Positions 1 to 64,000 of a stretch of 64,000 nucleotides of DNA are shown here, piece after piece. Location of the stretch: the NCBI GenBank assembly GCA_947259495.1, contig CAMYLV010000007.1:1-64000 (forward strand). The letters run 5' to 3'. Position 1 is the stretch's first letter; the number at the start of each line of letters is the position of its first letter. Under the pieces are notes generated by a model, which saw only the letters and a list, made by a program, of their open reading frames with translations, was not told the DNA's origin and ran no database searches. Made by a program: the position numbers and the translations under genes. This DNA comes from an uncultured Desulfobacterales bacterium (lineage in GTDB: Bacteria; Desulfobacterota; Desulfobacteria; Desulfobacterales; JAHEIW01).

Positions 1-1
1 G

Positions 2-1211
2 ATCCTTCAATCCGGACCGGTCCCCACCACCGATTTGCGGGCCCCGATGATTTTAGGCTCCGGCAGTGCTTCTTTTGAGATCCTGCGCTATCTGGTGGAG
101 CATCTGCCGGTGATGACGACACCACGCTGGGTGTTTTCGCTCAATCAGCCGATTGCCATCCGCAATGTGGTCCATTATCTGGTGGGATGCCTCGCGCACC
201 ATGAAACCATCGGACAGACTTTTGACATCGGTGGTCCGGATGTCCTGACCTACCGCAAACTATTGGATATCTATGCTGAAGAAGCTCATCTGCGCAAACG
301 TTGGATCATACCGGTGCCGGTCCTTACACCGACCTTGAGTGCTTACTGGATTCACTTTATCAGCCCGGTTCCCGCTTCTATTGCCCTGCCGCTGACCGAA
401 GGCTTGACCAGTGCGGCGGTCTGCGCCGAAAACCGCATTCAGTCGATTATTCCCCAGAAGCTCCTGAGCTGCCGTGAAGCAATACGTCTGGCGTTGGAAC
501 GGGTTAAACAGGAACAGGTGGATAGTTGCTGGACCGATGCCGGCAAGTTTATACAGCCCGAGTGGGCTCACTGCGGTGATGCCGAATGGGCCGGCGGTAC
601 GATCCTGAAATGCGGCTATCGGGCCAAAATCAGCGCGCCCGCAGAGGCGCTCTGGGATCCAATCCATAAAATCGGCGGCCGCCGCGGCTACTATTTTGGC
701 GACACGCTCTGGCGGTTGCGGGGCTGGATCGATCGGCTGGTTGGAGGACCGGGTCTTGGCCGGGGAAGTTCCAACCGGGCAGGCCGATCGGTGGGGGAAG
801 CGGTCGATTTCTGGCCGGCTGGTTGGAGGACCGGGTCTTGGCCGGGGAAGTTCCAACCGGGCAGGCCGATCGGTGGGGGAAGCGGTCGATTTCTGGCGGG
901 TTCTTGAGGTGGAGGTACCCCATCGCCTGGTGTTGCTTTCTGAAATGAGAGCGCCCGGGGAGGCTTTACTCGAATTTCAAATCAGCGCCATCGGTGAGCA
1001 AAGATCTGAACTACAGCTGATTTCCCGTTTTATGCCCAGAGGGCTTAGCGGATTTATTTACTGGTATGTGTTTTATCCGTTTCATCAATGGGTTTTTTCC
1101 GGCATGTTGAAATCCATAGCCAAACATACCGGAAAGAGCCTTGAACAGGGGCCGGAACGATTTACGCCCAAGCTGCATGACAGCTGCGCACTGCCGACCA
1201 GCGAATCCTGA
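2..1211 (+). pseudogene. NAD(P)-binding/DUF2867 protein, 5' truncated by window edge, frameshifted by an 82-bp tandem duplication
   Basis: The reading frame is already open at base 2, so the N-terminal Rossmann part lies outside the window. What remains looks like the substrate half of an NmrA-like NAD(P)-binding protein (FDIGGPDVLTYRKLL) followed by a DUF2867 domain (GYYFGDTLWRLRGWIDRLVGG). The first frame stops at 907 after nonsense sequence. A second frame continues the family-like sequence (VGEAVDFWRVLEVEVPHRL, then LELISRFMP-type and YWYVFYPFHQWVF) to the stop at 1211. The switch falls exactly at an 82-bp direct duplication; deleting one copy joins both halves in one frame of about 375 residues. 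Genes of this type are often found beside photolyase genes, which fits the downstream context. It may be a true pseudogene, a slippage-type switch, or an assembly error. Confidence 0.8.
734..897 (+). repeat. Exact 82-bp tandem duplication (two copies)
   Basis: Copy one is 734-815 and copy two 816-897; they are identical base for base and directly adjacent. 82 is not a multiple of three, so the duplication shifts the host DUF2867 gene out of frame. The second copy continues into the reading frame that carries the rest of the protein. Confidence 0.93.
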
Positions 1212-1251
1212 CGCCGTCATTCAAAGCCAAAATATTCGTGTGGCGCAATTG

Positions 1252-1279
1252 TTGACAGGTTAAGTATTAAGCTTATTTT
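1252..1279 (+). promoter_or_regulatory. Candidate sigma-70-like promoter
   Basis: TTGACA at 1252-1257 is followed after 16 bp by TATTTT at 1274-1279, about 135 bp upstream of the small coiled-coil gene. The -35 is a perfect consensus and the -10 matches four of six positions. It lies just inside the left arm of an inverted repeat. Confidence 0.4.
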
Positions 1280-1379
1280 AGACCATGTATTTTTTATTCC
1301 TTTTGTAAATCCCACCCGGTTTTTGCAAAAATTAATAATTTGGTCAGGATTGAAATCCAACACCTAATACTTAAAACCT
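1257..1379. repeat. Inverted repeat in the leader of the coiled-coil gene
   Basis: TTAAGTATTA at 1260-1269 and its exact complement TAATACTTAA at 1365-1374 enclose about 95 bp. Outer AGG/CCT and inner TAGACCA/TGGTCAG segments also partly pair. It could be a long stem-loop in the 5' leader or paired operator half-sites. Confidence 0.45.
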
Positions 1380-1414
1380 GGCGTTAACTTACGACGCCAC
1401 ATAAGGAGGTAGAC

Positions 1415-1726
1415 ATGGACGTTATGGATTATTGCAAAGGATTGGAGATGGAACTGACTGCGTGGAAGGCGAAGCTTTATGACTTAACGCGCAAACTCGA
1501 CTCGCTGGGTTCGGCTGAAAAAGAAAAAATCCTGCCCAACGTAGAAGATTTGAACATGTTTGTGACCGAAATGACGGATCGCATCGAAAAGCTCAAAACG
1601 GAGTGCCCGACTGAGTGGAGTCCGATAAAAAAGGATATCGATGACGCCCATGTCGACATGCGCGGCAAGTACGAAGAAACCATGGAATATATCGGCAAGG
1701 CATCGCCGGTGTCCATCCCTGGTTGA
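1415..1726 (+). CDS. Small helical (coiled-coil) hypothetical protein
   Basis: A 103-residue acidic protein with no recognised domain. It is almost entirely predicted helix, with charged heptad-like stretches (LTAWKAKLYDLTRKLDSLG, MTDRIEKLKTE), so it probably forms a two-helix hairpin. The start is well supported by AAGGAGG six to seven bases before the ATG. It stands alone as a transcription unit: a TTGACA promoter candidate lies upstream and a strong intrinsic terminator follows at once. Function unknown. The strong ribosome site and terminator suggest high expression of a small structural or stress protein, but that is inference. Confidence 0.8.
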   Translation: MDVMDYCKGLEMELTAWKAKLYDLTRKLDSLGSAEKEKILPNVEDLNMFVTEMTDRIEKLKTECPTEWSPIKKDIDDAHVDMRGKYEETMEYIGKASPVSIPG

Positions 1727-1751
1727 ACAGCAGCCATCAATTGGAATTGCC

Positions 1752-1781
1752 AAAAGGCAGCGCACCAGCGCTGCCTTTTTT
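1752..1781 (+). terminator. Rho-independent terminator
   Basis: GGCAGCGC (1756-1763) pairs perfectly with GCGCTGCC (1768-1775) across the loop ACCA, and flanking A/T runs extend the stem to 12 bp, ending in a run of six T. It closes the coiled-coil gene unit. Confidence 0.9.
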
Positions 1782-1815
1782 GTAAGCCTGTTTTACCTGA
1801 CCTCTATGATGCCCT

Positions 1816-2280
1816 ATGAAACTCTATCGGCTCAAACGCAGCCAACACCTGCCCATAAGCCTTGAGACCGCCTGGGATTTTTTTTCCAATCCCGATAATC
1901 TTCAGCACATCACACCCGTCTGGCTTGATTTTAAAATAACCAATCGTATCCCTGCGAAAATGCATACCGGCATGATCATCACTTACCGCCTCAAAACGCT
2001 GTTGGGTTTACCCACCACCTGGATTACCGAAATTACACATGTTGACGAGCCTGTGTTTTTTGTCGATGAAATGCGATTGGGCCCCTATCTATTCTGGCAC
2101 CATCAGCATCGGTTTATCGAAAAGATCGGAGGCATCGAAGTGCAAGATACGGTTTATTATGCCCTCAAATATGGTTGGCTTGGACAAATCCTGCACAATA
2201 TGGTAATACGCACCAAGCTGAATGACATTTTTGATTACCGGCAAACAGCTCTCAAAGCTATCTTTGAAAGCTGCCTTTAA
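1816..2280 (+). CDS. SRPBCC-superfamily ligand-binding protein
   Basis: 154 residues, cytoplasmic, single START/Bet v1-like fold. Family signs are the opening strand LKRSQHLPISLETAWDFFS, the NPDNLQHITP motif, then repeated beta strands (WITEITHVDEPVFFVDEM, FWHHQHRFIEK) and a C-terminal helix. These COG4276-type proteins bind a hydrophobic ligand in a deep cavity; the ligand is unknown here. Such a gene frequently sits in photolyase/SDR clusters. No clear Shine-Dalgarno precedes the ATG, so the exact start is less sure. It is followed after 41 bp by the multihaem cytochrome. Confidence 0.8.
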   Translation: MKLYRLKRSQHLPISLETAWDFFSNPDNLQHITPVWLDFKITNRIPAKMHTGMIITYRLKTLLGLPTTWITEITHVDEPVFFVDEMRLGPYLFWHHQHRFIEKIGGIEVQDTVYYALKYGWLGQILHNMVIRTKLNDIFDYRQTALKAIFESCL

Positions 2281-2321
2281 CCTCCAAAAAACCTTTCTAA
2301 TTCATCCAAAAGGAGCTTTAT

Positions 2322-3821
2322 ATGAAGTGTTTTTTGTTCATCCTGACGTCCTGCACGTGTTTGCTGATCAACAGCCCTGCTTCGGCAGATGACTTGCCGC
2401 TCAGCGAAGCCAGTGCCGAATGCATCGATTGCCATTCATCGATTCATCCGGGCATTGTCAGCGGCTGGCAACAAAGCCGCCACGCCATGGTTACCCCCCA
2501 AAAAGCCATGGCGGTGAAAGGCGTCGCCCGCAAAGTTTCCAGCACGACGGTTCCTGAAGGTTTGCAAACCGTTGTGGTGGGCTGCGCTGAGTGCCATACG
2601 CTAAGACCCAAAGCCCATGCGGATACATTTGAGCACAATGGCTATGATATTCATGTGGTGGTCAGCCCTGATGACTGCCAGACATGTCATACAACCGAAA
2701 GAGAGCAATATGCTAAAAATATCATGGCGCATGCCTATGGGAATCTGGCCAATAACAGCCTCCATCAAAAGCATGAGCATGCCATTTTGGCGGCAACAAA
2801 ATTCGTAAACGGGAAAATGACGCAGTCGCCCGCCAACGATGCCACCCGGGCCGAAGCGTGCCTTTACTGCCATGGTACCAAACTGGTGCTGGCCGGCACT
2901 GAAACCCGTGACACTGAAGCCGCCGGTGAATTGGAATTTCCTATTATTAAAGGCTGGCCCAATCAGGGCGTGGGACGCATTAACCTGGACGGTAGCATGG
3001 GCGCCTGCTCGGCCTGCCACACCCGACACTCCTTTTCGATTGAAATAGCACGCAAGCCCTATACCTGCAAAGAATGCCATGTGGGACCCGACGTGCCGGC
3101 ATATAAGGTCTATGCCGCGAGCAAACACGGCAACATCTATTCAAGCAAACATGCCGACTGGGACTTCAAGTCTGTGCCTTGGACCATCGGCCAAGATTTT
3201 ACAGCCCCCACCTGCGCCACCTGTCATATCAGTCTATTGGTCAACACCGATGATGAGGTGGTGGTTGAAAGAACCCATCAGATGAACAATCGGCTGCCCT
3301 GGCGCATTTTAGGACTGATTTATGCCCATCCGCACCCCCTAAAACCCGATACCAGCATTATCCGCAACAAAGACGGCTTACCCCTGCCGACCGATCTTGA
3401 CGGTGGCTTCGCATCAAAATACCTCATCGATGAAAAAGAAATGGAAGCCCGCAAGCAAGCCATGCAGGCGGCCTGCCTCAATTGCCATGATACCTCCTGG
3501 GTCAACGGTCACTGGCAACGCTTTGAAAATACCATCAAAGAAACCAATGCCCAAACGCTGACCGCCACCCGGATCATGCAGGACATCTGGAAGTGCGGCC
3601 TGGCCAACCGGCAGGACAACCCCTATGACGAAGCCATTGAAAAAAAGTGGAGCTCCACCTGGCTGTTTTATTCCAATACCATCCGTTTTGCTTCTTCGAT
3701 GGCCGGCGGGGGAGATTATGGTGTATTTGCCGGCGGCCGCTATCAACTGTCCCGAACCTTACTAGAGCTCAACGACTGGCTGAAGCTGCAAAAGAAACTC
3801 GATGCCGCTTCAAAAAAATAG
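2322..3821 (+). CDS. Octahaem cytochrome c, hydroxylamine oxidoreductase-like
   Basis: 499 residues with a Sec signal peptide (hydrophobic core 3-20, likely cleavage near ASA-DD). Eight CxxCH haem sites are visible near residues 34, 88, 119, 180, 229, 249, 298 and 385, all spaced as in the HAO/octahaem family, plus the YAASKHGNIYSSKH segment typical of that family and a conserved aromatic C-terminal part (GDYGVFAGGRYQLS). HAO-type enzymes oxidise hydroxylamine or hydrazine; relatives in ammonifying anaerobes run in the reductive direction. The protein should be periplasmic. The start has a good AAGGAG. It lies in the same direction between SRPBCC and photolyase genes, an odd partner set. Whether the tyrosine that crosslinks to the catalytic P460 haem is present cannot be settled by eye, so the direction of catalysis is open. 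Confidence 0.85.
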   Translation: MKCFLFILTSCTCLLINSPASADDLPLSEASAECIDCHSSIHPGIVSGWQQSRHAMVTPQKAMAVKGVARKVSSTTVPEGLQTVVVGCAECHTLRPKAHADTFEHNGYDIHVVVSPDDCQTCHTTEREQYAKNIMAHAYGNLANNSLHQKHEHAILAATKFVNGKMTQSPANDATRAEACLYCHGTKLVLAGTETRDTEAAGELEFPIIKGWPNQGVGRINLDGSMGACSACHTRHSFSIEIARKPYTCKECHVGPDVPAYKVYAASKHGNIYSSKHADWDFKSVPWTIGQDFTAPTCATCHISLLVNTDDEVVVERTHQMNNRLPWRILGLIYAHPHPLKPDTSIIRNKDGLPLPTDLDGGFASKYLIDEKEMEARKQAMQAACLNCHDTSWVNGHWQRFENTIKETNAQTLTATRIMQDIWKCGLANRQDNPYDEAIEKKWSSTWLFYSNTIRFASSMAGGGDYGVFAGGRYQLSRTLLELNDWLKLQKKLDAASKK

Positions 3822-3850
3822 GCCATAACGTTACAATAGACGGTAAGCAT

Positions 3851-5248
3851 ATGAAACCTCAAGACATCCACGATTCACGGATTCAGTCATTGAACGATGA
3901 AGATTTGCGACGGGGTGACTTTGTGCTTTATTGGATGCAGCAGTCCCAACGGGCCGAATACAACCACGCCCTGGAATTTGCGGTGCAGCAGGCCAACCAA
4001 ATGGGGCAGGGTGTATTGGTGGTCTTCGGGCTGATGGACGATTACCCGGAAGCTAATTTGCGGCATTACACGTTTATGCTTGAGGGGCTTCAGGAGACGA
4101 AGACTGTGCTGGGCAAGCGCGGCATCAAAATGATCGTCAAAAAAGGCCATCCGGCTGATGTGGCCCTTGCCACCGGCCAAAAGGCATCCCTGATTGTGTG
4201 TGATTGCGGCTACCTTCGGCATCAACGGCAGTGGCGCAAAAAGGTCGCCCGAGGCGCCGGCTGCCGGGTGGTTCAAATCGAAAGCGATGTCGTCGTGCCG
4301 CTGCAGGTTGTTTCCGAAAAAGCCGAGTACGCGGCGCGCACCATACGCCCCAAAATCCATAAACATCTCAATGATTATCTGGTTGATTTCAAGCCGACGA
4401 AAATAAAAAAATCTTCTTTGCAGCTGAGAGTCAGCGGAATTAATCTGAACAATATTGATACGGTTTTAGCGAAAATGTCTCTGGATCCCAGTGTTGTGCC
4501 GGTCAGCCATTTGTTTAAAGGCGGCCCTGCGCAAGCAGGCAGGATATTCGCAGATTTTTTAGGCCAACGGTTCATAAACTATGTTGCAAACCGCAACCAA
4601 CCCCAGACCGATGATGTCTCCCACATGAGCAAATATTTACACTTCGGACAGATTTCACCGCTATATCTGGCTTTACAGATCCTGAAAACCGAAAAGCGTT
4701 TCAAAGAAGCCCAAGATGCATATTTGGAGGAATTGATCGTACGGCGCGAGCTGGCGATGAATTTTGTTCACTATACCCCGGATTATGACGCTTATACCTG
4801 TCTGCCAACCTGGGCGCAAAAGTCGCTGGCCGAGCACAAAAAAGATCAGCGTGAATATCGTTATACACGCCGGCAGCTGGAGAATGCCAAAACCCACGAT
4901 GATTACTGGAACGCGGCCATGCGGGAAATGAAGTCAACGGGATTCATGCACAATTACATGCGCATGTACTGGGGCAAAAAAATTCTGGAATGGTCCCAAA
5001 CCCCGGAACAGGCTTTCAAGACAACCCTGGCCATCAACAATAAATATTTTCTCGACGGCCGGGATGCCAACTCATACACCGGTGTGGCCTGGGTCTTCGG
5101 AGTGCACGATCGGGCCTGGTTCGAGCGGCCGATTTTCGGCAAAATCCGGTATATGGCGGCATCCGGGCTGGAGCGCAAATGCGATATCCAGGGTTATGTC
5201 AGAAAAGTGGATGCCCTGGAAAGACAAAGCAGAGGAGCGTCGGTTTAA
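3851..5248 (+). CDS. phr: Class II CPD photolyase (deoxyribodipyrimidine photolyase)
   Basis: About 465 residues. It uses light and FADH- to split cyclobutane pyrimidine dimers. The N-terminal alpha/beta antenna domain starts DFVLYWMQQSQRAEYNHAL, a class II hallmark, and the C-terminal FAD-binding helical domain holds MSKYLHFGQISPLYLAL, ELIVRRELAMNFVHY, GFMHNYMRMYWGKKI and NSYTGVAWVFGVHDRAW. The open frame extends further 5' to 3647, inside the cytochrome gene, but the ATG at 3851 matches the family start; the frame upstream of it reads antisense-like filler. It sits 29 bp after the cytochrome stop, so it is probably in the same transcript. The short C-terminal tail after the FAD domain is normal. 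Confidence 0.93.
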   Translation: MKPQDIHDSRIQSLNDEDLRRGDFVLYWMQQSQRAEYNHALEFAVQQANQMGQGVLVVFGLMDDYPEANLRHYTFMLEGLQETKTVLGKRGIKMIVKKGHPADVALATGQKASLIVCDCGYLRHQRQWRKKVARGAGCRVVQIESDVVVPLQVVSEKAEYAARTIRPKIHKHLNDYLVDFKPTKIKKSSLQLRVSGINLNNIDTVLAKMSLDPSVVPVSHLFKGGPAQAGRIFADFLGQRFINYVANRNQPQTDDVSHMSKYLHFGQISPLYLALQILKTEKRFKEAQDAYLEELIVRRELAMNFVHYTPDYDAYTCLPTWAQKSLAEHKKDQREYRYTRRQLENAKTHDDYWNAAMREMKSTGFMHNYMRMYWGKKILEWSQTPEQAFKTTLAINNKYFLDGRDANSYTGVAWVFGVHDRAWFERPIFGKIRYMAASGLERKCDIQGYVRKVDALERQSRGASV

Positions 5249-5298
5249 CGTAGGTTTTCGAATTAGGCCTTAAAATACTCGTGGTCAAGTCATTTCCT

Positions 5299-5446
5299 GA
5301 TCGGCGATATGAATTCTAAGGTGCCTGCGGCCCGATATTTGGGGTTCAACAGTCACGGTGATCATGCCCAAATGTTTAAGTGCTGTTCATGCCAAATATC
5401 TGGCCGCGACCCATCATTCGGGCAAATTTTCTGCATATCGCCCATC
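5299..5446. repeat. Nested imperfect inverted repeat, possible structured RNA
   Basis: Between the two photolyase genes there are two nested arm pairs. The outer pair is 5299-5311 against 5434-5446 (12 of 13 paired). The inner pair is 5327-5342 against 5392-5407 (15 of 16), with AACAG/CTGTT further in. The 288-bp gap has no credible gene. It could be an RNA element, a bidirectional terminator, or a decayed mobile palindrome. Confidence 0.55.
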
Positions 5447-5536
5447 ATGAAATAACATGCCCGCCTTGCTGTTTTAATAGCGGAATGGCTTAAGTTGTCC
5501 TTTTGTATACTGACGTGACTATGGGGAGCAATACCA

Positions 5537-7078
5537 ATGGCCATCAAAAAGGTTTTACGACTTATTCTGGGCGATCAGCTGAATGAAAAGCACTCCTGGT
5601 TTCAAAAACCGGAGAAAGCGGTCACCTACGTGATGATGGAAATCCGTCAGGAGACCGACTACGTCAAGCATCACGTTCAGAAAGTGGTGGCCTTTTTTGC
5701 CGCCATGCGCGCCTTTGCCGAAGAACTCAAAGAAAAAGGGCACACCGTCATCTATCTGCGATTGGATGATCCGAAAAATCAACAAACCATCGCCGGCAAT
5801 ACCAAACAGCTACTTAAAGAAAAGCGCTATGCGCGTTTTGAGTATTTGCTGCCCGACGAACACCGTCTGGATGTTGATTTGCAAAAGATGGTCAAAACGC
5901 TTCCCGTTTCCTGGGAGGCGTTTGATACCGAGCATTTTCTCACCCTGCGGCAGGACTTTCAGGATTTTTTTGCCGGCAAAAAGCGCTATCTGATGGAATC
6001 CTTCTATCGCCAGATGCGCAAAAAGCATGATATTCTAATGGACGGTGACAAGCCGCTGGGCGGTCGCTGGAATTTTGATGTTGAAAATCGCCGGCGATAT
6101 GACGGCCGGGTTCCGATTCCCAAGCCTAAATTGTTTCGCAATGACGTCACTGAGCTTCACCAAATGATCGAGAAAGCTGGGGTAAAGACCTTTGGCACCA
6201 TCAAGCCCAAAAGTTTAATCTGGCCGATCAACCGGTCCCAGTCTCGATCTCTGTTAAACGCCTTTCTGAAAGACGGGCTCAAAGAATTCGGTACCTATCA
6301 GGATTCCATGACGACCGAAAGCTGGTCGGTATTCCACGCACGTATAGCGTTTGCGCTCAACACCAAAATGTTGCACCCGCTGGAAGTCATCGAAGCGGCC
6401 GTGCGAACCTGGGAACAGCAAAAGCGCGCCATCAAAATTCAACAGATTGAAGGCTTTGTGCGGCAGATATTGGGCTGGCGCGAATATATGCGCGGCATCT
6501 ATTGGACCCTGATGCCGAAGCTGGGGCGTCTGAATTTTTTCAACCACCAAGCCACATTGCCCGATTATTACTGGACGGCCGAGACAAAAATGCGATGTAT
6601 GCAGGCCGCACTCGGTCAATCGCTTGAGCATGCTTATGCCCATCACATCCAGCGCCTGATGGTTACCGGAAATTTTGCTCTGCTGGCCGGCGTGCATCCC
6701 GATCAAGTCGAAGAATGGTATCTGGGTGTTTACATCGATGCCATCCAGTGGGTTGAGCTGCCCAATACCCGGGCAATGAGCCAGTGGGCCGACGGGGGTC
6801 TGGTCGCCACCAAGCCGTATGTGTCTTCAGCCAACTACATCAACAAAATGAGTGATTACTGCAGCCAATGCAGCTACGATCGTCAGAAAGCACAGGGAGA
6901 ATCTGCCTGTCCATTCAACTGCCTGTTCTGGGATTTTTTTAGCCGGCATCAACCGAAACTGCAAAACAACCCCCGTATTGGCATGATGTACCGGACCTGG
7001 AATCGCAAAGACCCAAAAGATCAGAAGCGCATTTTAAAGCAGGCGGAATTCTACAAGCAGGATTTAAACAGACTTTAG
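5537..7078 (+). CDS. FeS-type cryptochrome/photolyase (bacterial (6-4) photolyase family)
   Basis: 513 residues. It belongs to the FeS-BCP/CryPro family (COG3046), whose studied members repair (6-4) photoproducts or act as blue-light sensors, carrying FAD and a [4Fe-4S] cluster. The N-terminus KVLRLILGDQLNEKHSWF is diagnostic, and the FAD domain has GGRWNFDVENRRRY, RQILGWREYMRGIYW and QWVELPNTRAMSQWADGG. The four cluster cysteines are visible: one in KMRCMQAALG, two in DYCSQCSYD, and one in ESACPFNC. It follows the class II enzyme after a 288-bp gap containing an inverted repeat. The start ATG is preceded by GGGGAGCA. With both enzyme classes, repair of both main UV lesions is likely. Confidence 0.92.
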   Translation: MAIKKVLRLILGDQLNEKHSWFQKPEKAVTYVMMEIRQETDYVKHHVQKVVAFFAAMRAFAEELKEKGHTVIYLRLDDPKNQQTIAGNTKQLLKEKRYARFEYLLPDEHRLDVDLQKMVKTLPVSWEAFDTEHFLTLRQDFQDFFAGKKRYLMESFYRQMRKKHDILMDGDKPLGGRWNFDVENRRRYDGRVPIPKPKLFRNDVTELHQMIEKAGVKTFGTIKPKSLIWPINRSQSRSLLNAFLKDGLKEFGTYQDSMTTESWSVFHARIAFALNTKMLHPLEVIEAAVRTWEQQKRAIKIQQIEGFVRQILGWREYMRGIYWTLMPKLGRLNFFNHQATLPDYYWTAETKMRCMQAALGQSLEHAYAHHIQRLMVTGNFALLAGVHPDQVEEWYLGVYIDAIQWVELPNTRAMSQWADGGLVATKPYVSSANYINKMSDYCSQCSYDRQKAQGESACPFNCLFWDFFSRHQPKLQNNPRIGMMYRTWNRKDPKDQKRILKQAEFYKQDLNRL

Positions 7079-7213
7079 ATCCTGCAGCCGCACTCCGCTT
7101 TACGGCTTTCTGCGCTCTGAATGACCCCTTCAAGTTACTTGACCGAATTGACCATTTCCAAATTGCACTTCCCAAATTAATCCTTATTGTCTTACTATAT
7201 TTTTTACCGCTTT

Positions 7214-7305
7214 CCATAATAGTATTCCGATTCACGGAATTGCGGCATAAGTGGTTGTAGAAAAAAACGTTTTTATATCGGAACGTTTTTTTGACAACCA
7301 CTATA
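7214..7305 (+). repeat. Dispersed ~90-bp palindrome, copy 1
   Basis: The unit has a small hairpin (ATTCCG/CGGAAT) followed by a large one whose arms read GTGGTTGTAG-A7-CGTT and AACGTTTTTTTGACAACCAC. The same unit recurs at four other places in the window. This copy ends 38 bp before the methyltransferase-fusion start, so it lies in the leader of that gene. Confidence 0.9.
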
Positions 7306-7343
7306 AGCCGGCTCTGTGCGCCGTATAAATCGACGGGGAAAAA

Positions 7344-8564
7344 ATGATGAAAAAAATATCCGAGGACGTTCTGGCAAGCATAGAATTTGACGTATCCTAC
7401 AATCACAACGGCATACAGCACACCGACTGTTATTACGGACAACGGATCAATTTATGGCGAGATATTTTACCCCCGCCGCTGCTCGAGGCAATCCACGACC
7501 AACAAAGCGGAGCTCAAGTTGTCCTGGATGTTCAACCCAGCACATGGGTAGCTGCCAGAGATGAACGCAAAATTTATAAATTCCAACAACGGCAGATTTT
7601 AGCCCTTTCTCCGCAGACGGACCCGATTCAGCCGCGATTCGGTCGATTTTATCCCCTGGGGATTCTTAAGACTGTAGCGGGAGTCTACCCCAACAATATA
7701 ACGCCTTTTCGCTGTGTATCTGCCAATGGGGACGGCATTAAGGCTGATGCCAATCATGCGCTAACGGAGAAACCGCTTAAGTTTAAAGCGATCATCAAAG
7801 ACGTGCGTGACAAGTTTGAAGAGCATGGCGGCACCAGCATTGACTGGGTCGAGACCGCCCTCAGCGGGCCGGGGATGCAGGCGCGGGTAAACGGGAATCC
7901 GACAGATTTTTTTGCGGACCATCCCTTCCGCAGAGCCGATGAAAGTCCGGACCACCGATTTTACGAGCAGCCGCGTCTGGTGCAACATATCGATGACACC
8001 GCTATTGATATCATCAGGCGTCTGAATGGCAGGCTGCTGCAACCCGAATCCAAGGTTCTGGATTTGATGAGCAGCTGGGTGTCTCACCTGCCGGAAGATT
8101 TTCCCATAAAGTCTCTCACCGGCCTTGGAATGAATCAAGAAGAACTGCAGGCCAACCGTCGGCTGAACGATTATTGTGTTCACGACCTGAACGCCAAGCC
8201 GCAAATGCCCTTTGGCGACCACGCTTTCGATGCGGCGATCTGCACCGTCTCGGTTGAATATTTAGTTCATCCTTTTGAGGTCTTTGAAGAAATCAAGCGG
8301 ATTCTCAAACCGGGGGGCTTATTTATCGTGACCTTTTCCAACCGCTGGTTTCCGCCCAAAGCGATCAGCATCTGGCCGGAGCTGCACGAATTTGAACGCA
8401 TGGGACTGGTACTTGAATTCTTTTTAAAATCCGGTCAATATACCGACCTGCAGACTTATTCCATGCGGGGACTGCCGCGACCGGCAGATGATAAGTATTC
8501 TTCCCAGATTCTGTATTCGGATCCGGTATACGCCGTGTGGGGACATACCCGCAAAGATCAATAA
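7344..8564 (+). CDS. SlyD/FKBP-like domain fused to a SAM-dependent methyltransferase
   Basis: 406 residues. Roughly residues 15-155 resemble a SlyD-type FKBP fold: FGRFYPLGIL, then FRCVSANGDGIKADANHAL and KPLKFKAIIKDV, which mirrors the VDxNHPLAGKxLxF core of SlyD. Residues about 215-390 are a class I methyltransferase (KVLDLMSSWVSHL for the SAM loop, GMNQEEL, FDAAICTVSVEYLVHP, ILKPGGLFIVTFSNRW). The glycine-rich SAM loop is degenerate (DLMSSW instead of DxGxGxG). Substrate unknown. It follows the FeS photolyase in the same direction after a palindromic repeat. Two adjacent ATG codons could start it. The domain reading of the N-terminal half is by pattern only. Confidence 0.7.
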   Translation: MMKKISEDVLASIEFDVSYNHNGIQHTDCYYGQRINLWRDILPPPLLEAIHDQQSGAQVVLDVQPSTWVAARDERKIYKFQQRQILALSPQTDPIQPRFGRFYPLGILKTVAGVYPNNITPFRCVSANGDGIKADANHALTEKPLKFKAIIKDVRDKFEEHGGTSIDWVETALSGPGMQARVNGNPTDFFADHPFRRADESPDHRFYEQPRLVQHIDDTAIDIIRRLNGRLLQPESKVLDLMSSWVSHLPEDFPIKSLTGLGMNQEELQANRRLNDYCVHDLNAKPQMPFGDHAFDAAICTVSVEYLVHPFEVFEEIKRILKPGGLFIVTFSNRWFPPKAISIWPELHEFERMGLVLEFFLKSGQYTDLQTYSMRGLPRPADDKYSSQILYSDPVYAVWGHTRKDQ

Positions 8565-8598
8565 ATGATGACGATAACCCGGTATCAGGAGTCGGCTC

Positions 8599-9258
8599 AT
8601 GTTCAAAGCAGAAGACGATGGCAAAACCGGCAGCGCAGGCCAGAAGCGCAAAACCCAGCCTGTCAATGCTGAGCGCTTTACACGCCAGATTGAATTTATT
8701 GTTGAGGCGGATAAACTAAAAAAAGTTGAGCGCAGGACCACACTGCTCGATCGTTCCCGTCAGGAGAACTCGGCCGAGCATTCCTGGCACATTGCGCTGC
8801 TGGTCCTGGTTTTATCCGAATACGCCGAAAACCAGAATTTAGATCTGCTGCGGGTGATCAAACTGCTGTTGATCCACGATCTGGTTGAAATCGATGCCGG
8901 TGACACTTACTGCTATGACGAAAGCGGTGGTCTGGATCAAAAAAAGCGTGAAACCAAAGCTGCTGATCGAATTTTCAACATCCTGCCAAGCGATCAGGCC
9001 GATTCTTTCCGGTTTCTGTGGGACGAGTACGAATCCCGAAAAACACCTGAATCACGGTTTGCCAATGCCCTGGATCGGGTGCAACCCTTCTTACACAATT
9101 ATCTTACGCGCGGTTACACCTGGCAAAAACACGGCATCCAAAAAAAACAGGTCGTTGCGCGAATGCAGCCGGTCAATGATGGCTCACGCTTTTTATGGGA
9201 TTATGTCTCCAGCCTCATCGAGGATGCGGTTGCGAAAGGGTTTCTGGCAAACAAATAA
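8599..9258 (+). CDS. HD-domain hydrolase, YfbR/HDDC2-like (5'-deoxynucleotidase family)
   Basis: 219 residues. The metal-binding HD signature is complete: ENSAEHSWHIALL gives the first His, LLIHDLVEIDAGDTY the HD pair, and ANALDRVQPFLHNYL the final Asp. This matches the YfbR/HDDC2 group, which dephosphorylates deoxynucleoside 5'-monophosphates. About 30 basic, poorly conserved residues precede the domain. The start at 8599 has GGAG eight bases upstream. It is followed after 3 bp by the ABC ATPase, so the two are probably co-transcribed. A role in nucleotide pool cleaning beside the photolyases is plausible but inferred. Confidence 0.85.
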   Translation: MFKAEDDGKTGSAGQKRKTQPVNAERFTRQIEFIVEADKLKKVERRTTLLDRSRQENSAEHSWHIALLVLVLSEYAENQNLDLLRVIKLLLIHDLVEIDAGDTYCYDESGGLDQKKRETKAADRIFNILPSDQADSFRFLWDEYESRKTPESRFANALDRVQPFLHNYLTRGYTWQKHGIQKKQVVARMQPVNDGSRFLWDYVSSLIEDAVAKGFLANK

Positions 9259-9261
9259 CAA

Positions 9262-9975
9262 ATGACTCATCTACAGGCAATGAAACCAGAGTCATCTCGA
9301 TCGGTGATTTCGGCCAAAGGGTTAACCCGCGTCTACAAATTGGGTGACAGCGAGGTCATCGGAATCAGCCAGGTTGATCTTGAAATCGCTGCCGGCGAGC
9401 TGGTTGTGCTCAAGGGCAACAGCGGTTCGGGAAAAAGTACCTTGCTGTCTTTATTGGCGGGCCTGGATCGACCCACCCGGGGTGATTTGACAGTTGCAAA
9501 TCATGATTTGAATGATACATCTGATGCTGATTTGACTCATTTTCGCCGGCAGGTCGTCGGCATGATCTTTCAATCTTTTAATTTGCTGCCCACCTTAAAT
9601 GTCCTTGAAAATATCTGCCTGCCGGCACTCCTGGCCGGCAAATCGGTTGCTGAAAGTCGGCCCAAGGCCATGGCGCTGCTTGAATGGTTAGGGCTTGATG
9701 CGCGTCTAAACCACCTTCCGGCACAACTTTCCGGCGGCGAGATGCAACGTACCGCCATTGCCAGAGCGCTCATCAATGATCCGGCTATTATTCTAGCCGA
9801 CGAGCCCACCGGAAACCTTGACAGCCGCAACGGACAAATCGTCATTGATCTGCTGGCCGAGCTGAATCGAAAATGGGACCGTACCGTTTTTATTGCGACC
9901 CACAGCACTCTTGCCGACGACAGGGCTTCGGTTAAAATTGGTCTGAAAGACGGTATGCTCACGAGTCTCCCATGA
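9262..9975 (+). CDS. ABC transporter ATP-binding protein (LolD/MacB/AttE type)
   Basis: 237 residues with Walker A GNSGSGKST, Q-loop FQSFNLLP, signature LSGGEMQR, Walker B AIILADEPT and switch His in IATHS. The family energises FtsX-type permeases that move lipids, lipoproteins or peptides instead of driving classical import. The frame overlaps the start of the downstream permease by 4 bases (ATGA), a sign of translational coupling. The start at 9262 lacks a clear ribosome site and an ATG at 9280 is an alternative. Together with the permease and the AttH-like protein it forms a recognisable export set. Confidence 0.92.
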   Translation: MTHLQAMKPESSRSVISAKGLTRVYKLGDSEVIGISQVDLEIAAGELVVLKGNSGSGKSTLLSLLAGLDRPTRGDLTVANHDLNDTSDADLTHFRRQVVGMIFQSFNLLPTLNVLENICLPALLAGKSVAESRPKAMALLEWLGLDARLNHLPAQLSGGEMQRTAIARALINDPAIILADEPTGNLDSRNGQIVIDLLAELNRKWDRTVFIATHSTLADDRASVKIGLKDGMLTSLP

Positions 9976-12560
9976 AAAAGTTTCTATTTTTTTCGCGCCT
10001 CTTTATCTGGTTCAGCCTGCGGGATATGCGTAAACACATGGGACGGGCGGCGACGGTTCTTTTTGGGATTGCTCTGGGTGCGGCCGTTTTTACCAGTGTG
10101 CGTCTTTCGGTAAACGCCTCACTGGATTCCTTTACCAAGAGCATGGATCTAATTGCCGGACGGGCGGATCACGTGCTCACCCGGCCCGGTGGCTATGTTC
10201 CCGAATATCTGATCGCTCGACTTTTAGATCATCCGATGATTCGAAATGCCTCACCGGTTCTGACCACCTATACGCGAGTTTCGCAGGACGGTTCGGAGCC
10301 GTTTCTGTTGATTGGATTTGATCCTATCCTGGACCGGCCCTTGCGTAACTGGCGGATTAACGATAAAAGCGGTCAGTCGCCGGTCGTCTGGTTGGATCTG
10401 CTAAAAGAGCCCTTCACATTGATTTTAGGCGAGCCGCTGGCACGCCAATTAAATCGTGCGCCGGGCGATAGTCTGTATCTTGAGCATGCGCACCAAAAAA
10501 CACGGTTCAAAATTTTAGGCATGCTGGAGCGTAGCGGACTATCGCTGGCTGAAGGCGGCCGGATTGCCTTAACCGACATTGCAACCTTCCAGGAATTTAC
10601 CGGGCTGTTCGGCAAAGTAGATCGAATCGATCTGCAGCTGAAACCCCTTGCCACCGCAAGGGATCGGGCTGATATCCAACGGCTGTTACCTGAAAGTATT
10701 CAGTTGAACCCGCCAACCGCCAAGCGCGAAAGCGGGCAGATGATGATCAGGGCCTATCAACTCAATCTTTCCATCTTGAGCTTTGCATCGCTTTTCGTGG
10801 GAATGTTTCTGGTTTACAGCCTGGTGGCCCTTAATGCGGCTTCGCGTCGTCATGAACTGGCTATTTTACGGGCCACGGGTGCCTCGGCTTACCATGTTTT
10901 TTTTATTTTTTTGGCTGAGGGTGCTTTTTTAGGGATCACCGGTTGGCTGGTGGCGATCCCCCTTGGCAATTTCTTAATCAAATATCTGCTGCACGGGGTC
11001 AGTCAAACCATCTCCACTCTTTTTGTGCGCGTGCAGGTGGATACACTTTCTTTGAGCGTCTCTGAAATTGCTTTCGGTTTCGCCGTTACTGTAGGTATCT
11101 CAATTTTAGCAGCATATCAACCCGCGCGGGAGGCAATGCAGGTGGCCCCTAAGGAAGCGCTGGAGATTTCGCAACTGGGTATGCGGCCCCGAAAATCGCC
11201 CGGGCAGCTCGCCATATGGGGTCTGATCTGTATCCTGTTGGTGTTGCCCCTATCGCGGCTTCCGGCAGTTCTGGATATGCCGCTGCCAGGGTACTTGGCT
11301 ATTTTGCTGCTATTTGTCGGTTTTTCGCTGCTGGCGCCCTGGGCTCTGCAGCGAATCAGCCACAGCTCCTCAGCGGTTCTGCTGAAGCGAGCCGGCATAC
11401 CGGCCTATCTCGCCAGCCGTTATGTTCGTGACAGCGGGACCCGCACGGCGGTCTCGGTTGGCGCCCTGATTACCGCTGTGGCCTTATTTACGGCCCTGGT
11501 TATTATGATCTACAGTTTTCGTCAGACAGTGACCTACTGGACCTACGAGACCATCAAAGGGGACTTGTTTTTAACCTCAAAAATGGGAGAAATAAATCGC
11601 TTTCGCTACCCCATTCCACAGCAGGTTATTGACGATCTGCAGGATTATAGATCCGAAATAGATATCTTACCCAATCGGCGGTTTTTTTTAAACTATGGAA
11701 AGTTCCCCTATGAGTTTGAGCTAATGGACATGCAGGGATTTATGCAATACGCGTCTTTTTTCTGGCTGAAAGGAAATCCGAAAGCAATTCGTCCCATGCT
11801 CAAACGCGGAGAGGGGGTTATTGTTTCAGAGGTGTTCTCAAATCGCACCGGATTAACCGTCGGCGATGTTTTCAAGGCTCAGATCGAAGAATCCTATTTA
11901 GAATTGCCCATTATAGGCATTGTACGCGACTATCGGACGCAGGGGGGTGTGGTTTTTTACTCCATGCCGCATTTCAACGCGCAGTATCATCAAACTTACT
12001 GGGGCGGATTGCGCTTTTTTTTCAAAGACCGCTCACAGGATTTGGATCTGGCGGTCGCCAAACTGCGTAACGACATTATCGACCGCATGGGTGATAAGGT
12101 CGATATGTACAGCGGCAAAGGGCTGCGCGGCGCTGTTTTAAAAATCTTTGACGAAACGTTTGCGGTGACAACGGTGTTGCTTCTGATTGCCCTGGTGATT
12201 GCGGCCCTGGGGATCGCCACCACCTTAACGGTTCTGGTGCTGGAGCGATCCCGGCAGCTAAATACCCTTTTTGCAGTGGGCGCCAGTTTTCGGCAAATTC
12301 GTTCGATGATATTCTGGGAAGCCGGTTTTATGGTGGTCATCGGCGAGCTGGCCGGAGTTGTCTGTGGGTTTGTCCTGTCTTGCCTGCTGGTATTTGTGAT
12401 CAACCGCCAATCATTTGGCTGGACGTTTCTTTACGGCGTGAACTGGGGGGCACTCGGCGCGTCGATTCCGCTGATTATTCTGACGGCCCTGGCCGCGGCC
12501 CTGCCGGCAGTGAAAATGGTTTTTCGCAAGCCGCCGGCAACGCTTCTGCGCGAAAGATGA
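9972..12560 (+). CDS. FtsX-type ABC permease, fused double-unit form
   Basis: 862 residues. N-terminal membrane segment (about 20-42), large extracytoplasmic domain, then three helices near 270-395 (the first FtsX unit, YSLVALNAASRRHELAILRATGA), helices near 408-460, another segment around 495-515, a second extracytoplasmic domain, and a final FtsX unit at about 730-850 (LERSRQLNTLFAVGASFRQIR). This is the duplicated MacB/LolCE-like architecture in which one chain supplies both permease halves. It overlaps the ATPase gene by 4 bases. The AttEFGH-type neighbourhood suggests it moves a lipid or lipid-like compound across the envelope. Confidence 0.9.
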   Translation: MKKFLFFSRLFIWFSLRDMRKHMGRAATVLFGIALGAAVFTSVRLSVNASLDSFTKSMDLIAGRADHVLTRPGGYVPEYLIARLLDHPMIRNASPVLTTYTRVSQDGSEPFLLIGFDPILDRPLRNWRINDKSGQSPVVWLDLLKEPFTLILGEPLARQLNRAPGDSLYLEHAHQKTRFKILGMLERSGLSLAEGGRIALTDIATFQEFTGLFGKVDRIDLQLKPLATARDRADIQRLLPESIQLNPPTAKRESGQMMIRAYQLNLSILSFASLFVGMFLVYSLVALNAASRRHELAILRATGASAYHVFFIFLAEGAFLGITGWLVAIPLGNFLIKYLLHGVSQTISTLFVRVQVDTLSLSVSEIAFGFAVTVGISILAAYQPAREAMQVAPKEALEISQLGMRPRKSPGQLAIWGLICILLVLPLSRLPAVLDMPLPGYLAILLLFVGFSLLAPWALQRISHSSSAVLLKRAGIPAYLASRYVRDSGTRTAVSVGALITAVALFTALVIMIYSFRQTVTYWTYETIKGDLFLTSKMGEINRFRYPIPQQVIDDLQDYRSEIDILPNRRFFLNYGKFPYEFELMDMQGFMQYASFFWLKGNPKAIRPMLKRGEGVIVSEVFSNRTGLTVGDVFKAQIEESYLELPIIGIVRDYRTQGGVVFYSMPHFNAQYHQTYWGGLRFFFKDRSQDLDLAVAKLRNDIIDRMGDKVDMYSGKGLRGAVLKIFDETFAVTTVLLLIALVIAALGIATTLTVLVLERSRQLNTLFAVGASFRQIRSMIFWEAGFMVVIGELAGVVCGFVLSCLLVFVINRQSFGWTFLYGVNWGALGASIPLIILTALAAALPAVKMVFRKPPATLLRER

Positions 12561-12707
12561 GAATTAACCGCAGACGCATGCAGGCAAACGCAAACTTTTC
12601 ATTTTAATTGAACCGCTGATGCCGATTCGATTGCGCGGAAAGCCTCGAGTTACATAAAAAGGCCGCAACGGGAGATGAACATTTAAGGTTAGTTAATCAT
12701 CATAGAA

Positions 12708-13853
12708 ATGAAACGACGATCTGAGAAATTTGCCTTTACGCTTTTGTGTCTTTTTCTGATGACTGCCCTGGCGGGTCATAAAGTGATGGCTGAAGATCAG
12801 AATGGCTATTTAACGGTGACTGGGCCATGCCATCCAACATTCCCGAAAGACCACGGACCGCATCCGGGTTATCGCACAGAGTGGTGGTATTATACGGGCA
12901 ATCTGCTGGCCGCATCAGGCAATCAATATGGATACCAGTTGACGTTTTTTCGCAGCCAGATCAGCCCATCTGATACAACCACGAACTGGCCCCGGCCGTC
13001 GTCCGCCTGGCGAACCCAGCAGGTTTTTGTGGGGCATGCCGCCATTTCAGATTTGAGTAAAAAGAAGCACCGGCATGCCGAACTAATGGCCAGGGAAGCA
13101 CTGGGAATGGCAGGCGCCTCTCAAAAGACGGCTGCAACCACTGTTTTTATTAAAAACTGGTCAACCACAATTGGCGCTGATAGCCACGTTTTGGCAGCTC
13201 ATACGGCTGACTTTTCAATTGATTTGACCCTGCAGCCGGCCAAACCACCAGTTTTGCACGGTCAGGCGGGTTACAGTCGCAAAGGGTCAACTGCCAAAAA
13301 GGCAAGCTGCTATTACTCTCTGACGCGTCTGATTTCAAAAGGAATGCTGAAGATTGATGGCAAAACAATTGCAGTTGAAGGCTTAAGCTGGATGGATCAT
13401 GAGTACAGTACGGACCCCCTGGAAGCGGGCATTGTTGGTTGGGACTGGCTTAGCCTGCAGCTTTCCGATCAAACCGAGCTGATGCTCTTTTTTCTCAGAC
13501 AACAGAACGGGGAAATACACCCGGCATCCAGCGGCACCTTTGTCGATCGATCGGGGAGGCCGCAACATTTAACCAGAGAAGATTTCAGCTTCACAGCCCT
13601 GAAGCAGTGGCAAAGTCCCCGATCCAATGCAGTTTATCCGGTAGCCTGGCACTTAAATATTTTGCCGCTCGCGATTGAATTAACGATCGTTGCCAATCTA
13701 AACGATCAGGAGATGGTGACGGCGGCAACTACGGGGGTTACCTACTGGGAAGGCAGCGTATCGGCAACCGGTACGCTTGCCGAGCAGCCCGTAAGGGCTG
13801 ACGGATATGTAGAACTGACCGGTTATGCGAAAGCTTTTCGTGCTCCGCTGTAA
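12708..13853 (+). CDS. AttH/CrtC-like lipocalin-domain protein (secreted)
   Basis: 381 residues with a Sec signal peptide ending near VMA-EDQ. Family motifs are clear: HPGYRTEWWYYTGNL near the N-terminus, GLSWMDHEYSTDPL in the middle, and GVTYWEGSV plus GYVELTGYA at the end. The family includes carotenoid 1,2-hydratase (CrtC) and AttH; most members beside an FtsX-type ABC exporter are thought to handle lipids, and no carotenoid genes are in view here. It lies 147 bp after the permease, so it may have its own promoter. An enzymatic or a lipid-carrier role are both possible; carotenoid hydration is unlikely from context. Confidence 0.85.
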   Translation: MKRRSEKFAFTLLCLFLMTALAGHKVMAEDQNGYLTVTGPCHPTFPKDHGPHPGYRTEWWYYTGNLLAASGNQYGYQLTFFRSQISPSDTTTNWPRPSSAWRTQQVFVGHAAISDLSKKKHRHAELMAREALGMAGASQKTAATTVFIKNWSTTIGADSHVLAAHTADFSIDLTLQPAKPPVLHGQAGYSRKGSTAKKASCYYSLTRLISKGMLKIDGKTIAVEGLSWMDHEYSTDPLEAGIVGWDWLSLQLSDQTELMLFFLRQQNGEIHPASSGTFVDRSGRPQHLTREDFSFTALKQWQSPRSNAVYPVAWHLNILPLAIELTIVANLNDQEMVTAATTGVTYWEGSVSATGTLAEQPVRADGYVELTGYAKAFRAPL

Positions 13854-13957
13854 AGGCATACGATCTATCGTATTTTTCCATCGCCATTGGCGCCCATCAT
13901 GATCGGCACGCATCTCTTCGAATTTTGCATAGTTTTTTCTCCTGAAACACTCCCTTT

Positions 13958-14368
13958 TTATTTTTTCTGAAGGGCGTCAATTATAAGTTCATAGATTTTA
14001 TGCAGCTCCTCACCAGCTGAAAGAGATATTCGGCCCTGCCAGATATTCACCACGGCTTTGTCAGTCACACCTAACCTCTGACACAGTAGCCGGGCTTGAT
14101 GCCAGGTCGGCAGCCATACCAGCTTTTCAACCATCGCTTCCACACTGCCGAATATGTCGACAAACCTTGGAAGGCTCAGGATGAAGTAAATACGATGCGG
14201 GAACGGCGAATCGACCGCGATGATTTTGTCCGGGTCCCACACAAAACACCCTACATGCGGCTGCCAATCGTTTCCCAGTCGTTTAATTTCGCTCGCCAAT
14301 TGGCAAATTTGGGTGTCAAATACCATCGGAGGAAGATCTTTTTGGGGATCAAACGGTATCGGTTTCAT
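13958..14368 (-). CDS. Conserved-looking hypothetical protein
   Basis: 136 residues, no signal peptide or membrane helix, no family I recognise. It has a mixed alpha/beta pattern (HRIYFILSLPRFVDIFGS) and a helical C-terminus with an HTH-like stretch (QARLLCQRLGVTDKAVVNIW), which may bind nucleic acid, though that is weak. AAGGAG lies upstream of the ATG at a longish spacing. It is 27 bp downstream of the next minus-strand gene and probably shares its transcript. The pair interrupts the plus-strand light/lipid block. Confidence 0.6.
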   Translation of the reverse strand: MKPIPFDPQKDLPPMVFDTQICQLASEIKRLGNDWQPHVGCFVWDPDKIIAVDSPFPHRIYFILSLPRFVDIFGSVEAMVEKLVWLPTWHQARLLCQRLGVTDKAVVNIWQGRISLSAGEELHKIYELIIDALQKK

Positions 14369-14395
14369 TTCAGAGACACGCTCCTTTGAGCTGGA

Positions 14396-15391
14396 TTAAT
14401 TGGTTAATTGATTTATTTCGGGTCGCAGATTTCTCTTGAAGCGCACCAGATAATCATCAACCAGCTGTCGGGTGTGGACGCTTTTGGCGCGTCGGATCAA
14501 TGGATACAAACGCTTGCAATCACCCAAAGTCAGTAACTTAACCGTTCGAATACACGCCAATTCGTTGCGAACATGCGGAAATGTTTCCAAATTAGCCGTC
14601 AGTTCATCTTTTTCAACAAGCTTTGAATAAACCAACGAGCGGGCCGCAAGCAATACTTCGCGCTGAGTGTCCTTGATGTTGGGGTGAAATATGTAGGTAA
14701 GGGTTAACTGATCACCCGGTCCAAATAGATGGCCGTGCTCGCCAAGGGCTTGCAGCGCCTCATGGGCGATAAATACGGGTCTCACTTGGACCTGTTGGGG
14801 CAACCTGTGTTTGAGTTGGCGGTACAATCCGTAATGAATCGAACCGGCTTCAATAAATGCGGTTTTATACCGGGTTATTTTGTCGGCCAGGTCCCGGGCC
14901 CGCAGGTTGTCTCGCAACCGAAAGCGGGCCGCATCGGCGCGGGCAAAGTGGAGGATCGCCTGAATGACAGCCTCGAACGATCCGTTCATCACCGTCTGAT
15001 AGTAGTCTAAAAGGGCTTTGGTGGCATCCCGTTCCGCCACATATACCTGATATTGAATCGTTTGCGGCTTCAAATCTCCAGGGCTTTGGCCCCGGGAAAA
15101 AAGTTCGTGGATCGCCAGCAGGTGTTGTAGAAATGGCTCCACCTGAATGATTTTCTTCCCGTCGGCATTCAATTCACCCAACAGCCGGCACATGCGGCGG
15201 CTGAAATCCGGATATTCGATGTCGATCGGCAGTAAATAGTCTTCAATGGCAAGTGCGCCCGCGAGCATCCGTTGAAACCCAGATTGGGGCGGCTCCTCCA
15301 GGAAGATGGCCTCGTGGCCCTGCATGAAGTTTGCCGTCATGCGGACAATTTCAGGCCGATGGATTGAAAATACGATGGTGATGCGTTGCAT
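14396..15391 (-). CDS. Hypothetical protein, faint TraB/EreA/ChaN-like character
   Basis: 331 residues, soluble. The opening ITIVFSIHRPEIVRMTANF with a following FLEEPP, and the later FIEAGSIHYGLYRQLK, recall the His...Glu...GxxH layout of TraB/EreA/ChaN-type metal-dependent proteins, but the match is too weak to assign. The rest is mostly helical with many charged residues. The ATG start is simple. Gene order suggests co-transcription with the 136-residue protein downstream. Function unknown. Confidence 0.6.
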   Translation of the reverse strand: MQRITIVFSIHRPEIVRMTANFMQGHEAIFLEEPPQSGFQRMLAGALAIEDYLLPIDIEYPDFSRRMCRLLGELNADGKKIIQVEPFLQHLLAIHELFSRGQSPGDLKPQTIQYQVYVAERDATKALLDYYQTVMNGSFEAVIQAILHFARADAARFRLRDNLRARDLADKITRYKTAFIEAGSIHYGLYRQLKHRLPQQVQVRPVFIAHEALQALGEHGHLFGPGDQLTLTYIFHPNIKDTQREVLLAARSLVYSKLVEKDELTANLETFPHVRNELACIRTVKLLTLGDCKRLYPLIRRAKSVHTRQLVDDYLVRFKRNLRPEINQLTN

Positions 15392-15484
15392 TTGCTTTGC
15401 GGCGCTCCATGCGCGTGTTGTGAAGTTGAGGTTTATCTAAAAAGACTTTACAATGCCAGGCATTGACTTATCGTATAAACAATT

Positions 15485-15991
15485 ATGTGCAGTAAATTAA
15501 AATTTGCAAACAAAATTCATTCGATTACAGCGCCAAACTATTTTGTAAGTGTTTTTATTTTTGCACTCGCCCTTGTTTCTGTTTTATTGGCTTATGATTG
15601 CAAGGATGCGCTTTCCATGGATTTAACGCAATTTGAATGGAAAAACCGATTGCTTTTGCTTTTTGCGCCGGATAGCAACGATCCGCACTTTATGCTTTTA
15701 CAGGGTGAAATCAGCGCAAAAAAAACTGAAGTCGAAGATCGTGATTTAAAGGTTTTTGAAGTACTTGAAAGCGGTCCCTCTCGAATGAACGAAACCCCCA
15801 TAGAATCACAGAAGGCAAATGCGCTGCGCGATCATTTCGCGATACCCCAGAATACTTTCGCTCTAATTCTGGTGGGCAAAGATGGTGGTGTAAAACTCAA
15901 GCGTGACGATCAGGTCTACTTGGCAGAAGTTTTTGAACGGATCGATTCGATGCCCATGCGCAGAAATGAGATGCGCCAAAAAAACCAATAA
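15485..15991 (+). CDS. DUF4174 protein
   Basis: 168 residues. A hydrophobic segment at about 22-38 suggests a signal anchor or signal peptide, followed by a thioredoxin-like DUF4174 core: FEWKNRLLLLFAPDSNDPHF, DRDLKVFEVLE, then ILVGKDGGVKLKRD and a helix with the frequent family ending IDSMPMRRNEMR. No CxxC redox pair is present. The family is commonly found near photolyase, SDR and DUF1365 genes, agreeing with its place here. It is divergent from the hypothetical pair on the minus strand, with 93 bp between. Confidence 0.8.
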   Translation: MCSKLKFANKIHSITAPNYFVSVFIFALALVSVLLAYDCKDALSMDLTQFEWKNRLLLLFAPDSNDPHFMLLQGEISAKKTEVEDRDLKVFEVLESGPSRMNETPIESQKANALRDHFAIPQNTFALILVGKDGGVKLKRDDQVYLAEVFERIDSMPMRRNEMRQKNQ

Positions 15992-16086
15992 TTTCTAACT
16001 TTCACCGCAGATGGATGCTCTGCAATCAGCAAAACTCGCTGGCGATCGTGAATACAGCAAAATTAGGAATTTGAGGAGGAATATTT

Positions 16087-16800
16087 ATGGGCACCAACAA
16101 TTATCTTATCGTCGGCGGCAGTTCCGGCATTGGTCTCGAAATTGTCAAAGCGCTTCGTGAAGAAGATCATGACGTCTACGTGGGTTCACGCACGAATGAT
16201 ACCCTAACCCAAATGGATGGTTTGCATCATTTTGCGCTCGATGTGACAGCGGATCCGATTAGCTTTGAGGGATTACCCGAAACGTTAAATGGCCTGGTGT
16301 ACTGTCCGGGGACCATTCGACTCAAACCCTTTCATCGTCTGACAATCGATGACTTTTTAGACGATTTGCAGGTTAATTATTTGGGAGCGGTAAAGACGAT
16401 TCAAGCTTGTCTGCCCCGTTTAAAAAAATCGACAACCGGCGCTGCCATTGTGCTGTTCAGTACAGTGGCCGTCAAAACCGGTATGCCGTTTCATGCCTCC
16501 GTCGCCGGCGCCAAGGCGGCGGTGGAGGGCTTAACGCGCTCACTGGCCGCTGAATTTGCGCCCCGTATGCGCGTGAATGCGATTGCGCCCTCACTAACCG
16601 ACACCCCTCTGGCACAGGGTTTGTTGTCCAGTGAAGATAAACGCAAAGCATCGGCAGAGCGCCACCCATCAAAGCGGATCGGCACACCCCAGGAAATCGC
16701 TCAAGTAGCCGTCCATTTGCTGTCGGAAGCGAGTGCCTGGATGACCGGCCAGATCATACATGTCGATGGGGGCATGAGCGCATTGCGAACCTTCAGATGA
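16087..16800 (+). CDS. SDR-family protein lacking the catalytic Tyr
   Basis: 237 residues. The cofactor motif GGSSGIGLE and the structural NAG-like position are present, and the end (MTGQIIHVDGGMSALR) is typical of classical SDRs. The active site reads FHASVAGAKAAVEGL where YxxxK is expected, so the catalytic Tyr is replaced by Val while the Lys stays. Members of this subgroup beside photolyase/CFA genes often share such a changed site (from memory). It may bind nucleotide without classic dehydrogenase activity. GGAGGA precedes the ATG. It is 14 bp before the next gene, so co-transcribed. Confidence 0.87.
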   Translation: MGTNNYLIVGGSSGIGLEIVKALREEDHDVYVGSRTNDTLTQMDGLHHFALDVTADPISFEGLPETLNGLVYCPGTIRLKPFHRLTIDDFLDDLQVNYLGAVKTIQACLPRLKKSTTGAAIVLFSTVAVKTGMPFHASVAGAKAAVEGLTRSLAAEFAPRMRVNAIAPSLTDTPLAQGLLSSEDKRKASAERHPSKRIGTPQEIAQVAVHLLSEASAWMTGQIIHVDGGMSALRTFR

Positions 16801-16814
16801 TAAGGAATTAACTG

Positions 16815-17792
16815 GTGCAGAAAGTCTTGGTTACCGGGGCTACCGGCTTTATCGGCATCGAAGTCTCCAGGCAATTAGCGGAGCGGGGCATGCGCCCCAG
16901 ACTGATGGTCAGGCGTCCTGTGCGCGGGCTGATGCTCAAAAATCTGGAGGCTGAAATCATGCAGGCCGATCTCCGCAGCCCCGAAAGCCTGGATCGTATT
17001 CTCAACGGGATCGACACCGTTATCCATCTGGGGGCGCGCGCTGCTTTTGAAACCTATCCGCGAGTGTTTCCATCTATTGTCAAGGGTTCCCTGAATCTCA
17101 TGCAGGCTGCTATCAAAGCGCGTGTCAAAAACTTTGTGTTTAGCAGCAGTTTACTGGTCTACGGGGATAGCGCCAGGCCGATCGATCAACACACAGAACC
17201 TTCACCGATGTCCGGGTACGGACGGGCCAAGCTTGAAGCCGAACAGCGCATGGCTGAGATGGCTGCCGCTGCCGACATCCGCTTTGTATCCTTGCGTCTG
17301 TCACATGTTTATGGAGCCCACAGCCTGTTGTTTGACCGCATTCGGCACGGGCAGATCTTCTTTCCGGGGAAAGGGGAAAATGCATTTGCGCACATTCACA
17401 TTTATGACGCGGCCCGGGCCCTCATCCAGGCCGCTGAGAACGGCCGATCGGGTATCTGGGTTGTGGCCGATAATTTATCCTGCACCTGGAATGATTTTTT
17501 TGAAACACTACAAATCTACCATCCACGACTGCGCGTGATGCACATCCCGCGCGTGATTTCTTACGTGGGTACAACTATTTTATCTGTTTTCTTTAAATTA
17601 ACCGCCCAGCCAAATCCATATCCCAGCGGCGCCATTTCGTGTTGGAATCTGCGTTTACCGGTTGTACCGGGAACGATCCGTCAAGCGATTGGTGGGGAAC
17701 CTCAGTTTCCAACCATCCACCAGGGTATTCCCGACGTATTGGACAACTCCATTTCTTTTTATTGGTTGCCGTCCAATCTTGATCGATCATAA
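16815..17792 (+). CDS. NAD-dependent epimerase/dehydratase (extended SDR)
   Basis: 325 residues starting at GTG with TAAGGA upstream. Rossmann motif GATGFIG at the N-terminus, Ser in FVFSSSLLVYGD, and catalytic YGRAK with Lys follow the extended SDR pattern; the C-terminal part is the variable substrate domain. Known family members act on nucleotide sugars, sterols or flavonoid-like ketones; no specific substrate can be named. It follows the Tyr-less SDR closely. After its stop a short IR (ACCCC/GGGGT) with no T-run is seen. Confidence 0.85.
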   Translation: MQKVLVTGATGFIGIEVSRQLAERGMRPRLMVRRPVRGLMLKNLEAEIMQADLRSPESLDRILNGIDTVIHLGARAAFETYPRVFPSIVKGSLNLMQAAIKARVKNFVFSSSLLVYGDSARPIDQHTEPSPMSGYGRAKLEAEQRMAEMAAAADIRFVSLRLSHVYGAHSLLFDRIRHGQIFFPGKGENAFAHIHIYDAARALIQAAENGRSGIWVVADNLSCTWNDFFETLQIYHPRLRVMHIPRVISYVGTTILSVFFKLTAQPNPYPSGAISCWNLRLPVVPGTIRQAIGGEPQFPTIHQGIPDVLDNSISFYWLPSNLDRS

Positions 17793-17950
17793 AACCCCAT
17801 CGGGGTAGAACCGTATAATCGCCCATTATCCCATAATGTTATTGAATTTTTCGCGCAAATCCTTTAAGTATTGGTGGTGTCCTTCCCGGCCAAACCTTCA
17901 TCCGAGATACTCGTGTAACTTGAGATATTATTATCAAAAAAGTTTTGACT

Positions 17951-18916
17951 ATGACAAAAGTCAGCCATAGCACTAAAAAACCATCTCTCCTGCTGTCGAT
18001 CTGGCGCTGGTTCGACGCAGATGCATCTACTGATGAAACGCCGAGCGCCAACATTAAGAAAGTCGATTGGTTTCGCATCATTCCATTTGTGATCATGCAC
18101 CTGATGTGTTTGGGCGTCATCTGGGTGGGGTGGAGCTGGTTTGCCGTTTTGACGGCTGCCGGGCTTTATTTCATTCGGATGTTTGCCATTACCGGATTCT
18201 ACCATCGATATTTTTCCCACAATGCTTTCAAAACCAATCGGTTCTGGCAATTTTTGTTTGCAGCCATCGGCAATTCCTCCGTTCAGCGCGGACCGCTGTG
18301 GTGGGCAGCGCATCATCGCCATCACCACCGCTATGCAGACACAGAAAAAGACATCCATTCACCCAGCCGGCACGGCTTTATCTGGAGCCACATGGGGTGG
18401 TTAACCTCACCTGCGAATTTTCCGACCCAAATGAAGTATGTGAAAGATTGGGCTAAATATCCTGAGCTGCGCTGGATCAATCGTTTTGATATTGTCATTC
18501 CGGTTCTTTTAGCTGTCGCTTTATTTGCAGCTGGCATACTGCTTGAGATCCATGTGCCCCGGCTGGGAACCAACGGCCCCCAGCTGCTGATCTGGGGCTT
18601 TTTTATTTCTTCGGTTGCCCTTTTCCACGGAACGGTGACGATCAATTCGTTTGATCATATGATCGGCCGCCGGCGCTATGATACCCCGGATACCAGTCGA
18701 AACAATGCGGTTTTAGCCCTGATTACTTTGGGTGAGGGGTGGCATAACAATCACCATCATTATGCGATTTGCGCGCGCCAGGGATTTTACTGGTGGGAAA
18801 TAGATATGACCTACTACCTTCTCAAAATTTTTTCCTGGCTGGGCATCGTCTGGGACCTGCGGGGCTTGCCGGAAGGCTTGCGAGAACAAAATAGAGTGGT
18901 CACCGACATCCCTTAA
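17951..18916 (+). CDS. Membrane fatty-acyl (delta-9 type) desaturase
   Basis: About 321 residues from the ATG at 17951 (a TTG two codons earlier is an alternative). Four to five hydrophobic segments and the three histidine boxes of acyl-CoA/acyl-lipid desaturases are visible: HRYFSH, HRHHHR and HNNHHH. A di-iron centre inserts a double bond and needs O2, noteworthy if the host is an anaerobe. GLPEG near the C-terminus is also family-like. The product would be an unsaturated chain that the CFA synthases downstream can use. It is followed by the FAD protein after 50 bp. Confidence 0.92.
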   Translation: MTKVSHSTKKPSLLLSIWRWFDADASTDETPSANIKKVDWFRIIPFVIMHLMCLGVIWVGWSWFAVLTAAGLYFIRMFAITGFYHRYFSHNAFKTNRFWQFLFAAIGNSSVQRGPLWWAAHHRHHHRYADTEKDIHSPSRHGFIWSHMGWLTSPANFPTQMKYVKDWAKYPELRWINRFDIVIPVLLAVALFAAGILLEIHVPRLGTNGPQLLIWGFFISSVALFHGTVTINSFDHMIGRRRYDTPDTSRNNAVLALITLGEGWHNNHHHYAICARQGFYWWEIDMTYYLLKIFSWLGIVWDLRGLPEGLREQNRVVTDIP

Positions 18917-18966
18917 CGCAATTGATAAACCTGTATTCATCGCTAATACATTGAGGAGCAATCCAC

Positions 18967-20211
18967 ATGCGAATCGCTGTCATCGGAACCGGCATTGCAG
19001 GCATGGTGAGTGCATATCTGCTCAGTGACGACCATGAACTGGTCGTTTTTGAGGCCGAGGATTATGTCGGCGGTCACACGAACACCATTGATGTCGGTTC
19101 GAATGGCCAGACGTATGCGGTGGACACCGGTTTTATTGTATTCAACGAGAAAACCTATCCCAATTTTGTGCGGTTGATGCAACGTCTGGGCATTGCCTGG
19201 CAACCTTCCAATATGAGCTTTAGTGTGCAGTGCAAAAAGACCGGATTGGAATTTAGCCCCAGCAGTTTGAATTCGCTTTTCATCCAGCGCAGGAACCTGC
19301 TGCGGCCATCGTTTTACAGGATGATATTCGATATATTTAAATTCAGGCGAGAATCCGAAGAGCTCCTCAAAAGCGATGACTACACCTTGACGCTTGAAGA
19401 TTTTCTGGCCGCCAAGAAGTTTTCACGGCTTTTTGTCGAGCATTTTATAATTCCCATGGGCGAAGCCATCTGGTCTGCGGATCCGGCTAAATTCAACGAG
19501 TTTCCGGCCCTGTATTTTGCTCAGTTTTTTAAAAACCATGGTTTTCTGAACTTGCGCCATCAGCCCCAATGGCTGGTCATCAAGGGAGGCTCGAAACAGT
19601 ATGTGGAGCCTCTAACCCGGCCTTTTCGAGACCGCATTCGCCTCAATTGTCCGGTAAAAGCCATTCGGCGGTATCCGGATCATGTCAGCTTGCAGGCTGC
19701 GAACGGTGAGCCAGAGCGCTTTGATCAGGTGATTATCGCCACCCACAGCGATCAGGCCCTGGCGATGCTGCAGGATCCGACAGACAGCGAAAAAGAAATC
19801 CTGGGGGCCATCCCATATCAGAACAATCATGCGGTCTTGCATTCAGACGAATCGGTTTTGCCCCGTAAAAAGGCCGCCTGGGCCAGCTGGAATTACCATA
19901 TACCGCAAGCGGAGCTGGATCGGGTGGCCCTTACTTATAATTTGAATATCTTGCAAAGTTTAGGTGCTCCAGTCGAATACTGCGTTACACTCAATTTGCC
20001 GAACACTGTTGATGCGGCTAAAAAAATCAAAGAAATGATTTATCATCACCCGGTTTATAATCCCAAAAGCCTGGTTGCCAGAAATCGCCATCAAGAGATC
20101 AACGGTGCCAAGCGTACCTATTTCTGTGGGGCCTATTGGGGATATGGATTCCATGAGGATGGGGTTAATAGCGCATTGGTGGTGGGAAAACATTTCGGGA
20201 AATCCCTCTAA
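18967..20211 (+). CDS. FAD-dependent amine-oxidase-like protein of the DUF1365/CFA cluster
   Basis: 414 residues. FAD-binding Rossmann motif GTGIAGMVSAYLL, then EAEDYVGGHTNTIDV and DTGFIVFNEKTYPNF, the hallmark of the COG2907 family. The C-terminus YFCGAYWGYGFHEDGVNSAL is also characteristic. In Rhodobacter a related gene set next to a CFA-type methylase is needed to make furan fatty acids, an antioxidant lipid, so a fatty-acyl oxidase or desaturase role is likely. TTGAGGAG precedes the ATG. It is 157 bp upstream of DUF1365. Confidence 0.9.
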   Translation: MRIAVIGTGIAGMVSAYLLSDDHELVVFEAEDYVGGHTNTIDVGSNGQTYAVDTGFIVFNEKTYPNFVRLMQRLGIAWQPSNMSFSVQCKKTGLEFSPSSLNSLFIQRRNLLRPSFYRMIFDIFKFRRESEELLKSDDYTLTLEDFLAAKKFSRLFVEHFIIPMGEAIWSADPAKFNEFPALYFAQFFKNHGFLNLRHQPQWLVIKGGSKQYVEPLTRPFRDRIRLNCPVKAIRRYPDHVSLQAANGEPERFDQVIIATHSDQALAMLQDPTDSEKEILGAIPYQNNHAVLHSDESVLPRKKAAWASWNYHIPQAELDRVALTYNLNILQSLGAPVEYCVTLNLPNTVDAAKKIKEMIYHHPVYNPKSLVARNRHQEINGAKRTYFCGAYWGYGFHEDGVNSALVVGKHFGKSL

Positions 20212-20368
20212 ATCGGAGTGCCAGCTGGTTTTATACGGTCCGGTCTGGACTTCACTTACTCCCTGAAAGACCTCAGCAATAATCTTCGTCTTTGTGCTGA
20301 CGAAAAGCATTTGATGCTTATTATAGAAGAATTTAATTACACTGCTTAATTCGCAGCCAGGATCACCT

Positions 20369-21151
20369 ATGCACAGTTGCATCTATGAGGGCACCATTCG
20401 ACATCGCCGGTTCAGGCCAACGCCCAATATGTTTCGATATCGCCTGTTCTTCATGTACTTAGACCTGGCAGAATTGCCCTCTGTGTTCGACAGGCATCCG
20501 CTCTGGTCTTCTCGGCGGCGGAATATCGCTTATTTTCGCCGCAAAGACCACTTCGGCGATCCGAAACAGCCGATCGATCAGGCGGTGCGTGAGCTGGTTG
20601 CCGAAAAAACCGGACGGCCACCCGAGGGCCCGATTCGGATGCTGACCCATTTGCGATATTTCGGCTATTGTTTTAATCCGGCCAGCTTTTATTATTGTTA
20701 CGACGCAACGGACTCAAGGGTTGAGACCATTATCGTTGAAATACACAACACGCCCTGGGGCGAGGTGCATTGCTATGTTTTGAACCGGGAGCAAAACGAA
20801 CATCCGATCGCAAACTGGCGGCGGCATCGCTTTGAAAAGGTTTTTCATGTTTCGCCGTTTATCGATATGAATATCGATTATGATTGGCGATTTCGCGAAC
20901 CCGACACTTCTATTCGCGTGCATATGATCGACTATGAGAACGGACAGAAACTTTTTGATGCCAGCCTTTCACTAGTACGTCGTGAGATCAGTCCCCGGGC
21001 CCTGACCCATGTGCTGATTAAGTACCCGCTGATGACCGCCAAGGTCACCACCCTGATTCACTGGCAGGCCCTGCGGTTGTTGCTTAAAAAGACCCCTTTT
21101 TTTGCTCATCCAAAAAAACGCAAACCAGGCGGAGAGAGATATCACCCATGA
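20369..21151 (+). CDS. DUF1365 family protein
   Basis: 260 residues. The family start IYEGTIRHRRFRP is clear, with the central motif YFGYCFNPASFYYCYD and HVSPFIDMNIDYDWRF. Function is not established; it is nearly always found between the FAD amine-oxidase-like gene and the CFA synthase, as here. The stop overlaps the CFA start by 4 bases (ATGA), so the two are translationally coupled. Probably acts on lipid or in presenting it to the methylase; inference from context. Confidence 0.93.
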   Translation: MHSCIYEGTIRHRRFRPTPNMFRYRLFFMYLDLAELPSVFDRHPLWSSRRRNIAYFRRKDHFGDPKQPIDQAVRELVAEKTGRPPEGPIRMLTHLRYFGYCFNPASFYYCYDATDSRVETIIVEIHNTPWGEVHCYVLNREQNEHPIANWRRHRFEKVFHVSPFIDMNIDYDWRFREPDTSIRVHMIDYENGQKLFDASLSLVRREISPRALTHVLIKYPLMTAKVTTLIHWQALRLLLKKTPFFAHPKKRKPGGERYHP

Positions 21152-22434
21152 CCGCATCGATTATGCCTTCAGACGCGTCGGCACTCGAAAACATCCCGAC
21201 TCGCCCGACGGACGGGCTGGCCCGAAAATTTCTTTTTGGAATTCTGCGCAAATTAGAGCGCGGTAAAATCATCATCCTTGAAGGTCCGCAGCGTCATGTT
21301 TTCGGCCATTCAAGCACCGCTTTTCCACTCGAGGCGGTTATTACCGTTTATCATCCCCGATTTTACAGCAAAGCTGTACTGGGTGGCAGCATCGGCAGCG
21401 CGGAGGCATACATGAGCGGTTTTTGGTCGGCAGACGATCTGACCACCGCGCTGCGTATCATGGCCTTGAATCGCGATAGTTTTGAGCGCCTGGATAAGGG
21501 CTGGTCAAAGCTCACAGCCCCGCTGAACAGAATATGGCATTTTCTACGCAAAAATACGCGCAGCGGAAGCCGTAAAAATATCGTGGCCCATTATGATTTG
21601 GGCAATGATTTTTATCGACTGTTTTTAGACGAAACCCTGACCTATTCCTGCGGTATATTCACGGCTGAAGGCAACAGCATGCGAGATGCTTCGCTTGCCA
21701 AGTATGATCGCATCTGTCGAAAGCTCGAGCTGGGCCCCGATGATGACGTGATTGAAATCGGATCCGGCTGGGGCGGCTTTGCCATTTATGCCGCTCAAAA
21801 ATTCGGCTGCAGGGTCACCACAACCACGATTTCCGGCCAGCAATTCAAACTGGCCAAACAGCGCATTGCAGATTCCGGCGTGGCCGATCGCATTGATCTG
21901 GTCATGAAGGACTACCGGGATCTGAAGGGAAAATTTAGTAAACTGGTTTCAATCGAAATGATCGAGGCCGTCGGACATCACTATCTGGATGCCTATTTTC
22001 GATCCTGCAGCCGGTTGCTCAAGCCAGACGGCATGATGCTGCTGCAGGCGATTACGATTGCCGATCAACTGTTCGAGCACCACAAGCGCTCGGTTGATTT
22101 CATCAAGCGCTATATTTTTCCGGGTAGCTGCATCCCGTCCATTGCTGCCATAACCGCTTCAATCGCCAAGGCGACCGACCTGCGTCTTTTTCATCTGGAA
22201 GATATCACACCGCATTATGCCAAAACCCTGGCTTGCTGGCGGGAGCAGTTTTTCGATAACATCGATGATGTCAAAGGGCTTGAATACTCAGAGGCTTTTA
22301 TTCGCATGTGGGATTATTATTTCAGTTACTGTGAAGCGGGTTTTGCGGAGCGCTATATTGGCGATGTGCAGATGCTGTTTACCAAACCCATGTGCCGACG
22401 CGCGTCTTTAATCCCTGATTTAACCACCTGCTAA
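21148..22434 (+). CDS. cfa: Cyclopropane-fatty-acyl-phospholipid synthase family methyltransferase
   Basis: 428 residues. N-terminal lipid-binding part (GGSIGSAEAYMSGFW) and C-terminal SAM domain with VIEIGSGWGGFAIYAA, then MIEAVGHHYLDAYF and the FIKRYIFPG motif containing active-site residues. It methylates or cyclopropanates the double bond of phospholipid acyl chains, the product supplied by the desaturase upstream. In photolyase clusters the homologue (UfaM/CfaA type) makes methylated precursors of furan fatty acids. A second, shorter family member is encoded on the minus strand at 26.6 kb. Confidence 0.93.
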   Translation: MTASIMPSDASALENIPTRPTDGLARKFLFGILRKLERGKIIILEGPQRHVFGHSSTAFPLEAVITVYHPRFYSKAVLGGSIGSAEAYMSGFWSADDLTTALRIMALNRDSFERLDKGWSKLTAPLNRIWHFLRKNTRSGSRKNIVAHYDLGNDFYRLFLDETLTYSCGIFTAEGNSMRDASLAKYDRICRKLELGPDDDVIEIGSGWGGFAIYAAQKFGCRVTTTTISGQQFKLAKQRIADSGVADRIDLVMKDYRDLKGKFSKLVSIEMIEAVGHHYLDAYFRSCSRLLKPDGMMLLQAITIADQLFEHHKRSVDFIKRYIFPGSCIPSIAAITASIAKATDLRLFHLEDITPHYAKTLACWREQFFDNIDDVKGLEYSEAFIRMWDYYFSYCEAGFAERYIGDVQMLFTKPMCRRASLIPDLTTC

Positions 22435-22460
22435 ACACCGCTGGAAAGGAGAATTATCGG

Positions 22461-22607
22461 ATGAATGTTTGGGTGCCCATATTACTGTTGTTGATCCTGG
22501 TTGAAATCTGGTGGTTTGGTGCTCATTGTATGGCTTATCTGAGCGATATCAGAGACTTATTCACAAAAATGACCCAAAGTACAGAAGGGGCTGCCAGCAC
22601 AGAATAA
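22461..22607 (+). CDS. Small single-span membrane protein
   Basis: A 48-residue frame directly after the CFA gene, starting MNVWVPILLLLILVEIWWF, with one hydrophobic segment (about 3-20) and a hydrophilic, acidic tail. AAAGGAG lies 9 bases before the ATG, a better ribosome site than most nearby genes. The 26-bp distance from the CFA stop suggests the same transcript. It may anchor or regulate the CFA/DUF1365 proteins; that is speculative. Confidence 0.6.
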   Translation: MNVWVPILLLLILVEIWWFGAHCMAYLSDIRDLFTKMTQSTEGAASTE

Positions 22608-22988
22608 TTGGCGTCGACATGTTTTAAGATGTAACTTTCAGGGCGCTTTGAGGCTCTTAACAAGTGTTATTAGCCTCCATTACGGTGGTGGTTCAGTTTC
22701 AGTTAAGTTTACCTCCTTTCCTTAGCTGTGAGAATGCCGCTGAGCCACCACAATTTTTTCCTCATCCCTTTATTTTAATCCAAGGTTAACTGATACGTTC
22801 ATTGGGACGCGCTGGACCAGTGATTGTGGTGGATGCTTGCAGAAAAAAAGTTTTTGATGTACAGCAAAACAATGGCTAATCTAAACAACTGTTCACCCGA
22901 TTATCTGCCAACTTTACTAAATTCATGTGCATAGGTGATCGGGCCCATACCGTGTTCGGATATTCATCAATCAAAGGAGATTAAACTG
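22608..22988. other. Gene-free gap with a long inverted repeat
   Basis: No supported gene. A GTGGTGGTTCAG arm (22685-22696) pairs with CTGAGCCACCAC (22740-22751), one G-T pair, over a 43-base loop; a run of T follows. It could be a terminator of the desaturase-CFA unit or a structured RNA. AT-rich sequence before 22989 probably holds the promoter of the USP gene. Confidence 0.45.
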
Positions 22989-23426
22989 ATGGAAATAAAA
23001 AAGATCCTATGGCCGACGGATTTTTCTGAAAATGCGGCCAAGGCATTGCCGGTGGTCACATCCCTATCTGAAAAATATACGGCTGAGATCCATATTCTGT
23101 ATGTGCTCAAAGACTATCCTGCAGTCGGGGCCTCTTATGGCTACAATGACCCTGAGGATGTCGAAAAAATGCGGCAATGGGAAAAACAAACCGCTGAGGG
23201 TCGGCTGGACGAGATTTGCGAAAAATTCTTAAATGCCTGCCCGCTCTATTTTCGCCATATCAGTGTTGGTGAGCCGGCTAAAGAGATCCTCAAGTTGATC
23301 GAGAATGAAGCCATCGACATGGTCGTCTTAGCAAGCCGGGGCAGCGAGGCCCATTTTGATTTCGGCAGTGTTGCTGACCGTGTGATCAAGTGCACGTCCA
23401 TACCCACTTTAATTATACCCGTGTGA
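22989..23426 (+). CDS. Universal stress protein (UspA family)
   Basis: 145 residues; the frame extends upstream but the ATG at 22989 has AAAGGAGA at good distance. Family start KKILWPTDFSENAAKALP and the C-terminal nucleotide-binding loop MVVLASRGS...FGSVADRVI (GxxxxG-S/T type) are present. UspA proteins bind ATP or AMP and respond to stress. It stands alone between the lipid cluster and serB. Confidence 0.93.
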   Translation: MEIKKILWPTDFSENAAKALPVVTSLSEKYTAEIHILYVLKDYPAVGASYGYNDPEDVEKMRQWEKQTAEGRLDEICEKFLNACPLYFRHISVGEPAKEILKLIENEAIDMVVLASRGSEAHFDFGSVADRVIKCTSIPTLIIPV

Positions 23427-23461
23427 CAGAGCAGTAGATGCAAAATTAGGTTGGCTAAATT

Positions 23462-24664
23462 TTATATTGTTTGGCATGACATGGCCTCGTCGATGTCTTC
23501 TTCATTGATCCCCAGCAGGTGGAAGATGTGGCCAAATTTGGCTTTGGACAACGACACATTGGCAACGCGGTCCAATCCTTTTTTAGCATTGTAAGCAATT
23601 CCCAGACCGGCCTGGCTGAGCATCAGGGCGTCATTGGCCCCGTCTCCAACGGCAACCACCTGGTCTAATGGAATCCCAGCGTCGCAGGATATCTGGTTGA
23701 TGACACGCGCTTTTTCAGCTGCATCGACAATCTTTCCGGTTACTTTTCCGGTCAAAAATCCTTTTTTAATCTCCAACTGGTTTGAATGGGCAAAATCCAG
23801 GTTAAATTTTTCCTTGAGATGATCGGCAAAAATATTAAACCCTCCCGAAACAATGCCCACCTGATATCCGAGCCACTTGAGGGTTGTCAGCAGTTCTTCT
23901 GCGCCGCCGGAAAGATTTATATGATCCCGGATATCGATTAATTCATCCACTGCCAGCCCCTTCAGCATAGCAACTCGCTGCCGTAAGGACTCTTCAAAAT
24001 CGAAATCACCTCTCATCGCCTTGTCGGTAATTCGGGCAACCTCTCTGTGTACACCCGCTCTGCGGGCCATCTCATCAATGCCTTCCATGTCCACAAGGGT
24101 GCTGTCCATATCAAAGCACACCATGCGCTTGTTTTTTCGATGAGCGCTCAGGGTTTGAAATGACAGGTCGACATGGAGTTCGCGCCCCTTGGCCATAATC
24201 CGGCTCTTCATACGATTTAAATCTGCCGCCGCAAGGACATTTAAAATCATCTCAAAAGATCGGGCACCATGATGGGTTTCACTGGATATCATTTCAATGT
24301 TGGCATTTTCCTCCGCCACAATTCCGGACAGGTCCGCGATGAAGCGGGTATCTCCGAAGTGAGTAAGGATGATGAGTTGCCGGCGACCGATCTCTTCAAC
24401 ACGTTCCGGTGAGACCAGCTGGAAATTGAGGGTCAGATTCATTTTGCTGGCTTTGAATAGAAGATCCTTTATGACACTATCCTGAGAGTCAGACGTCTGG
24501 CTTGATTTTAGCAGCAAATGCAGCCCCAGCGTGTTCTGTAAGGAAACCTGTTCGATGTCCACAATTTCAATTTTGTGATCAAAAAGAACTTTTGCAAATA
24601 CAGCTAAAATGCCGGGACGATCCGGTCCGGAAACGCTCACCATCAGTAATTTGCCGTCTTCCAC
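23462..24664 (-). CDS. serB: Phosphoserine phosphatase SerB with two ACT-type domains (divergent paralogue)
   Basis: 400 residues, GTG start with AGGG upstream. Two ACT-like regulatory segments (LLMVSVSGPDRPGILAVFA at the N-terminus, LIILTHFGDTRFIADLSGIV near 93) precede a HAD domain with DMDSTLVDMEGIDEM, the GGFNIFAD motif and VGDGANDALML. It hydrolyses O-phosphoserine in serine synthesis, and ACT domains suggest amino acid control. A second SerB of the same design is encoded at 38562-39776. The DMDST-VDMEG variant departs from the canonical LIQGE form of that paralogue, though the key Glu is kept. Confidence 0.9.
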   Translation of the reverse strand: MEDGKLLMVSVSGPDRPGILAVFAKVLFDHKIEIVDIEQVSLQNTLGLHLLLKSSQTSDSQDSVIKDLLFKASKMNLTLNFQLVSPERVEEIGRRQLIILTHFGDTRFIADLSGIVAEENANIEMISSETHHGARSFEMILNVLAAADLNRMKSRIMAKGRELHVDLSFQTLSAHRKNKRMVCFDMDSTLVDMEGIDEMARRAGVHREVARITDKAMRGDFDFEESLRQRVAMLKGLAVDELIDIRDHINLSGGAEELLTTLKWLGYQVGIVSGGFNIFADHLKEKFNLDFAHSNQLEIKKGFLTGKVTGKIVDAAEKARVINQISCDAGIPLDQVVAVGDGANDALMLSQAGLGIAYNAKKGLDRVANVSLSKAKFGHIFHLLGINEEDIDEAMSCQTI

Positions 24665-24948
24665 AGTCTAACCCTTTCATAAGATTTGCACGGGAATATC
24701 TACGCAAGATACGCTTCGCGTTCGTTTATAGAAAAAGACCCAATGCCGCAAAAAGCAGTCGTTTGATATTATGACAATCAATGATTAGTGTTAATTAGCT
24801 TAAATTATAAAGTCAAGCAAACCCATCAGAGATTATTTACGATAAAACCATTGCACTCCCGAAATTTAATTTGACTCTGCCAACAGCCTTTGTTGGTACG
24901 CCTGGGTGCTCAGCGTCAACCGATCGAATGAAATTAAACAGGGGAATC

Positions 24949-25386
24949 ATGTTTTTCAGCCACCGCCCAATCGTTTTTTGCATCTTGTTCGGCGTATCGC
25001 ATGTTGCAGCCGGTACGACTGCTATGCCCGCTAAACTTTCGTCCTGTCCGGATTCGCCCAACTGCGTTTCTTCACTGAGCAATAATAAAAAGCATTTCAT
25101 CGAGCCTTTTAAATATACAGGTAGCTTCGAAGATGCCAGGCAAAAACTTATCAATATTCTGGAAAATACCCGGCGCGCGCGCCGGGTAACAATCGAAAGA
25201 GATCATATTCAGGTTGAATTTCGCTCATTGATTTTTCGGTTTGTCGATGATGTCGAATTTTACTTTCCAGCTGATGAATCTATCATCCATGTGAAATCTG
25301 CATCGCGGTCAGGCTATTACGATTTTGGCGCCAACCGCCGGCGGGTGGAGCACTTACGCGCGGCATTTCAGAATCGGGTAAGATAA
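24949..25386 (+). CDS. DUF1499 protein, exported
   Basis: About 145 residues from the ATG at 24949, preceded by AGGGGAATC; an ATG at 24928 and a longer frame from 24871 are alternatives. N-terminal hydrophobic signal (IVFCILFGVSHVAAG), then the family pattern SSCPDSPNCVSS, FKYTGSFEDARQKLI, and IHVKSASRSGYYDFGANRRRVEHLR. Role unknown; the family is often found near photolyase/DUF2177 genes. It is 51 bp before the DUF2177 gene. Confidence 0.85.
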   Translation: MFFSHRPIVFCILFGVSHVAAGTTAMPAKLSSCPDSPNCVSSLSNNKKHFIEPFKYTGSFEDARQKLINILENTRRARRVTIERDHIQVEFRSLIFRFVDDVEFYFPADESIIHVKSASRSGYYDFGANRRRVEHLRAAFQNRVR

Positions 25387-25437
25387 TCATCCGCCAGGAC
25401 ACGGGGCTATTAAAAAGACTCATCAAGCGAGGCCCAT

Positions 25438-25845
25438 ATGAACGTTGCATATTATTTAAAGCTTTACGCTCTGACCGTACCTGTCTTTTTCATTGTCGAC
25501 TTGATTTGGTTGGGAGTTGTGGCCAAAGGGTTTTATCAGAAAAATCTAAACCATATTCTCAGTCCGCAAGTTAACTGGTCGGCTGCCATCATTTTTTATT
25601 TAATCTACATTGCCGGAATTCTCATTTTTGCCGTTGTGCCTGCAGTGGCGAAAGATTCATTGCGACACGCTGTGTTGTATGGGGCGTTGTTCGGATTTTT
25701 TACGTATATGACCTATGAGCTAACTAATTTAGCCTTGCTCAAAGATTGGCCGCTCAATATTGTGTTCGTCGATATTCTCTGGGGAGTGGTTCTGTGCTCC
25801 GTTGTCGCATCAATCGGATTCTATACAGCCAGGTGGCTGGCTTAA
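25438..25845 (+). CDS. DUF2177 membrane protein
   Basis: 135 residues with four membrane segments (about 7-26, 46-66, 77-95, 107-128). Family motifs VDLIWLGVVAKGFYQ and LYGALFGFFTYMTYELTNLALL are clear. It is a small integral membrane protein of unknown role, habitually encoded with DUF1365, CFA and DUF1499 genes. It closes this plus-strand pair. Confidence 0.9.
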   Translation: MNVAYYLKLYALTVPVFFIVDLIWLGVVAKGFYQKNLNHILSPQVNWSAAIIFYLIYIAGILIFAVVPAVAKDSLRHAVLYGALFGFFTYMTYELTNLALLKDWPLNIVFVDILWGVVLCSVVASIGFYTARWLA

Positions 25846-26023
25846 TTTGGGTAGCAATTTCATATATTGAACCTGCAAAAGTCGCACATATATACGCCTC
25901 CTTACGGTGCAACCCGAATGATTTCCTAATCAATACAGCCTAGCTATTGACACTGACTTCAGGGTGATTAATTTTTAGACAAAATTAAGACAAAGTTTAA
26001 AAATTTCCTAAGTTTTCAGGTAA

Positions 26024-26548
26024 ATGATCATTAGGAAGACAACCTGTGAAAAAGATCTTAAACTTACAAAAAGTCATCAAATGATTGCTAAGGTTAAGTT
26101 AAAACTACTGAATCTGATAAAGTCAATGCTCAAAGAGGGCATGAGTCTGAAAAAAATATCTTTTTGCCTTGCGCTGGGGATTGCGCTGGGTATTTTTCCG
26201 GTTCTGGGCATGACGACTTTGCTGTGCACGATTGCCGCCTTTGCTTTGCGCCTGAATATGCCGGCTATTCAGATTGTTAATTATACGGTTTATCCATTGC
26301 AACTCATTCTGCTGGCCCCATTTTACGGTTCGGGGAGCTGGCTATTCAAACAACAGGGCGGGCACACGATCAGCGGTAATTTGATCGACTTATTCCAAAA
26401 TGATTTCTGGGGCAGTTTGGCCAGTCTCTGGGATTTAACGCTTTATGCGGTTTTTACATGGTTAATTGTCAGCCCAATCCTTGTCCTGCTATTGTACTGC
26501 GTTCTAAAACCAGTGTTAGGCACTTTACCTGCTTTTCGCGGCCGGTGA
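26024..26548 (+). CDS. DUF2062 membrane protein
   Basis: 174 residues. Core motif AIGLALGIFPVLGMTT-like (ALGIALGIFPVLGMTT) with three or four hydrophobic segments; DUF2062 proteins are found in bacteria often beside lipid or glycosyltransferase genes. The first ATG lacks a clear ribosome site and an ATG near 26081 (MIAKVKL) could also start. The gene converges with the minus-strand CFA-like gene, 23 bp apart. Function unknown. Confidence 0.8.
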   Translation: MIIRKTTCEKDLKLTKSHQMIAKVKLKLLNLIKSMLKEGMSLKKISFCLALGIALGIFPVLGMTTLLCTIAAFALRLNMPAIQIVNYTVYPLQLILLAPFYGSGSWLFKQQGGHTISGNLIDLFQNDFWGSLASLWDLTLYAVFTWLIVSPILVLLLYCVLKPVLGTLPAFRGR

Positions 26549-26571
26549 ATACCAAAAATAAATTACCTGCA

Positions 26572-27603
26572 TCAACCCCTTTTTTTCAGCCGGTAATGGG
26601 AAACCAGCCACTCCTGGCCTTTTCGATAGCCCCAGAGTTCGGCGCAAGCCATAAAAAATATCCGCCAGCGCTGCAGCCAGCAGCGTGCATTTTCAGCCCC
26701 ATAGGTATCCTTTAAAATCGGCAAGATCTCTTCTCGACGGTCATCCAGATTAGTCAGCCAGGCTTCAGCCGTCTTGCTATAATGGGTACCGTTTACCCGC
26801 CAATGAGCCTCTACCACCAGCTGATCCTGCAGATACAGCAGCAAATCATCCGATGCCATCATGCCTCCGGTGAAAAAGTGAGTGCCCATCCAGTTGTCCT
26901 CATATTCCTCGAAAGTGTAGGCAAATCTGCGGTGCGTGAAAATATGAATAAAACATTTTCCGGCCGGAAGCAGCCAGCCGTCAATCCGCCCAAGAAGCTC
27001 CGGCCAGTTGCGCATGTGCTCAAACATTTCAACCGAAACGATGCGATCAAATTTTAAATCGATTCCAAAATCATTCATATCAGCGGTGACAACTTTTAGA
27101 TTGCTCAGACCTCGCTTTTTACAAACGGCTCTGATGTATTCTCCCTGCGGTTTGGAATTGGAAACGGTGATGATATAACTGGCGGGAAATTTTTCAGCCA
27201 TCCATAATGAAAGCGATCCCCAGCCACAACCCAATTCCAGAATATTCATCCCATCAGCCAGCTGGGCGCGCTCAACGCTGATGGCCAGCATCCGCGCTTC
27301 GGCTTCATCCAGTGTTGACGTATCGGCATCCCAGAAACAGCCGCTGTATTTTAGATGACGGCCCAATACCAGGTTGAAGAAGGCCGGTGGAACTTCATAG
27401 TGCTGTTCTTTGGGTTTTTCGATTTGAACAGCGATGGGGCTTCGCCGCATATCATCAATAAATTTCGCCAATGTGGCTCGCTGGGCTTCGATATCCCCTT
27501 TGTCTTCCATTTGCAAACGTTCTTTATCCAGCATCCGAATGCCGTGACGAATCAAGGCATCCGGCAGCCATCCACGCTCAGCCAGTTCGGTCAATAATCT
27601 CAT
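26572..27603 (-). CDS. Second CFA-family SAM methyltransferase
   Basis: 343 residues, shorter than the 428-residue cfa product because it has only a brief N-terminal part. SAM-binding motif [14 protein letters not shown], then [16 protein letters not shown] and [16 protein letters not shown]. The pattern of a helical cap ([21 protein letters not shown]) matches proteins of the coclaurine-methyltransferase/CFA-like subgroup. Its start overlaps the stop of the DUF1295 gene (ATGA), so the two are coupled. Substrate perhaps an unusual lipid; distinct from the main CFA enzyme at 21.1 kb. Confidence 0.9.
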
Positions 27604-28394
27604 AGGTTTTCCTTTTTAGGAAACCACGGGATAAAGGCCGGTGTGCGTCGAATATATTCACGGTATCCCGGCCGGCTATCGACAATGGTTTTTTCCATCA
27701 AGGGGATACCGGTCATCTTCAGCAAGACCGCGGTAATTATAAATGGACTGATAATCGTCCACCAGCTGTGTGCTGTGGACAACGCAATTAAGAAAATCCC
27801 CCACCAAATTAAACATTCACCAAAGTAATTGGGGTGCCGCGAGTAGGCCCATAGTCCACGGTCCATCACCTTGCCCTTGTTGGCGGGATCGGACTTAAAG
27901 CGCGCCAGCTGCCAGTCGCTGATGGATTCAAATAAAAATCCGATCATCCAGATGATGAGTCCCGCAAAATCAAGCCGGGTAAAATGCGCCGGCATCCGTG
28001 ACACCTGACCATACTGGATGGTCAGCGCGATCACCCACATAAACAGGGCCTGCAGCAAAAAAACCTTAAACAGACTGATGATCCAGAAGCGGTTGCCGCC
28101 GGCCTGGCGCCAGCCGCCGTAGCGAGGATCCTCACCCTTGCCCCAGTTGCGCCAGGATAGATGCGCGCTCAGCCGCAACCCCCAGACGGTGGTGAGCACC
28201 ACAATCAACACCTTGCGCCCGGTGTAACCCTCCGTGAGGCCAAAGGTTATCCAGGCAATCAGGACAAATCCCATCCCCCAGAGACTGTCAACAAGGGTTA
28301 CATTTTTATAAACCAGACTGATCAACCAGCCGCAGAACATCATGCCTGTCACGGCAGCCAGATTCAAGCCCAGGACCACAAACAAATTTTCCAT
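27600..28394 (-). CDS. DUF1295 membrane protein (steroid-reductase-like fold)
   Basis: 264 residues with about six to seven membrane segments. The C-terminal [20 protein letters not shown] followed by [31 protein letters not shown] is the family signature and resembles the isoprenylcysteine methyltransferase/steroid 5-alpha-reductase fold, which binds NADPH or SAM. It probably modifies a lipid. The coupling to the CFA-like gene (ATGA overlap) supports a joint role in lipid remodelling. Confidence 0.92.
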
Positions 28395-28422
28395 TTGAAT
28401 CGCTCCGGATATTCGGTTTTTG

Positions 28423-29826
28423 CTAAACGATCATTCGATCCGGCCTTAACGGATCTACCACCGGCCGCCCAGCCGCGCGCTCGGCAATAGCGGTGCGAAT
28501 TTGCGCATGTAGCCGACTGCTGATGGGATATGCCAGAATGATTATAATGGCGAGGATATTGCAAACCGAGGGCACCAGCGCGTACAACGTCCGCAAAGTC
28601 AGTTGTACCTGTTCGGTTTGGGCAACATTCGGGGTGTAACCCGCCAGGCCGAGAATGGACAATCCCGCACCTACGCCGATGGCCGCGGCAAATTTTTTGG
28701 CAATGGACCACAGACCGATGTATTGTCCCTCCCGTCTTTGACCGGTCAGCAGTTCATCGTAATCAATCACATCCGCCTGGATGGCAGATGGCAATGCCAG
28801 GGTGGCGCCAAAGCCGATGCCGGATATAATGACTAATATTCCATAAATGTGGGCATCACCGGGGCCCAGAAAAAAAACACCAATAAATGCGCCGGTATTA
28901 ACAACCATGGAGATCAGCCAGGCCGCCTTTTTGCCGATGCGGCCTGAAAGCATGATCCACCCGGGTAAAAAAATGATACCGGTTATAAAATACAGCAGCA
29001 GGAAGGTATCGGCCAGTTGCGACTGCAAAACATATTCGACGTAAAAGAGAATTAAAGTTGCCGGCAAGTTGCTGCCAATGGCGGCGATGGTATAAGATAT
29101 GATAAGAATGATAAAAGGCCGATTGCGGGTCACGTAGCGCAATCCCATCCATATGCCGGTTGGATTCAGGACCTTTGCTGATTGCTTTTCTTTTATGGCC
29201 GCAACACACCACCAGCAGGAACCGAGCAAAATTGGCGCGTACAGAACCGCAATCCAGAAAAATTTGGCGCGTTCACCTTCAGCATCCGACGTCAGGTTAA
29301 AGGCCCATTCAACAATCGCCGGCGAGCTGGCGGCCATCAGGGTGCCGGCGATGAGAAATCCGTCGCGCATACCAAAAAGCGCCGTGCGTTCGTGATAGTC
29401 AAAGGTGATTTCAGGCCCCAGAGACTCAAACGGAACCACCACCGCTGTCCAAAATAGAAACAGCGCGTAAATACAGATACCAAACCACCAGGTTTCAAAA
29501 TAAGCAGATGCCTGTGGTGGGTTAAACAGTAAATACATGCTCAAAACGACAAATAACGATCCGATGCCAATATACGGACGGCGTCGGCCGAAGCGTGATC
29601 GGGTTAGATCTGAGATGTATCCGATTGCAGGATCGGTAACGGCATCAAATATTCGCACGCTGAATAAAATGGTGCCCAAAACAGCGATATTGATACCGAC
29701 AACATCGGTATAAAATTTGGGGATATAGACGTAAACCGGTATGCCGACAACCGCCAGGGCAAATGCCGGGGCTGAATACGCAATTTTTTTACGCAATGCA
29801 ATACGGTCGGGATGCCGCGTTTTCAC
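28423..29826 (-). CDS. MFS transporter, GPH (sugar/cation) family-like
   Basis: 467 residues from the GTG at 29826; the frame is open further to 29883 but that part overlaps the upstream gene. The TAG stop of the upstream gene and this GTG share bases (TAGTG), a coupling signal. About twelve membrane segments, with the GPH hallmark RIFDAVTDPAIGYISD and RSRFGRRRPYIG early on. Such carriers often lie in DUF1295/chalcone-isomerase-like clusters; they may carry lipids or small organic compounds instead of sugars. Substrate unknown. Confidence 0.9.
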   Translation of the reverse strand: MKTRHPDRIALRKKIAYSAPAFALAVVGIPVYVYIPKFYTDVVGINIAVLGTILFSVRIFDAVTDPAIGYISDLTRSRFGRRRPYIGIGSLFVVLSMYLLFNPPQASAYFETWWFGICIYALFLFWTAVVVPFESLGPEITFDYHERTALFGMRDGFLIAGTLMAASSPAIVEWAFNLTSDAEGERAKFFWIAVLYAPILLGSCWWCVAAIKEKQSAKVLNPTGIWMGLRYVTRNRPFIILIISYTIAAIGSNLPATLILFYVEYVLQSQLADTFLLLYFITGIIFLPGWIMLSGRIGKKAAWLISMVVNTGAFIGVFFLGPGDAHIYGILVIISGIGFGATLALPSAIQADVIDYDELLTGQRREGQYIGLWSIAKKFAAAIGVGAGLSILGLAGYTPNVAQTEQVQLTLRTLYALVPSVCNILAIIIILAYPISSRLHAQIRTAIAERAAGRPVVDPLRPDRMIV

Positions 29827-30404
29827 TATAAATCCAGGAGTTCTTTTTTCATAGAATCGCTGATGGGCTTGGGCCCCAGCCATATGGAAAACAGGGCAGC
29901 CGCAAAGTCAGCGCCTTCGATAATACCCTTGGGCTCGCCGTTTAATGCCAACTCCGTCCCCTTACCGGGGATATACGTCAACGCATACCGATCGCCAGGC
30001 TGAACATCCTGGTACAGGGAGTTGTGGTATTCAATATGCGGTTTCAGCCGCTCATAGGTCTGCGGATCCACATTTTCAGATATTTTTTTATTGGTGGCCG
30101 GACCAAATTCATCGCCCGCAAATGATCTAAAATATTCAACCTCCAAGCGCTTGGGTACATCCGAAAGCGCCAATTTAGACGGACAATCCGCCGGCAGGTA
30201 TAAGGCGCCAACGTATACTTTTGCAAAAACCATCACTCGTAAAAGTCCGGTGCCTCTTAATTCCAACGACGTGTCCTGTATCGTATAGCGATCATCAAAA
30301 TCAACCCCCTCAATTTCTGCTGCCTCGATCCGGGGTAAAATGAAAAGCATCGCGATCAACACAGAAAATGGGATCAAAGATAGATTTTTTTTTATGGTCA
30401 TCAT
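29826..30404 (-). CDS. Chalcone isomerase-like domain protein, exported
   Basis: 192 residues from the ATG at 30404 (AAAGGA upstream; a second ATG follows directly). Signal peptide LSLIPFSVLIAMLFI with cleavage near EAA-EIEG. The family pattern is GTGLLRVMVFAKVYVGALYLP and KRLEVEYFRS, then LFSIWLGPKPISDSMK at the end. Bacterial chalcone-isomerase-like proteins are thought to bind fatty acids rather than isomerise chalcones. It heads the operon with MFS, DUF1295 and CFA-like genes, and a palindromic repeat occupies its leader. Confidence 0.88.
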   Translation of the reverse strand: MMTIKKNLSLIPFSVLIAMLFILPRIEAAEIEGVDFDDRYTIQDTSLELRGTGLLRVMVFAKVYVGALYLPADCPSKLALSDVPKRLEVEYFRSFAGDEFGPATNKKISENVDPQTYERLKPHIEYHNSLYQDVQPGDRYALTYIPGKGTELALNGEPKGIIEGADFAAALFSIWLGPKPISDSMKKELLDL

Positions 30405-30424
30405 ATTGTCCTTTATATCGCTTA

Positions 30425-30515
30425 TCATAATAGTGTTCCGATATACGGAAGTGGGCATAAGTGGTTGTAGAAAAAAACGTTGGAATTGCGGAACGTTTTT
30501 TTGACAACCACTATA
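30425..30515 (+). repeat. Dispersed ~90-bp palindrome, copy 2
   Basis: Same unit and strand sense as copy 1: TTCCG/CGGAA small hairpin, then GTGGTTGTAG-A7-CGTT and its complement AACGTT-T5-GACAACCAC. It lies 20 bp upstream of the chalcone-isomerase-like start, so it is in the leader of that operon. Confidence 0.9.
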
Positions 30516-30721
30516 GATCTGACGTTCCTGTAATCTTTGCTCATGCAAAAATTTAGGCTAAACACGCTACATTGTGGCCTCAGCTTACTTTGAAACCTAA
30601 TGCAGAATCACCTGATGACAAGTGGATTACGCATCCTCATAAACCATTGCAACCGGGGGCATTCGGCAGATGCCTGGAAAGTTTAAAGTTTGAGCAGACG
30701 TTCAGGGAGGGTTAAAAAACC

Positions 30722-31252
30722 CTATTTTACTTGCTGCGGGACTTTGCGTAGCTTACTGAGGTCGTAACCTTGCGCTTTGAGAAAATCTAAAATGCGATTA
30801 TAGTCCTCTTCCGACATAGCGGGTTTGCGGGCCATGATCCAGACATAGTCCCTTTTGGTGCGGCCAATCACGGTTTGTGAGTAATCTTCAGTCAGATAGA
30901 TGATACGGTACTCGGCTTTAAACGGCCAGAAAAACTGCATCCCCCAGACGGCATTGGATTGCTTATCCCGGATGAATCCCCGTGGCCGATAGGTTTTGAG
31001 TGGGCCCTCAAATGCCCCCTTGTTAAACGTGAAGGTTGTCTCTATGGTTCCATCTTCAGCAAGACGGTAGGACTCAATGGCGTTATAAGCTTCTTTTTCA
31101 ATAGAGGTAGGGATACTCGCAATGACGTACCAGTCCCCCATGAATTGCTCGATGTTTACAGCGTCAACCGTATGAATCGGCGACCCGGTCGTACAGGCCG
31201 AAATCGAAAAAACAATCATCAACAAATGTATTCTTTTAAGATTTTGCATCAC
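30722..31252 (-). CDS. Blc-like outer-membrane lipocalin lipoprotein
   Basis: 176 residues; two adjacent ATGs. A lipoprotein signal ends at FSISAC. Lipocalin motifs MGDWYVIASIPTSIEKEAYN and YVWIMARKPAMSEEDYNRIL are present, the second being the Blc family signature. Blc binds fatty acids or lysophospholipids in the outer membrane and is stress induced in other bacteria. It is upstream of the chalcone-isomerase-like operon, with a 317-bp gap, and 33 bp after the PAS gene. Confidence 0.92.
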   Translation of the reverse strand: MMQNLKRIHLLMIVFSISACTTGSPIHTVDAVNIEQFMGDWYVIASIPTSIEKEAYNAIESYRLAEDGTIETTFTFNKGAFEGPLKTYRPRGFIRDKQSNAVWGMQFFWPFKAEYRIIYLTEDYSQTVIGRTKRDYVWIMARKPAMSEEDYNRILDFLKAQGYDLSKLRKVPQQVK

Positions 31253-31285
31253 AATCGTATCGTTAAAGCGGCAGTTAAGCTAAGC

Positions 31286-31705
31286 CTATTTTTCAGTGAC
31301 ATTCCGTTGGATGGCCAGATAATGGGTGATCTGATCGTTCTCACCCCGTATCGGAACAATTTTCCATTCCATCATAAATTCGGAACCATCCCGGCGATAA
31401 TTAATGGCTTTACCATGGAACAGCTTGCCGGCCGTAATGTCGGCATTCAATTGTTTGATGACCTTTTCATCCGTATTGGGTCCCTGCAAAATAGAGGGCG
31501 ATTTGCCCATCACCTCATGGGGCCCGTAACCGGTTAGTTCGCAAAATGCCGAGTTAACATATACAATGGGATAGCCCTTGCCGGCTTCTGTAATCACGAT
31601 TGAATTAAAAGACTCTTCCATTGAAGCCTCGAGCAGGCGCTTCATTATAAATTTAAAGCTCTCATCATGCTCAAAAATATCGAAAACATATTTTTTGACC
31701 TTCAT
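31286..31705 (-). CDS. Stand-alone PAS protein of LOV-like type without the photoactive Cys
   Basis: 139 residues, no output domain. PAS core includes IVYVNSAFCELTGYGPHEVMGK, then SPSILQGPNTD and INYRRDGSEFMMEWKIVP, ending ITHYLAIQRNVTE. In LOV photoreceptors the loop reads GxNCRFLQ; here it is GKSPSILQ, so the cysteine that binds FMN on illumination is missing. The first Asn and the late Gln of the flavin pocket appear kept; the second Asn is Met. It is followed by the Blc gene. A redox or ligand sensor is more likely than a classic photoreceptor. Partner unknown. Confidence 0.8.
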   Translation of the reverse strand: MKVKKYVFDIFEHDESFKFIMKRLLEASMEESFNSIVITEAGKGYPIVYVNSAFCELTGYGPHEVMGKSPSILQGPNTDEKVIKQLNADITAGKLFHGKAINYRRDGSEFMMEWKIVPIRGENDQITHYLAIQRNVTEK

Positions 31706-31989
31706 TTGAAGTATGTCCCTCCCAAAAACCTAGTTTAAATGCTTGTTTGAATTTTTTATGCTCGCAACGTAATCATTGGCTGTCAAACATCAAGAAAAAA
31801 TGAGCTGCATTTATATGTGAGATCTGATTTGGAGATGATACAAATTTTGATCAAAAATTCTAAAAAAACAATTTTTTGAGGATATAATTCTCTAAAAAAC
31901 AAAAATAAGATTATGAAAATTCATAAATTTTTGATATAAAATTATAATAACGAATCAACAACTTATCCACTGCATCGATTATTGAAACT
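31706..31989. other. AT-rich divergent intergenic region
   Basis: 284 bp, far more AT-rich than its neighbours, with the perfect palindrome TTTTGATCAAAA at 31845-31856. It lies between the minus-strand PAS gene and the plus-strand OmpA-like gene, so it likely carries both promoters and one or more operators. No gene was found. Confidence 0.5.
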
Positions 31990-32811
31990 ATGCGAATGGG
32001 CAATTGGTCATCAATTGGGGTCTTATTTTTGGTGTTGTTTCTGCTGCAAGCATGTGCCGCTGATCAGCAGCTGCAACATCAGAATGTGCTTCTACAAGAT
32101 CAGATCGAGCATTTCCAGTTACAGCTATATGAGTCCGACCAGCAAATCAAAAGCCTGAATGCGGAATTAACGCGTTTGCAGCAGGTCGAAACTAAATACA
32201 ACCAACAACTGACGGACCTGAAAGCGAAGAACGCTTCCCTTCAAAATATCAATTCGAAGCTTACCCAGAAAGTCGAGGGGCTGACCAACGCCCTGGAAAA
32301 AAACAAATCGGTTATCAAACTTCAAAATAAGGTTATCCGGCTGCTGGACGACACCAAAAAGACCATTGCAACAAGCCTGAAAGATGAGATTGCGTCCCAG
32401 GATATCGAACTGATTGGGCTGGCAGATACGCTCAAGGTGATTTTTATTGATAAAATCCTGTTTGATTCAGGCAGCGTTGAGATTAATCAGAAGGGGAAGA
32501 AATTGCTGCTAGCTTTCGCTGAATCCATCCGGCAGCAAAAGAATCAAAGCATTCTGGTGGAAGGACATACCGATAATATGCCGCTGAAACCGGCTTTGAA
32601 AGAGCAATTTCCCAGCAACTGGGAATTATCGGTTGCCCGGGCTGCGACAGTGGCAAGATTTCTTCAAATGGAGGGGCGCTTACAACCGCAAAGACTATCC
32701 GCGCGGGGTTACAGCTTCTATCAACCGGTGTCATCAAACAAGACCCTTGCGGGGCGTCGTCAGAACCGGCGCATTGAAATCATCCTGAGCCCATCCGAGA
32801 AAACCCCTTAA
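31990..32811 (+). CDS. OmpA-family lipoprotein with a coiled-coil
   Basis: 273 residues. Lipoprotein signal with lipobox LLQAC, then a long coiled-coil (about 25-115; leucine-rich, e.g. LKAKNASLQNINSKL), then an OmpA-like peptidoglycan-binding domain from about 150: ILFDSGSVEINQKGKKLL, VEGHTDNMPLKP, LSVARAATVARFL, LSARGYSFYQPV, and the NRRIEI ending. It should be anchored to a membrane and bind the wall. No clear ribosome site; an ATG two codons in is an alternative start. Confidence 0.92.
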   Translation: MRMGNWSSIGVLFLVLFLLQACAADQQLQHQNVLLQDQIEHFQLQLYESDQQIKSLNAELTRLQQVETKYNQQLTDLKAKNASLQNINSKLTQKVEGLTNALEKNKSVIKLQNKVIRLLDDTKKTIATSLKDEIASQDIELIGLADTLKVIFIDKILFDSGSVEINQKGKKLLLAFAESIRQQKNQSILVEGHTDNMPLKPALKEQFPSNWELSVARAATVARFLQMEGRLQPQRLSARGYSFYQPVSSNKTLAGRRQNRRIEIILSPSEKTP

Positions 32812-32900
32812 GTTGAAAATTGACTATGGGTTGAGTCAATTGATCTACCGGTTTGTCGCTGATGCTCGACAGCGCTGTACGAGTACAAAGTCAAAAATAT

Positions 32901-35819
32901 TCAACTCTCCAGAACTTCTCTGATTTTCTGGGACAATTCGATGATATCGAAGGGCTTTTGAATAAACCCATTGCAGCCCAATGCGAATAACTCTTCCGTT
33001 TGCCTGTTCGTGCTATAACCGCTCACCAGTAAGACCCTGACATCGGGGTTTATTTTTTTCAGCTCTGCATAGGTCGCTTTCCCACTCATCTCCGGCATAA
33101 TCATATCCAGAGCAATCAGATCCACCTTTTCGGACTTTTCAACATAAATGTCGATGGCTTCCCTGCCGTTCTCAGCGGTAATAACCGAATAACCCAATTC
33201 TTTGAGCATCAATTTTTCCACTTCAATAGGCCCTTCTTCATCATCCACCAGCAGGATACACTCGCTACCTTTTAACAACGTAAAATCAGCTTTGGATTCA
33301 TCTGTTTCTTTGGCTTGTGAAGCCGGCAGATAGATAACGAATGTGGTGCCATGACCCTGCTCACTATAGACGCGGATGATTCCATTATGATTTTTAATGA
33401 TGCCGTATGCCGAAGCCAGCCCCAGACCTGTTCCTTTGCCGATTTCTTTGGTTGTAAAAAAAGGTTCGAATATTCTTTCGATGGTATCTTTGTCCATGCC
33501 GGTACCACTGTCGGTTACCGAAAGCTTAACATAATTGCCGCCTTTGACTTCAAATGGCTCACAGTATGCATCACTGAGGGCAACATTTTCGGTCTGGATA
33601 TACAGGTCTCCGCCATTAGGCATGGCATGCCAGGCGTTTAGATACAGATTGATCAGTACCTGTTCAATTTGCCCCTGATCCACCTCCACATTCCAGATTT
33701 TCACGTCGCAATGTTTGTGCAAGGTGATTTCTTTTTGGGTACGCATGAACATGCGGGTACTTTTTTCTATGATATCGTTGAGGCATGTCGGTCGTAGTGT
33801 ATATTTCCCTTTTCTGGCAAACCCTAGCAGTTGATCAGTTAGGTTTGCCGCGCTCATGACATTGTCCTCAATCCCCTGTAAATATTTGCTGTCTGAATGA
33901 TTATCCAGGTTCTCCGATTCGTTGCCCAAACGCATCAAGGATAAATAACCCTGGATGCCCATCAGGATATTATTGAAATCATGGGCAATTCCGCCTGCCA
34001 GGGTGCCGATGGCCTCCATCTTTTGGGCATGTATGAGCTGGGCCTCGAGATGCTGCTTTTCCTTTTCAGCTTGCAGCTGATCGGTGATATCCGAAATTTG
34101 ACTGACGATTTTTTCTTTTTCAGTCGAATCCCGAAAACGGTTTGCGGTAATTTTAACGAAGCGCTCCTCGCCGCTGTCCTGCATGATTTTACAGACTGGC
34201 CCTGAATTTACAACCAATCCCTTCTGTATTTTTTGAAAATATAGTTCTACATCGCTGTACCCGGATGGTTCCAGGTATCTTTCAAAGGCATGACCCTCAA
34301 TCTCTGGCCGTGGGCAGTCGACAATTTGAATAAAAACCTCGTTGGCGTATAAAATATGGAGATTTTTGTCGAGGATCACAATCCCATCTCGCGAATTCTC
34401 AACCACGGAACGGTAACGTTCTTCACTTTCGCGGAGTGCTTTTTGGGCTTCGATGCGTCTGCTGACGTCACGGGCGACATTCAAAATAACTTTTTTGCCT
34501 CTGTAAGTTATGGCCCGTGAATGTATTTCAACCGGGAGACGCTCGCTATTTTTGCTGAAATGGACTGTTTCAAGGTTTAGTTTGGGTTGCGTTTGTACTT
34601 GAGCCTTTTCAACAAGCTCGTAAAGAATTAGATTGACATGATTTTCCGGAATGATTTGATTCAAATTGAGCTTGAAATACTCATCGAGCGAATAGCCCAA
34701 TTGGGAATAGGCGGCTTCGTTGGCCTCCAAAATATTGCCGGCCAAATCCATTATGTAAACCGCATCATCCACCTTCTCCAGAAGCTCCCTGTAGCGCGTT
34801 TGTTCCTCGGCGTCCTTCAAATGCGCCATCATATAATTGAAGGCCTCCGATAATTGGTTAAATTCCCAATAATTCCGCTTATTCGTTTCAAAAAGAAGGT
34901 CCTTCTGGCCCTCTGATATTCGAATGGCCTTGGCGGTCATTTTGCGCAGGGGTGCCACCATTTTTCTGGCTAAAAAAACAGCCATGAGAGTAGAAACGGC
35001 CAGAACGACAATGGCAAACAAGCTCATCCAAACGGTGACTCTCCGTTTTTCCTGAATGAGGTTTTCAAGTGAGGACTGAAAATAGAGATGATTAAATCCA
35101 CTAATCCTGGAAAGAATTAAACTTTGGCCAAACGGGTAAAATTCGGCGTGGCTGGCCATTTTATCCCGGATTTGGGGATCAAGAGCAAAGGTTTTGCGTG
35201 AGATCAGGTTAAATGCCTGATCGGAGTCGATAGCCGCCAGGTTGATTCCGCCTGCTTGCTGAATGGTTTCAATGAGTTTTTGGTCCTGAATCATATCGTA
35301 CAGTGCATAGGCCGTACCCATACGGCCGGTTTCATTCATGACCGGCGCAGAAAATATCCACAACAATCTGGTTTCTCCCTGATCTTGCACAATCTTACCC
35401 TTCGGATATTCCGCTAATGCAAATTTGACAATTTGTTCTGGCAGACCAGGGTATTTCCCCGGCACGATCTGTTTTTCACCCACCTTTTTTACAAAATGGT
35501 ACACACCGTTTGCAGGTGGATAAGATTGGGTGATTCGATCCTCTACATTAGATGTGACGTCCAGCATGACAGTTACCCGAATGATGTTGTCGGATCGAAG
35601 CTCATTTAAAAAACTCTGAATACTTGCCATGCGGTTATTTAAGATAATTTCGACCTGGCCCTTTTGAGCCCGTAATTTCTCGTAAAATTCAGCCTCTACT
35701 TTTTTACCAAAATACCGGTAAATGGTTCCGAGGATAATCATGACTGATACGCTGACGAGGACAACAAAGGCCGTCATCAAATACGTGGAAAAGTGCTTAT
35801 TGCGATTGAATTTCAACAT
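32901..35819 (-). CDS. Hybrid sensor histidine kinase (Cache-HAMP-PAS-PAS-HK-REC)
   Basis: 972 residues. Membrane helices near 15-33 and 264-285 enclose a periplasmic double-strand/Cache-like sensor; HAMP about 285-338; two PAS domains about 345-455 and 465-585; the dimerisation helix with phosphorylated His in AGGIAHDFNN (H613); the ATPase with NAWHAMPNGG, TDSGTGMD and GKGTGLGLAS; and a C-terminal receiver domain with Asp905 in ALDMIMPEMSG. The periplasmic ligand is unknown. It stands alone; no response regulator gene is next to it. A palindrome lies 87 bp upstream of its start. Confidence 0.93.
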   Translation of the reverse strand: MLKFNRNKHFSTYLMTAFVVLVSVSVMIILGTIYRYFGKKVEAEFYEKLRAQKGQVEIILNNRMASIQSFLNELRSDNIIRVTVMLDVTSNVEDRITQSYPPANGVYHFVKKVGEKQIVPGKYPGLPEQIVKFALAEYPKGKIVQDQGETRLLWIFSAPVMNETGRMGTAYALYDMIQDQKLIETIQQAGGINLAAIDSDQAFNLISRKTFALDPQIRDKMASHAEFYPFGQSLILSRISGFNHLYFQSSLENLIQEKRRVTVWMSLFAIVVLAVSTLMAVFLARKMVAPLRKMTAKAIRISEGQKDLLFETNKRNYWEFNQLSEAFNYMMAHLKDAEEQTRYRELLEKVDDAVYIMDLAGNILEANEAAYSQLGYSLDEYFKLNLNQIIPENHVNLILYELVEKAQVQTQPKLNLETVHFSKNSERLPVEIHSRAITYRGKKVILNVARDVSRRIEAQKALRESEERYRSVVENSRDGIVILDKNLHILYANEVFIQIVDCPRPEIEGHAFERYLEPSGYSDVELYFQKIQKGLVVNSGPVCKIMQDSGEERFVKITANRFRDSTEKEKIVSQISDITDQLQAEKEKQHLEAQLIHAQKMEAIGTLAGGIAHDFNNILMGIQGYLSLMRLGNESENLDNHSDSKYLQGIEDNVMSAANLTDQLLGFARKGKYTLRPTCLNDIIEKSTRMFMRTQKEITLHKHCDVKIWNVEVDQGQIEQVLINLYLNAWHAMPNGGDLYIQTENVALSDAYCEPFEVKGGNYVKLSVTDSGTGMDKDTIERIFEPFFTTKEIGKGTGLGLASAYGIIKNHNGIIRVYSEQGHGTTFVIYLPASQAKETDESKADFTLLKGSECILLVDDEEGPIEVEKLMLKELGYSVITAENGREAIDIYVEKSEKVDLIALDMIMPEMSGKATYAELKKINPDVRVLLVSGYSTNRQTEELFALGCNGFIQKPFDIIELSQKIREVLES

Positions 35820-35905
35820 AACTATTAAGCATAAAATAAAATAGCTTAAGTTGTCAAAAAAAAGTTAAGATCACAGCTGCTTAACGTTTGTCTGGCGGAC
35901 ACGGA

Positions 35906-35995
35906 TATAGGGGTTGTCAAAAAAACGTTCTGGTATTCAAACGTTTTTTCTACAACCCCTTATGCCGCACTTCCGTATTCCAGAACATTATTATG
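35906..35995 (-). repeat. Dispersed ~90-bp palindrome, copy 3
   Basis: The unit in the opposite sense: GGGGTTGTC-A7-CGTT and AACG-T6-CTACAACCCC, then a weaker TTCCG hairpin. Here the first stem base pairs are G-C where copies 1 and 2 have T-A, a compensatory change. It is in the leader of the hybrid kinase. Confidence 0.9.
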
Positions 35996-36123
35996 GTGAA
36001 CGGTATAATCGCAGGGATTTAAATGGGTACCCCAAGCATGCATCCGCATTTATGGGATACAAGAAAACAACTGATTTCTTTTGACTTCTCATCTGCTAAT
36101 GCAATACAAACCAATTTTGAGCG

Positions 36124-36240
36124 ATGTCGTTATCAATCAGGTTCGGGCAGATCAGCGTTTCTTCATGGGCCACAACCGATGCCGATGTGAAGCGCAGCCG
36201 GGAGGCGATTTTGCGCATTGCCAAACAAGTGACGGGCTAG
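36124..36240 (+). pseudogene. Possible remnant of a PLP-dependent enzyme C-terminus
   Basis: A 38-residue frame (SIRFGQISVSSWATTDADVKR and following) that looks like the tail of a threonine-aldolase or aminotransferase fold. It is preceded by an in-frame stop and has no ribosome site, so it would be a remnant. Identification is weak and rests on resemblance of the TT-DADV segment. Confidence 0.25.
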
Positions 36241-36340
36241 TGCCGTATAAGCCTCATGCAAAGACGCAATGTCGCCAAATTGATACCTGAATCTTTGACA
36301 ATAATTTTGTAAGCGCCTTATCGCTGATCAAGGAGGAAAA

Positions 36341-37597
36341 ATGAAAGAAGGCAAAATGCACTATGGCTGGGTGGTCATCTTTATGGGGCTGCTGACCACT
36401 ATTGCCGCCCACGGGTTCGGGCGGATGTCCTATACGATTATTCTTCCCGCCATGAAAGACGGACTGGGCTTTAACTACACCCAGCTGGGGCTGCTGGGAA
36501 CCGGCAATTTCATCGGCTATCTGACCATGGCCATCATTGGCGGTTTTTTGGCCGCCCATTTTGGAACCCGTATCATTATCACGGCAGCTTTGGTACTGAT
36601 GGGAATCACGATGATCCTGACCGGTCTGGCACAATCATTTGGCTTTGCCTTTGCGATGCGGCTGCTCACCGGCCTTGGCAATGGCGCGTCTTATGTCCCG
36701 GCAATGGCTTTGGGTTCAGCCTGGTTTACCACGAAAAAAAGAGGTTTTGCGACCGGTATCGTCTCTGCCGGAATCGGAATCGGTACCCTCATCTCCGGTC
36801 TGGTGGTTCCGCCGATTTTATCGGTTTTTGGCGCCAATGGATGGCGGTTTTCGTGGTATATACTGGGCGGCGCTGTTCTATTGATATCCGGTATTGTCTA
36901 TCAGTTTGTGCGCAGCAACCCACAGGAAAAGGGACTCCAGCAGGTCGGATCTGAAAAAAGTGGAGCGGTACACAGCGATTCCTCCGCAACTGAAAAGGCA
37001 AACGCTTCGAAGTTGACAGGCACCATTAAAAGTGTCGTTAAAATGGGGGCGGTCTGGTATCTGGGTGTTGTTTATTTTTTCTATGGTCTTTCCTACATAA
37101 TTTATATGGTTTTTTTTGCGGCTTATCTGGTTAAAGAAATAGGCCTCAGCCAGGAATGGGCCGGCGGGTTATGGGCGCTGGTTGGCGGTTTAAGCATTTT
37201 TTGCGGGGTGATTTGGGGCAAGATATCGGACGTGCTCGGAAGAAGCCGTGGTGCCGCCCTGGCCTACCTTGTGCTGGGGCTCTCCTATGTTCTCTATGCG
37301 CTGATAAAGGTCGATTTTGGTTTTTATCTTTCGGCCATTTTATTTGGTCTCACCGCCTGGAGCATTCCCACCATTATGGCCGCAGCCGCGGGGGACTTTG
37401 TCGGCCCGCGCCTGGCGCCTGCAGGACTGGGCTTTATTACCCTGTTCTTCGGTATCGGCCAGGCTCTGGGGCCGGCGCTTGGCGGATATCTGGCAGATGT
37501 CAGTGGTTCATTTACATTGCCGTTTCTGGTCGCCGGTTTAATTTCACTGGTCGGGATGATATCATCATTTTACCTAAAGAAACCGGCCACAGAATAG
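36341..37597 (+). CDS. MFS transporter (YbfB/OFA-like)
   Basis: 418 residues with twelve predicted membrane segments. It opens with HYGWVVIFMGLLTTIAAHGFGR, the start typical of the YbfB/YjiJ-like group, and has GNGASYVPAMALGSAWFTTKKRG with the loop 2-3-style MFS motif. The ribosome site AAGGAGG is strong. It is a predicted secondary carrier; substrate not identifiable. It is followed at 161 bp by an alpha/beta hydrolase. Confidence 0.9.
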   Translation: MKEGKMHYGWVVIFMGLLTTIAAHGFGRMSYTIILPAMKDGLGFNYTQLGLLGTGNFIGYLTMAIIGGFLAAHFGTRIIITAALVLMGITMILTGLAQSFGFAFAMRLLTGLGNGASYVPAMALGSAWFTTKKRGFATGIVSAGIGIGTLISGLVVPPILSVFGANGWRFSWYILGGAVLLISGIVYQFVRSNPQEKGLQQVGSEKSGAVHSDSSATEKANASKLTGTIKSVVKMGAVWYLGVVYFFYGLSYIIYMVFFAAYLVKEIGLSQEWAGGLWALVGGLSIFCGVIWGKISDVLGRSRGAALAYLVLGLSYVLYALIKVDFGFYLSAILFGLTAWSIPTIMAAAAGDFVGPRLAPAGLGFITLFFGIGQALGPALGGYLADVSGSFTLPFLVAGLISLVGMISSFYLKKPATE

Positions 37598-37623
37598 AAG
37601 CTACCTATTAAGCGCTGAATTCC

Positions 37624-37699
37624 GAGGACGAGAACGACGACCAGTACGAAGCGGGGCAAAAGTTGCCAAACCTCTTGCTCGTGCTCCTCCTCGTCCCCG
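37624..37699. repeat. Short-word inverted array A (GAGGACGAG)
   Basis: GAGGACGAGAACGACGACC faces GCTCGTGCTCCTCCTCGTCC across about 38 bases. It is one of several intergenic arrays built from degenerate repeated words and their complement. It may end the MFS transcript. Confidence 0.55.
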
Positions 37700-37757
37700 A
37701 TAGAGAGGTCTGCGCATTATATTTCAGGACTGGTGAACAACACATAAGGAGTTAGTG

Positions 37758-38549
37758 ATGATAATCGAAGCCAAGGGGATCAAAATCAATTATGAATTGT
37801 CGGGTAAACAACAGGCACCGGTGGTTGTGTTGAGTCACTCTCTGGCCTGCAGCCAGATGATGTGGTGGCCTCAGCTCGGGCGGCTGGAGACTCATTTCCG
37901 GGTTCTGCGATATGATACGCGCGGGCACGGGCTCAGCGAGGCGCCGCCGGCGTCCTATACCCTGGAGCAACTGGTTGATGATGCTATCGGTATGCTGGAT
38001 GCACTGAAGATCGATCAGTTTCACTGGGTGGGCCTGTCGATGGGCGGCATGATCGGCCAGGGCCTGGCGTTAGCTCATCCCGGCAGACTCAACACTCTGG
38101 TGCTGGCCGATACCGCAGCTGTCATTCCCGCTGAGGCGCAGTCGGTTTGGCAAGAGCGCATCGACGCTGTAAGTGACGGCGGTATGCAGGCTGTGGCCGA
38201 ATCGACCCTGGAGCGCTGGTTTACGCCGAATTACCTGAAGCAAAATTTTTCTGAGCTCGATCGAATCCGGCAACAGATCCTGGCCACGCCGGTAGACGGA
38301 TACATTGGCTGCAGTGAGGCGATTCGCCGCCTTAATTATCTGGAGCGGCTTGACGAAGTTGAAGCAAAGACCCTGATTATGGTCGGTGCCGATGATCCCG
38401 GCACGCCGGTGGCGGCTTCGGAAGCCATGCATGCGCAAATTAAAAATTCAAAACTGGTGGTGATTCCGCAGGCAGCCCATCTTTCTAATATTGAACAGCC
38501 CGATCTTTTTAACGATCATCTGATGGCGTTTCTGCAAGGTAAGGATTAG
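37758..38549 (+). CDS. Alpha/beta hydrolase, 3-oxoadipate enol-lactonase-like
   Basis: 263 residues from the ATG at 37758 (AAGGA six bases before; a GTG one codon upstream is also possible). Catalytic triad signs: nucleophile in GLSMGGMIGQG, Asp in VGADDPGTPV, His in AAHLSNIEQP. Length and order match PcaD-like enzymes, but no other beta-ketoadipate gene is present, so the substrate is open. It converges with serB, 12 bp apart. Confidence 0.88.
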   Translation: MIIEAKGIKINYELSGKQQAPVVVLSHSLACSQMMWWPQLGRLETHFRVLRYDTRGHGLSEAPPASYTLEQLVDDAIGMLDALKIDQFHWVGLSMGGMIGQGLALAHPGRLNTLVLADTAAVIPAEAQSVWQERIDAVSDGGMQAVAESTLERWFTPNYLKQNFSELDRIRQQILATPVDGYIGCSEAIRRLNYLERLDEVEAKTLIMVGADDPGTPVAASEAMHAQIKNSKLVVIPQAAHLSNIEQPDLFNDHLMAFLQGKD

Positions 38550-38561
38550 GAGCCCGCATCA

Positions 38562-39776
38562 TCACTGCCGGATTTCCCTTTCGCTGATTCCCATCAGGTA
38601 CAGCAAACTGTCCAGCCCGACGCTGGAGATGCTGCGCTGGGCGTTTTGTCTGACGATGGGCTTGGCATGAAATGCTACACCCAGGCCGGCGATGCTGATC
38701 ATCGGCAAATCGTTGGCACCGTCACCGACTGCAATCGTCTGTTTAAGGCTGATATTTTCGACCTGGGCAATTGTTTTTAAAATCTCAGCCTTTTTTTGGC
38801 CGTCAATGATATCCCCTTTGATGTTTCCGGTGATTTTTCCGTTTGCGATTTCAAGCTGGTTGGCGAAAACATAATCCAACCCCAGTTCCTGTTGTAAGTG
38901 CTTTCCAAAATATTCGAAGCCACCGGATATAATACCGATTTTGAAGCCCAGCTGTTTGAGTTTGTCAATGACGCGTTCAACCCCTTCCGTCAATGCCAGA
39001 TTTTGAGCGACCGCTGCAAGCGTATTTTCGTCCAGGCCTTTTAACAGGGCCACCCGTTGGGTCAGGCTTTCTTTAAAACCCAGCTTTCCCTGCATACCGG
39101 CTTTGGTAATCTTAGACACCGGGTCGCCAACGCCGGCTATTGCAGCCAGTTCGTCAATAGCCTCTCCCTGGATCAGGGTTGAATCCATATCGAATACGAC
39201 CAGCCGGCGGGCATGGCGATAAATATCATCGATATAAAATGAGATATCAATACCCGTTTCGGTGTGGATGTTCAGCAGCTCGCCCCGCAACATACCCGGA
39301 TCTTCGATTTCACCGGAAACCGTAATCTGCACGCAGGCCTTTTGATGAATATCGTTGTGATTCACCGACACACGCCCTGAAAGCCGATTGATGACATCGA
39401 TATTTAATTTGAATTTCGCAATTGCGGCGGCCACTTTGGAAAGCTGTCCGGCCGTCAACTGTCGCCCCAGCAGGGTAATAATCCGGCGCTGTTTGCCCCG
39501 TTGCGCAACCCATTTTTCGTAAAGGCTTTCCTCTATCGGGGAGAAATGAATCTGAATGCCCAATTTATGGGCTTCAAACAAAAGATCTTTTAAGGTCGAT
39601 GAAGATTTAAACACGGCCGGGATTTCAACCAAAATTCCCAGCGACAAATAATCGTGGATAACAGCCTGCCCGATATCCAGAATCACGACATTGTATTTGG
39701 CTAAAATACGCGTCAAACTGGCTGTCAGCCCGGGTTTATCTTTACCGGTAACATTGATCAGTATGATTTCTCTCAT
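38562..39776 (-). CDS. serB: Phosphoserine phosphatase SerB with two ACT-type domains (canonical paralogue)
   Basis: 404 residues. ACT-like regions: ILINVTGKDKPGLTASLTRI and RRIITLLGRQLTAGQLSKVA. HAD domain DMDSTLIQGEAIDELAAIAG carries the canonical catalytic and substrate-Glu residues, followed by GGFEYFGKHL and VGDGANDLPMI. It makes serine from phosphoserine, which can feed glycine to the GCV system downstream. It is the second SerB in 16 kb. Confidence 0.92.
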   Translation of the reverse strand: MREIILINVTGKDKPGLTASLTRILAKYNVVILDIGQAVIHDYLSLGILVEIPAVFKSSSTLKDLLFEAHKLGIQIHFSPIEESLYEKWVAQRGKQRRIITLLGRQLTAGQLSKVAAAIAKFKLNIDVINRLSGRVSVNHNDIHQKACVQITVSGEIEDPGMLRGELLNIHTETGIDISFYIDDIYRHARRLVVFDMDSTLIQGEAIDELAAIAGVGDPVSKITKAGMQGKLGFKESLTQRVALLKGLDENTLAAVAQNLALTEGVERVIDKLKQLGFKIGIISGGFEYFGKHLQQELGLDYVFANQLEIANGKITGNIKGDIIDGQKKAEILKTIAQVENISLKQTIAVGDGANDLPMISIAGLGVAFHAKPIVRQNAQRSISSVGLDSLLYLMGISEREIRQ

Positions 39777-39933
39777 TGTGGCTTACCCTGGGAGGCTTAG
39801 CAACATATGCGTATGGCAAAAGAAAAAGCGTACTATAGACACAACTAACTCCATGTTGCAACCTGAATGAACGGCCGGATGTTTTTTTACCCTAATTGAT
39901 CGTAAACAAAATGAAATACAGGGATGGGGAATG

Positions 39934-40734
39934 CTACCTCGGATTCAGAAAATCTAAAACCACCTGCTGAAACAAGGCCGGGGCTTCGGCGGGTATGCTG
40001 TGGCCGGTTTCCGGGAACATCCTGTGGCGCCCGTGGCAATCTTTTGCCAGTTGCCGAGCATCCAGATGGTTGACAATCGGGTCCTCGGAACCGGAAATGA
40101 CCAGAGTCGGGCATTGAATTGAATTGACAAACGATTCAGGAGGCGGATAATCGGACACGGCCCTGAAATGGGCCATCAGCGCTTCTTTATCGTTGCGAAC
40201 CGCAACGGCGGCAACGATCTTAGCGGTTATTTCCTGGTTTTGATTTAAAAAACGCTTGCCAAAGACCAACGGCAGCGCGGCCCATGCCATGGTCTTAAGA
40301 TCTGAGCGTTGCAAAATTTGCAGCCACGCTTGAACAATTTGTTTAACGTAAGCCTGTGAATCCCTGCCGATGCTGCACAGCACAAGCCGGTTGACCCATT
40401 CAGGCGATGTTGCTGCCAGCCTTAAGGCGATATAAGCGCCATGACTGATGCCGACCAGGTGGGTTTTTTGTACGCCTAAGTGCGCGAGCAATTTTTTCAA
40501 GTCGCGGATATGGATTTCGGCTGAAATTTGACGGGTCCCGATATCGCTTTTTCCCTGGGCCCGGGCATCATAGCGCAGCACCCTGAAATGTTTCGCAAAA
40601 GCCGCTGCATGTGGTTCCCAGTAAATGGTTGTCTGGCTGGTGCCGTTTAAAAGAACCACCGCCGGGCGGTCGGCCTTGAAATTATCGGTGGTATAGTAGA
40701 GTCTACAGTTGTCGGGGGGGGTAAGGTAAGGCAA
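39934..40734 (-). CDS. Alpha/beta hydrolase
   Basis: About 266 residues from TTG at 40734, which has AGGAAA six bases upstream; the frame also stays open to a TTG at 40770 that lies inside the palindromic repeat. Triad signs: nucleophile in LVGISHGAYIALR, Asp in VISGSEDPIVNH, His in FPETGHSIPAEAP. GTSQTTIYWEPHA with an oxyanion-like turn is near the N-terminus. Substrate unknown. It follows alr in the same direction. Confidence 0.85.
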   Translation of the reverse strand: MPYLTPPDNCRLYYTTDNFKADRPAVVLLNGTSQTTIYWEPHAAAFAKHFRVLRYDARAQGKSDIGTRQISAEIHIRDLKKLLAHLGVQKTHLVGISHGAYIALRLAATSPEWVNRLVLCSIGRDSQAYVKQIVQAWLQILQRSDLKTMAWAALPLVFGKRFLNQNQEITAKIVAAVAVRNDKEALMAHFRAVSDYPPPESFVNSIQCPTLVISGSEDPIVNHLDARQLAKDCHGRHRMFPETGHSIPAEAPALFQQVVLDFLNPR

Positions 40735-40758
40735 AACATTTCCTAGATTCAGATTTTT

Positions 40759-40808
40759 TGGGGTTGTCAAAAAAGCGTTTCGTTATTCAAACGTTTTTTT
40801 CTACAACT
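40759..40808 (-). repeat. Dispersed palindrome, copy 4 (core only)
   Basis: Only the large hairpin is present: GGGGTTGTC-A6-GCGTTT and AAACG-T7-CTACAACT; the small TTCCG hairpin is missing. It abuts the start of the alpha/beta hydrolase, and one arm would encode the first residues if the longer TTG start were used. Confidence 0.8.
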
Positions 40809-40881
40809 GTGAACTTCGTGCTCTTTGTGGTGAAAAAAGATCCTGTTACAAAACCCACGGCAGTTAATGTTTAACCCGTGG

Positions 40882-42039
40882 CTATCTTAAATAGACCCTT
40901 GGGACCCGGGCGGCAATGCTGGTGACGATTTCATAATTGATGGTATCCAGCGTTGCAGCCATTTCATCGACGGTCAGGGTTTCATTGCCCTGTTGACCGA
41001 ATACAACCACCTCGTCACCCATTTGAACGTTTTGGATGCCGCCAATGTCCAGCATAGTCAGGTCCATGCATACGCGGCCGATGATGGGAACGCGCTGCCC
41101 GCCGACGAGCATCTGGCCGCGCGAGGACAGCAGCCGGTTTAACCCGTCGGCGTAACCCACCGGGACAGTTGCAACAGTGGTGGGTTGTCTGGTTGTATAG
41201 GTCATGCCATAACTGACTTTGAATCCGGCGGGGACTTTTTTGCGCTGTATAATCCGTGTTTTCACCGCCATGGCGGGTTTAAGCGATACCCGTTGTTTAT
41301 CAACCTCATCGGAGGGATACAGCCCATAGATCGCAATTCCAGGGCGCACCAGGTCAAGATGGGAGCGGGGCATATCAATCAGCGCTCCGCTGTTGGCGGC
41401 GTGCTTCAGCGACGGATTCAAACCGGCCGTTTGCAAGCCTTTGAGATAGTCCAAGAAGAGATCAAGCTGGTATTCAGCATAGGTTTTATCAGCGCTGTCG
41501 GCGGATGCAAAATGGGTGAAAATGCCCTCAAGCTCAAATCCGGGCAGACCGGCTATGGTCAGAGTTTCAGCGAGCGTATCCGTATTGATTTTCGCCGGGT
41601 TGTTGGATCTGAAATTTTGCGCCAACAGGCCCAACCGGCCCATGCCGGTATCAATTTTCAAATGGATCTTTATTTTTGCCCCTTGCCCAGCGGCTGCCTC
41701 GGACAATTCAAGGGCGGATGCGGTTGTGTTAACGCTCTGGGTGAGATCATAATTTAAAAGATTTTCAGCTTGCTCCGCGGGGGTATAGCCAAAGACCAGA
41801 ATCGGTACGTTGATGCCGGCTTTTCGAAGTTGAATCCCTTCTTCGATGCGGGCCACACCGAGAACCGTGGCACCATTTTGAAGCGCGCATCGGCTGACTT
41901 CAACAGCCCCATGGCCATAGCCGTTGGCCTTGACAACTGCCATCAGCCGGGCGTCCGGCTGTGTGATGCGGCGCAACTGGCTGACATTGTGAGCGATGGC
42001 CTTTAAATCGATTTCGGCCCAAACCGGGGCAGCATCCAA
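40882..42039 (-). CDS. alr: Alanine racemase
   Basis: 385 residues, TTG start with GAGGTG upstream, 2 bp after the lipA stop. The PLP lysine lies in MAVVKANGYGHGAVEV and the second catalytic Tyr in VSYGMTYTTRQPT; the C-terminal beta domain (VPIIGRVCMDLTMLDI, MAATLDTINYEIVTSIAARVPRVYL) is complete. It supplies D-alanine for the wall. It is the last gene of the lipoate/glycine run, an unusual partner. Confidence 0.95.
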   Translation of the reverse strand: MDAAPVWAEIDLKAIAHNVSQLRRITQPDARLMAVVKANGYGHGAVEVSRCALQNGATVLGVARIEEGIQLRKAGINVPILVFGYTPAEQAENLLNYDLTQSVNTTASALELSEAAAGQGAKIKIHLKIDTGMGRLGLLAQNFRSNNPAKINTDTLAETLTIAGLPGFELEGIFTHFASADSADKTYAEYQLDLFLDYLKGLQTAGLNPSLKHAANSGALIDMPRSHLDLVRPGIAIYGLYPSDEVDKQRVSLKPAMAVKTRIIQRKKVPAGFKVSYGMTYTTRQPTTVATVPVGYADGLNRLLSSRGQMLVGGQRVPIIGRVCMDLTMLDIGGIQNVQMGDEVVVFGQQGNETLTVDEMAATLDTINYEIVTSIAARVPRVYLR

Positions 42040-42041
42040 AT

Positions 42042-42938
42042 TTACACCTCGTTATCTCGTTTTAAAAGGAGCGGCCCGACGGCCCGATAAAGCTCCTTGG
42101 CGTGATATGAGCTGCGGACGAATGGACCGCTGGCGACCTTAGAAAAACCCATCTCGATGGCAGTTTGCCGCCATTGCTCAAATTCTTCAGGGGGAACAAA
42201 GCGCTTGACCGGCAGGTGCGCTTTTGAAGGCTGCAAATATTGGCCCAGCGTCAGAATGCGGCAACCCACCCCTACCAGGTCGTTCAGGGTCGAGCGGATT
42301 TCTGCGGAAGATTCCCCCAGTCCCAGCATCAAGCCCGATTTAGTCGGCAGCTTCGGGTCAGACGTGTACACCCGTTTTAGCAAATGCAGAGAGCGTTCGT
42401 AGCGGGCTTGTGGTCGAACGAGCGGATAGAGGCGGGGTACCGTTTCAATGTTATGGTTGAGCACATCCGGACGGGCTTTGAGAACGCTTTGCAGTGCTTC
42501 AGCATTGCCCTGAAAATCAGGGATCAGAATTTCTATCACGGCTGCCGGGATCTGCCGGCGGATTTCGGCAATGGTTTTAGCAAAAAAAAGCGCCCCGCCA
42601 TCCGCTAAATCGTCCCGGGTAACGGCGGTGATGACGATATATTTGAGCCCCATTTGCCGGGCGGCGGCGGCAACCCGGGCCGGTTCGGCCGGATCGGGCG
42701 GGCCTGTTGGCCCCTGTGCGACTGAACAAAACCGGCAGTTTCGGGTGCAGCGCGATCCCATAATCAGGAATGTCGCGGTGTGTTGGGAGAAGCACTCCCA
42801 GATATTCGGGCACCTGGCTTCCTGACAAACGGTGTGCAGACGGTCCTTGCCGATCAGGTTTTTGACATTTTCATAGGCCGGGCCGGCGGGCAGTCGCTTT
42901 TTAAGCCAGCGGGGCTTCTGTTGCGGTTGTTGTGTCAT
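42042..42938 (-). CDS. lipA: Lipoyl synthase
   Basis: 298 residues. Radical SAM cluster CTRNCRFC and the auxiliary cluster cysteines in CQEARCPNIWEC are both present, as are the family end motifs PVKRFVPPEEF and SGPFVRSSYHA. It inserts two sulphurs into octanoyl chains on H protein, whose gene is upstream in the same operon. It is separated from lipB by a short-word inverted array. Confidence 0.96.
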   Translation of the reverse strand: MTQQPQQKPRWLKKRLPAGPAYENVKNLIGKDRLHTVCQEARCPNIWECFSQHTATFLIMGSRCTRNCRFCSVAQGPTGPPDPAEPARVAAAARQMGLKYIVITAVTRDDLADGGALFFAKTIAEIRRQIPAAVIEILIPDFQGNAEALQSVLKARPDVLNHNIETVPRLYPLVRPQARYERSLHLLKRVYTSDPKLPTKSGLMLGLGESSAEIRSTLNDLVGVGCRILTLGQYLQPSKAHLPVKRFVPPEEFEQWRQTAIEMGFSKVASGPFVRSSYHAKELYRAVGPLLLKRDNEV

Positions 42939-42949
42939 TGTTGGTTTAG

Positions 42950-43084
42950 GGCTTGGTGTTTAGTATTTAGTATTTGGTATTTGGTGTTTGGCACATGGTG
43001 AATGATTTGGTTAACTGAACAGAATAACTAAACACGAAACACCAAAACGAAACACAAAACACAAAACACGAGACACTAAACACT
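42950..43084. repeat. Short-word inverted array B (GTGTTTAG/TATTTGG)
   Basis: From 42950 to 42992 the words GGTGTTTAG, TATTTAG, TATTTGG and GGTGTTTGG repeat; from 43026 to 43084 the complementary words (CTAAACAC, GAAACACC, AAACACAA, CACTAAACAC) follow. The array fills the lipB-lipA gap and ends inside the lipB stop region (the last codons and TAG of lipB lie in it). Confidence 0.75.
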
Positions 43085-43882
43085 ATCTGTTAGCGTCAAA
43101 CTTTCCAATATAGAACCCAGATCAGCCAGCTTTTTCTGAATAAATTTAATACCAAAAACCGCTTCAAATTGTATTTTTAGTACCACCCGCACCTGGTTCA
43201 TCGATAACGTTTGGGCGCTTTCCTGCTGCATGCTGGTCATACCCACATCCTGCAGACCGCAGGGTTGTATCCAGGAAAAGGGCCTTAAATCCGTTCGCAC
43301 GTTTAATGCCAGACCGTGAAAGCTGATGCCTCTGCGCACTGCAATTCCGATGCTGCCCATTTTCTGCGGGCCTACCCAGATGCCCCGGTTGGCATCATTG
43401 CGCTCGGCGGCAATGCCCCAGTTTTGAGCAGTTCGCAGCATGACGTCTTCGAGACCACTGACAAAGTCAACCACCTTTATTCTGGCGGCTTGTAGATCCA
43501 CAATCGGATATGCCACCTGCTGGCCCGGCCCGTGATAGGTGATGTTGCCGCCACGTTCCACCTGAATGATCGGGATGCCGGCTTTATCAAGAAAATCCTG
43601 CGACACCAGCATACATTCCCGTCCCCCTCTGCGACCCAGGGTAAAGACCGGCGGATGTTCCAGAAACAAGACGATGTCGTTTTGCAAAATGCCCGCTCGC
43701 CGGGCCATGATGAGTTTTTCCTGCAGCACCCAGGCCTCGTGGTAATCCACGCGCTCAAAATCAATGCTCAGCCATTTTTTAGGGTCCGTTGTTTGTCGTT
43801 CGTTGTCTGTTGTCGCACGGACACCAGTTGAGAGTGGCTGACTGTCACTTTTGAATTTACTTATCTTTTTGGATATTACCAT
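43076..43882 (-). CDS. lipB: Octanoyltransferase LipB with an atypical N-terminal tail
   Basis: 268 residues. It moves octanoyl from ACP to H protein. Core motifs: RGGNITYHGPGQQVAYPIVD and KMGSIGIAVRRGISFHGLALNV, with the Lys/Cys pair (Lys in GPQKMGSIG, Cys in IQPCGLQDVG). The first 35 or so residues (STGVRATTDNERQTTDPKKW) match no LipB part and are encoded by short-word repeat sequence; the family would begin near WLSIDFERV. The start at 43882 is the only ATG in frame before the core. Confidence 0.93.
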   Translation of the reverse strand: MVISKKISKFKSDSQPLSTGVRATTDNERQTTDPKKWLSIDFERVDYHEAWVLQEKLIMARRAGILQNDIVLFLEHPPVFTLGRRGGRECMLVSQDFLDKAGIPIIQVERGGNITYHGPGQQVAYPIVDLQAARIKVVDFVSGLEDVMLRTAQNWGIAAERNDANRGIWVGPQKMGSIGIAVRRGISFHGLALNVRTDLRPFSWIQPCGLQDVGMTSMQQESAQTLSMNQVRVVLKIQFEAVFGIKFIQKKLADLGSILESLTLTDSV

Positions 43883-43955
43883 TATTCCGTATAACTATTG
43901 GATGGCCCCGAGCTACGGATCACTGACTACGGACAACTGACCTATCCAGTCAGAC
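43790..43955. repeat. Short-word inverted array C (GTCGTTCGTTGTC / ACGGACAACTGAC)
   Basis: Words GTTTGTCGTTCGTTGTC (43793-43813) and CTACGGATCACTGACTACGG, ACAACTGACC (43911-43943) are mutually complementary in part. The array spans the lipB 5' end and the gap to gcvPB, ending at its stop codon. Confidence 0.5.
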
Positions 43956-45399
43956 ATGGTTTTCGCGCAGCGGCGGTCTCATCCAGTCTTCTGCGTTTGG
44001 TCTTCCGGGGGGCCGCGTGCAGTAATTCGGGGTTTTCTTTTGCTTCTTTGGCAATGGCTTGCATCGATTCGATAAACAGGTCGATGTCTTCCTTGGATTC
44101 GGTTTCGGTGGGCTCGATCATGATGGCGCCGGGTACCACCAGCGGAAAATAAATTGTCGGCGGATGAAATCCGTAATCCATCAGTCGCTTGACGATATCC
44201 AGGGTGGTCACTTTATACGGCTCCTGGAGTTTATCTGAAAAGACGCATTCGTGCATGCACGGCCGGTCGTAGGGCAGATGAAAGGTCCCCTTTAATTGAT
44301 CTTTGATATAGGCGGCATTTAAAACTGCAAGCTGGCTGGCCTTTTTCAGATCTTCAGGTCCCATGCTGAGAATGTAGCTGTAGGACCGGATCATTACGCC
44401 CACATTACCATAAAAAGCATGGATCTTTCCGATGGTCTCGGGGAAATCTTCGGACAAAGCATAGCGCTCTTTTTGTTTGATCACACGGGGTACCGGCAAA
44501 AACGGCTCCAAATGCTTACGAACACATACCGGTCCTGCTCCGGGACCACCGCCGCCATGCGGGCTGGAAAAAGTTTTGTGCAGGTTGAGGTGCAGCACGT
44601 CAATGCCAAGCTCTCCCATGTTGACGATTCCCATAATGGCATTCATGTTGGCGCCATCGCCGTAAACCAGGCCGCCTTTGGCATGCACGATTTCGGAAAT
44701 CGCTTTAATGTTTTCTTCAAAAAGACCCAGTGTGTTGGGATTGGTGACCATTATTCCGGCGGTGTCCGTATCCATGATGTCGCCAACCGCCTGCGGTGAA
44801 AGCACGCCCCTCTCGTTTGACTTTACCGGAACCGAACGGTACCCGCACAGCGCCGCACTGGCCGGATTGGTGCCGTGGGCCGTATCCGGGACGATGATTT
44901 TGGAGCGGGGTGCCCCCTGGCTTTTATGATAGGCATAAAACAAAAGCATGCCGGTGAGCTCGCCATGGGCACCGGCAGCCGGTTGCAAGGATGTGGCATC
45001 CATCCCGGTGATTTCGTTCAGATATTGTTCAAGGTCATACATCAGTTTGAGAGTCCCCTGTGACAGATGCTGTGGAAGCAGCGGGTGCGCTTGCGCAAAT
45101 CCCGACCGAGCGGCCTGTCTTTCGTTGGTCTTGGGATTGTATTTCATGGTGCACGAGCCCAGGGGATACATGCCGGAATCAACCGAAAAATTCCATTGTG
45201 AAAGGCGGATGAAGTGCCGCACAACCTCAACTTCGCTCAGATCGGGAAAATCCGGGCCGGGGCCCCCTAATTGTTTATCGACCGGATGTTTTTCCACATC
45301 GCGCCGGGGAAGTGAAAAACCGCTGCGACCTTTTTTCCCTTTTTCCCATAGCAAGGGCTCGTTGAAAATCAATCCCGTGGTGCCTAAGATCTCTTTCAT
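43942..45399 (-). CDS. gcvPB: Glycine dehydrogenase (decarboxylating) subunit 2
   Basis: 485 residues from the ATG at 45399, which overlaps the gcvPA stop (ATGA). It is the PLP-bearing half of the split P protein: the PLP Lys lies in LNLHKTFSSPHGGGGPGAGP, and GSCTMKYNPKTNE and GEIVHAKGGLVYGDGANMNAI-type segments agree. It decarboxylates glycine and hands the aminomethyl group to GcvH. C-terminal residues run into repeat sequence. Confidence 0.96.
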   Translation of the reverse strand: MKEILGTTGLIFNEPLLWEKGKKGRSGFSLPRRDVEKHPVDKQLGGPGPDFPDLSEVEVVRHFIRLSQWNFSVDSGMYPLGSCTMKYNPKTNERQAARSGFAQAHPLLPQHLSQGTLKLMYDLEQYLNEITGMDATSLQPAAGAHGELTGMLLFYAYHKSQGAPRSKIIVPDTAHGTNPASAALCGYRSVPVKSNERGVLSPQAVGDIMDTDTAGIMVTNPNTLGLFEENIKAISEIVHAKGGLVYGDGANMNAIMGIVNMGELGIDVLHLNLHKTFSSPHGGGGPGAGPVCVRKHLEPFLPVPRVIKQKERYALSEDFPETIGKIHAFYGNVGVMIRSYSYILSMGPEDLKKASQLAVLNAAYIKDQLKGTFHLPYDRPCMHECVFSDKLQEPYKVTTLDIVKRLMDYGFHPPTIYFPLVVPGAIMIEPTETESKEDIDLFIESMQAIAKEAKENPELLHAAPRKTKRRRLDETAAARKPCLTG

Positions 45400-46736
45400 G
45401 GTATGATCTCCTTGACCAGGGCATCCATATCCGCCCGGGCCGTTGTCTCGGTTGCGCAAAGCAAGTAATGATTTTTAAGTTCCGGATAAAAATCGACCAA
45501 CGGTAGACCGGCGATTATTTTTTTCTGCAACAGGCCCTGATAGGTTTTCCTGAAATCATCCGGAAACTCGACCACAAACTCATTAAAGGTCGGCCTGGAA
45601 AACGGCAGCTTGAATCCGGCCTTCCGCAACGCTTCTTTTAAATATTCGGCCTTGTCGTAATTGAGCCGGGCCAATTCCTTAAACCCGCTACCGCCTAAAG
45701 ACGCCATATACATCACTGCCGCCAGCGCGCACAGACTGTGATTGGTGCAAATATTGGAGGTGGCCTTCTCGCGCCGAATATGCTGCTCACGGGTGGCCAG
45801 GGTGAGCACATGGCCTCTTTTGCCTTCTTCATCGACTGTCTGGCCCACCAGACGCCCCGGCATGTTGCGAACGTATTTCATTTTGGCGGCAAACATCCCC
45901 AGCCCCGGGCCGCCGAACGTGCGCGGGATGCCCAAACTCTGCCCCTCACCACAGGCGATATCAGCACCGCATTGACCCGGGCTTTTGTACAGGCCATAGG
46001 CCAGCGGCTCGCTGAAGCATATAACCAGGAGTGTTTTTTTGTCCGGCAGCGATTGTTTGGCGGCTTCCAGGTTTTCCATACAACCGAAAAAATTCGGTGA
46101 TTGAATTGCCACCCCCCCTAGATCGTCCATATCCTTCAGCGGGCCCAAATCGGTGGTGCCGTCCGGAAGATACGGCAGCTCTCTGATATTAAAGCCGGTG
46201 GGCTCAAAATAAGTCGCCAGTACCCGCCGATACATGGGGTGCACGGCGCTTGAAACCGCGACTGTTTTTTTTCGTGAAACGCGTATCGCCATCAGCATCG
46301 CCTCGGCCAGGGCTGATGCGCCATCATATTGTGATGCGTTGGCAACCTCCAGGCCCAGCAGCCGGGCGGTCAGCGTCTGGTACTCATAAATGGCCTGCAA
46401 TGTTCCCTGGCTTACCTCGGGCTGGTAGGGGGTGTATGCGGTTACAAATTCTGAACGACCGGCTAAAAAGGATGCCGCCGCCGGGACATAATGCGCATAA
46501 CTGCCGGCGCCCATGAAAACCTTGTATTCAGGTGAGACCGCCATGGTGGCCGCCAGCGCGTCCATATGATCGTTTAATTCCCACTCCGTCAGCGCTTCGG
46601 GAATTTTGAGCGTTTCTCTGCGGCGGCAATCTTGCGGGATATGGGCAAAGAGTCCCTCGAGGCTGTCAATCTGCACCGCTTTGAGCATGGTGGCGATATC
46701 GTCCGCTGTATGGGGTAGGTAACGCATGGGGATCAT
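45396..46736 (-). CDS. gcvPA: Glycine dehydrogenase (decarboxylating) subunit 1
   Basis: 446 residues. Family start MRYLPHTADDIATMLKAV (MIP precedes) and FMGAGSYAHYVPAA are diagnostic, as are YQTLTARLLGLEVANASQYDG and LATREQHIRREKATSNICTN. It forms the P protein with GcvPB. Four-base overlaps at both ends (ATGA with gcvH and with gcvPB) show tight coupling. Confidence 0.96.
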   Translation of the reverse strand: MIPMRYLPHTADDIATMLKAVQIDSLEGLFAHIPQDCRRRETLKIPEALTEWELNDHMDALAATMAVSPEYKVFMGAGSYAHYVPAAASFLAGRSEFVTAYTPYQPEVSQGTLQAIYEYQTLTARLLGLEVANASQYDGASALAEAMLMAIRVSRKKTVAVSSAVHPMYRRVLATYFEPTGFNIRELPYLPDGTTDLGPLKDMDDLGGVAIQSPNFFGCMENLEAAKQSLPDKKTLLVICFSEPLAYGLYKSPGQCGADIACGEGQSLGIPRTFGGPGLGMFAAKMKYVRNMPGRLVGQTVDEEGKRGHVLTLATREQHIRREKATSNICTNHSLCALAAVMYMASLGGSGFKELARLNYDKAEYLKEALRKAGFKLPFSRPTFNEFVVEFPDDFRKTYQGLLQKKIIAGLPLVDFYPELKNHYLLCATETTARADMDALVKEIIP

Positions 46737-47131
46737 CCTTTCAGCGAGTTAAGATAAACATTATTATCCATAAGGTCACCTATTTTAGATGCATCATCCG
46801 CTTTGATTTCAAGCATCCATCCGTCGCTGTAAGGCGAATTGTTAACCTTTTCAGGCGCATCTTCCAGCGTGTCATTTATGGCAACCACCTCACCGGCGAC
46901 CGGCATGTAAAGCTCGGAAACCGCCTTGACGGATTCCACCGTGCCGAATTCCTCTCCCTTGCCAAATGTGTCTCCGACCTCCGGCAATTCGACAAAGACA
47001 ATATCGCCGAGCTGGTCCTGGGCGTAATCCGAGATACCGACCTTAAGCTTGTCCCCTTCGAGTCGGGCCCATTCATGAGATTCGGCATACCGCACATCAT
47101 CGGGAAAATTGAGTTCATTGAGTTCTTTCAT
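46733..47131 (-). CDS. gcvH: Glycine cleavage H protein
   Basis: 132 residues from the ATG at 47131 with AAGGAGG upstream; a longer frame reaches 47170 without support. The lipoyl Lys lies in GTVESVKAVSELYMPVAGEV, and the start YAESHEWARLEGD is typical. It carries the aminomethyl group between P and T proteins. It is the first gene of the operon; its lipoylation enzymes LipB and LipA are encoded downstream. Confidence 0.96.
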   Translation of the reverse strand: MKELNELNFPDDVRYAESHEWARLEGDKLKVGISDYAQDQLGDIVFVELPEVGDTFGKGEEFGTVESVKAVSELYMPVAGEVVAINDTLEDAPEKVNNSPYSDGWMLEIKADDASKIGDLMDNNVYLNSLKG

Positions 47132-47261
47132 AGCTGACCTCCTTAAGTTTGCTCTATAATAGATGGGCACATACGGTTTTTTAGATTAAGCTCTTTTGCC
47201 TGCAAATACCATATTAAAATATAAGCCTGGCGAGCCGGAACCAAAAAGATAAATTAAATGC

Positions 47262-47705
47262 CTAAAGTACGTAGGGTACCTTCAGATTATAGCTTTTGTA
47301 TACTACAAAGGTTTCTACGGATTGAACATCTTTGACCCTGGAAACTTCTTCGGTATAAAATTCCAACAGACCAAACCCCGACTTCAAAAGGACCACCAGA
47401 ATCAGGTCGAAACGACCGGTTACCACACTGACCGAAACCACACCTTTGAGATTGCTGAAGTCTTTACCTTTGTTGACCAGATCCATGCTGTGGAGTTTGA
47501 CCCCTACGATCACCACACGATGCCCATCAATGGATTCCGGATTGACCACCCCATTGATGTCCAAAATGCCTTCTTCGATTAATTTTTGAACGCGTGTTCG
47601 GACCGTGTTTTCAGATATGGATAGATCCCGGGAAATTTTTTGGTATGATTTGCGACCGTTGCGGAGATGCCTGATAATGGCCAGATTGGTTTTATCGATG
47701 TTCAT
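47262..47705 (-). CDS. Lrp/AsnC-family transcriptional regulator
   Basis: 147 residues from the ATG at 47705; an upstream frame to 47732 is weaker. N-terminal winged helix (ISRDLSISENTVRTRVQKLIEEGIL) and a C-terminal AsnC/RAM ligand domain (GVKLHSMDLVNKGKDFS, VVTGRFDLILVVLLKSG). It sits beside gcvH, and divergently from livK, so it probably senses an amino acid and regulates glycine cleavage, branched-chain uptake, or both. Confidence 0.92.
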   Translation of the reverse strand: MNIDKTNLAIIRHLRNGRKSYQKISRDLSISENTVRTRVQKLIEEGILDINGVVNPESIDGHRVVIVGVKLHSMDLVNKGKDFSNLKGVVSVSVVTGRFDLILVVLLKSGFGLLEFYTEEVSRVKDVQSVETFVVYKSYNLKVPYVL

Positions 47706-48092
47706 ACAGCACCCATATTTTGAAAGTAACACAGAAACATAAAATATTTAAAAAAAATTGCTGATTGTGTCAATTAATTTTTAATTTTTTTACGATATCT
47801 TCAAAATTATCGCAAGATTTTTTATTGTCAATTGGTTGCTTCGTGCATGCACACAATTTTTGAATCCTAAAGATGACCGCAGCGGACACTGTGCTTATTA
47901 TTCGCAGGGCGGAAAAATGGTATCTGTGCGCTGTTGACCACCCAGTCCGAAAGCAGGGTGTGATTTTCAAGGGAATAAAGTTGAAAAAAAAAACACCATG
48001 TGTTATGGACCCAATCATTTTTAAAACCTTATCAACGCACTCATCAACAACCCTTAAACCAATTACAAACCGAAGTGAAAAGGAGATTTGCC
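47706..48092. other. Divergent regulatory gap between lrp and livK
   Basis: 387 bp with AT-rich tracts and no credible gene. It must hold the divergent promoters of the Lrp-type gene and livK. Repeated TTGTCAATT/ATTGTGTCAATTAAT segments near 47765-47835 are possible Lrp sites, unproven. Confidence 0.4.
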
Positions 48093-49271
48093 ATGAAAAA
48101 AGGATTACTTGCAACCGGCATTATTTTTTGTATCGCGGTAGTTATGGCGTTTTATGCCTGCGGACCGAAAGGTCCGGAAACCATCAAGATCGGTATCAAT
48201 GCCCCTATCACCGGTGACATCCCCAAAGTGGGCGAGGGTTCCAAGTTTGCGGCCGAGATGTGGCTTGAAGACATCAACGCCGCCGGGGGGCTTCAAGTCG
48301 GCGACAAGAAATATAAGGTAGAGCTAGTCATCGAAGACAATGAATCCAAAGCGGAATCGGCGGTTAAAGTCGCCACCAAGCTAATCACGGAAGATGAAGT
48401 CCTGGCGATTGTGGGACCGCAATCATCCAAGCAGGCCATACCGGCCGGCGGCAAGGCCAACGAGCTGCAAACACCGATGATCAGCCCCTGGTCGACCAAC
48501 CCCGATACGACCAAAGATCGGCCGTTTGTATTCCGCGGCTGTTTTCTCGACCCGTTTCAGGGGCCGGTGGCCGCCAATTTCATTAAGGATGAATTTGGTT
48601 TCACAAAGGCAGCTGTGCTCTATGATGTCGCCAGCGATTATCCCAAAGGGTTGGCCGAGTTTTTCAAAGAAGCCTGGGAGAAAAATAATGGTCCCGGTTC
48701 GGTGGTGGCCTTCGAAAGCTTTACCACCAAGGACACTGACTTCAGCTCCCAGCTGACCAAGATCAACAATTCAGGCGCCCAAGTGCTGTTTACGCCCCAG
48801 TACTACAATGAAGTTGCTCTGATCGTGCAACAGGCCCATCAACTGGGCTGGGACAAGCCCATTGTCGGCAGTGACAGCTGGGGTTCGGCTGAGACTGTAA
48901 AGCTTTGCGGCAAAGACTGCTATGGGCTGTTTTTCAGCACCCACTATGCGGCCGCCGGTGCTACCGGTGCGACCAAAGAATTTATTGATCGTTACAATAA
49001 AAATCATGGGTACGTGCCTGATGATGTCGGCGCTTTGACCTGGGACAGCATTCATCTGCTGCAGCAGGCAATTCAAAATACCGGCGGCTTGACCGGCGAT
49101 ATCAAAAAGGACCGTGTTGCGGTTCGCGATCAATTGGCCAAAATCAAAGATTTTGACGGCATCACCGGCAAGATGACATTCACCGAAGAGGGCGATCCGA
49201 TTAAATGTGCCGTGCTGGTCCGCATCAGTGATGCCGGTGAATTCGAATTTTACAAGTCCGTTTGTCCCTAA
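48093..49271 (+). CDS. livK: Branched-chain amino acid ABC transporter, substrate-binding lipoprotein
   Basis: 392 residues from the ATG at 48093 (AAAGGAGA before it; the frame is open back to 48000). Signal with lipobox FYAC, then the two-lobed Leu/Ile/Val-binding fold: KIGINAPITGDIPKVGEGSK, AIVGPQSSKQAIPAGG, PFVFRGCFLDPFQGPVAANF, LYDVASDYPKGLAEFF. It delivers the substrate to LivHM. First gene of the operon; a short-word array follows its stop. Confidence 0.93.
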   Translation: MKKGLLATGIIFCIAVVMAFYACGPKGPETIKIGINAPITGDIPKVGEGSKFAAEMWLEDINAAGGLQVGDKKYKVELVIEDNESKAESAVKVATKLITEDEVLAIVGPQSSKQAIPAGGKANELQTPMISPWSTNPDTTKDRPFVFRGCFLDPFQGPVAANFIKDEFGFTKAAVLYDVASDYPKGLAEFFKEAWEKNNGPGSVVAFESFTTKDTDFSSQLTKINNSGAQVLFTPQYYNEVALIVQQAHQLGWDKPIVGSDSWGSAETVKLCGKDCYGLFFSTHYAAAGATGATKEFIDRYNKNHGYVPDDVGALTWDSIHLLQQAIQNTGGLTGDIKKDRVAVRDQLAKIKDFDGITGKMTFTEEGDPIKCAVLVRISDAGEFEFYKSVCP

Positions 49272-49284
49272 GATGGACCCAAAC

Positions 49285-49445
49285 CGTTAAGCGGTTCCGC
49301 GGTTCCGCGTTCAGTAGTTCAAGGATTCCGCCGGAGGCGGTTCAGGTGTCGGGTGTCAGGTGTCAGAATTAGCGGAGCAGAAATCTGAGCACTGACCACC
49401 CAAACCTGACACCTGAAACCATTAAAGTGAAACGCTGAACCCGGG
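49285..49445. repeat. Short-word inverted array D (GCGGTTCC, GTGTCAG)
   Basis: Left words GCGGTTCC, GCGTTCAG, GTGTCGG, GTGTCAGG (49291-49367) face right words CTGACAC, CTGAAACC, CGCTGAACCC (49392-49442). It lies between livK and livH, inside the operon, and may weaken downstream transcription or stabilise the livK message. Confidence 0.7.
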
Positions 49446-49538
49446 AATGCTTCACGCAATATTACAATGAGTTAAGCAAATGACGGGCCAGGGCTTCACA
49501 CCCTGAGCCCGCCTTTTTAGAAAAACAAGGAGCACTCG

Positions 49539-50459
49539 ATGGTACTTTTGCAAAACCTGATCAATGCATTGCAGTGGGGAAGCTTTTATGCGCTTATCGC
49601 CCTGGGCTATTCTATGGTTTATAGCATCCTGATGCTGTTTAATTTCGCCCACGGCGATATTTTTATGGTGGGCGCCTATATCGGGTTCGGGGTGGCTTCG
49701 GCTCTGATTGCTCTTACCGCCATGGGTGCCTTCGCGCTGCCCGGCTGGCTGATTCTGGTTTTGACCATCCTTTTCTCCATGTTTTTAACCTCCTTTGTGG
49801 GCATGATCGTTGAACGGATCGGCTACCGCCCTTTGCGGGCTGCACCGCGGGCGTCGGCGGCCATTACCGGATTGATGATCGGCATCATTCTGGAGACCGG
49901 CAACCTGGCTTTGCTGGGTGCCCAGCGCGTCAGTTTCCCGTCCATGATTGACACCGTCACCTACGATATGGGCGGCGTTTTTGTGACCAATAAGAAGATC
50001 ATGATCGTGGTGGTCTCACTTCTGCTGGCGGGGGCGCTGCACCAGTTCATCCGCCGGACCCGCTATGGGATGGCCATGCGCGCTATGGCGTTCGACTATG
50101 TGGTGGTGCCCTTGATGGGAGTGCCCCTGAACACCATGGCGGCCATGACCTTTGCCCTGGGATCGGCGCTGGCTGCTGCCGCCGGTATTCTCTTCGGGGT
50201 GGCCTATCCGGTGCTGGATCCCTACATGGGAATTCTGATCGGCTGGAAAGCGTTTGTCGCGGCGATTTTAGGGGGTAGGGGATCGGTTATGGGGGCTACC
50301 CTGGCCGGATTCTTGCTGGGATTCATTGAAATTTTTGTGGCCATGATTTTCCCATCGACCCTGCGCGATCTGATTGCCTATTCGATTGTGTTGCTCATCC
50401 TGGTTTTCAGGCCCCACGGTTTTTTTGGAGAAGCGTACAGTGCGCGCCTGAGACTGTAA
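49539..50459 (+). CDS. livH: Branched-chain amino acid ABC transporter permease LivH
   Basis: 306 residues with eight or so membrane segments. LivH start LINALQWGSFYALIALGYSMVYSILMLFNFAHGD and the coupling loop TRYGMAMRAMAFDYVVVPLMG are clear. It pairs with LivM in the membrane. AAGGAG precedes the ATG. It is 267 bp after livK because of array D. Confidence 0.95.
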   Translation: MVLLQNLINALQWGSFYALIALGYSMVYSILMLFNFAHGDIFMVGAYIGFGVASALIALTAMGAFALPGWLILVLTILFSMFLTSFVGMIVERIGYRPLRAAPRASAAITGLMIGIILETGNLALLGAQRVSFPSMIDTVTYDMGGVFVTNKKIMIVVVSLLLAGALHQFIRRTRYGMAMRAMAFDYVVVPLMGVPLNTMAAMTFALGSALAAAAGILFGVAYPVLDPYMGILIGWKAFVAAILGGRGSVMGATLAGFLLGFIEIFVAMIFPSTLRDLIAYSIVLLILVFRPHGFFGEAYSARLRL

Positions 50460-50522
50460 AAGCCGGCCGGGGCTGCAGCAACCCTTTCAACAGTCAAGAT
50501 TCGTGAGAAACAAGGATGTGAT

Positions 50523-51812
50523 ATGGAAAGTACGAGCGAAAAACTGTCATCTCCCTCGATGCTGTCAAGGATCAACATACGTGCCTGGGTGTCCAAGGTT
50601 CCGCTGCTGGGCTGGCTTATCGGGGCTCTTATTGCGGTGGGACTGGAAATGGCAATCGGCACACCTTTGGCCCGCGCTCTGGGATTGTCCAAGGCACCCA
50701 CCCTGTTCGGCTTCCTCATTATGCTCAAAAAACCGCTCTTGATCCCCGGCGCGGCGCTATATCTTTTGCTGATCTATCTTTTACCCATCGGTCTGATCGC
50801 ACGATTCGCCGCCGCCGCATTAAACCGACTGGCCGCCATCCTGGCCGATTTTTCGACGGTGTTTTCCATTCTGATCCACCTCGCACTACTTTATCTGGCA
50901 TTACACCTGTGGTCCGGATTAAGCGACTATCGGGTTCTGGTGGTCAAACTGACATTGATTGCGGTCATAGTGACGTTGAGCTTGAATGTCATTAACGGCT
51001 ACATGGGCGAATTTTCGTGCTCGCATCCCGGGTTTATGGCATTGGGCGCTTATGCCGCGTCGGTTTTTACGGTTTCTCTTTTCGTAAACGATAAACTCTT
51101 TGGCGTGGCCGTGCTTCCGGCAGCCATCGGACCGTTCTTTTTTCCGATCGCATTGTTTCTGGGCGGCGTGGCAGCGGCCATCGGAGCGATGGTGGTGGCC
51201 ATACCGTCATTTCGAACGCGGGGCGATTATCTGGCGATTATCTCACTGGCATTTATGTTTATCGTAAAAAGCTTAATCGAAAACCTGGAAGTCGTCGGAG
51301 GGCCTCGCGGATTGGGCAGTCAGCCGGACTGGGCCAATTTGCCGACCGTTTTTGTGACCACGGTGATCTGCATCTGGGTAATTAATAATTTTGTGCGATC
51401 CACGCTGGGAAAAGCGCTTAACGCGGTGCGCGATAACGAGATGGCGGCGGATGCCATGACGGTTAACACGCGGCGTACCAAATTTCTGGCATTTCTGTTT
51501 GCCGCTTTCTGGGCGGGTGTTGCCGGCGGTTTGTTTGCCCATGTGCTTCGATATGTCAATCCCAGTACGTTTGGTATTCAAAAGTTGGCCGAAGTTCTGG
51601 CCATGGTTTATTTTGGGGGTTTAAACTCCGTGTACGGCGCCATTGTGGGCGCCACCAGTATCAGTCTGCTGGGCGAGGCCTTGCGGCCGCTGGAAATATT
51701 TAAATGGATCATTATTCCGTTGCTTCTGATACTGGTGATGATTTTCAGGCCAACGGGCCTGATTGCCTTCAAGGAGTTCGACGCCAGGCAGCTGATTCAG
51801 CCCAAAAAGTAA
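50523..51812 (+). CDS. livM: Branched-chain amino acid ABC transporter permease LivM
   Basis: 429 residues, about 100 longer than the usual LivM because of extra N-terminal membrane helices (roughly 25-125). The core starts at LNVINGYMGEFSCSHPGFMALGAYAA, with the family loop IPSFRTRGDYLAIISLAF and NNFVRSTLGKALNAVRDNEMAADAM. It ends 22 bp before palindrome copy 5. Confidence 0.95.
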   Translation: MESTSEKLSSPSMLSRINIRAWVSKVPLLGWLIGALIAVGLEMAIGTPLARALGLSKAPTLFGFLIMLKKPLLIPGAALYLLLIYLLPIGLIARFAAAALNRLAAILADFSTVFSILIHLALLYLALHLWSGLSDYRVLVVKLTLIAVIVTLSLNVINGYMGEFSCSHPGFMALGAYAASVFTVSLFVNDKLFGVAVLPAAIGPFFFPIALFLGGVAAAIGAMVVAIPSFRTRGDYLAIISLAFMFIVKSLIENLEVVGGPRGLGSQPDWANLPTVFVTTVICIWVINNFVRSTLGKALNAVRDNEMAADAMTVNTRRTKFLAFLFAAFWAGVAGGLFAHVLRYVNPSTFGIQKLAEVLAMVYFGGLNSVYGAIVGATSISLLGEALRPLEIFKWIIIPLLLILVMIFRPTGLIAFKEFDARQLIQPKK

Positions 51813-51833
51813 CGTAAAACGCGCCATTGCTTT

Positions 51834-51925
51834 CTATAGGGGTTGTCAAAAAACGTTGCGGTATTCAAACGGTTTTTTCTACAACCCCTTGTGCCGTACT
51901 TCCGTATTCCGGAACAGTATTATGG
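51834..51925 (-). repeat. Dispersed ~90-bp palindrome, copy 5
   Basis: Same unit as copy 3 and in its sense, with a perfect TTCCG/CGGAA small hairpin. It lies between livM and livG, so it sits inside the liv operon, an unusual place if it terminates transcription. Confidence 0.9.
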
Positions 51926-51994
51926 AAAACGGTATAACCCAAAATCGAGCGTTTCATATTTTTACAAATCTGGATAATTAGAAAGAGGTAGCGC

Positions 51995-52765
51995 ATGTCC
52001 ATGTTAAGGGTTGAAAATATGACCCATTTTTTTGGTGGCCTGCGGGCGGTGCACAATTATGATCTTAAAATCGAACCCGGTGAGGTTCACGGGCTTATTG
52101 GCCCCAACGGTGCGGGCAAAACAACGATTTTTAACCTTATTACCGGAATTTACAATCCCACCGAAGGCGAGGTCTTTCTGGAAGATAATAAATTAAACGG
52201 TCTCGCGCCGCATGAAATTGCTGCCATGGGTATTGGCCGTACATTTCAAAACATGCTGCTGTGGCGGCATATGACCGTCCTTGAGCATGTGAAGATGGCC
52301 CGTTATTCCAAAATCGGCTACGGGCTCATCGGCGCATTTTTCGGAACCCCCCGGCGCAATCGCGAAGAGGCCGAAAGCGAGGAGAAAGCCCTTAAGCTTT
52401 TAAAAATGTTTGGTGTCGCTCAATTTGCAGACCAGTGGGTGCCGAATTTGCCCTATGGTGCTCAGCGGCGGGTCGAAATGGCCCGGGCCCTGGCCATGGA
52501 GCCCAAAGTGCTGTTTCTGGACGAGCCCACCGCCGGCATGAATCCTGAAGAGCTGGTTCAGATGATGGAAATCATCCGCCAGATCAAAGAAAAATTTGAT
52601 CTGGCCATTTTTTTGATAGAACACCGCATGAAAGTGGTCATGGAATTGTGCGAACGAATCCAGACCCTGGTTTTTGGGGAAGTGATTGCGGAAGGCACGC
52701 CGGACGAAATTCAAAACAATCCCAAGGTTATCGATGCTTATCTGGGCAAGGAGATCGTAGAGTAA
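51995..52765 (+). CDS. livG: Branched-chain amino acid ABC transporter ATPase LivG
   Basis: 256 residues. Walker A GPNGAGKTT, LivG-type signature replaced by LPYGAQRRVEMARAL, Walker B VLFLDEPTAGMNPEE, switch IEHRM. GAAAGAGG precedes the ATG. Its stop overlaps the livF start (TAATG). Confidence 0.95.
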   Translation: MSMLRVENMTHFFGGLRAVHNYDLKIEPGEVHGLIGPNGAGKTTIFNLITGIYNPTEGEVFLEDNKLNGLAPHEIAAMGIGRTFQNMLLWRHMTVLEHVKMARYSKIGYGLIGAFFGTPRRNREEAESEEKALKLLKMFGVAQFADQWVPNLPYGAQRRVEMARALAMEPKVLFLDEPTAGMNPEELVQMMEIIRQIKEKFDLAIFLIEHRMKVVMELCERIQTLVFGEVIAEGTPDEIQNNPKVIDAYLGKEIVE

Positions 52766-53478
52766 TGTTGTTATCCGTTGAAGCGTTACGCGTTTCCTAT
52801 GGCAATATTAAGGCCCTGCACGGGCTGAATTTCGAAATTGACAAAGGCGAGATCGTTTGTATTATCGGTGCCAATGGCGCCGGTAAAAGCACCACGCTCA
52901 AGGCCATTTCCCGCATGGTTCCGGCAGATGAGGGCTCCCGGATGACATTTGAAGGCAAGGACCTGCTCGAATTCGCTGCCGATAAAGTGGTCAGCCAACT
53001 GGGCATATCGCATGTTCCCGAGGGCCGGCGCCTGTTCGACAATTTAACGGTGATGGAAAATCTTAAGCTGGCGTGCTTTGCCCGGAAAGATAATGATCAG
53101 ATTAAAAAAGATATCCAGCGGGTTTTTTCGATTTTTTCGCGTCTGGATGAGCGGCAGCTCCAGAAAGCCGGAACGCTCAGCGGTGGTGAGCAGCAGATGC
53201 TTGCGGTCGGCCGAGCGTATATGAGCGGCCGCAAAGTCATGCTGCTGGACGAGCCCTCCATGGGACTGGCGCCGCTGTTGATGATGAGCATGTTTGACGC
53301 CTTAAAGGAAATTAATAAGGAGGGAACCACGATATTGCTGGTCGAGCAAAACGCCCGGTTGGCCCTGCAGTTTGCCCAGCGCGGCTATGTGCTCGAAAAC
53401 GGCAACCTGGTCCTGGCGGGACCCTCCGCGGAGTTGCTGGAGGATCCGGAGGTCAAAAAGGCCTACCTCGGCGGCTAA
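52765..53478 (+). CDS. livF: Branched-chain amino acid ABC transporter ATPase LivF
   Basis: 237 residues from the ATG at 52765 sharing the A with the livG stop. Walker A GANGAGKSTTL, signature TLSGGEQQML, Walker B VMLLDEPSMGLAP, and ending KKAYLGG. The longer upstream frame is not used. With LivG it powers the LivHM channel. Confidence 0.95.
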   Translation: MLLSVEALRVSYGNIKALHGLNFEIDKGEIVCIIGANGAGKSTTLKAISRMVPADEGSRMTFEGKDLLEFAADKVVSQLGISHVPEGRRLFDNLTVMENLKLACFARKDNDQIKKDIQRVFSIFSRLDERQLQKAGTLSGGEQQMLAVGRAYMSGRKVMLLDEPSMGLAPLLMMSMFDALKEINKEGTTILLVEQNARLALQFAQRGYVLENGNLVLAGPSAELLEDPEVKKAYLGG

Positions 53479-53522
53479 AACTGAGTCCTAAATCCCCATC
53501 TTTTAACCCGATACCTGTGTTA

Positions 53523-53580
53523 CAAGCCGGCTCAAAATGCTCACGTACTATCGTGTACGCTCCACTTTTGAGCCGGCTTG
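53523..53580. repeat. Two-tier perfect hairpin after livF
   Basis: CAAGCCGGCTCAAAA (53523-53537) and its exact complement (53566-53580) form a 15-bp stem, with CGTAC/GTACG (53544-53548, 53555-53559) as an inner stem. No T-run follows. It may still stop transcription of liv or be a small mobile palindrome. Confidence 0.7.
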
Positions 53581-53584
53581 CGCC

Positions 53585-53745
53585 TTGGTCTCGGGCAAAA
53601 GCTGAGAATTTTGAACTCAGTTTACATTTCATAGTTTTTTTCTTAAGCCTTTTGAGCACCTTAATCTAATAGGATCTGATGCGAAATCCCGCATTCTGCA
53701 GGAGGTCTCGGACAAAAGCTGAGAATTTGACTCCAGTTTTTTCAT
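53585..53745 (+). repeat. Direct near-repeat pair GGTCTCGGRCAAAAGCTGAGAATT
   Basis: GGTCTCGGGCAAAAGCTGAG begins near 53587 and GGTCTCGGACAAAAGCTGAG near 53704, each followed by AATTT, CTCAGTTT or CCAGTTT. About 117 bp apart, in the gap between livF and the DUF4340 gene. Confidence 0.65.
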
Positions 53746-53774
53746 AGATAAAATTTTCTTTATGTTAATTCAAA

Positions 53775-54770
53775 TTATTTCTTTTCTGCTTCTTCCTTAT
53801 TGTCTCCTTCCTCTTGCAAGAACTCATTGGGATCTTTCATGATTTGCTGCGTCTGGCTGTCGGATAACAGGAACGGGTAATCGCTACCGGATGAGACCGC
53901 CGGATAATTTTCAGCATCTTTTTCAAGCTTGGCAAAGATATCTATCTGGTGTTGCCGGACCCCTTTTAATTTGACTGCGTATATCGGCTCTGAAAATGAA
54001 TCCTTATTGCGATCATCGATGTAGCGGGCGCATTTGAGACTACCCAGGGTGGTCAACAATCGATTGAGGTTCTGATCGTTTGCTTTTTTACCGGCGCGGT
54101 CTTGCCATTCATATTTTACCGCTGCCGGCGGGGCGGTGTCCGGCTTTTCGGGCTGTGACAAGCTCGGTTTAACAGGGACCTCGCGGCGTAACAGCTCTGC
54201 AGATGTCTTACCTTTTGTAAGTTGAACCGTCTGAATGTCGGTGGTTTTAAAAGATAAAACGCCGCGGTCGCGCAGACTGTCCGGGGTCTGCTCAAATTTG
54301 CCCCGGAAATTATCGGTGGCCTGAAACACACGGCTGTCATCGCCTAACTTGACAAAAGTATGCCGAAACGAGGAGGCTGCCTTTCCAATATCCAAATTTC
54401 GCATGAGGGCGTCTTGCTGCCAGGCTTTTGCGGTGATGCGCTTTGCCGGATGCAAATCATAGCGCTGGTAATCCTTTGATTCTGAAACTAGAGCCGCCAG
54501 TGAAAGGGTTTCGAAAACGGCAAGCATATCGTTGACCTGGTTGGTGTCAGCCAGATATCCCATCGGCTCAAGGAACCATTGGTTGTCTCTCTTTTTCAAA
54601 ATAATCGCATCTCCCGCTCTTGAAATCTCAATTTTCGTAATTTTGCCGGGTTCCAGGTCGGCCAGCGCCGGCAGCCGGTAAAGGGTGCGATCGGTGCTGC
54701 GCATTAACAAATAAGCCGAAAGTGCGGCAATGATAAGGATCAGGATTACATACTCTTTTTTGGCTTTCAT
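53775..54770 (-). CDS. DUF4340 protein, accessory to the Gld-type ABC system
   Basis: 331 residues from the ATG at 54770; GAGGG lies 11 bases upstream. One N-terminal membrane anchor (ILILIIAALSAYLLM), then a repetitive beta-rich extracytoplasmic part (DNQWFLEPMGYLADTNQVNDML, FVKLGDDSRVFQATDNFRG). The family is encoded beside GldA/F/G in many phyla. The tail is rich in Lys/Glu and probably disordered. It closes the operon. Confidence 0.9.
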   Translation of the reverse strand: MKAKKEYVILILIIAALSAYLLMRSTDRTLYRLPALADLEPGKITKIEISRAGDAIILKKRDNQWFLEPMGYLADTNQVNDMLAVFETLSLAALVSESKDYQRYDLHPAKRITAKAWQQDALMRNLDIGKAASSFRHTFVKLGDDSRVFQATDNFRGKFEQTPDSLRDRGVLSFKTTDIQTVQLTKGKTSAELLRREVPVKPSLSQPEKPDTAPPAAVKYEWQDRAGKKANDQNLNRLLTTLGSLKCARYIDDRNKDSFSEPIYAVKLKGVRQHQIDIFAKLEKDAENYPAVSSGSDYPFLLSDSQTQQIMKDPNEFLQEEGDNKEEAEKK

Positions 54771-54787
54771 TTTTTCGTTTTCCCTCA

Positions 54788-55013
54788 AAAGGTTCAGAGG
54801 TTCAGCGTTCAGAGGTTCATAGGTTCAGGTATTAGGTGTCAATCAAGTCAATTTTTACTTCATTGGTTTGATTGGTTCGATTCGTTCGATTGGCTAATAT
54901 TGAACCAATAAAACCAATTCAACCAATGGAACTGATGCCGCAAGGTATTTAGCTGCCGCAATCCAGAACCCGGAGCGTTGAACCCTGAACCCTGAACCTA
55001 TGAACCTTTGAAC
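54788..55013. repeat. Short-word inverted array E (GGTTCAGA outer, GATTGGTT inner)
   Basis: Outer words GGTTCAGAGGTTCAGCG (54791-54830) face CGTTGAACCCTGAACC and CTATGAACCTTTGAAC (54975-55013). Inside, TTGGTTTGATTGGTTCGATT (54863-54893) faces TTGAACCAATAAAACC, AATTCAACCAATGG (54900-54929). The right arm encodes the last residues and stop of GldG. Confidence 0.75.
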
Positions 55014-57226
55014 ATCATTTGAATATTTTTTTTACGGGTATGCCGGCGGAACCAGACGGCGATGCCAAAAAGCACCGCCAGAGCCGGCAGGCCAGCGATA
55101 TTCAAAGTTTTAATGAATGCCCTGGTTGAAGCCGCGGCATCATCCAGCGGGTTAAAGCGTTGCTGTTTTCCGCGCATGATGGCGACGTCTTCGCGGCCGT
55201 TTAAATAATCGATGACATTCAGAATGTAGGTTGCATTCGGACCCCTGCCGCCGGCATCCAGCAAATTGTCGCTCAGCATATCGCTTGAAGCCATCAGAAA
55301 GATTTTTGCGGGTTTGCCTTTAGCCAGAAATTGTCCGTTAGCGGTGATCTTGCTAAGATCGATGGCAGATCCTTGACCAGATGTCTGGTTTTGTTTTTGC
55401 TGCGCATCCATCTGGCTGTCTTTTTCTGCAGTCTCGTTTTCATCCATTTTCTTTACCGGTATGGGTTTATCGGCAAAGTAACTCGGAAATTCTCCGGCCA
55501 GAAAATAAGCCAGCGCTTTGCTCTGCATTTCTTCTTTTGAACTGGGTGGCTGGATAAACATCGGATTTAATGTAATCCGCCCGCTCATCTCCCATGATTT
55601 TTCCGAGGAGGAAATTAGTCGGATGGCTTTGAGGTCAGTGGCGGCCAGGCGCTCCGAGTCAAGCTCCAGGGGAGAGATCTTCAGGGCAATCATTCCTTTG
55701 ATGCTTTTCATAAAGCTCAGATCTTTATTGATAAACCGGTTTTTAATAATCGGCGCGTAATAAATTGCTCTTTCTCCGCCGCCGAGCTGGGCCGGTAATT
55801 CTTGATAGAAGCAATTTTCGTCCATGACATATGACTGTTTGATGCGAACCCCGTAATGGCTCAGAAGCTTCTCAAGACCGGTATTTAAAGGAACAAATAC
55901 CGTCTGCTGGCCGCCTAAGCTTCTGCCTTGTTGATTGGCGGGTTGAACTTCCCGGAAGCGATCCAAAAATAAGATCAGATTCTTACCCTTCATTAGAAAC
56001 TGGTCGATTTGAAACAGGGCGTAATCGGAAAAGGGCTCTGTCGGTCGGGCAATAACGATGGAATTAAGGTTATCGGGTATGGATTCCTTCTCTACATGGA
56101 CCGGCTTCAATGAGTAATTTTGGGAGATGAGCGTTCGAAAATTTAGGACCGCATCCGGATTCTGGCGGACATTCTGACCCATTGGTGAGAGACCACCAAC
56201 ATCCAGCGTCCCGTGGCCCGCGACAAACCCCAGATCCTGATTGATATCGATCAGGGCTTCGACATTGCGGTTTATTTGTTCTTCCACTTCTGCGGTCGTC
56301 ATTAACTTATACTGGGTGCCGATTATCGGAATCTGAATCACCTGCAGCAAGGGAACCACCATGGTGCGTTCACCAAATTCCATCACCATACCGATTGCGC
56401 CGTTTCCGGGCGGGATGCTGCCTTTAGCCAAAGACGGCCATTTGACGGTCATTATTTTATATTTTTTAACAACCGCCGCCAGGGTCTCATCCGCTGCAGG
56501 ATCGAAAAATTCAAACTCCAGTTTATTATAATTTTTCTGATTGAGCTGCGCGACCAATTCCTCCAGCGCGTTGGGAAATTGCGCAAGCTGTTTCAAATTC
56601 ATATAGGGGGCTATTTGATTTAGCGAGGACGACAGAAACAGTTTAATGTGAATGTTATTCTGCAAACCCAGCAGCGCGCTGATTTTATTGTTCAATTTCT
56701 GGATGGCGGTGGTCAGCTTGTATTCGAGTCCCTCTGTGGTGGTTATGGTTGGAATACGCTCAATCAGATCGCCGTGGATAACGACCAACCCCATGTAGGC
56801 GCGTTGAAATTTGACCTCATCCTTTTCAATGGCCTGAATTTGGACGGGCTGAATTCCGTAATTATTTGCGAGCTTCTGGTTTTCCTGGCTCTCTGCAGAA
56901 AATTCACCTTCTTCGGCACTGACGTCGTGAAAGCTGTAATTAAAGTAGCGATTGGCATGGATGGCATATTCTTCGAGCAGATCATGCAGATAACGCTCCG
57001 TATTATTGTGAGGGGCGGGCAGGTTTTTTGTAAAAAAAACCTTTATCGTCAGTGGTTCACTGAATGTGGACACCACCTTCTTACTGGCATCGGAGATTGA
57101 ATACATTTTATTGGCACTCAGGTCCAATCTGAAAAAAAGGGTGATTCCCGCGATGTTGACCAGCACGACGATAATCAAATAGACCAAAAACTTAATGTAT
57201 TTCTCCGATCCTTTTTTCATCTGCAT
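54998..57226 (-). CDS. GldG-family ABC-auxiliary protein
   Basis: 742 residues from the ATG at 57226 (AAGGAG upstream); an upstream open frame to 57373 lies in the GldF gene. N-terminal membrane helix (FLVYLIIVVLVNIAGITLFF), large extracytoplasmic domain with LSANKMYSISDASKKVV and IVIARPTEPFSDYALFQIDQF typical of the family, and a C-terminal helix (ALAVLFGIAVWFRR). It works with GldA and GldF as an ABC-2 exporter of unknown substrate. The last four residues are coded in a short-word array. Confidence 0.9.
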   Translation of the reverse strand: MQMKKGSEKYIKFLVYLIIVVLVNIAGITLFFRLDLSANKMYSISDASKKVVSTFSEPLTIKVFFTKNLPAPHNNTERYLHDLLEEYAIHANRYFNYSFHDVSAEEGEFSAESQENQKLANNYGIQPVQIQAIEKDEVKFQRAYMGLVVIHGDLIERIPTITTTEGLEYKLTTAIQKLNNKISALLGLQNNIHIKLFLSSSLNQIAPYMNLKQLAQFPNALEELVAQLNQKNYNKLEFEFFDPAADETLAAVVKKYKIMTVKWPSLAKGSIPPGNGAIGMVMEFGERTMVVPLLQVIQIPIIGTQYKLMTTAEVEEQINRNVEALIDINQDLGFVAGHGTLDVGGLSPMGQNVRQNPDAVLNFRTLISQNYSLKPVHVEKESIPDNLNSIVIARPTEPFSDYALFQIDQFLMKGKNLILFLDRFREVQPANQQGRSLGGQQTVFVPLNTGLEKLLSHYGVRIKQSYVMDENCFYQELPAQLGGGERAIYYAPIIKNRFINKDLSFMKSIKGMIALKISPLELDSERLAATDLKAIRLISSSEKSWEMSGRITLNPMFIQPPSSKEEMQSKALAYFLAGEFPSYFADKPIPVKKMDENETAEKDSQMDAQQKQNQTSGQGSAIDLSKITANGQFLAKGKPAKIFLMASSDMLSDNLLDAGGRGPNATYILNVIDYLNGREDVAIMRGKQQRFNPLDDAAASTRAFIKTLNIAGLPALAVLFGIAVWFRRHTRKKNIQMMFKGS

Positions 57227-57236
57227 GTTGATCTCC

Positions 57237-57941
57237 TTAATGTTTTGCCTGCAAAGCCAGAAAGGCCCCGTAAAGGCCGACAAAGCAAACGCTGACAAAG
57301 TAGAGAATGTCACGACTATCGATAATACCTTTGGCGATATTCTGAAAATGCAAATCAGCCCCCAGATAGGCAAAAACGCCCAGCAACGATCGGGGCAAGA
57401 AATACAGCAATTTGTCGATCAGTGTCAGTGCAAAGCAAATTGCCAGGCCGATGATAAAGGCGATGATCTGATTGCGCGTCAGCGCTGATGCAAATAGCCC
57501 AACGGCCGAGAAAGCGGCACCTAATAAAACAGCGCCGAAGTATCCGCCGATTACCGGTCCCCAGTCCAATTGTCCCATCACAGAAACAGTCAGCGGGTAG
57601 GCAAACGTCGGGATTAACATCGCAACGATCATTGCTACGCTGGCGAAAAATTTACCGAGGATGACATCGCGAACGGTCACCGGCATCGTCAGCAAAATTT
57701 CATCGGACCCCACGTTTAATTCTTCAGATATCAGCCGCATGGTAATGGCTGGAATTACAAAAGCAAAAATAATCGGTAGCAGCGCATAAAATGTTCGCAA
57801 ACTCGCCTGGTTGAACAGGAAAAAGGTCGCAAAAAAAAACCAGCCGGTTACCAGAAGAAATATAGAAATGACGATGTAGGCAATCGGAGAAATAAAATAA
57901 GCAGTGAATTCTTTGCGAAAAATATGGGCCACCTGACGCAT
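57237..57941 (-). CDS. ABC-2 family permease, GldF-like
   Basis: 234 residues from the ATG at 57941 (AAGGAG before it). Six membrane segments. Motifs IFRKEFTAYFISPIAYIVISIF and RLISEELNVGSDEILLTMPVTVRDVILGKF are typical of GldF/NatB-like permeases. It lies 1 bp after the GldA gene and 11 bp before GldG. Substrate unknown. Confidence 0.92.
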   Translation of the reverse strand: MRQVAHIFRKEFTAYFISPIAYIVISIFLLVTGWFFFATFFLFNQASLRTFYALLPIIFAFVIPAITMRLISEELNVGSDEILLTMPVTVRDVILGKFFASVAMIVAMLIPTFAYPLTVSVMGQLDWGPVIGGYFGAVLLGAAFSAVGLFASALTRNQIIAFIIGLAICFALTLIDKLLYFLPRSLLGVFAYLGADLHFQNIAKGIIDSRDILYFVSVCFVGLYGAFLALQAKH

Positions 57942-57942
57942 G

Positions 57943-58878
57943 TTAGTTCTCCTTGGTAAGCTCACGAAAAATGTTTTCCAGTGACTGGGTCTCCTGGTGA
58001 AACTCCAAGAGAATCCAATCGGTGTTCTTAATCTTGCGATAGACTTCCGGCCGTAGATCCGCTGTTGATGCATAACTGAGGCTGACCTTCAGCATGCTAC
58101 TGGTTTCAGAAATACAGGTGACCTCATCAATTCCTTTGATGCCCGCCAGCGTCTCGTGTACAGTTTTGTAATCTGCGTTTTGAACACTCAGATTCATGAT
58201 GTTTTTGCCACCGGTGGACTGCTTCAGATTATCGGCACTACCGTCCGCTACGATTTTGCCCTGACTGATGATGACGATACGGTCGCAGGTGGCCTCGGCC
58301 TCACTGAGGATGTGCGTTGAAAGAATGATGGTTTTTTCTTTGCCGATTTCTTTGATTATTTTGCGAATCTCAACAATCTGATTGGGATCCAGGCCCGATG
58401 TCGGTTCATCCAGAACCAAAACTTCCGGGTCATCCATCATGGCATGGGCCAACCCCACGCGCTGTTTGTATCCTTTGGAAAGATCACCGATCGGCCGGTG
58501 CATGACTTCATTGATACCGCATAGGTCCGCCAGGCGACGAATGCGCGCTATCTTTTTATCACCATTAATCTGCCGGATTGCCGCTACGTAATTCAGGTAA
58601 TCAAAGACCAGCATATCATGATACAGCGGGGCGGATTCCGGAAGGTAACCCAATATTTTCTTTATTTCCAAAATGTGTTTATCAATGCTTAATCCTTTGA
58701 CACGAATATTTCCCGAACTGGGTCGCAGATATCCGGTGAGCATCCGCAGAGTGGTGGTTTTTCCAGCCCCATTGGGACCCAACAGCCCCAGAATTTCTCC
58801 TTTTTGAATTTCGAAATTGACCTGATCCACTGCGCAAAGCGTGTGATAATATTTGGTAAGATTTTCGACCTGGATCAT
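57943..58878 (-). CDS. ABC transporter ATPase, GldA-like
   Basis: 311 residues. Walker A GPNGAGKTTT, signature LSKGYKQRVGLAHA, Walker B VLVLDEPTSGLDPNQ, switch STHIL, and a C-terminal extension typical of GldA/CcmA-type ATPases of about 310 residues. GGGAG precedes the ATG. It is the first gene of the operon with GldF, GldG and DUF4340. No gliding-specific outer-membrane gene is present nearby, so an exporter role is the safer call. Confidence 0.93.
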   Translation of the reverse strand: MIQVENLTKYYHTLCAVDQVNFEIQKGEILGLLGPNGAGKTTTLRMLTGYLRPSSGNIRVKGLSIDKHILEIKKILGYLPESAPLYHDMLVFDYLNYVAAIRQINGDKKIARIRRLADLCGINEVMHRPIGDLSKGYKQRVGLAHAMMDDPEVLVLDEPTSGLDPNQIVEIRKIIKEIGKEKTIILSTHILSEAEATCDRIVIISQGKIVADGSADNLKQSTGGKNIMNLSVQNADYKTVHETLAGIKGIDEVTCISETSSMLKVSLSYASTADLRPEVYRKIKNTDWILLEFHQETQSLENIFRELTKEN

Positions 58879-59331
58879 TGCACATCTCCCTTTCGAGAAG
58901 CTATCTCAAAAATGCATCTAACCCGCCTGCGGCGGACAGGCGCCCAATTTAGGTGACTCTGCCTGTTCTAGAGCAAATGGCTATAAAAAAACCAAACGCT
59001 GATGTCAAGGCCGGACGTTGCCATTCAGTCAGCAGCATCAATGCCGAAAGCTTTCCGGGATGGCGAAACAGGCAGGGCGGACAAACATTGTTCCGTTTTA
59101 GGCAATTAAAAAAACCTGGAAATTTTATTTGCTAAAACATGGAAAAGATGAGAAATAGAGTTATCTTAGGTTATCAGAGATCTCGGTCCTGCGTGTTGTT
59201 AATGCAAAAATCTTAATACATAAATTTTCCTTTTGCAAGTAGCGTCACCCGCCAACCAGCGGATCGACCAACGCAAGTGGATGCGCTTTTATAGTGGTTG
59301 CTCTATTACCGTCCTGAAAGGAGTCATATAG
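58879..59331. other. Divergent gap between the Gld operon and degP
   Basis: 453 bp, no credible gene. It contains the hairpin CGCCTG/CAGGCG at 58924-58942 near the operon start and AT-rich sequence from 59100 to 59240 that should carry the degP promoter. Confidence 0.45.
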
Positions 59332-60795
59332 ATGGGCCCCCATAATGGAGTTTCAAAATTTTTAAAGTTAACCCCCGTTTTTATCATTTTAACCCTGGTG
59401 GCCGGATTTATTCACAGCGGTTATGCTTTTCTGGGAAATCGCGCGTATGCCAAAGAAACACAATATTTCGATGCACCCTCCAGTTTCAATCGACTGGCAG
59501 TGATGGTGAGCCCGGCGGTGGTCAATATCCGGACCGTAAAGACCATTAAAGGGGGCGGACCGGTTTTTCGCCAATTTCAGCGCGATCCTTGGGGTAAAGA
59601 AGGTCCTTTTAAGGATTTTTTTGAACGCTTTTTCGGCGATGAGATGCAAAGGGAATTCAAACAGCCCAGCCTTGGATCGGGTTTCATTATAGACGGCGGC
59701 GGGTTTGTTGTGACCAATAACCATGTCATCGAAGACGCCGATCAAATAAAGGTCAAGCTCAAGGATGAACGTGAATTCAATGCCAAGATTATCGGCCGAG
59801 ACCCCAATACGGACATTGCCCTGCTAAAAATAGAATCGGATGAAAATTTTGCGACGGTGAAGCTCGGCGATTCCGATGCGCTTCAAGTTGGACAATGGGT
59901 GGTGGCCATCGGCAGCCCTTTTGGGCTTGAGCAAACAGTGACGGCCGGAATTGTCAGTGCCAAAGGTCGCGTTATCGGCTCGGGCCCTTATGATGACTTT
60001 ATTCAAACAGATGCCTCCATCAATCCTGGCAATAGCGGCGGGCCGTTGCTGAATATGCAGGGCGAAGTGGTCGGGATCAATACTGCGATTGTCGCCAGCG
60101 GTCAGGGAATCGGTTTTGCAATACCCATTAATCTAGCCCGGGATATTATTGTGGCGCTCAAAGATGAAGGAGAAGTTACCCGGGGATGGCTGGGAGTTGC
60201 CATTCAGGATTTGAGCACTGAAATGGCTGAATATTATAATATTGAGGGCAAAAAAGGCGTATTTGTGGCCGATGTTTTTGAAGGCGATCCGGCAGACAAA
60301 GCAGGAATCCAGCCCCAAGATATTATTCTTGCAGTAAATGGTGAAAAGATAACGACCAGTCGTCAGCTGACCAGCATCATTGCTAAAATTGCGGTAAACG
60401 ACAGCGCTAAAATAAAGATACTCCGCGATGGTAAAGAAAAAACAGTCAAAGTCAAAATTGCCAAACGTCCTGAGGAACGGCTGGCCGAACGAGGTCAATC
60501 CCCCGAGCAGACCGAAGAATTCGGAATTCGCGTATCAGATCTAACGCCTGAAATTACACAGCGATTCAATATTGATGAAACCACTGGCGTTGTTGTCACC
60601 CAGGTTGCAAGCGGCGGTAAAGGAGATGGCGCTGATGTGCGCGTCGGCGATGTTATCAAAGAAATCAACCGCCAGTCGGTAAAAGATGCTGCCGAATATA
60701 AATCTCTATTGCGTCAAATTGCATCCGGTGATTCGGTTAACCTGTTTATTCGACGAAAAAACGCCGGATTTTTAGTGGCTAAGCTGACAAAGTAA
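59332..60795 (+). CDS. degP: DegP/HtrA-family serine protease
   Basis: 487 residues. N-terminal signal or anchor (VFIILTLVAGFIHSGYAF), then the trypsin-like domain with His131 (VVTNNHVIEDA), Asp161 (NTDIALLKIE) and Ser235 (NPGNSGGPLL), then two PDZ domains about 275-370 and 395-485. It degrades or refolds misfolded periplasmic proteins. AAAGGAG lies before the ATG. Complete length for the family. A bidirectional terminator follows. Confidence 0.95.
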   Translation: MGPHNGVSKFLKLTPVFIILTLVAGFIHSGYAFLGNRAYAKETQYFDAPSSFNRLAVMVSPAVVNIRTVKTIKGGGPVFRQFQRDPWGKEGPFKDFFERFFGDEMQREFKQPSLGSGFIIDGGGFVVTNNHVIEDADQIKVKLKDEREFNAKIIGRDPNTDIALLKIESDENFATVKLGDSDALQVGQWVVAIGSPFGLEQTVTAGIVSAKGRVIGSGPYDDFIQTDASINPGNSGGPLLNMQGEVVGINTAIVASGQGIGFAIPINLARDIIVALKDEGEVTRGWLGVAIQDLSTEMAEYYNIEGKKGVFVADVFEGDPADKAGIQPQDIILAVNGEKITTSRQLTSIIAKIAVNDSAKIKILRDGKEKTVKVKIAKRPEERLAERGQSPEQTEEFGIRVSDLTPEITQRFNIDETTGVVVTQVASGGKGDGADVRVGDVIKEINRQSVKDAAEYKSLLRQIASGDSVNLFIRRKNAGFLVAKLTK

Positions 60796-60822
60796 AATTC
60801 AAAAGCTTTGCTTTTGAATTTT
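60794..60822. terminator. Bidirectional hairpin between degP and fmdB-like gene
   Basis: AAAATTCAAAAGC (60794-60806) and its exact complement (60810-60822) with the loop TTT. It overlaps the end of degP and the stop of the convergent fmdB-like gene, so it can end both transcripts. Confidence 0.85.
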
Positions 60823-61135
60823 AGTCAGCGATCGTCTTACTCAAATCCGGGATCGTATTCGGTTTGCCCCGCTCCATATAACGGCTATCTTCGCCGCGGG
60901 CGGTGACATTTTCATAGACGCCATCATCCCGTTTAACCAGCTTCGTAAAACCCAGGTCACGCAGCTCACTGTTGGTTTTCGGGCAGCTGATATTTATTCT
61001 TGACATGATTTTTTGCACAGGCCCGGCGCACTGGGGGCACTGCGTCAATGGATCATCATCTAATCTTTGTTTAAAATCAAACACCTTTCCCAATTTACAC
61101 GTCCGCTGAACATGTTCATACTCATATATTGGCAT
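60821..61135 (-). CDS. FmdB-like zinc-ribbon protein with a degenerate first CxxC
   Basis: 104 residues from the ATG at 61135 (GGGGA upstream); the longer frame upstream is unlikely. FmdB family start MPIYEYEHVQRTCKLGKVFDF, then CPQC. Normal FmdB proteins have a CxxC in the first strand pair (YRCxxCG); here only one Cys (RTC) remains, while the second CxxC is intact. Role unknown; often regulatory. Confidence 0.8.
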   Translation of the reverse strand: MPIYEYEHVQRTCKLGKVFDFKQRLDDDPLTQCPQCAGPVQKIMSRINISCPKTNSELRDLGFTKLVKRDDGVYENVTARGEDSRYMERGKPNTIPDLSKTIAD

Positions 61136-61504
61136 GATCGTTCCCCATTTATAGCCAAGTAACATTTTTTCGGGCCAGGCCAAAATCGTTGTACAGGTGC
61201 TGCGGCCTGCGGCGGGCAAACCTGCTATTAAAATTATAAATGGAAATAAAATTCTGTCAAGCTTTTGATGTCCCGCATTCGCCACATTGTTTGATAACCA
61301 AACTGGCCTTAACCCCCTTTAACCCCCTAAAGTTTTTTCGAAAGCAGCCGATAGCGGTAATGAGTTTGAGTGAGTTGGATAAATATTTGTCAGGTCCAAA
61401 CCGATTGAACAAAATCGGACCTATTTTGCATTCACATCAAAACTGCCTGCACGGCAAGTCCCCAAAAAATCGTATGTGCGCTGAAAAGGTCGGGGTAAAC
61501 AATT
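61136..61504. other. Gap before the GspE/PilB-type gene
   Basis: 369 bp. Apart from C-rich repeats (TAACCCCCTT, AACCCCCTAA near 61310-61330), nothing definite. The promoter of the ATPase gene must be in its second half. Confidence 0.35.
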
Positions 61505-63913
61505 ATGAGCAAAGCACAGCCGGTTGAACAAACGGATATCAAACTGAAAATCAAAGAGGCTGAGATCTGTCATTCCATGGGAATGATACTGGAGGCTTTA
61601 ACCCTTTACGAAGAGGCACTATCGCTTTCATCCGCTGAGGATGATGCCGGAAATGGGAGTATTTCTAATAAGATAGGTAATTTACGCAAGGAATTGGAGT
61701 TGCGGAAGGTGGCTGAAGATGAGGGGCTGTCGGCAGAGGATATTTCTCTTTTTAGAAAAAACCTGTCGCTGCATGATGATGTCCCGACGATTTTGGATGG
61801 GGCCCGTGCCTTGAAAGAACTCGGGCTTGTGGAAGAGGCGATTGTCGAATATGAAAAGCTCCTGCAGTTCGATTTTGGAAAATCGGACTACTCCAAGCTG
61901 GATTATTCCCCAGCCCAGATTGTGGTGGATTATTTAACTTGCCTGCTGCAAACCCAACACGCCCAGGCGGTTGTTAAGAAGGCTTATAAAGTTATTTATC
62001 AGCACAATTTGAACGATAAAGAAACCGCCCAGATTCAATTCTGGCTGGGCAGTGAGATGGGAAATAGGGAGCAGCACTGTCAGGCGCTTGAGCTACTTGA
62101 AACCGCAAACAAAATTGACCCCCATAATCAAGAAATTTCAAGCAAAATCGAATCTTTGAAATCAAGCATGTCAACCAGTTCAAGATACGATTATCTGCTG
62201 CGGAATGAAATGGTTACGACCAATCAACTCCAGGATGCACTGGCGATTTCCAAAAAGGTGGGCAAAAGCGTCGAATTTGTTTTGACAGATCGGTTTAAAG
62301 TAAAAAAGGACGAAGTGGGCAAATCCCTGTCGTTGTATTATGGCCTGCCGTTTCGCAGCTTTGATCCGGAAGTCATGGTCCCGGTCGAACTCACCAGCAA
62401 TTTGAAAAAATCGTTTTTGTTGTATTACGTATGGGTGCCGTTGAAATGGAGCAAAAAAGGTGTCGAGATTTTAGTCGACGAGCCCAAAGATCTTCGTAAA
62501 ACAGATCACATCAAAGCCCTGATGCCCAATCAGAAAATCAATTTCGCGGTCGGGTTTAAAGAGGATATTGAAAGTTTTATCAATCATTTCTTTGATCCAA
62601 AAGTTGATAAGCTAACTGAAAATGTATATGAAGATCTGGATAATATTATACCGGATATCTCATTCGAAGAAGAAGAAGAGTTAGAGGAAGACATTTCGGC
62701 CTTAGATGAGTCCTCCAACCAGGTGGTCAAGTTTGTGGATCAGGTTCTGGTTACCGCCTTTCGCAACAAAGCCTCCGATATCCATGTTGAACCATCGGCC
62801 ATCACCCGTAAAACCACTATTCGATTCCGTACTGACGGGGTCTGTCACGAGTATATTCAGGTCCCCAATGCCATGGCGCCGGCAATTGTTTCGCGTTTGA
62901 AAATCATGGCAGATCTTGACATCGCCGAACGACGCCTGCCTCAGGATGGTAAAATACGGTTTAAGCGCAAAGGCATTCCAGAATTTGAACTGCGGGTATC
63001 GACCATGCCCACGACAGGCAAATTTGAAGACGCGGTCTTGCGTATTTTGACCAAATTCGGAATGCTCGCACTGGATGAAATCGGATTGAGTGAGCGAAAT
63101 TTAGAGGTCCTCAAACGGTCAATCGTTCGCCCTTACGGTCTAATTCTGTGCGTGGGTCCAACCGGTTCAGGAAAAACAACCACCCTGCATTCTGCACTTG
63201 CGAGCATCAACGAATCTGGTGTGAAAATATGGACCGCCGAAGATCCAATCGAAATTACCCAGGTCGGATTACGGCAGGTGCAGGCGAAACCGAAAATCGG
63301 TCTGGATTTTGCGAGAATCATGCGCGGCTTTTTGCGGCTTGACCCGGATATCATCATGATCGGTGAAATGCGGGATCGTGAAACGGCGGCCACGGCAATT
63401 GAGGCCTCCTTGACCGGCCATCTGGTGCTATCCACCCTGCATACCAACAATGCCCCCGAGACCCTTACGCGACTGCTGGATATGGGGATAAACCCGCTGA
63501 ACATTTCAGATTCGTTTTTGGCGGTGCTGGCGCAGCGTCTGGTTAGAAGATTGTGCCCTGATTGCATCGAATCGTATCGCCCGGAAACGGAAGAGTTCGA
63601 CTATATCGTCAAGGACTACGGGGAAAAAGCGTTTCAAGAATTAGGTGTCGAAAATACGACCGCCTTCGAGCTGCATCGTTCAATGGGCTGCGAAAGATGC
63701 AATGGATCCGGTTATAAAGGCCGGCTGGGTATCCATGAATTAATTGAAGGCACACCCGAAATCAAAATATTGATTAAACAACAGGCAACTTCCCAGGATC
63801 TGGCAAAACAGGCGGTCAAAGATGGGATGACGACATTGAAGCAAGACGGTGTTCACAAAGTTTTTGAGGGCATCACTGATATGCGTGAAGTCCGCCGGGT
63901 CTGCATCGAGTAA
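61505..63913 (+). CDS. GspE/PilB-family ATPase with an N-terminal helical-repeat domain
   Basis: 802 residues. Residues about 1-215 are TPR-like helices (MILEALTLYEEALSLSS, LVEEAIVEYEKLLQFDF, QALELLETANKIDPHNQ). About 225-370 is the N1-type domain (MVTTNQLQDALAISKKVGKSV). The ATPase follows: Walker A GPTGSGKTTTL (about 551-560), Asp box TAEDPIE, Walker B IIMIGEMRD, His box STLHTNNAPETL, then the zinc site CPDC...CERCNGSGYKGR. It drives pilus or secretion-system assembly. No other pilus gene is in the window, and the fused TPR is unusual. A second gene follows after 18 bp. Confidence 0.92.
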   Translation: MSKAQPVEQTDIKLKIKEAEICHSMGMILEALTLYEEALSLSSAEDDAGNGSISNKIGNLRKELELRKVAEDEGLSAEDISLFRKNLSLHDDVPTILDGARALKELGLVEEAIVEYEKLLQFDFGKSDYSKLDYSPAQIVVDYLTCLLQTQHAQAVVKKAYKVIYQHNLNDKETAQIQFWLGSEMGNREQHCQALELLETANKIDPHNQEISSKIESLKSSMSTSSRYDYLLRNEMVTTNQLQDALAISKKVGKSVEFVLTDRFKVKKDEVGKSLSLYYGLPFRSFDPEVMVPVELTSNLKKSFLLYYVWVPLKWSKKGVEILVDEPKDLRKTDHIKALMPNQKINFAVGFKEDIESFINHFFDPKVDKLTENVYEDLDNIIPDISFEEEEELEEDISALDESSNQVVKFVDQVLVTAFRNKASDIHVEPSAITRKTTIRFRTDGVCHEYIQVPNAMAPAIVSRLKIMADLDIAERRLPQDGKIRFKRKGIPEFELRVSTMPTTGKFEDAVLRILTKFGMLALDEIGLSERNLEVLKRSIVRPYGLILCVGPTGSGKTTTLHSALASINESGVKIWTAEDPIEITQVGLRQVQAKPKIGLDFARIMRGFLRLDPDIIMIGEMRDRETAATAIEASLTGHLVLSTLHTNNAPETLTRLLDMGINPLNISDSFLAVLAQRLVRRLCPDCIESYRPETEEFDYIVKDYGEKAFQELGVENTTAFELHRSMGCERCNGSGYKGRLGIHELIEGTPEIKILIKQQATSQDLAKQAVKDGMTTLKQDGVHKVFEGITDMREVRRVCIE

Positions 63914-63931
63914 TCCTTAAAGGTGAAAGAG

Positions 63932-64000
63932 ATGTCTAAAGAAGCGCTGGTGGTGGATGCGGATTATTTTTTTGTCGAATTTGTCAGTGAATTGCTGGCA
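63932..64000 (+). CDS. Start of a probable response-regulator receiver gene (cut by window edge)
   Basis: The last 23 codons read MSKEALVVDADYFFVEFVSEL, similar to the beta1-alpha1 start of a CheY-like receiver domain (ILVVDDD...). AAAGGTGAAAG precedes the ATG, and the gene begins 18 bp after the ATPase stop, so they are likely co-transcribed. The remainder is outside the window, so the domain set is unknown. Confidence 0.5.
   Translation, partial: MSKEALVVDADYFFVEFVSELLA

Follow-up and report, generated by a model that had tools for sequence, protein, structure and literature searches.

An octahaem cytochrome of the IhOCC clade neighbours a class II photolyase in Desulfobacterales and oxygen-defence genes elsewhere in the phylum

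In Nitrosomonas hydroxylamine oxidoreductase (HAO), P460 is the product of a cross-link made by Tyr467, and the catalytic haem site of the nitrite reductases NrfA and ONR is CxxCK. The described protein closest to the cytochrome analysed here is PDB entry 4qo5, which we take to be IhOCC (Igni_0955) of Ignicoccus hospitalis and which is reportedly a trimer that reduces nitrite and hydroxylamine. Asp267 and His268 are named as functional residues of HAO in passages of PMC3814345, and excerpts of three further papers associate the lack of the P460 tyrosine with reductive enzymes (PMC12758564, PMC8940962, PMC2628731). A passage of PMC9213671 calls the cellular role of tyrosine-less HAO-fold cytochromes unclear, including that of the Campylobacterota enzymes for which in vitro work exists. 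In sections of a mat study, hao ranks with the most abundant nitrogen genes and none of the 52 has the tyrosine, a count that covers tyrosine-less hao of any clade (PMC8940962). Light-responsive operons, as described in parts of PMC11417400, combine photolyase, a B12-dependent MerR repressor (class II LitR) and RudS, which removes 4-thiouridine from tRNA and is often found in such operons.

The stretch of DNA that we analysed (the window, 64,000 nucleotides of an uncultured Desulfobacterales genome) starts at base 1 of its contig (C7) and contains at 2322..3821 on the + strand an open reading frame of 499 aa with an ATG start. Its product has eight CxxCH sites, starting at residues 34, 88, 119, 180, 229, 249, 298 and 385; as all eight are CxxCH, no CxxCK site of the NrfA/ONR type was found in it. 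Eight CxxCH sites are present in 42 of 42 aligned orthologue rows, and a Sec-type signal peptide was judged by eye at the N-terminus. Its Pfam match is PF13447, of the multihaem/HAO group, at E 4.5e-20 and 72.5 bits vs a cut-off of 21.9. A sequence search of the PDB returned 8 distinct sequences altogether, with 4qo5 on top (E 3.5e-113), 6h5l (KuHAOr) next (E 3.4e-19), and then HAO, HOX-type and HDH chains; a profile of the 42 orthologues is likewise nearest to 4qo5 among PDB entries. An AlphaFold2 model reached a mean pLDDT of 76.8, with residues 231-277 below 50, and a Foldseek search with it gave six matches with E <0.001, all of the HAO family and 4qo5 first, at low TM-scores (0.26-0.44). 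The predicted model suffices to indicate the family, and its region around haems 5-6 is too weak to read the active site. The original prediction of an octahaem HAO-like cytochrome at this position is thus borne out by the eight CxxCH sites and the PF13447 and 4qo5 matches. With eight c-type haem sites and the HAO fold, the protein belongs to the HAO-fold octahaem superfamily; judged by its sequence, it is a member of the IhOCC clade, being closest to 4qo5 and having the same active-site pattern, without Tyr467 and without His268.

Homologues of the cytochrome are found in 123 of 389 genomes of the order (E 1e-60 or better) and in 100 of 395 genomes of the phylum (1e-100 or better; 9 inside the order and 91 outside), so it is common across the phylum and no peculiarity of one genome. 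The relatives with names are metagenome-assembled genomes labelled Desulfobacterales, Desulfobulbaceae, Deltaproteobacteria and Desulfatitalea. The source genome encodes a second HAO-like octahaem protein (G000:C4:170477-171607), 35% identical, which retains His268 and carries the motif APDYAWWHG. Four members of this other HAO-like class (L120, L128, L129, L140) have nine CxxCH sites in frames of 728-732 aa, against the usual 460. In one locus (G002:C1:1729668-1730138) the cytochrome is reduced to a 152-residue C-terminal match beside phr2 and DPRP, a decaying or broken copy.

Residues at the active site were compared in an alignment that set the 42 orthologues beside 6h5l, 4qo5, residues 236-494 of Nitrosomonas HAO and 13 rows from the other HAO-like class. 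Such an alignment had been proposed with the original prediction as a check for the P460 cross-linking tyrosine, and the tyrosine proved absent: the position of Tyr467 holds Val468 in the window protein and Val in 41 of 42 orthologues (Thr in one). At the position of His268 the window protein has Val258 and the orthologues have Val in 41 of 42 rows and Ala in one; Asp occupies the position of Asp267 in all 42. An invariant Tyr466 was considered as the P460 tyrosine and ruled out, the NeHAO residue 467 aligning two columns further, on Val468. The cytochrome shares with IhOCC the best sequence and fold match, eight haems, the lack of Tyr467, Val at 268 and Asp at 267 (4qo5 reads Thr, Val and Asp at 467, 268 and 267); it differs in having Val vs Thr at 467 and Tyr vs Trp at 465, with 39% identity over the Foldseek alignment. 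Nitrosomonas HAO (1fgj, 4fas) and the anammox HOX/HDH enzymes have the superfamily, eight haems and Asp267 in common with the cytochrome, but Nitrosomonas HAO has both the P460 tyrosine and His268, of which the cytochrome has neither (HOX/HDH stand outside that alignment). KuHAOr (kustc0458, 6h5l) and the order's other HAO-like class, which includes the second octahaem protein of the source genome, are also without Tyr467, but they keep His268 (13 of 13 rows of the other class, with Trp in eight and His in five at position 467).

Because Tyr467 and His268 are both replaced, the aligned residues indicate that the cytochrome is not an oxidative HAO, and the loss of Tyr467 speaks for reductive and against oxidative chemistry; with His268 gone, it is uncertain whether haem 4 is catalytic. 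The "HAO family" label of the original prediction therefore stands for the superfamily and falls for a hydroxylamine-oxidising HAO, and its suggestion that the protein reduces a nitrogen compound gains as far as reductive chemistry is concerned.

The gene for a class II DNA photolyase (phr2, 3851..5248, +; TIGR00591 E 9.4e-153; PF00875) starts 29 bp past the cytochrome stop on the same strand, and the gap, strand and model matches agree with the pairing first noted, at a TIGR00591 score of 509.8 bits that lies below the model cut-off of 550.05. Upstream lie an SDR-DUF2867 gene (2..907, +; PF11066 E 2.1e-8, SDR part by eye) whose 5' end is cut by the contig start, a 103-aa ORF without a match and a 154-aa SRPBCC-like gene (1816..2280, +) assigned by eye only, with no Pfam or NCBIfam match, which precedes the cytochrome in several relatives too. 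The SDR-DUF2867 gene is broken by a perfect 82-bp tandem duplication at 734-897 (2.0 copies, 100% match); its length of 82 bp is not divisible by 3, and the reading frame stops at 907. Homologues in two other loci (L041, L042) are 89-92% identical over 813 bp, and the duplication is either a true mutation or an assembly artefact. Downstream of phr2, all on the + strand, follow a deoxyribodipyrimidine photolyase-related protein (DPRP, 5537..7078; PF04244 E 5e-80), a methyltransferase (7344..8564; PF08241 E 3.3e-10), an HD-domain protein (8599..9258; PF13023 E 2.5e-52), an ABC ATPase (9262-9975, by eye), an FtsX permease (9972-12560; PF02687) and a CrtC-type lipocalin protein (12708..13853; PF07143, PF17186). 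Genes for DUF4174, SDR, a second SDR-like protein (by eye), fatty-acid desaturase, FAD amine oxidase, DUF1365 and CFA-type synthase at 15485..22434 (+; PF13778, PF13561, PF00487, PF01593, PF07103, PF02353) are a probable continuation of the island. A 331-aa ORF on the - strand (14396-15391) without a Pfam match interrupts this long + strand gene run.

The gene for RudS (2-thiouracil desulfurase and DUF1722) lies on another contig of the genome, C38, where the beginning of an SDR gene comes after it; because the end of that stretch overlaps the start of the window by 99 identical bases, RudS very probably belongs to the cytochrome-phr2 island. Like the LitR-type operons, the island thus has photolyase and RudS together, but it differs in including the octahaem cytochrome. 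LitR-type operons are controlled by an adenosyl-B12 MerR repressor; the source genome has one MerR-B12 gene, encoding a MerR protein with two B12-binding domains in a LitR/CarH layout (G000:C5:98170), on another contig (C5). That this LitR/CarH-like layout occurs in a presumed anaerobe is a separate observation.

Within the order, phr2 is present in 102 of 389 genomes (E 1e-60) and both genes in 58, and 26 of these 58 genomes, spanning 10 families, keep them no more than 5 kb apart, so the pairing is conserved and no local accident. Eighteen of the 26 close pairs lie within 160 bp on the same strand, as measured between match edges; phr2 is upstream of the cytochrome in four genomes (G047, G059, G084, G105) and lies on the opposite strand in three (G188, G291, G324). 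In the remaining 32 genomes with both, the genes are apart or on different contigs. A promoter-like match just ahead of phr2 (3809-3837, 9-of-12) was ruled out as evidence for a private phr2 promoter, being at chance level (6 sites found vs 5.7 expected in the region). A separate phr promoter together with the lack of a conserved neighbourhood had been named at the outset as the finding that would count against the pairing; the neighbourhood is kept, and the promoter match is the one just described. The pairing had also been called unusual, which is true of the open-access literature searched (subscription papers fall mostly outside it), where we found no paper that connects a cytochrome of this kind to photolyase or to desulfoferrodoxin/rubrerythrin groups, and untrue in the sense of a local accident. 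In five loci of the order (L052, L054, L058, L060, L072), the place of phr2 is taken by a YeeE/YedE-like membrane gene (by eye), roughly 2 kb downstream from where the cytochrome gene starts.

To compare neighbourhoods we read 85 loci of the order (80 of the 123 matching genomes plus 5 further loci that may repeat genomes; L043 was dropped, being on the same contig as L035) and 40 loci from the 91 matching genomes outside it. Contig ends are near in the order, where 32 of 85 loci hold <5 kb on a side. At least one light marker occurs in 34 of the 85 order loci (phr2 24, RudS 19, SDR-DUF2867 16, DPRP 9, SRPBCC-like 8), and a marker lies within 1 kb of the cytochrome in 30; none of the five markers was present in the 40 loci read outside the order, including the flanks within 1 kb (0/40). 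Other recurrent neighbours in the order are the HD-domain protein (16), the methyltransferase (15) and FtsX (11), and also flavin-barrel and PEP-synthase-like genes.

Oxygen-defence gene groups of anaerobes comprise PerR, rubrerythrin, desulfoferrodoxin, ferritin and flavodiiron protein. The same gene families adjoin the cytochrome orthologues in 17 of the 40 loci outside the order (15 families), always on the strand of the cytochrome; these groups differ from the known ones in having a predicted exported octahaem cytochrome as a member, and the window itself is not so arranged, the desulfoferrodoxin of the source genome being on contig C13. Two or more such genes are found in 13 of the 40 loci, and one each in L196, L198, L218 and L219. 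Inside the order, oxygen-defence genes are near the cytochrome in only 3 of 85 loci; within 1 kb, the counts are 11 of 40 for the phylum loci and 1 of 85 for the order loci. Clustering of the neighbours of 83 orthologue loci outside the light island (island loci left out by hand, families in at least 5 loci) recovered the flavodiiron type in 9 loci, desulfoferrodoxin in 7 (in four of them directly downstream of the cytochrome), rubrerythrin in 6, ferritin in 6 and the Fur type in 5. Pfam agrees with the oxygen-defence gene names. Flavodiiron matches are mostly 25-33% identical and Fur-type matches 46-53% to one query; the latter class covers Fur and PerR together. The commonest neighbour family, an ABC ATPase (11 of 83 loci), was judged generic.

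Twenty control regions of 18 kb from the same genomes, at round coordinates chosen by the analyst (11 in the order and 9 outside), contained no light or oxygen marker (0/20), the 9 outside the order being the lineage-matched ones for oxygen genes; two of the 20 matched a non-marker gene (methyltransferase, flavin barrel). The other HAO-like class, sampled inside the order with flanks of about 1 kb (average 0.9-1.05 kb), had light markers at 0 of 33 loci and an oxygen gene at 1 of 33, vs 1 of 85 for the cytochrome. Relatedness inflates such neighbourhood counts, and Fisher p-values, which take no account of it, were given no weight. When the labels were mapped on a tree of 125 proteins, light required 13 changes (mean of the shuffles 30.0) and oxygen 12 (18.0), with 0 of 500 shuffles as low in either case; of these changes, the starred branches of the tree make at least 5 necessary for light and at least 4 for oxygen. 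The low numbers of changes together with the forced ones imply that each association is in part a matter of inheritance and in part of repeated gain or loss. Neither context was seen in 72 of the 125 rows, which stand unlabelled, partly because contigs end.

Since the hydroxylamine-oxidising residues are missing and the neighbourhoods are a light island and oxygen-defence genes, the cytochrome probably serves as a protective reductase and not as an enzyme of the nitrogen cycle. With a probability of about 0.6, we read it as an exported, reductive periplasmic detoxification cytochrome with a protective role in two stress contexts. The protein would be exported to the periplasm, probably as a trimer, would draw electrons from the periplasmic cytochrome pool and may reduce a small toxic oxidant at haem 4. 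It would be co-expressed with its stress neighbours, its job being protection and not nitrification or growth-supporting respiration. Within the order, a light/UV-damage island with class II photolyase, DPRP, RudS and SDR-DUF2867 would have recruited it; in many of its relatives from the rest of the phylum, oxygen-defence groups that include a Fur/PerR-type regulator, rubrerythrin, desulfoferrodoxin, ferritin and flavodiiron protein would have done so. The idea, put forward at the outset, of detoxification under light or oxygen stress gains support as to its stress context from the conserved light-damage island in the order and the oxygen-defence neighbours outside it. Among reactive nitrogen species, nitrite, NO and hydroxylamine would be the likeliest substrates, and hydrogen peroxide is the main alternative. 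NO and reactive oxygen species arise when light acts on nitrite or nitrate, or when oxygen enters an anoxic cell; each of the two substrate classes would therefore fit both contexts. Within a stress-defence role we would, roughly and by judgement, rank nitrogen species foremost at somewhat less than even odds and let peroxide and other compounds divide the remainder equally. In a bolder form, which we offer tentatively and would ourselves wager against, the IhOCC clade of the phylum might be a dedicated periplasmic oxidant-detoxifying enzyme on the HAO fold (for peroxide or NO, and not for nitrogen respiration), an exported counterpart of rubrerythrin and superoxide reductase, with one lineage re-wired from an oxygen-defence regulon to a light/UV regulon with photolyase.

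The missing residues bear most directly on a true hydroxylamine- or hydrazine-oxidising HAO/HDH, to which the superfamily match and the fold would point; with the P460 tyrosine and the catalytic histidine both absent, and with 66 bits against a cut-off of 900 in the NCBIfam hydrazine dehydrogenase model, we give this identity almost no credence. A reductive enzyme could instead serve respiration, as a nitrite or hydroxylamine reductase (reverse-HURM or ammonification type) or a sulfur-compound reductase, with the stress neighbourhood secondary. Precedents exist in passages that propose nitrite ammonification by tyrosine-less HAO-like proteins in Nautilia and Deferribacter (PMC2628731, PMC6896113, PMC13186404) and sulfur metabolism for an HAO-related octahaem protein in Tharpellota (PMC9213671). 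The Deferribacter Hao, however, is encoded with Nap and Hcp genes according to parts of PMC6896113 and PMC13186404. Nitrate, nitrite and sulfur reductase genes did not turn up among the recurrent neighbours here (families in at least 5 of the 83 non-light loci, a general list rather than a targeted search), and we regard a respiratory role as unlikely while taking it seriously.

A non-catalytic conduit or sink that feeds electrons to other periplasmic or outer-membrane proteins appears improbable in view of the active-site Asp, invariant in 42 of 42 orthologues, and of IhOCC, which is itself said to reduce nitrite and hydroxylamine; what recommends it is the loss of His268 and, in a passage of PMC4429474, the reduction of Igni_0955 (the 4qo5 protein) by hydrogenase. 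Genomic hitchhiking might also account for the neighbourhoods: descent alone would then keep the stress genes beside the cytochrome, with no common function. The labels are indeed clustered on the tree (13 changes for light vs a shuffled mean of 30.0), so part of the neighbourhood count is inheritance. The starred branches, however, force at least 5 (light) and at least 4 (oxygen) changes, phr2 is variously downstream, upstream and on the opposite strand, and there are two different stress contexts, which leaves hitchhiking as the whole explanation a slim chance. A protective reductase thus remains our preferred reading.

The protein family, with its solved structure, was known already; its two stress neighbourhoods are new, in that we did not find them in print in the open-access literature searched. 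These neighbourhoods point to a specific and directly testable role for the cytochrome, namely defence against light and oxygen damage. They also carry a warning for the interpretation of metagenomes, in which tyrosine-less HAO-fold genes should not be counted as nitrogen-cycle hao.
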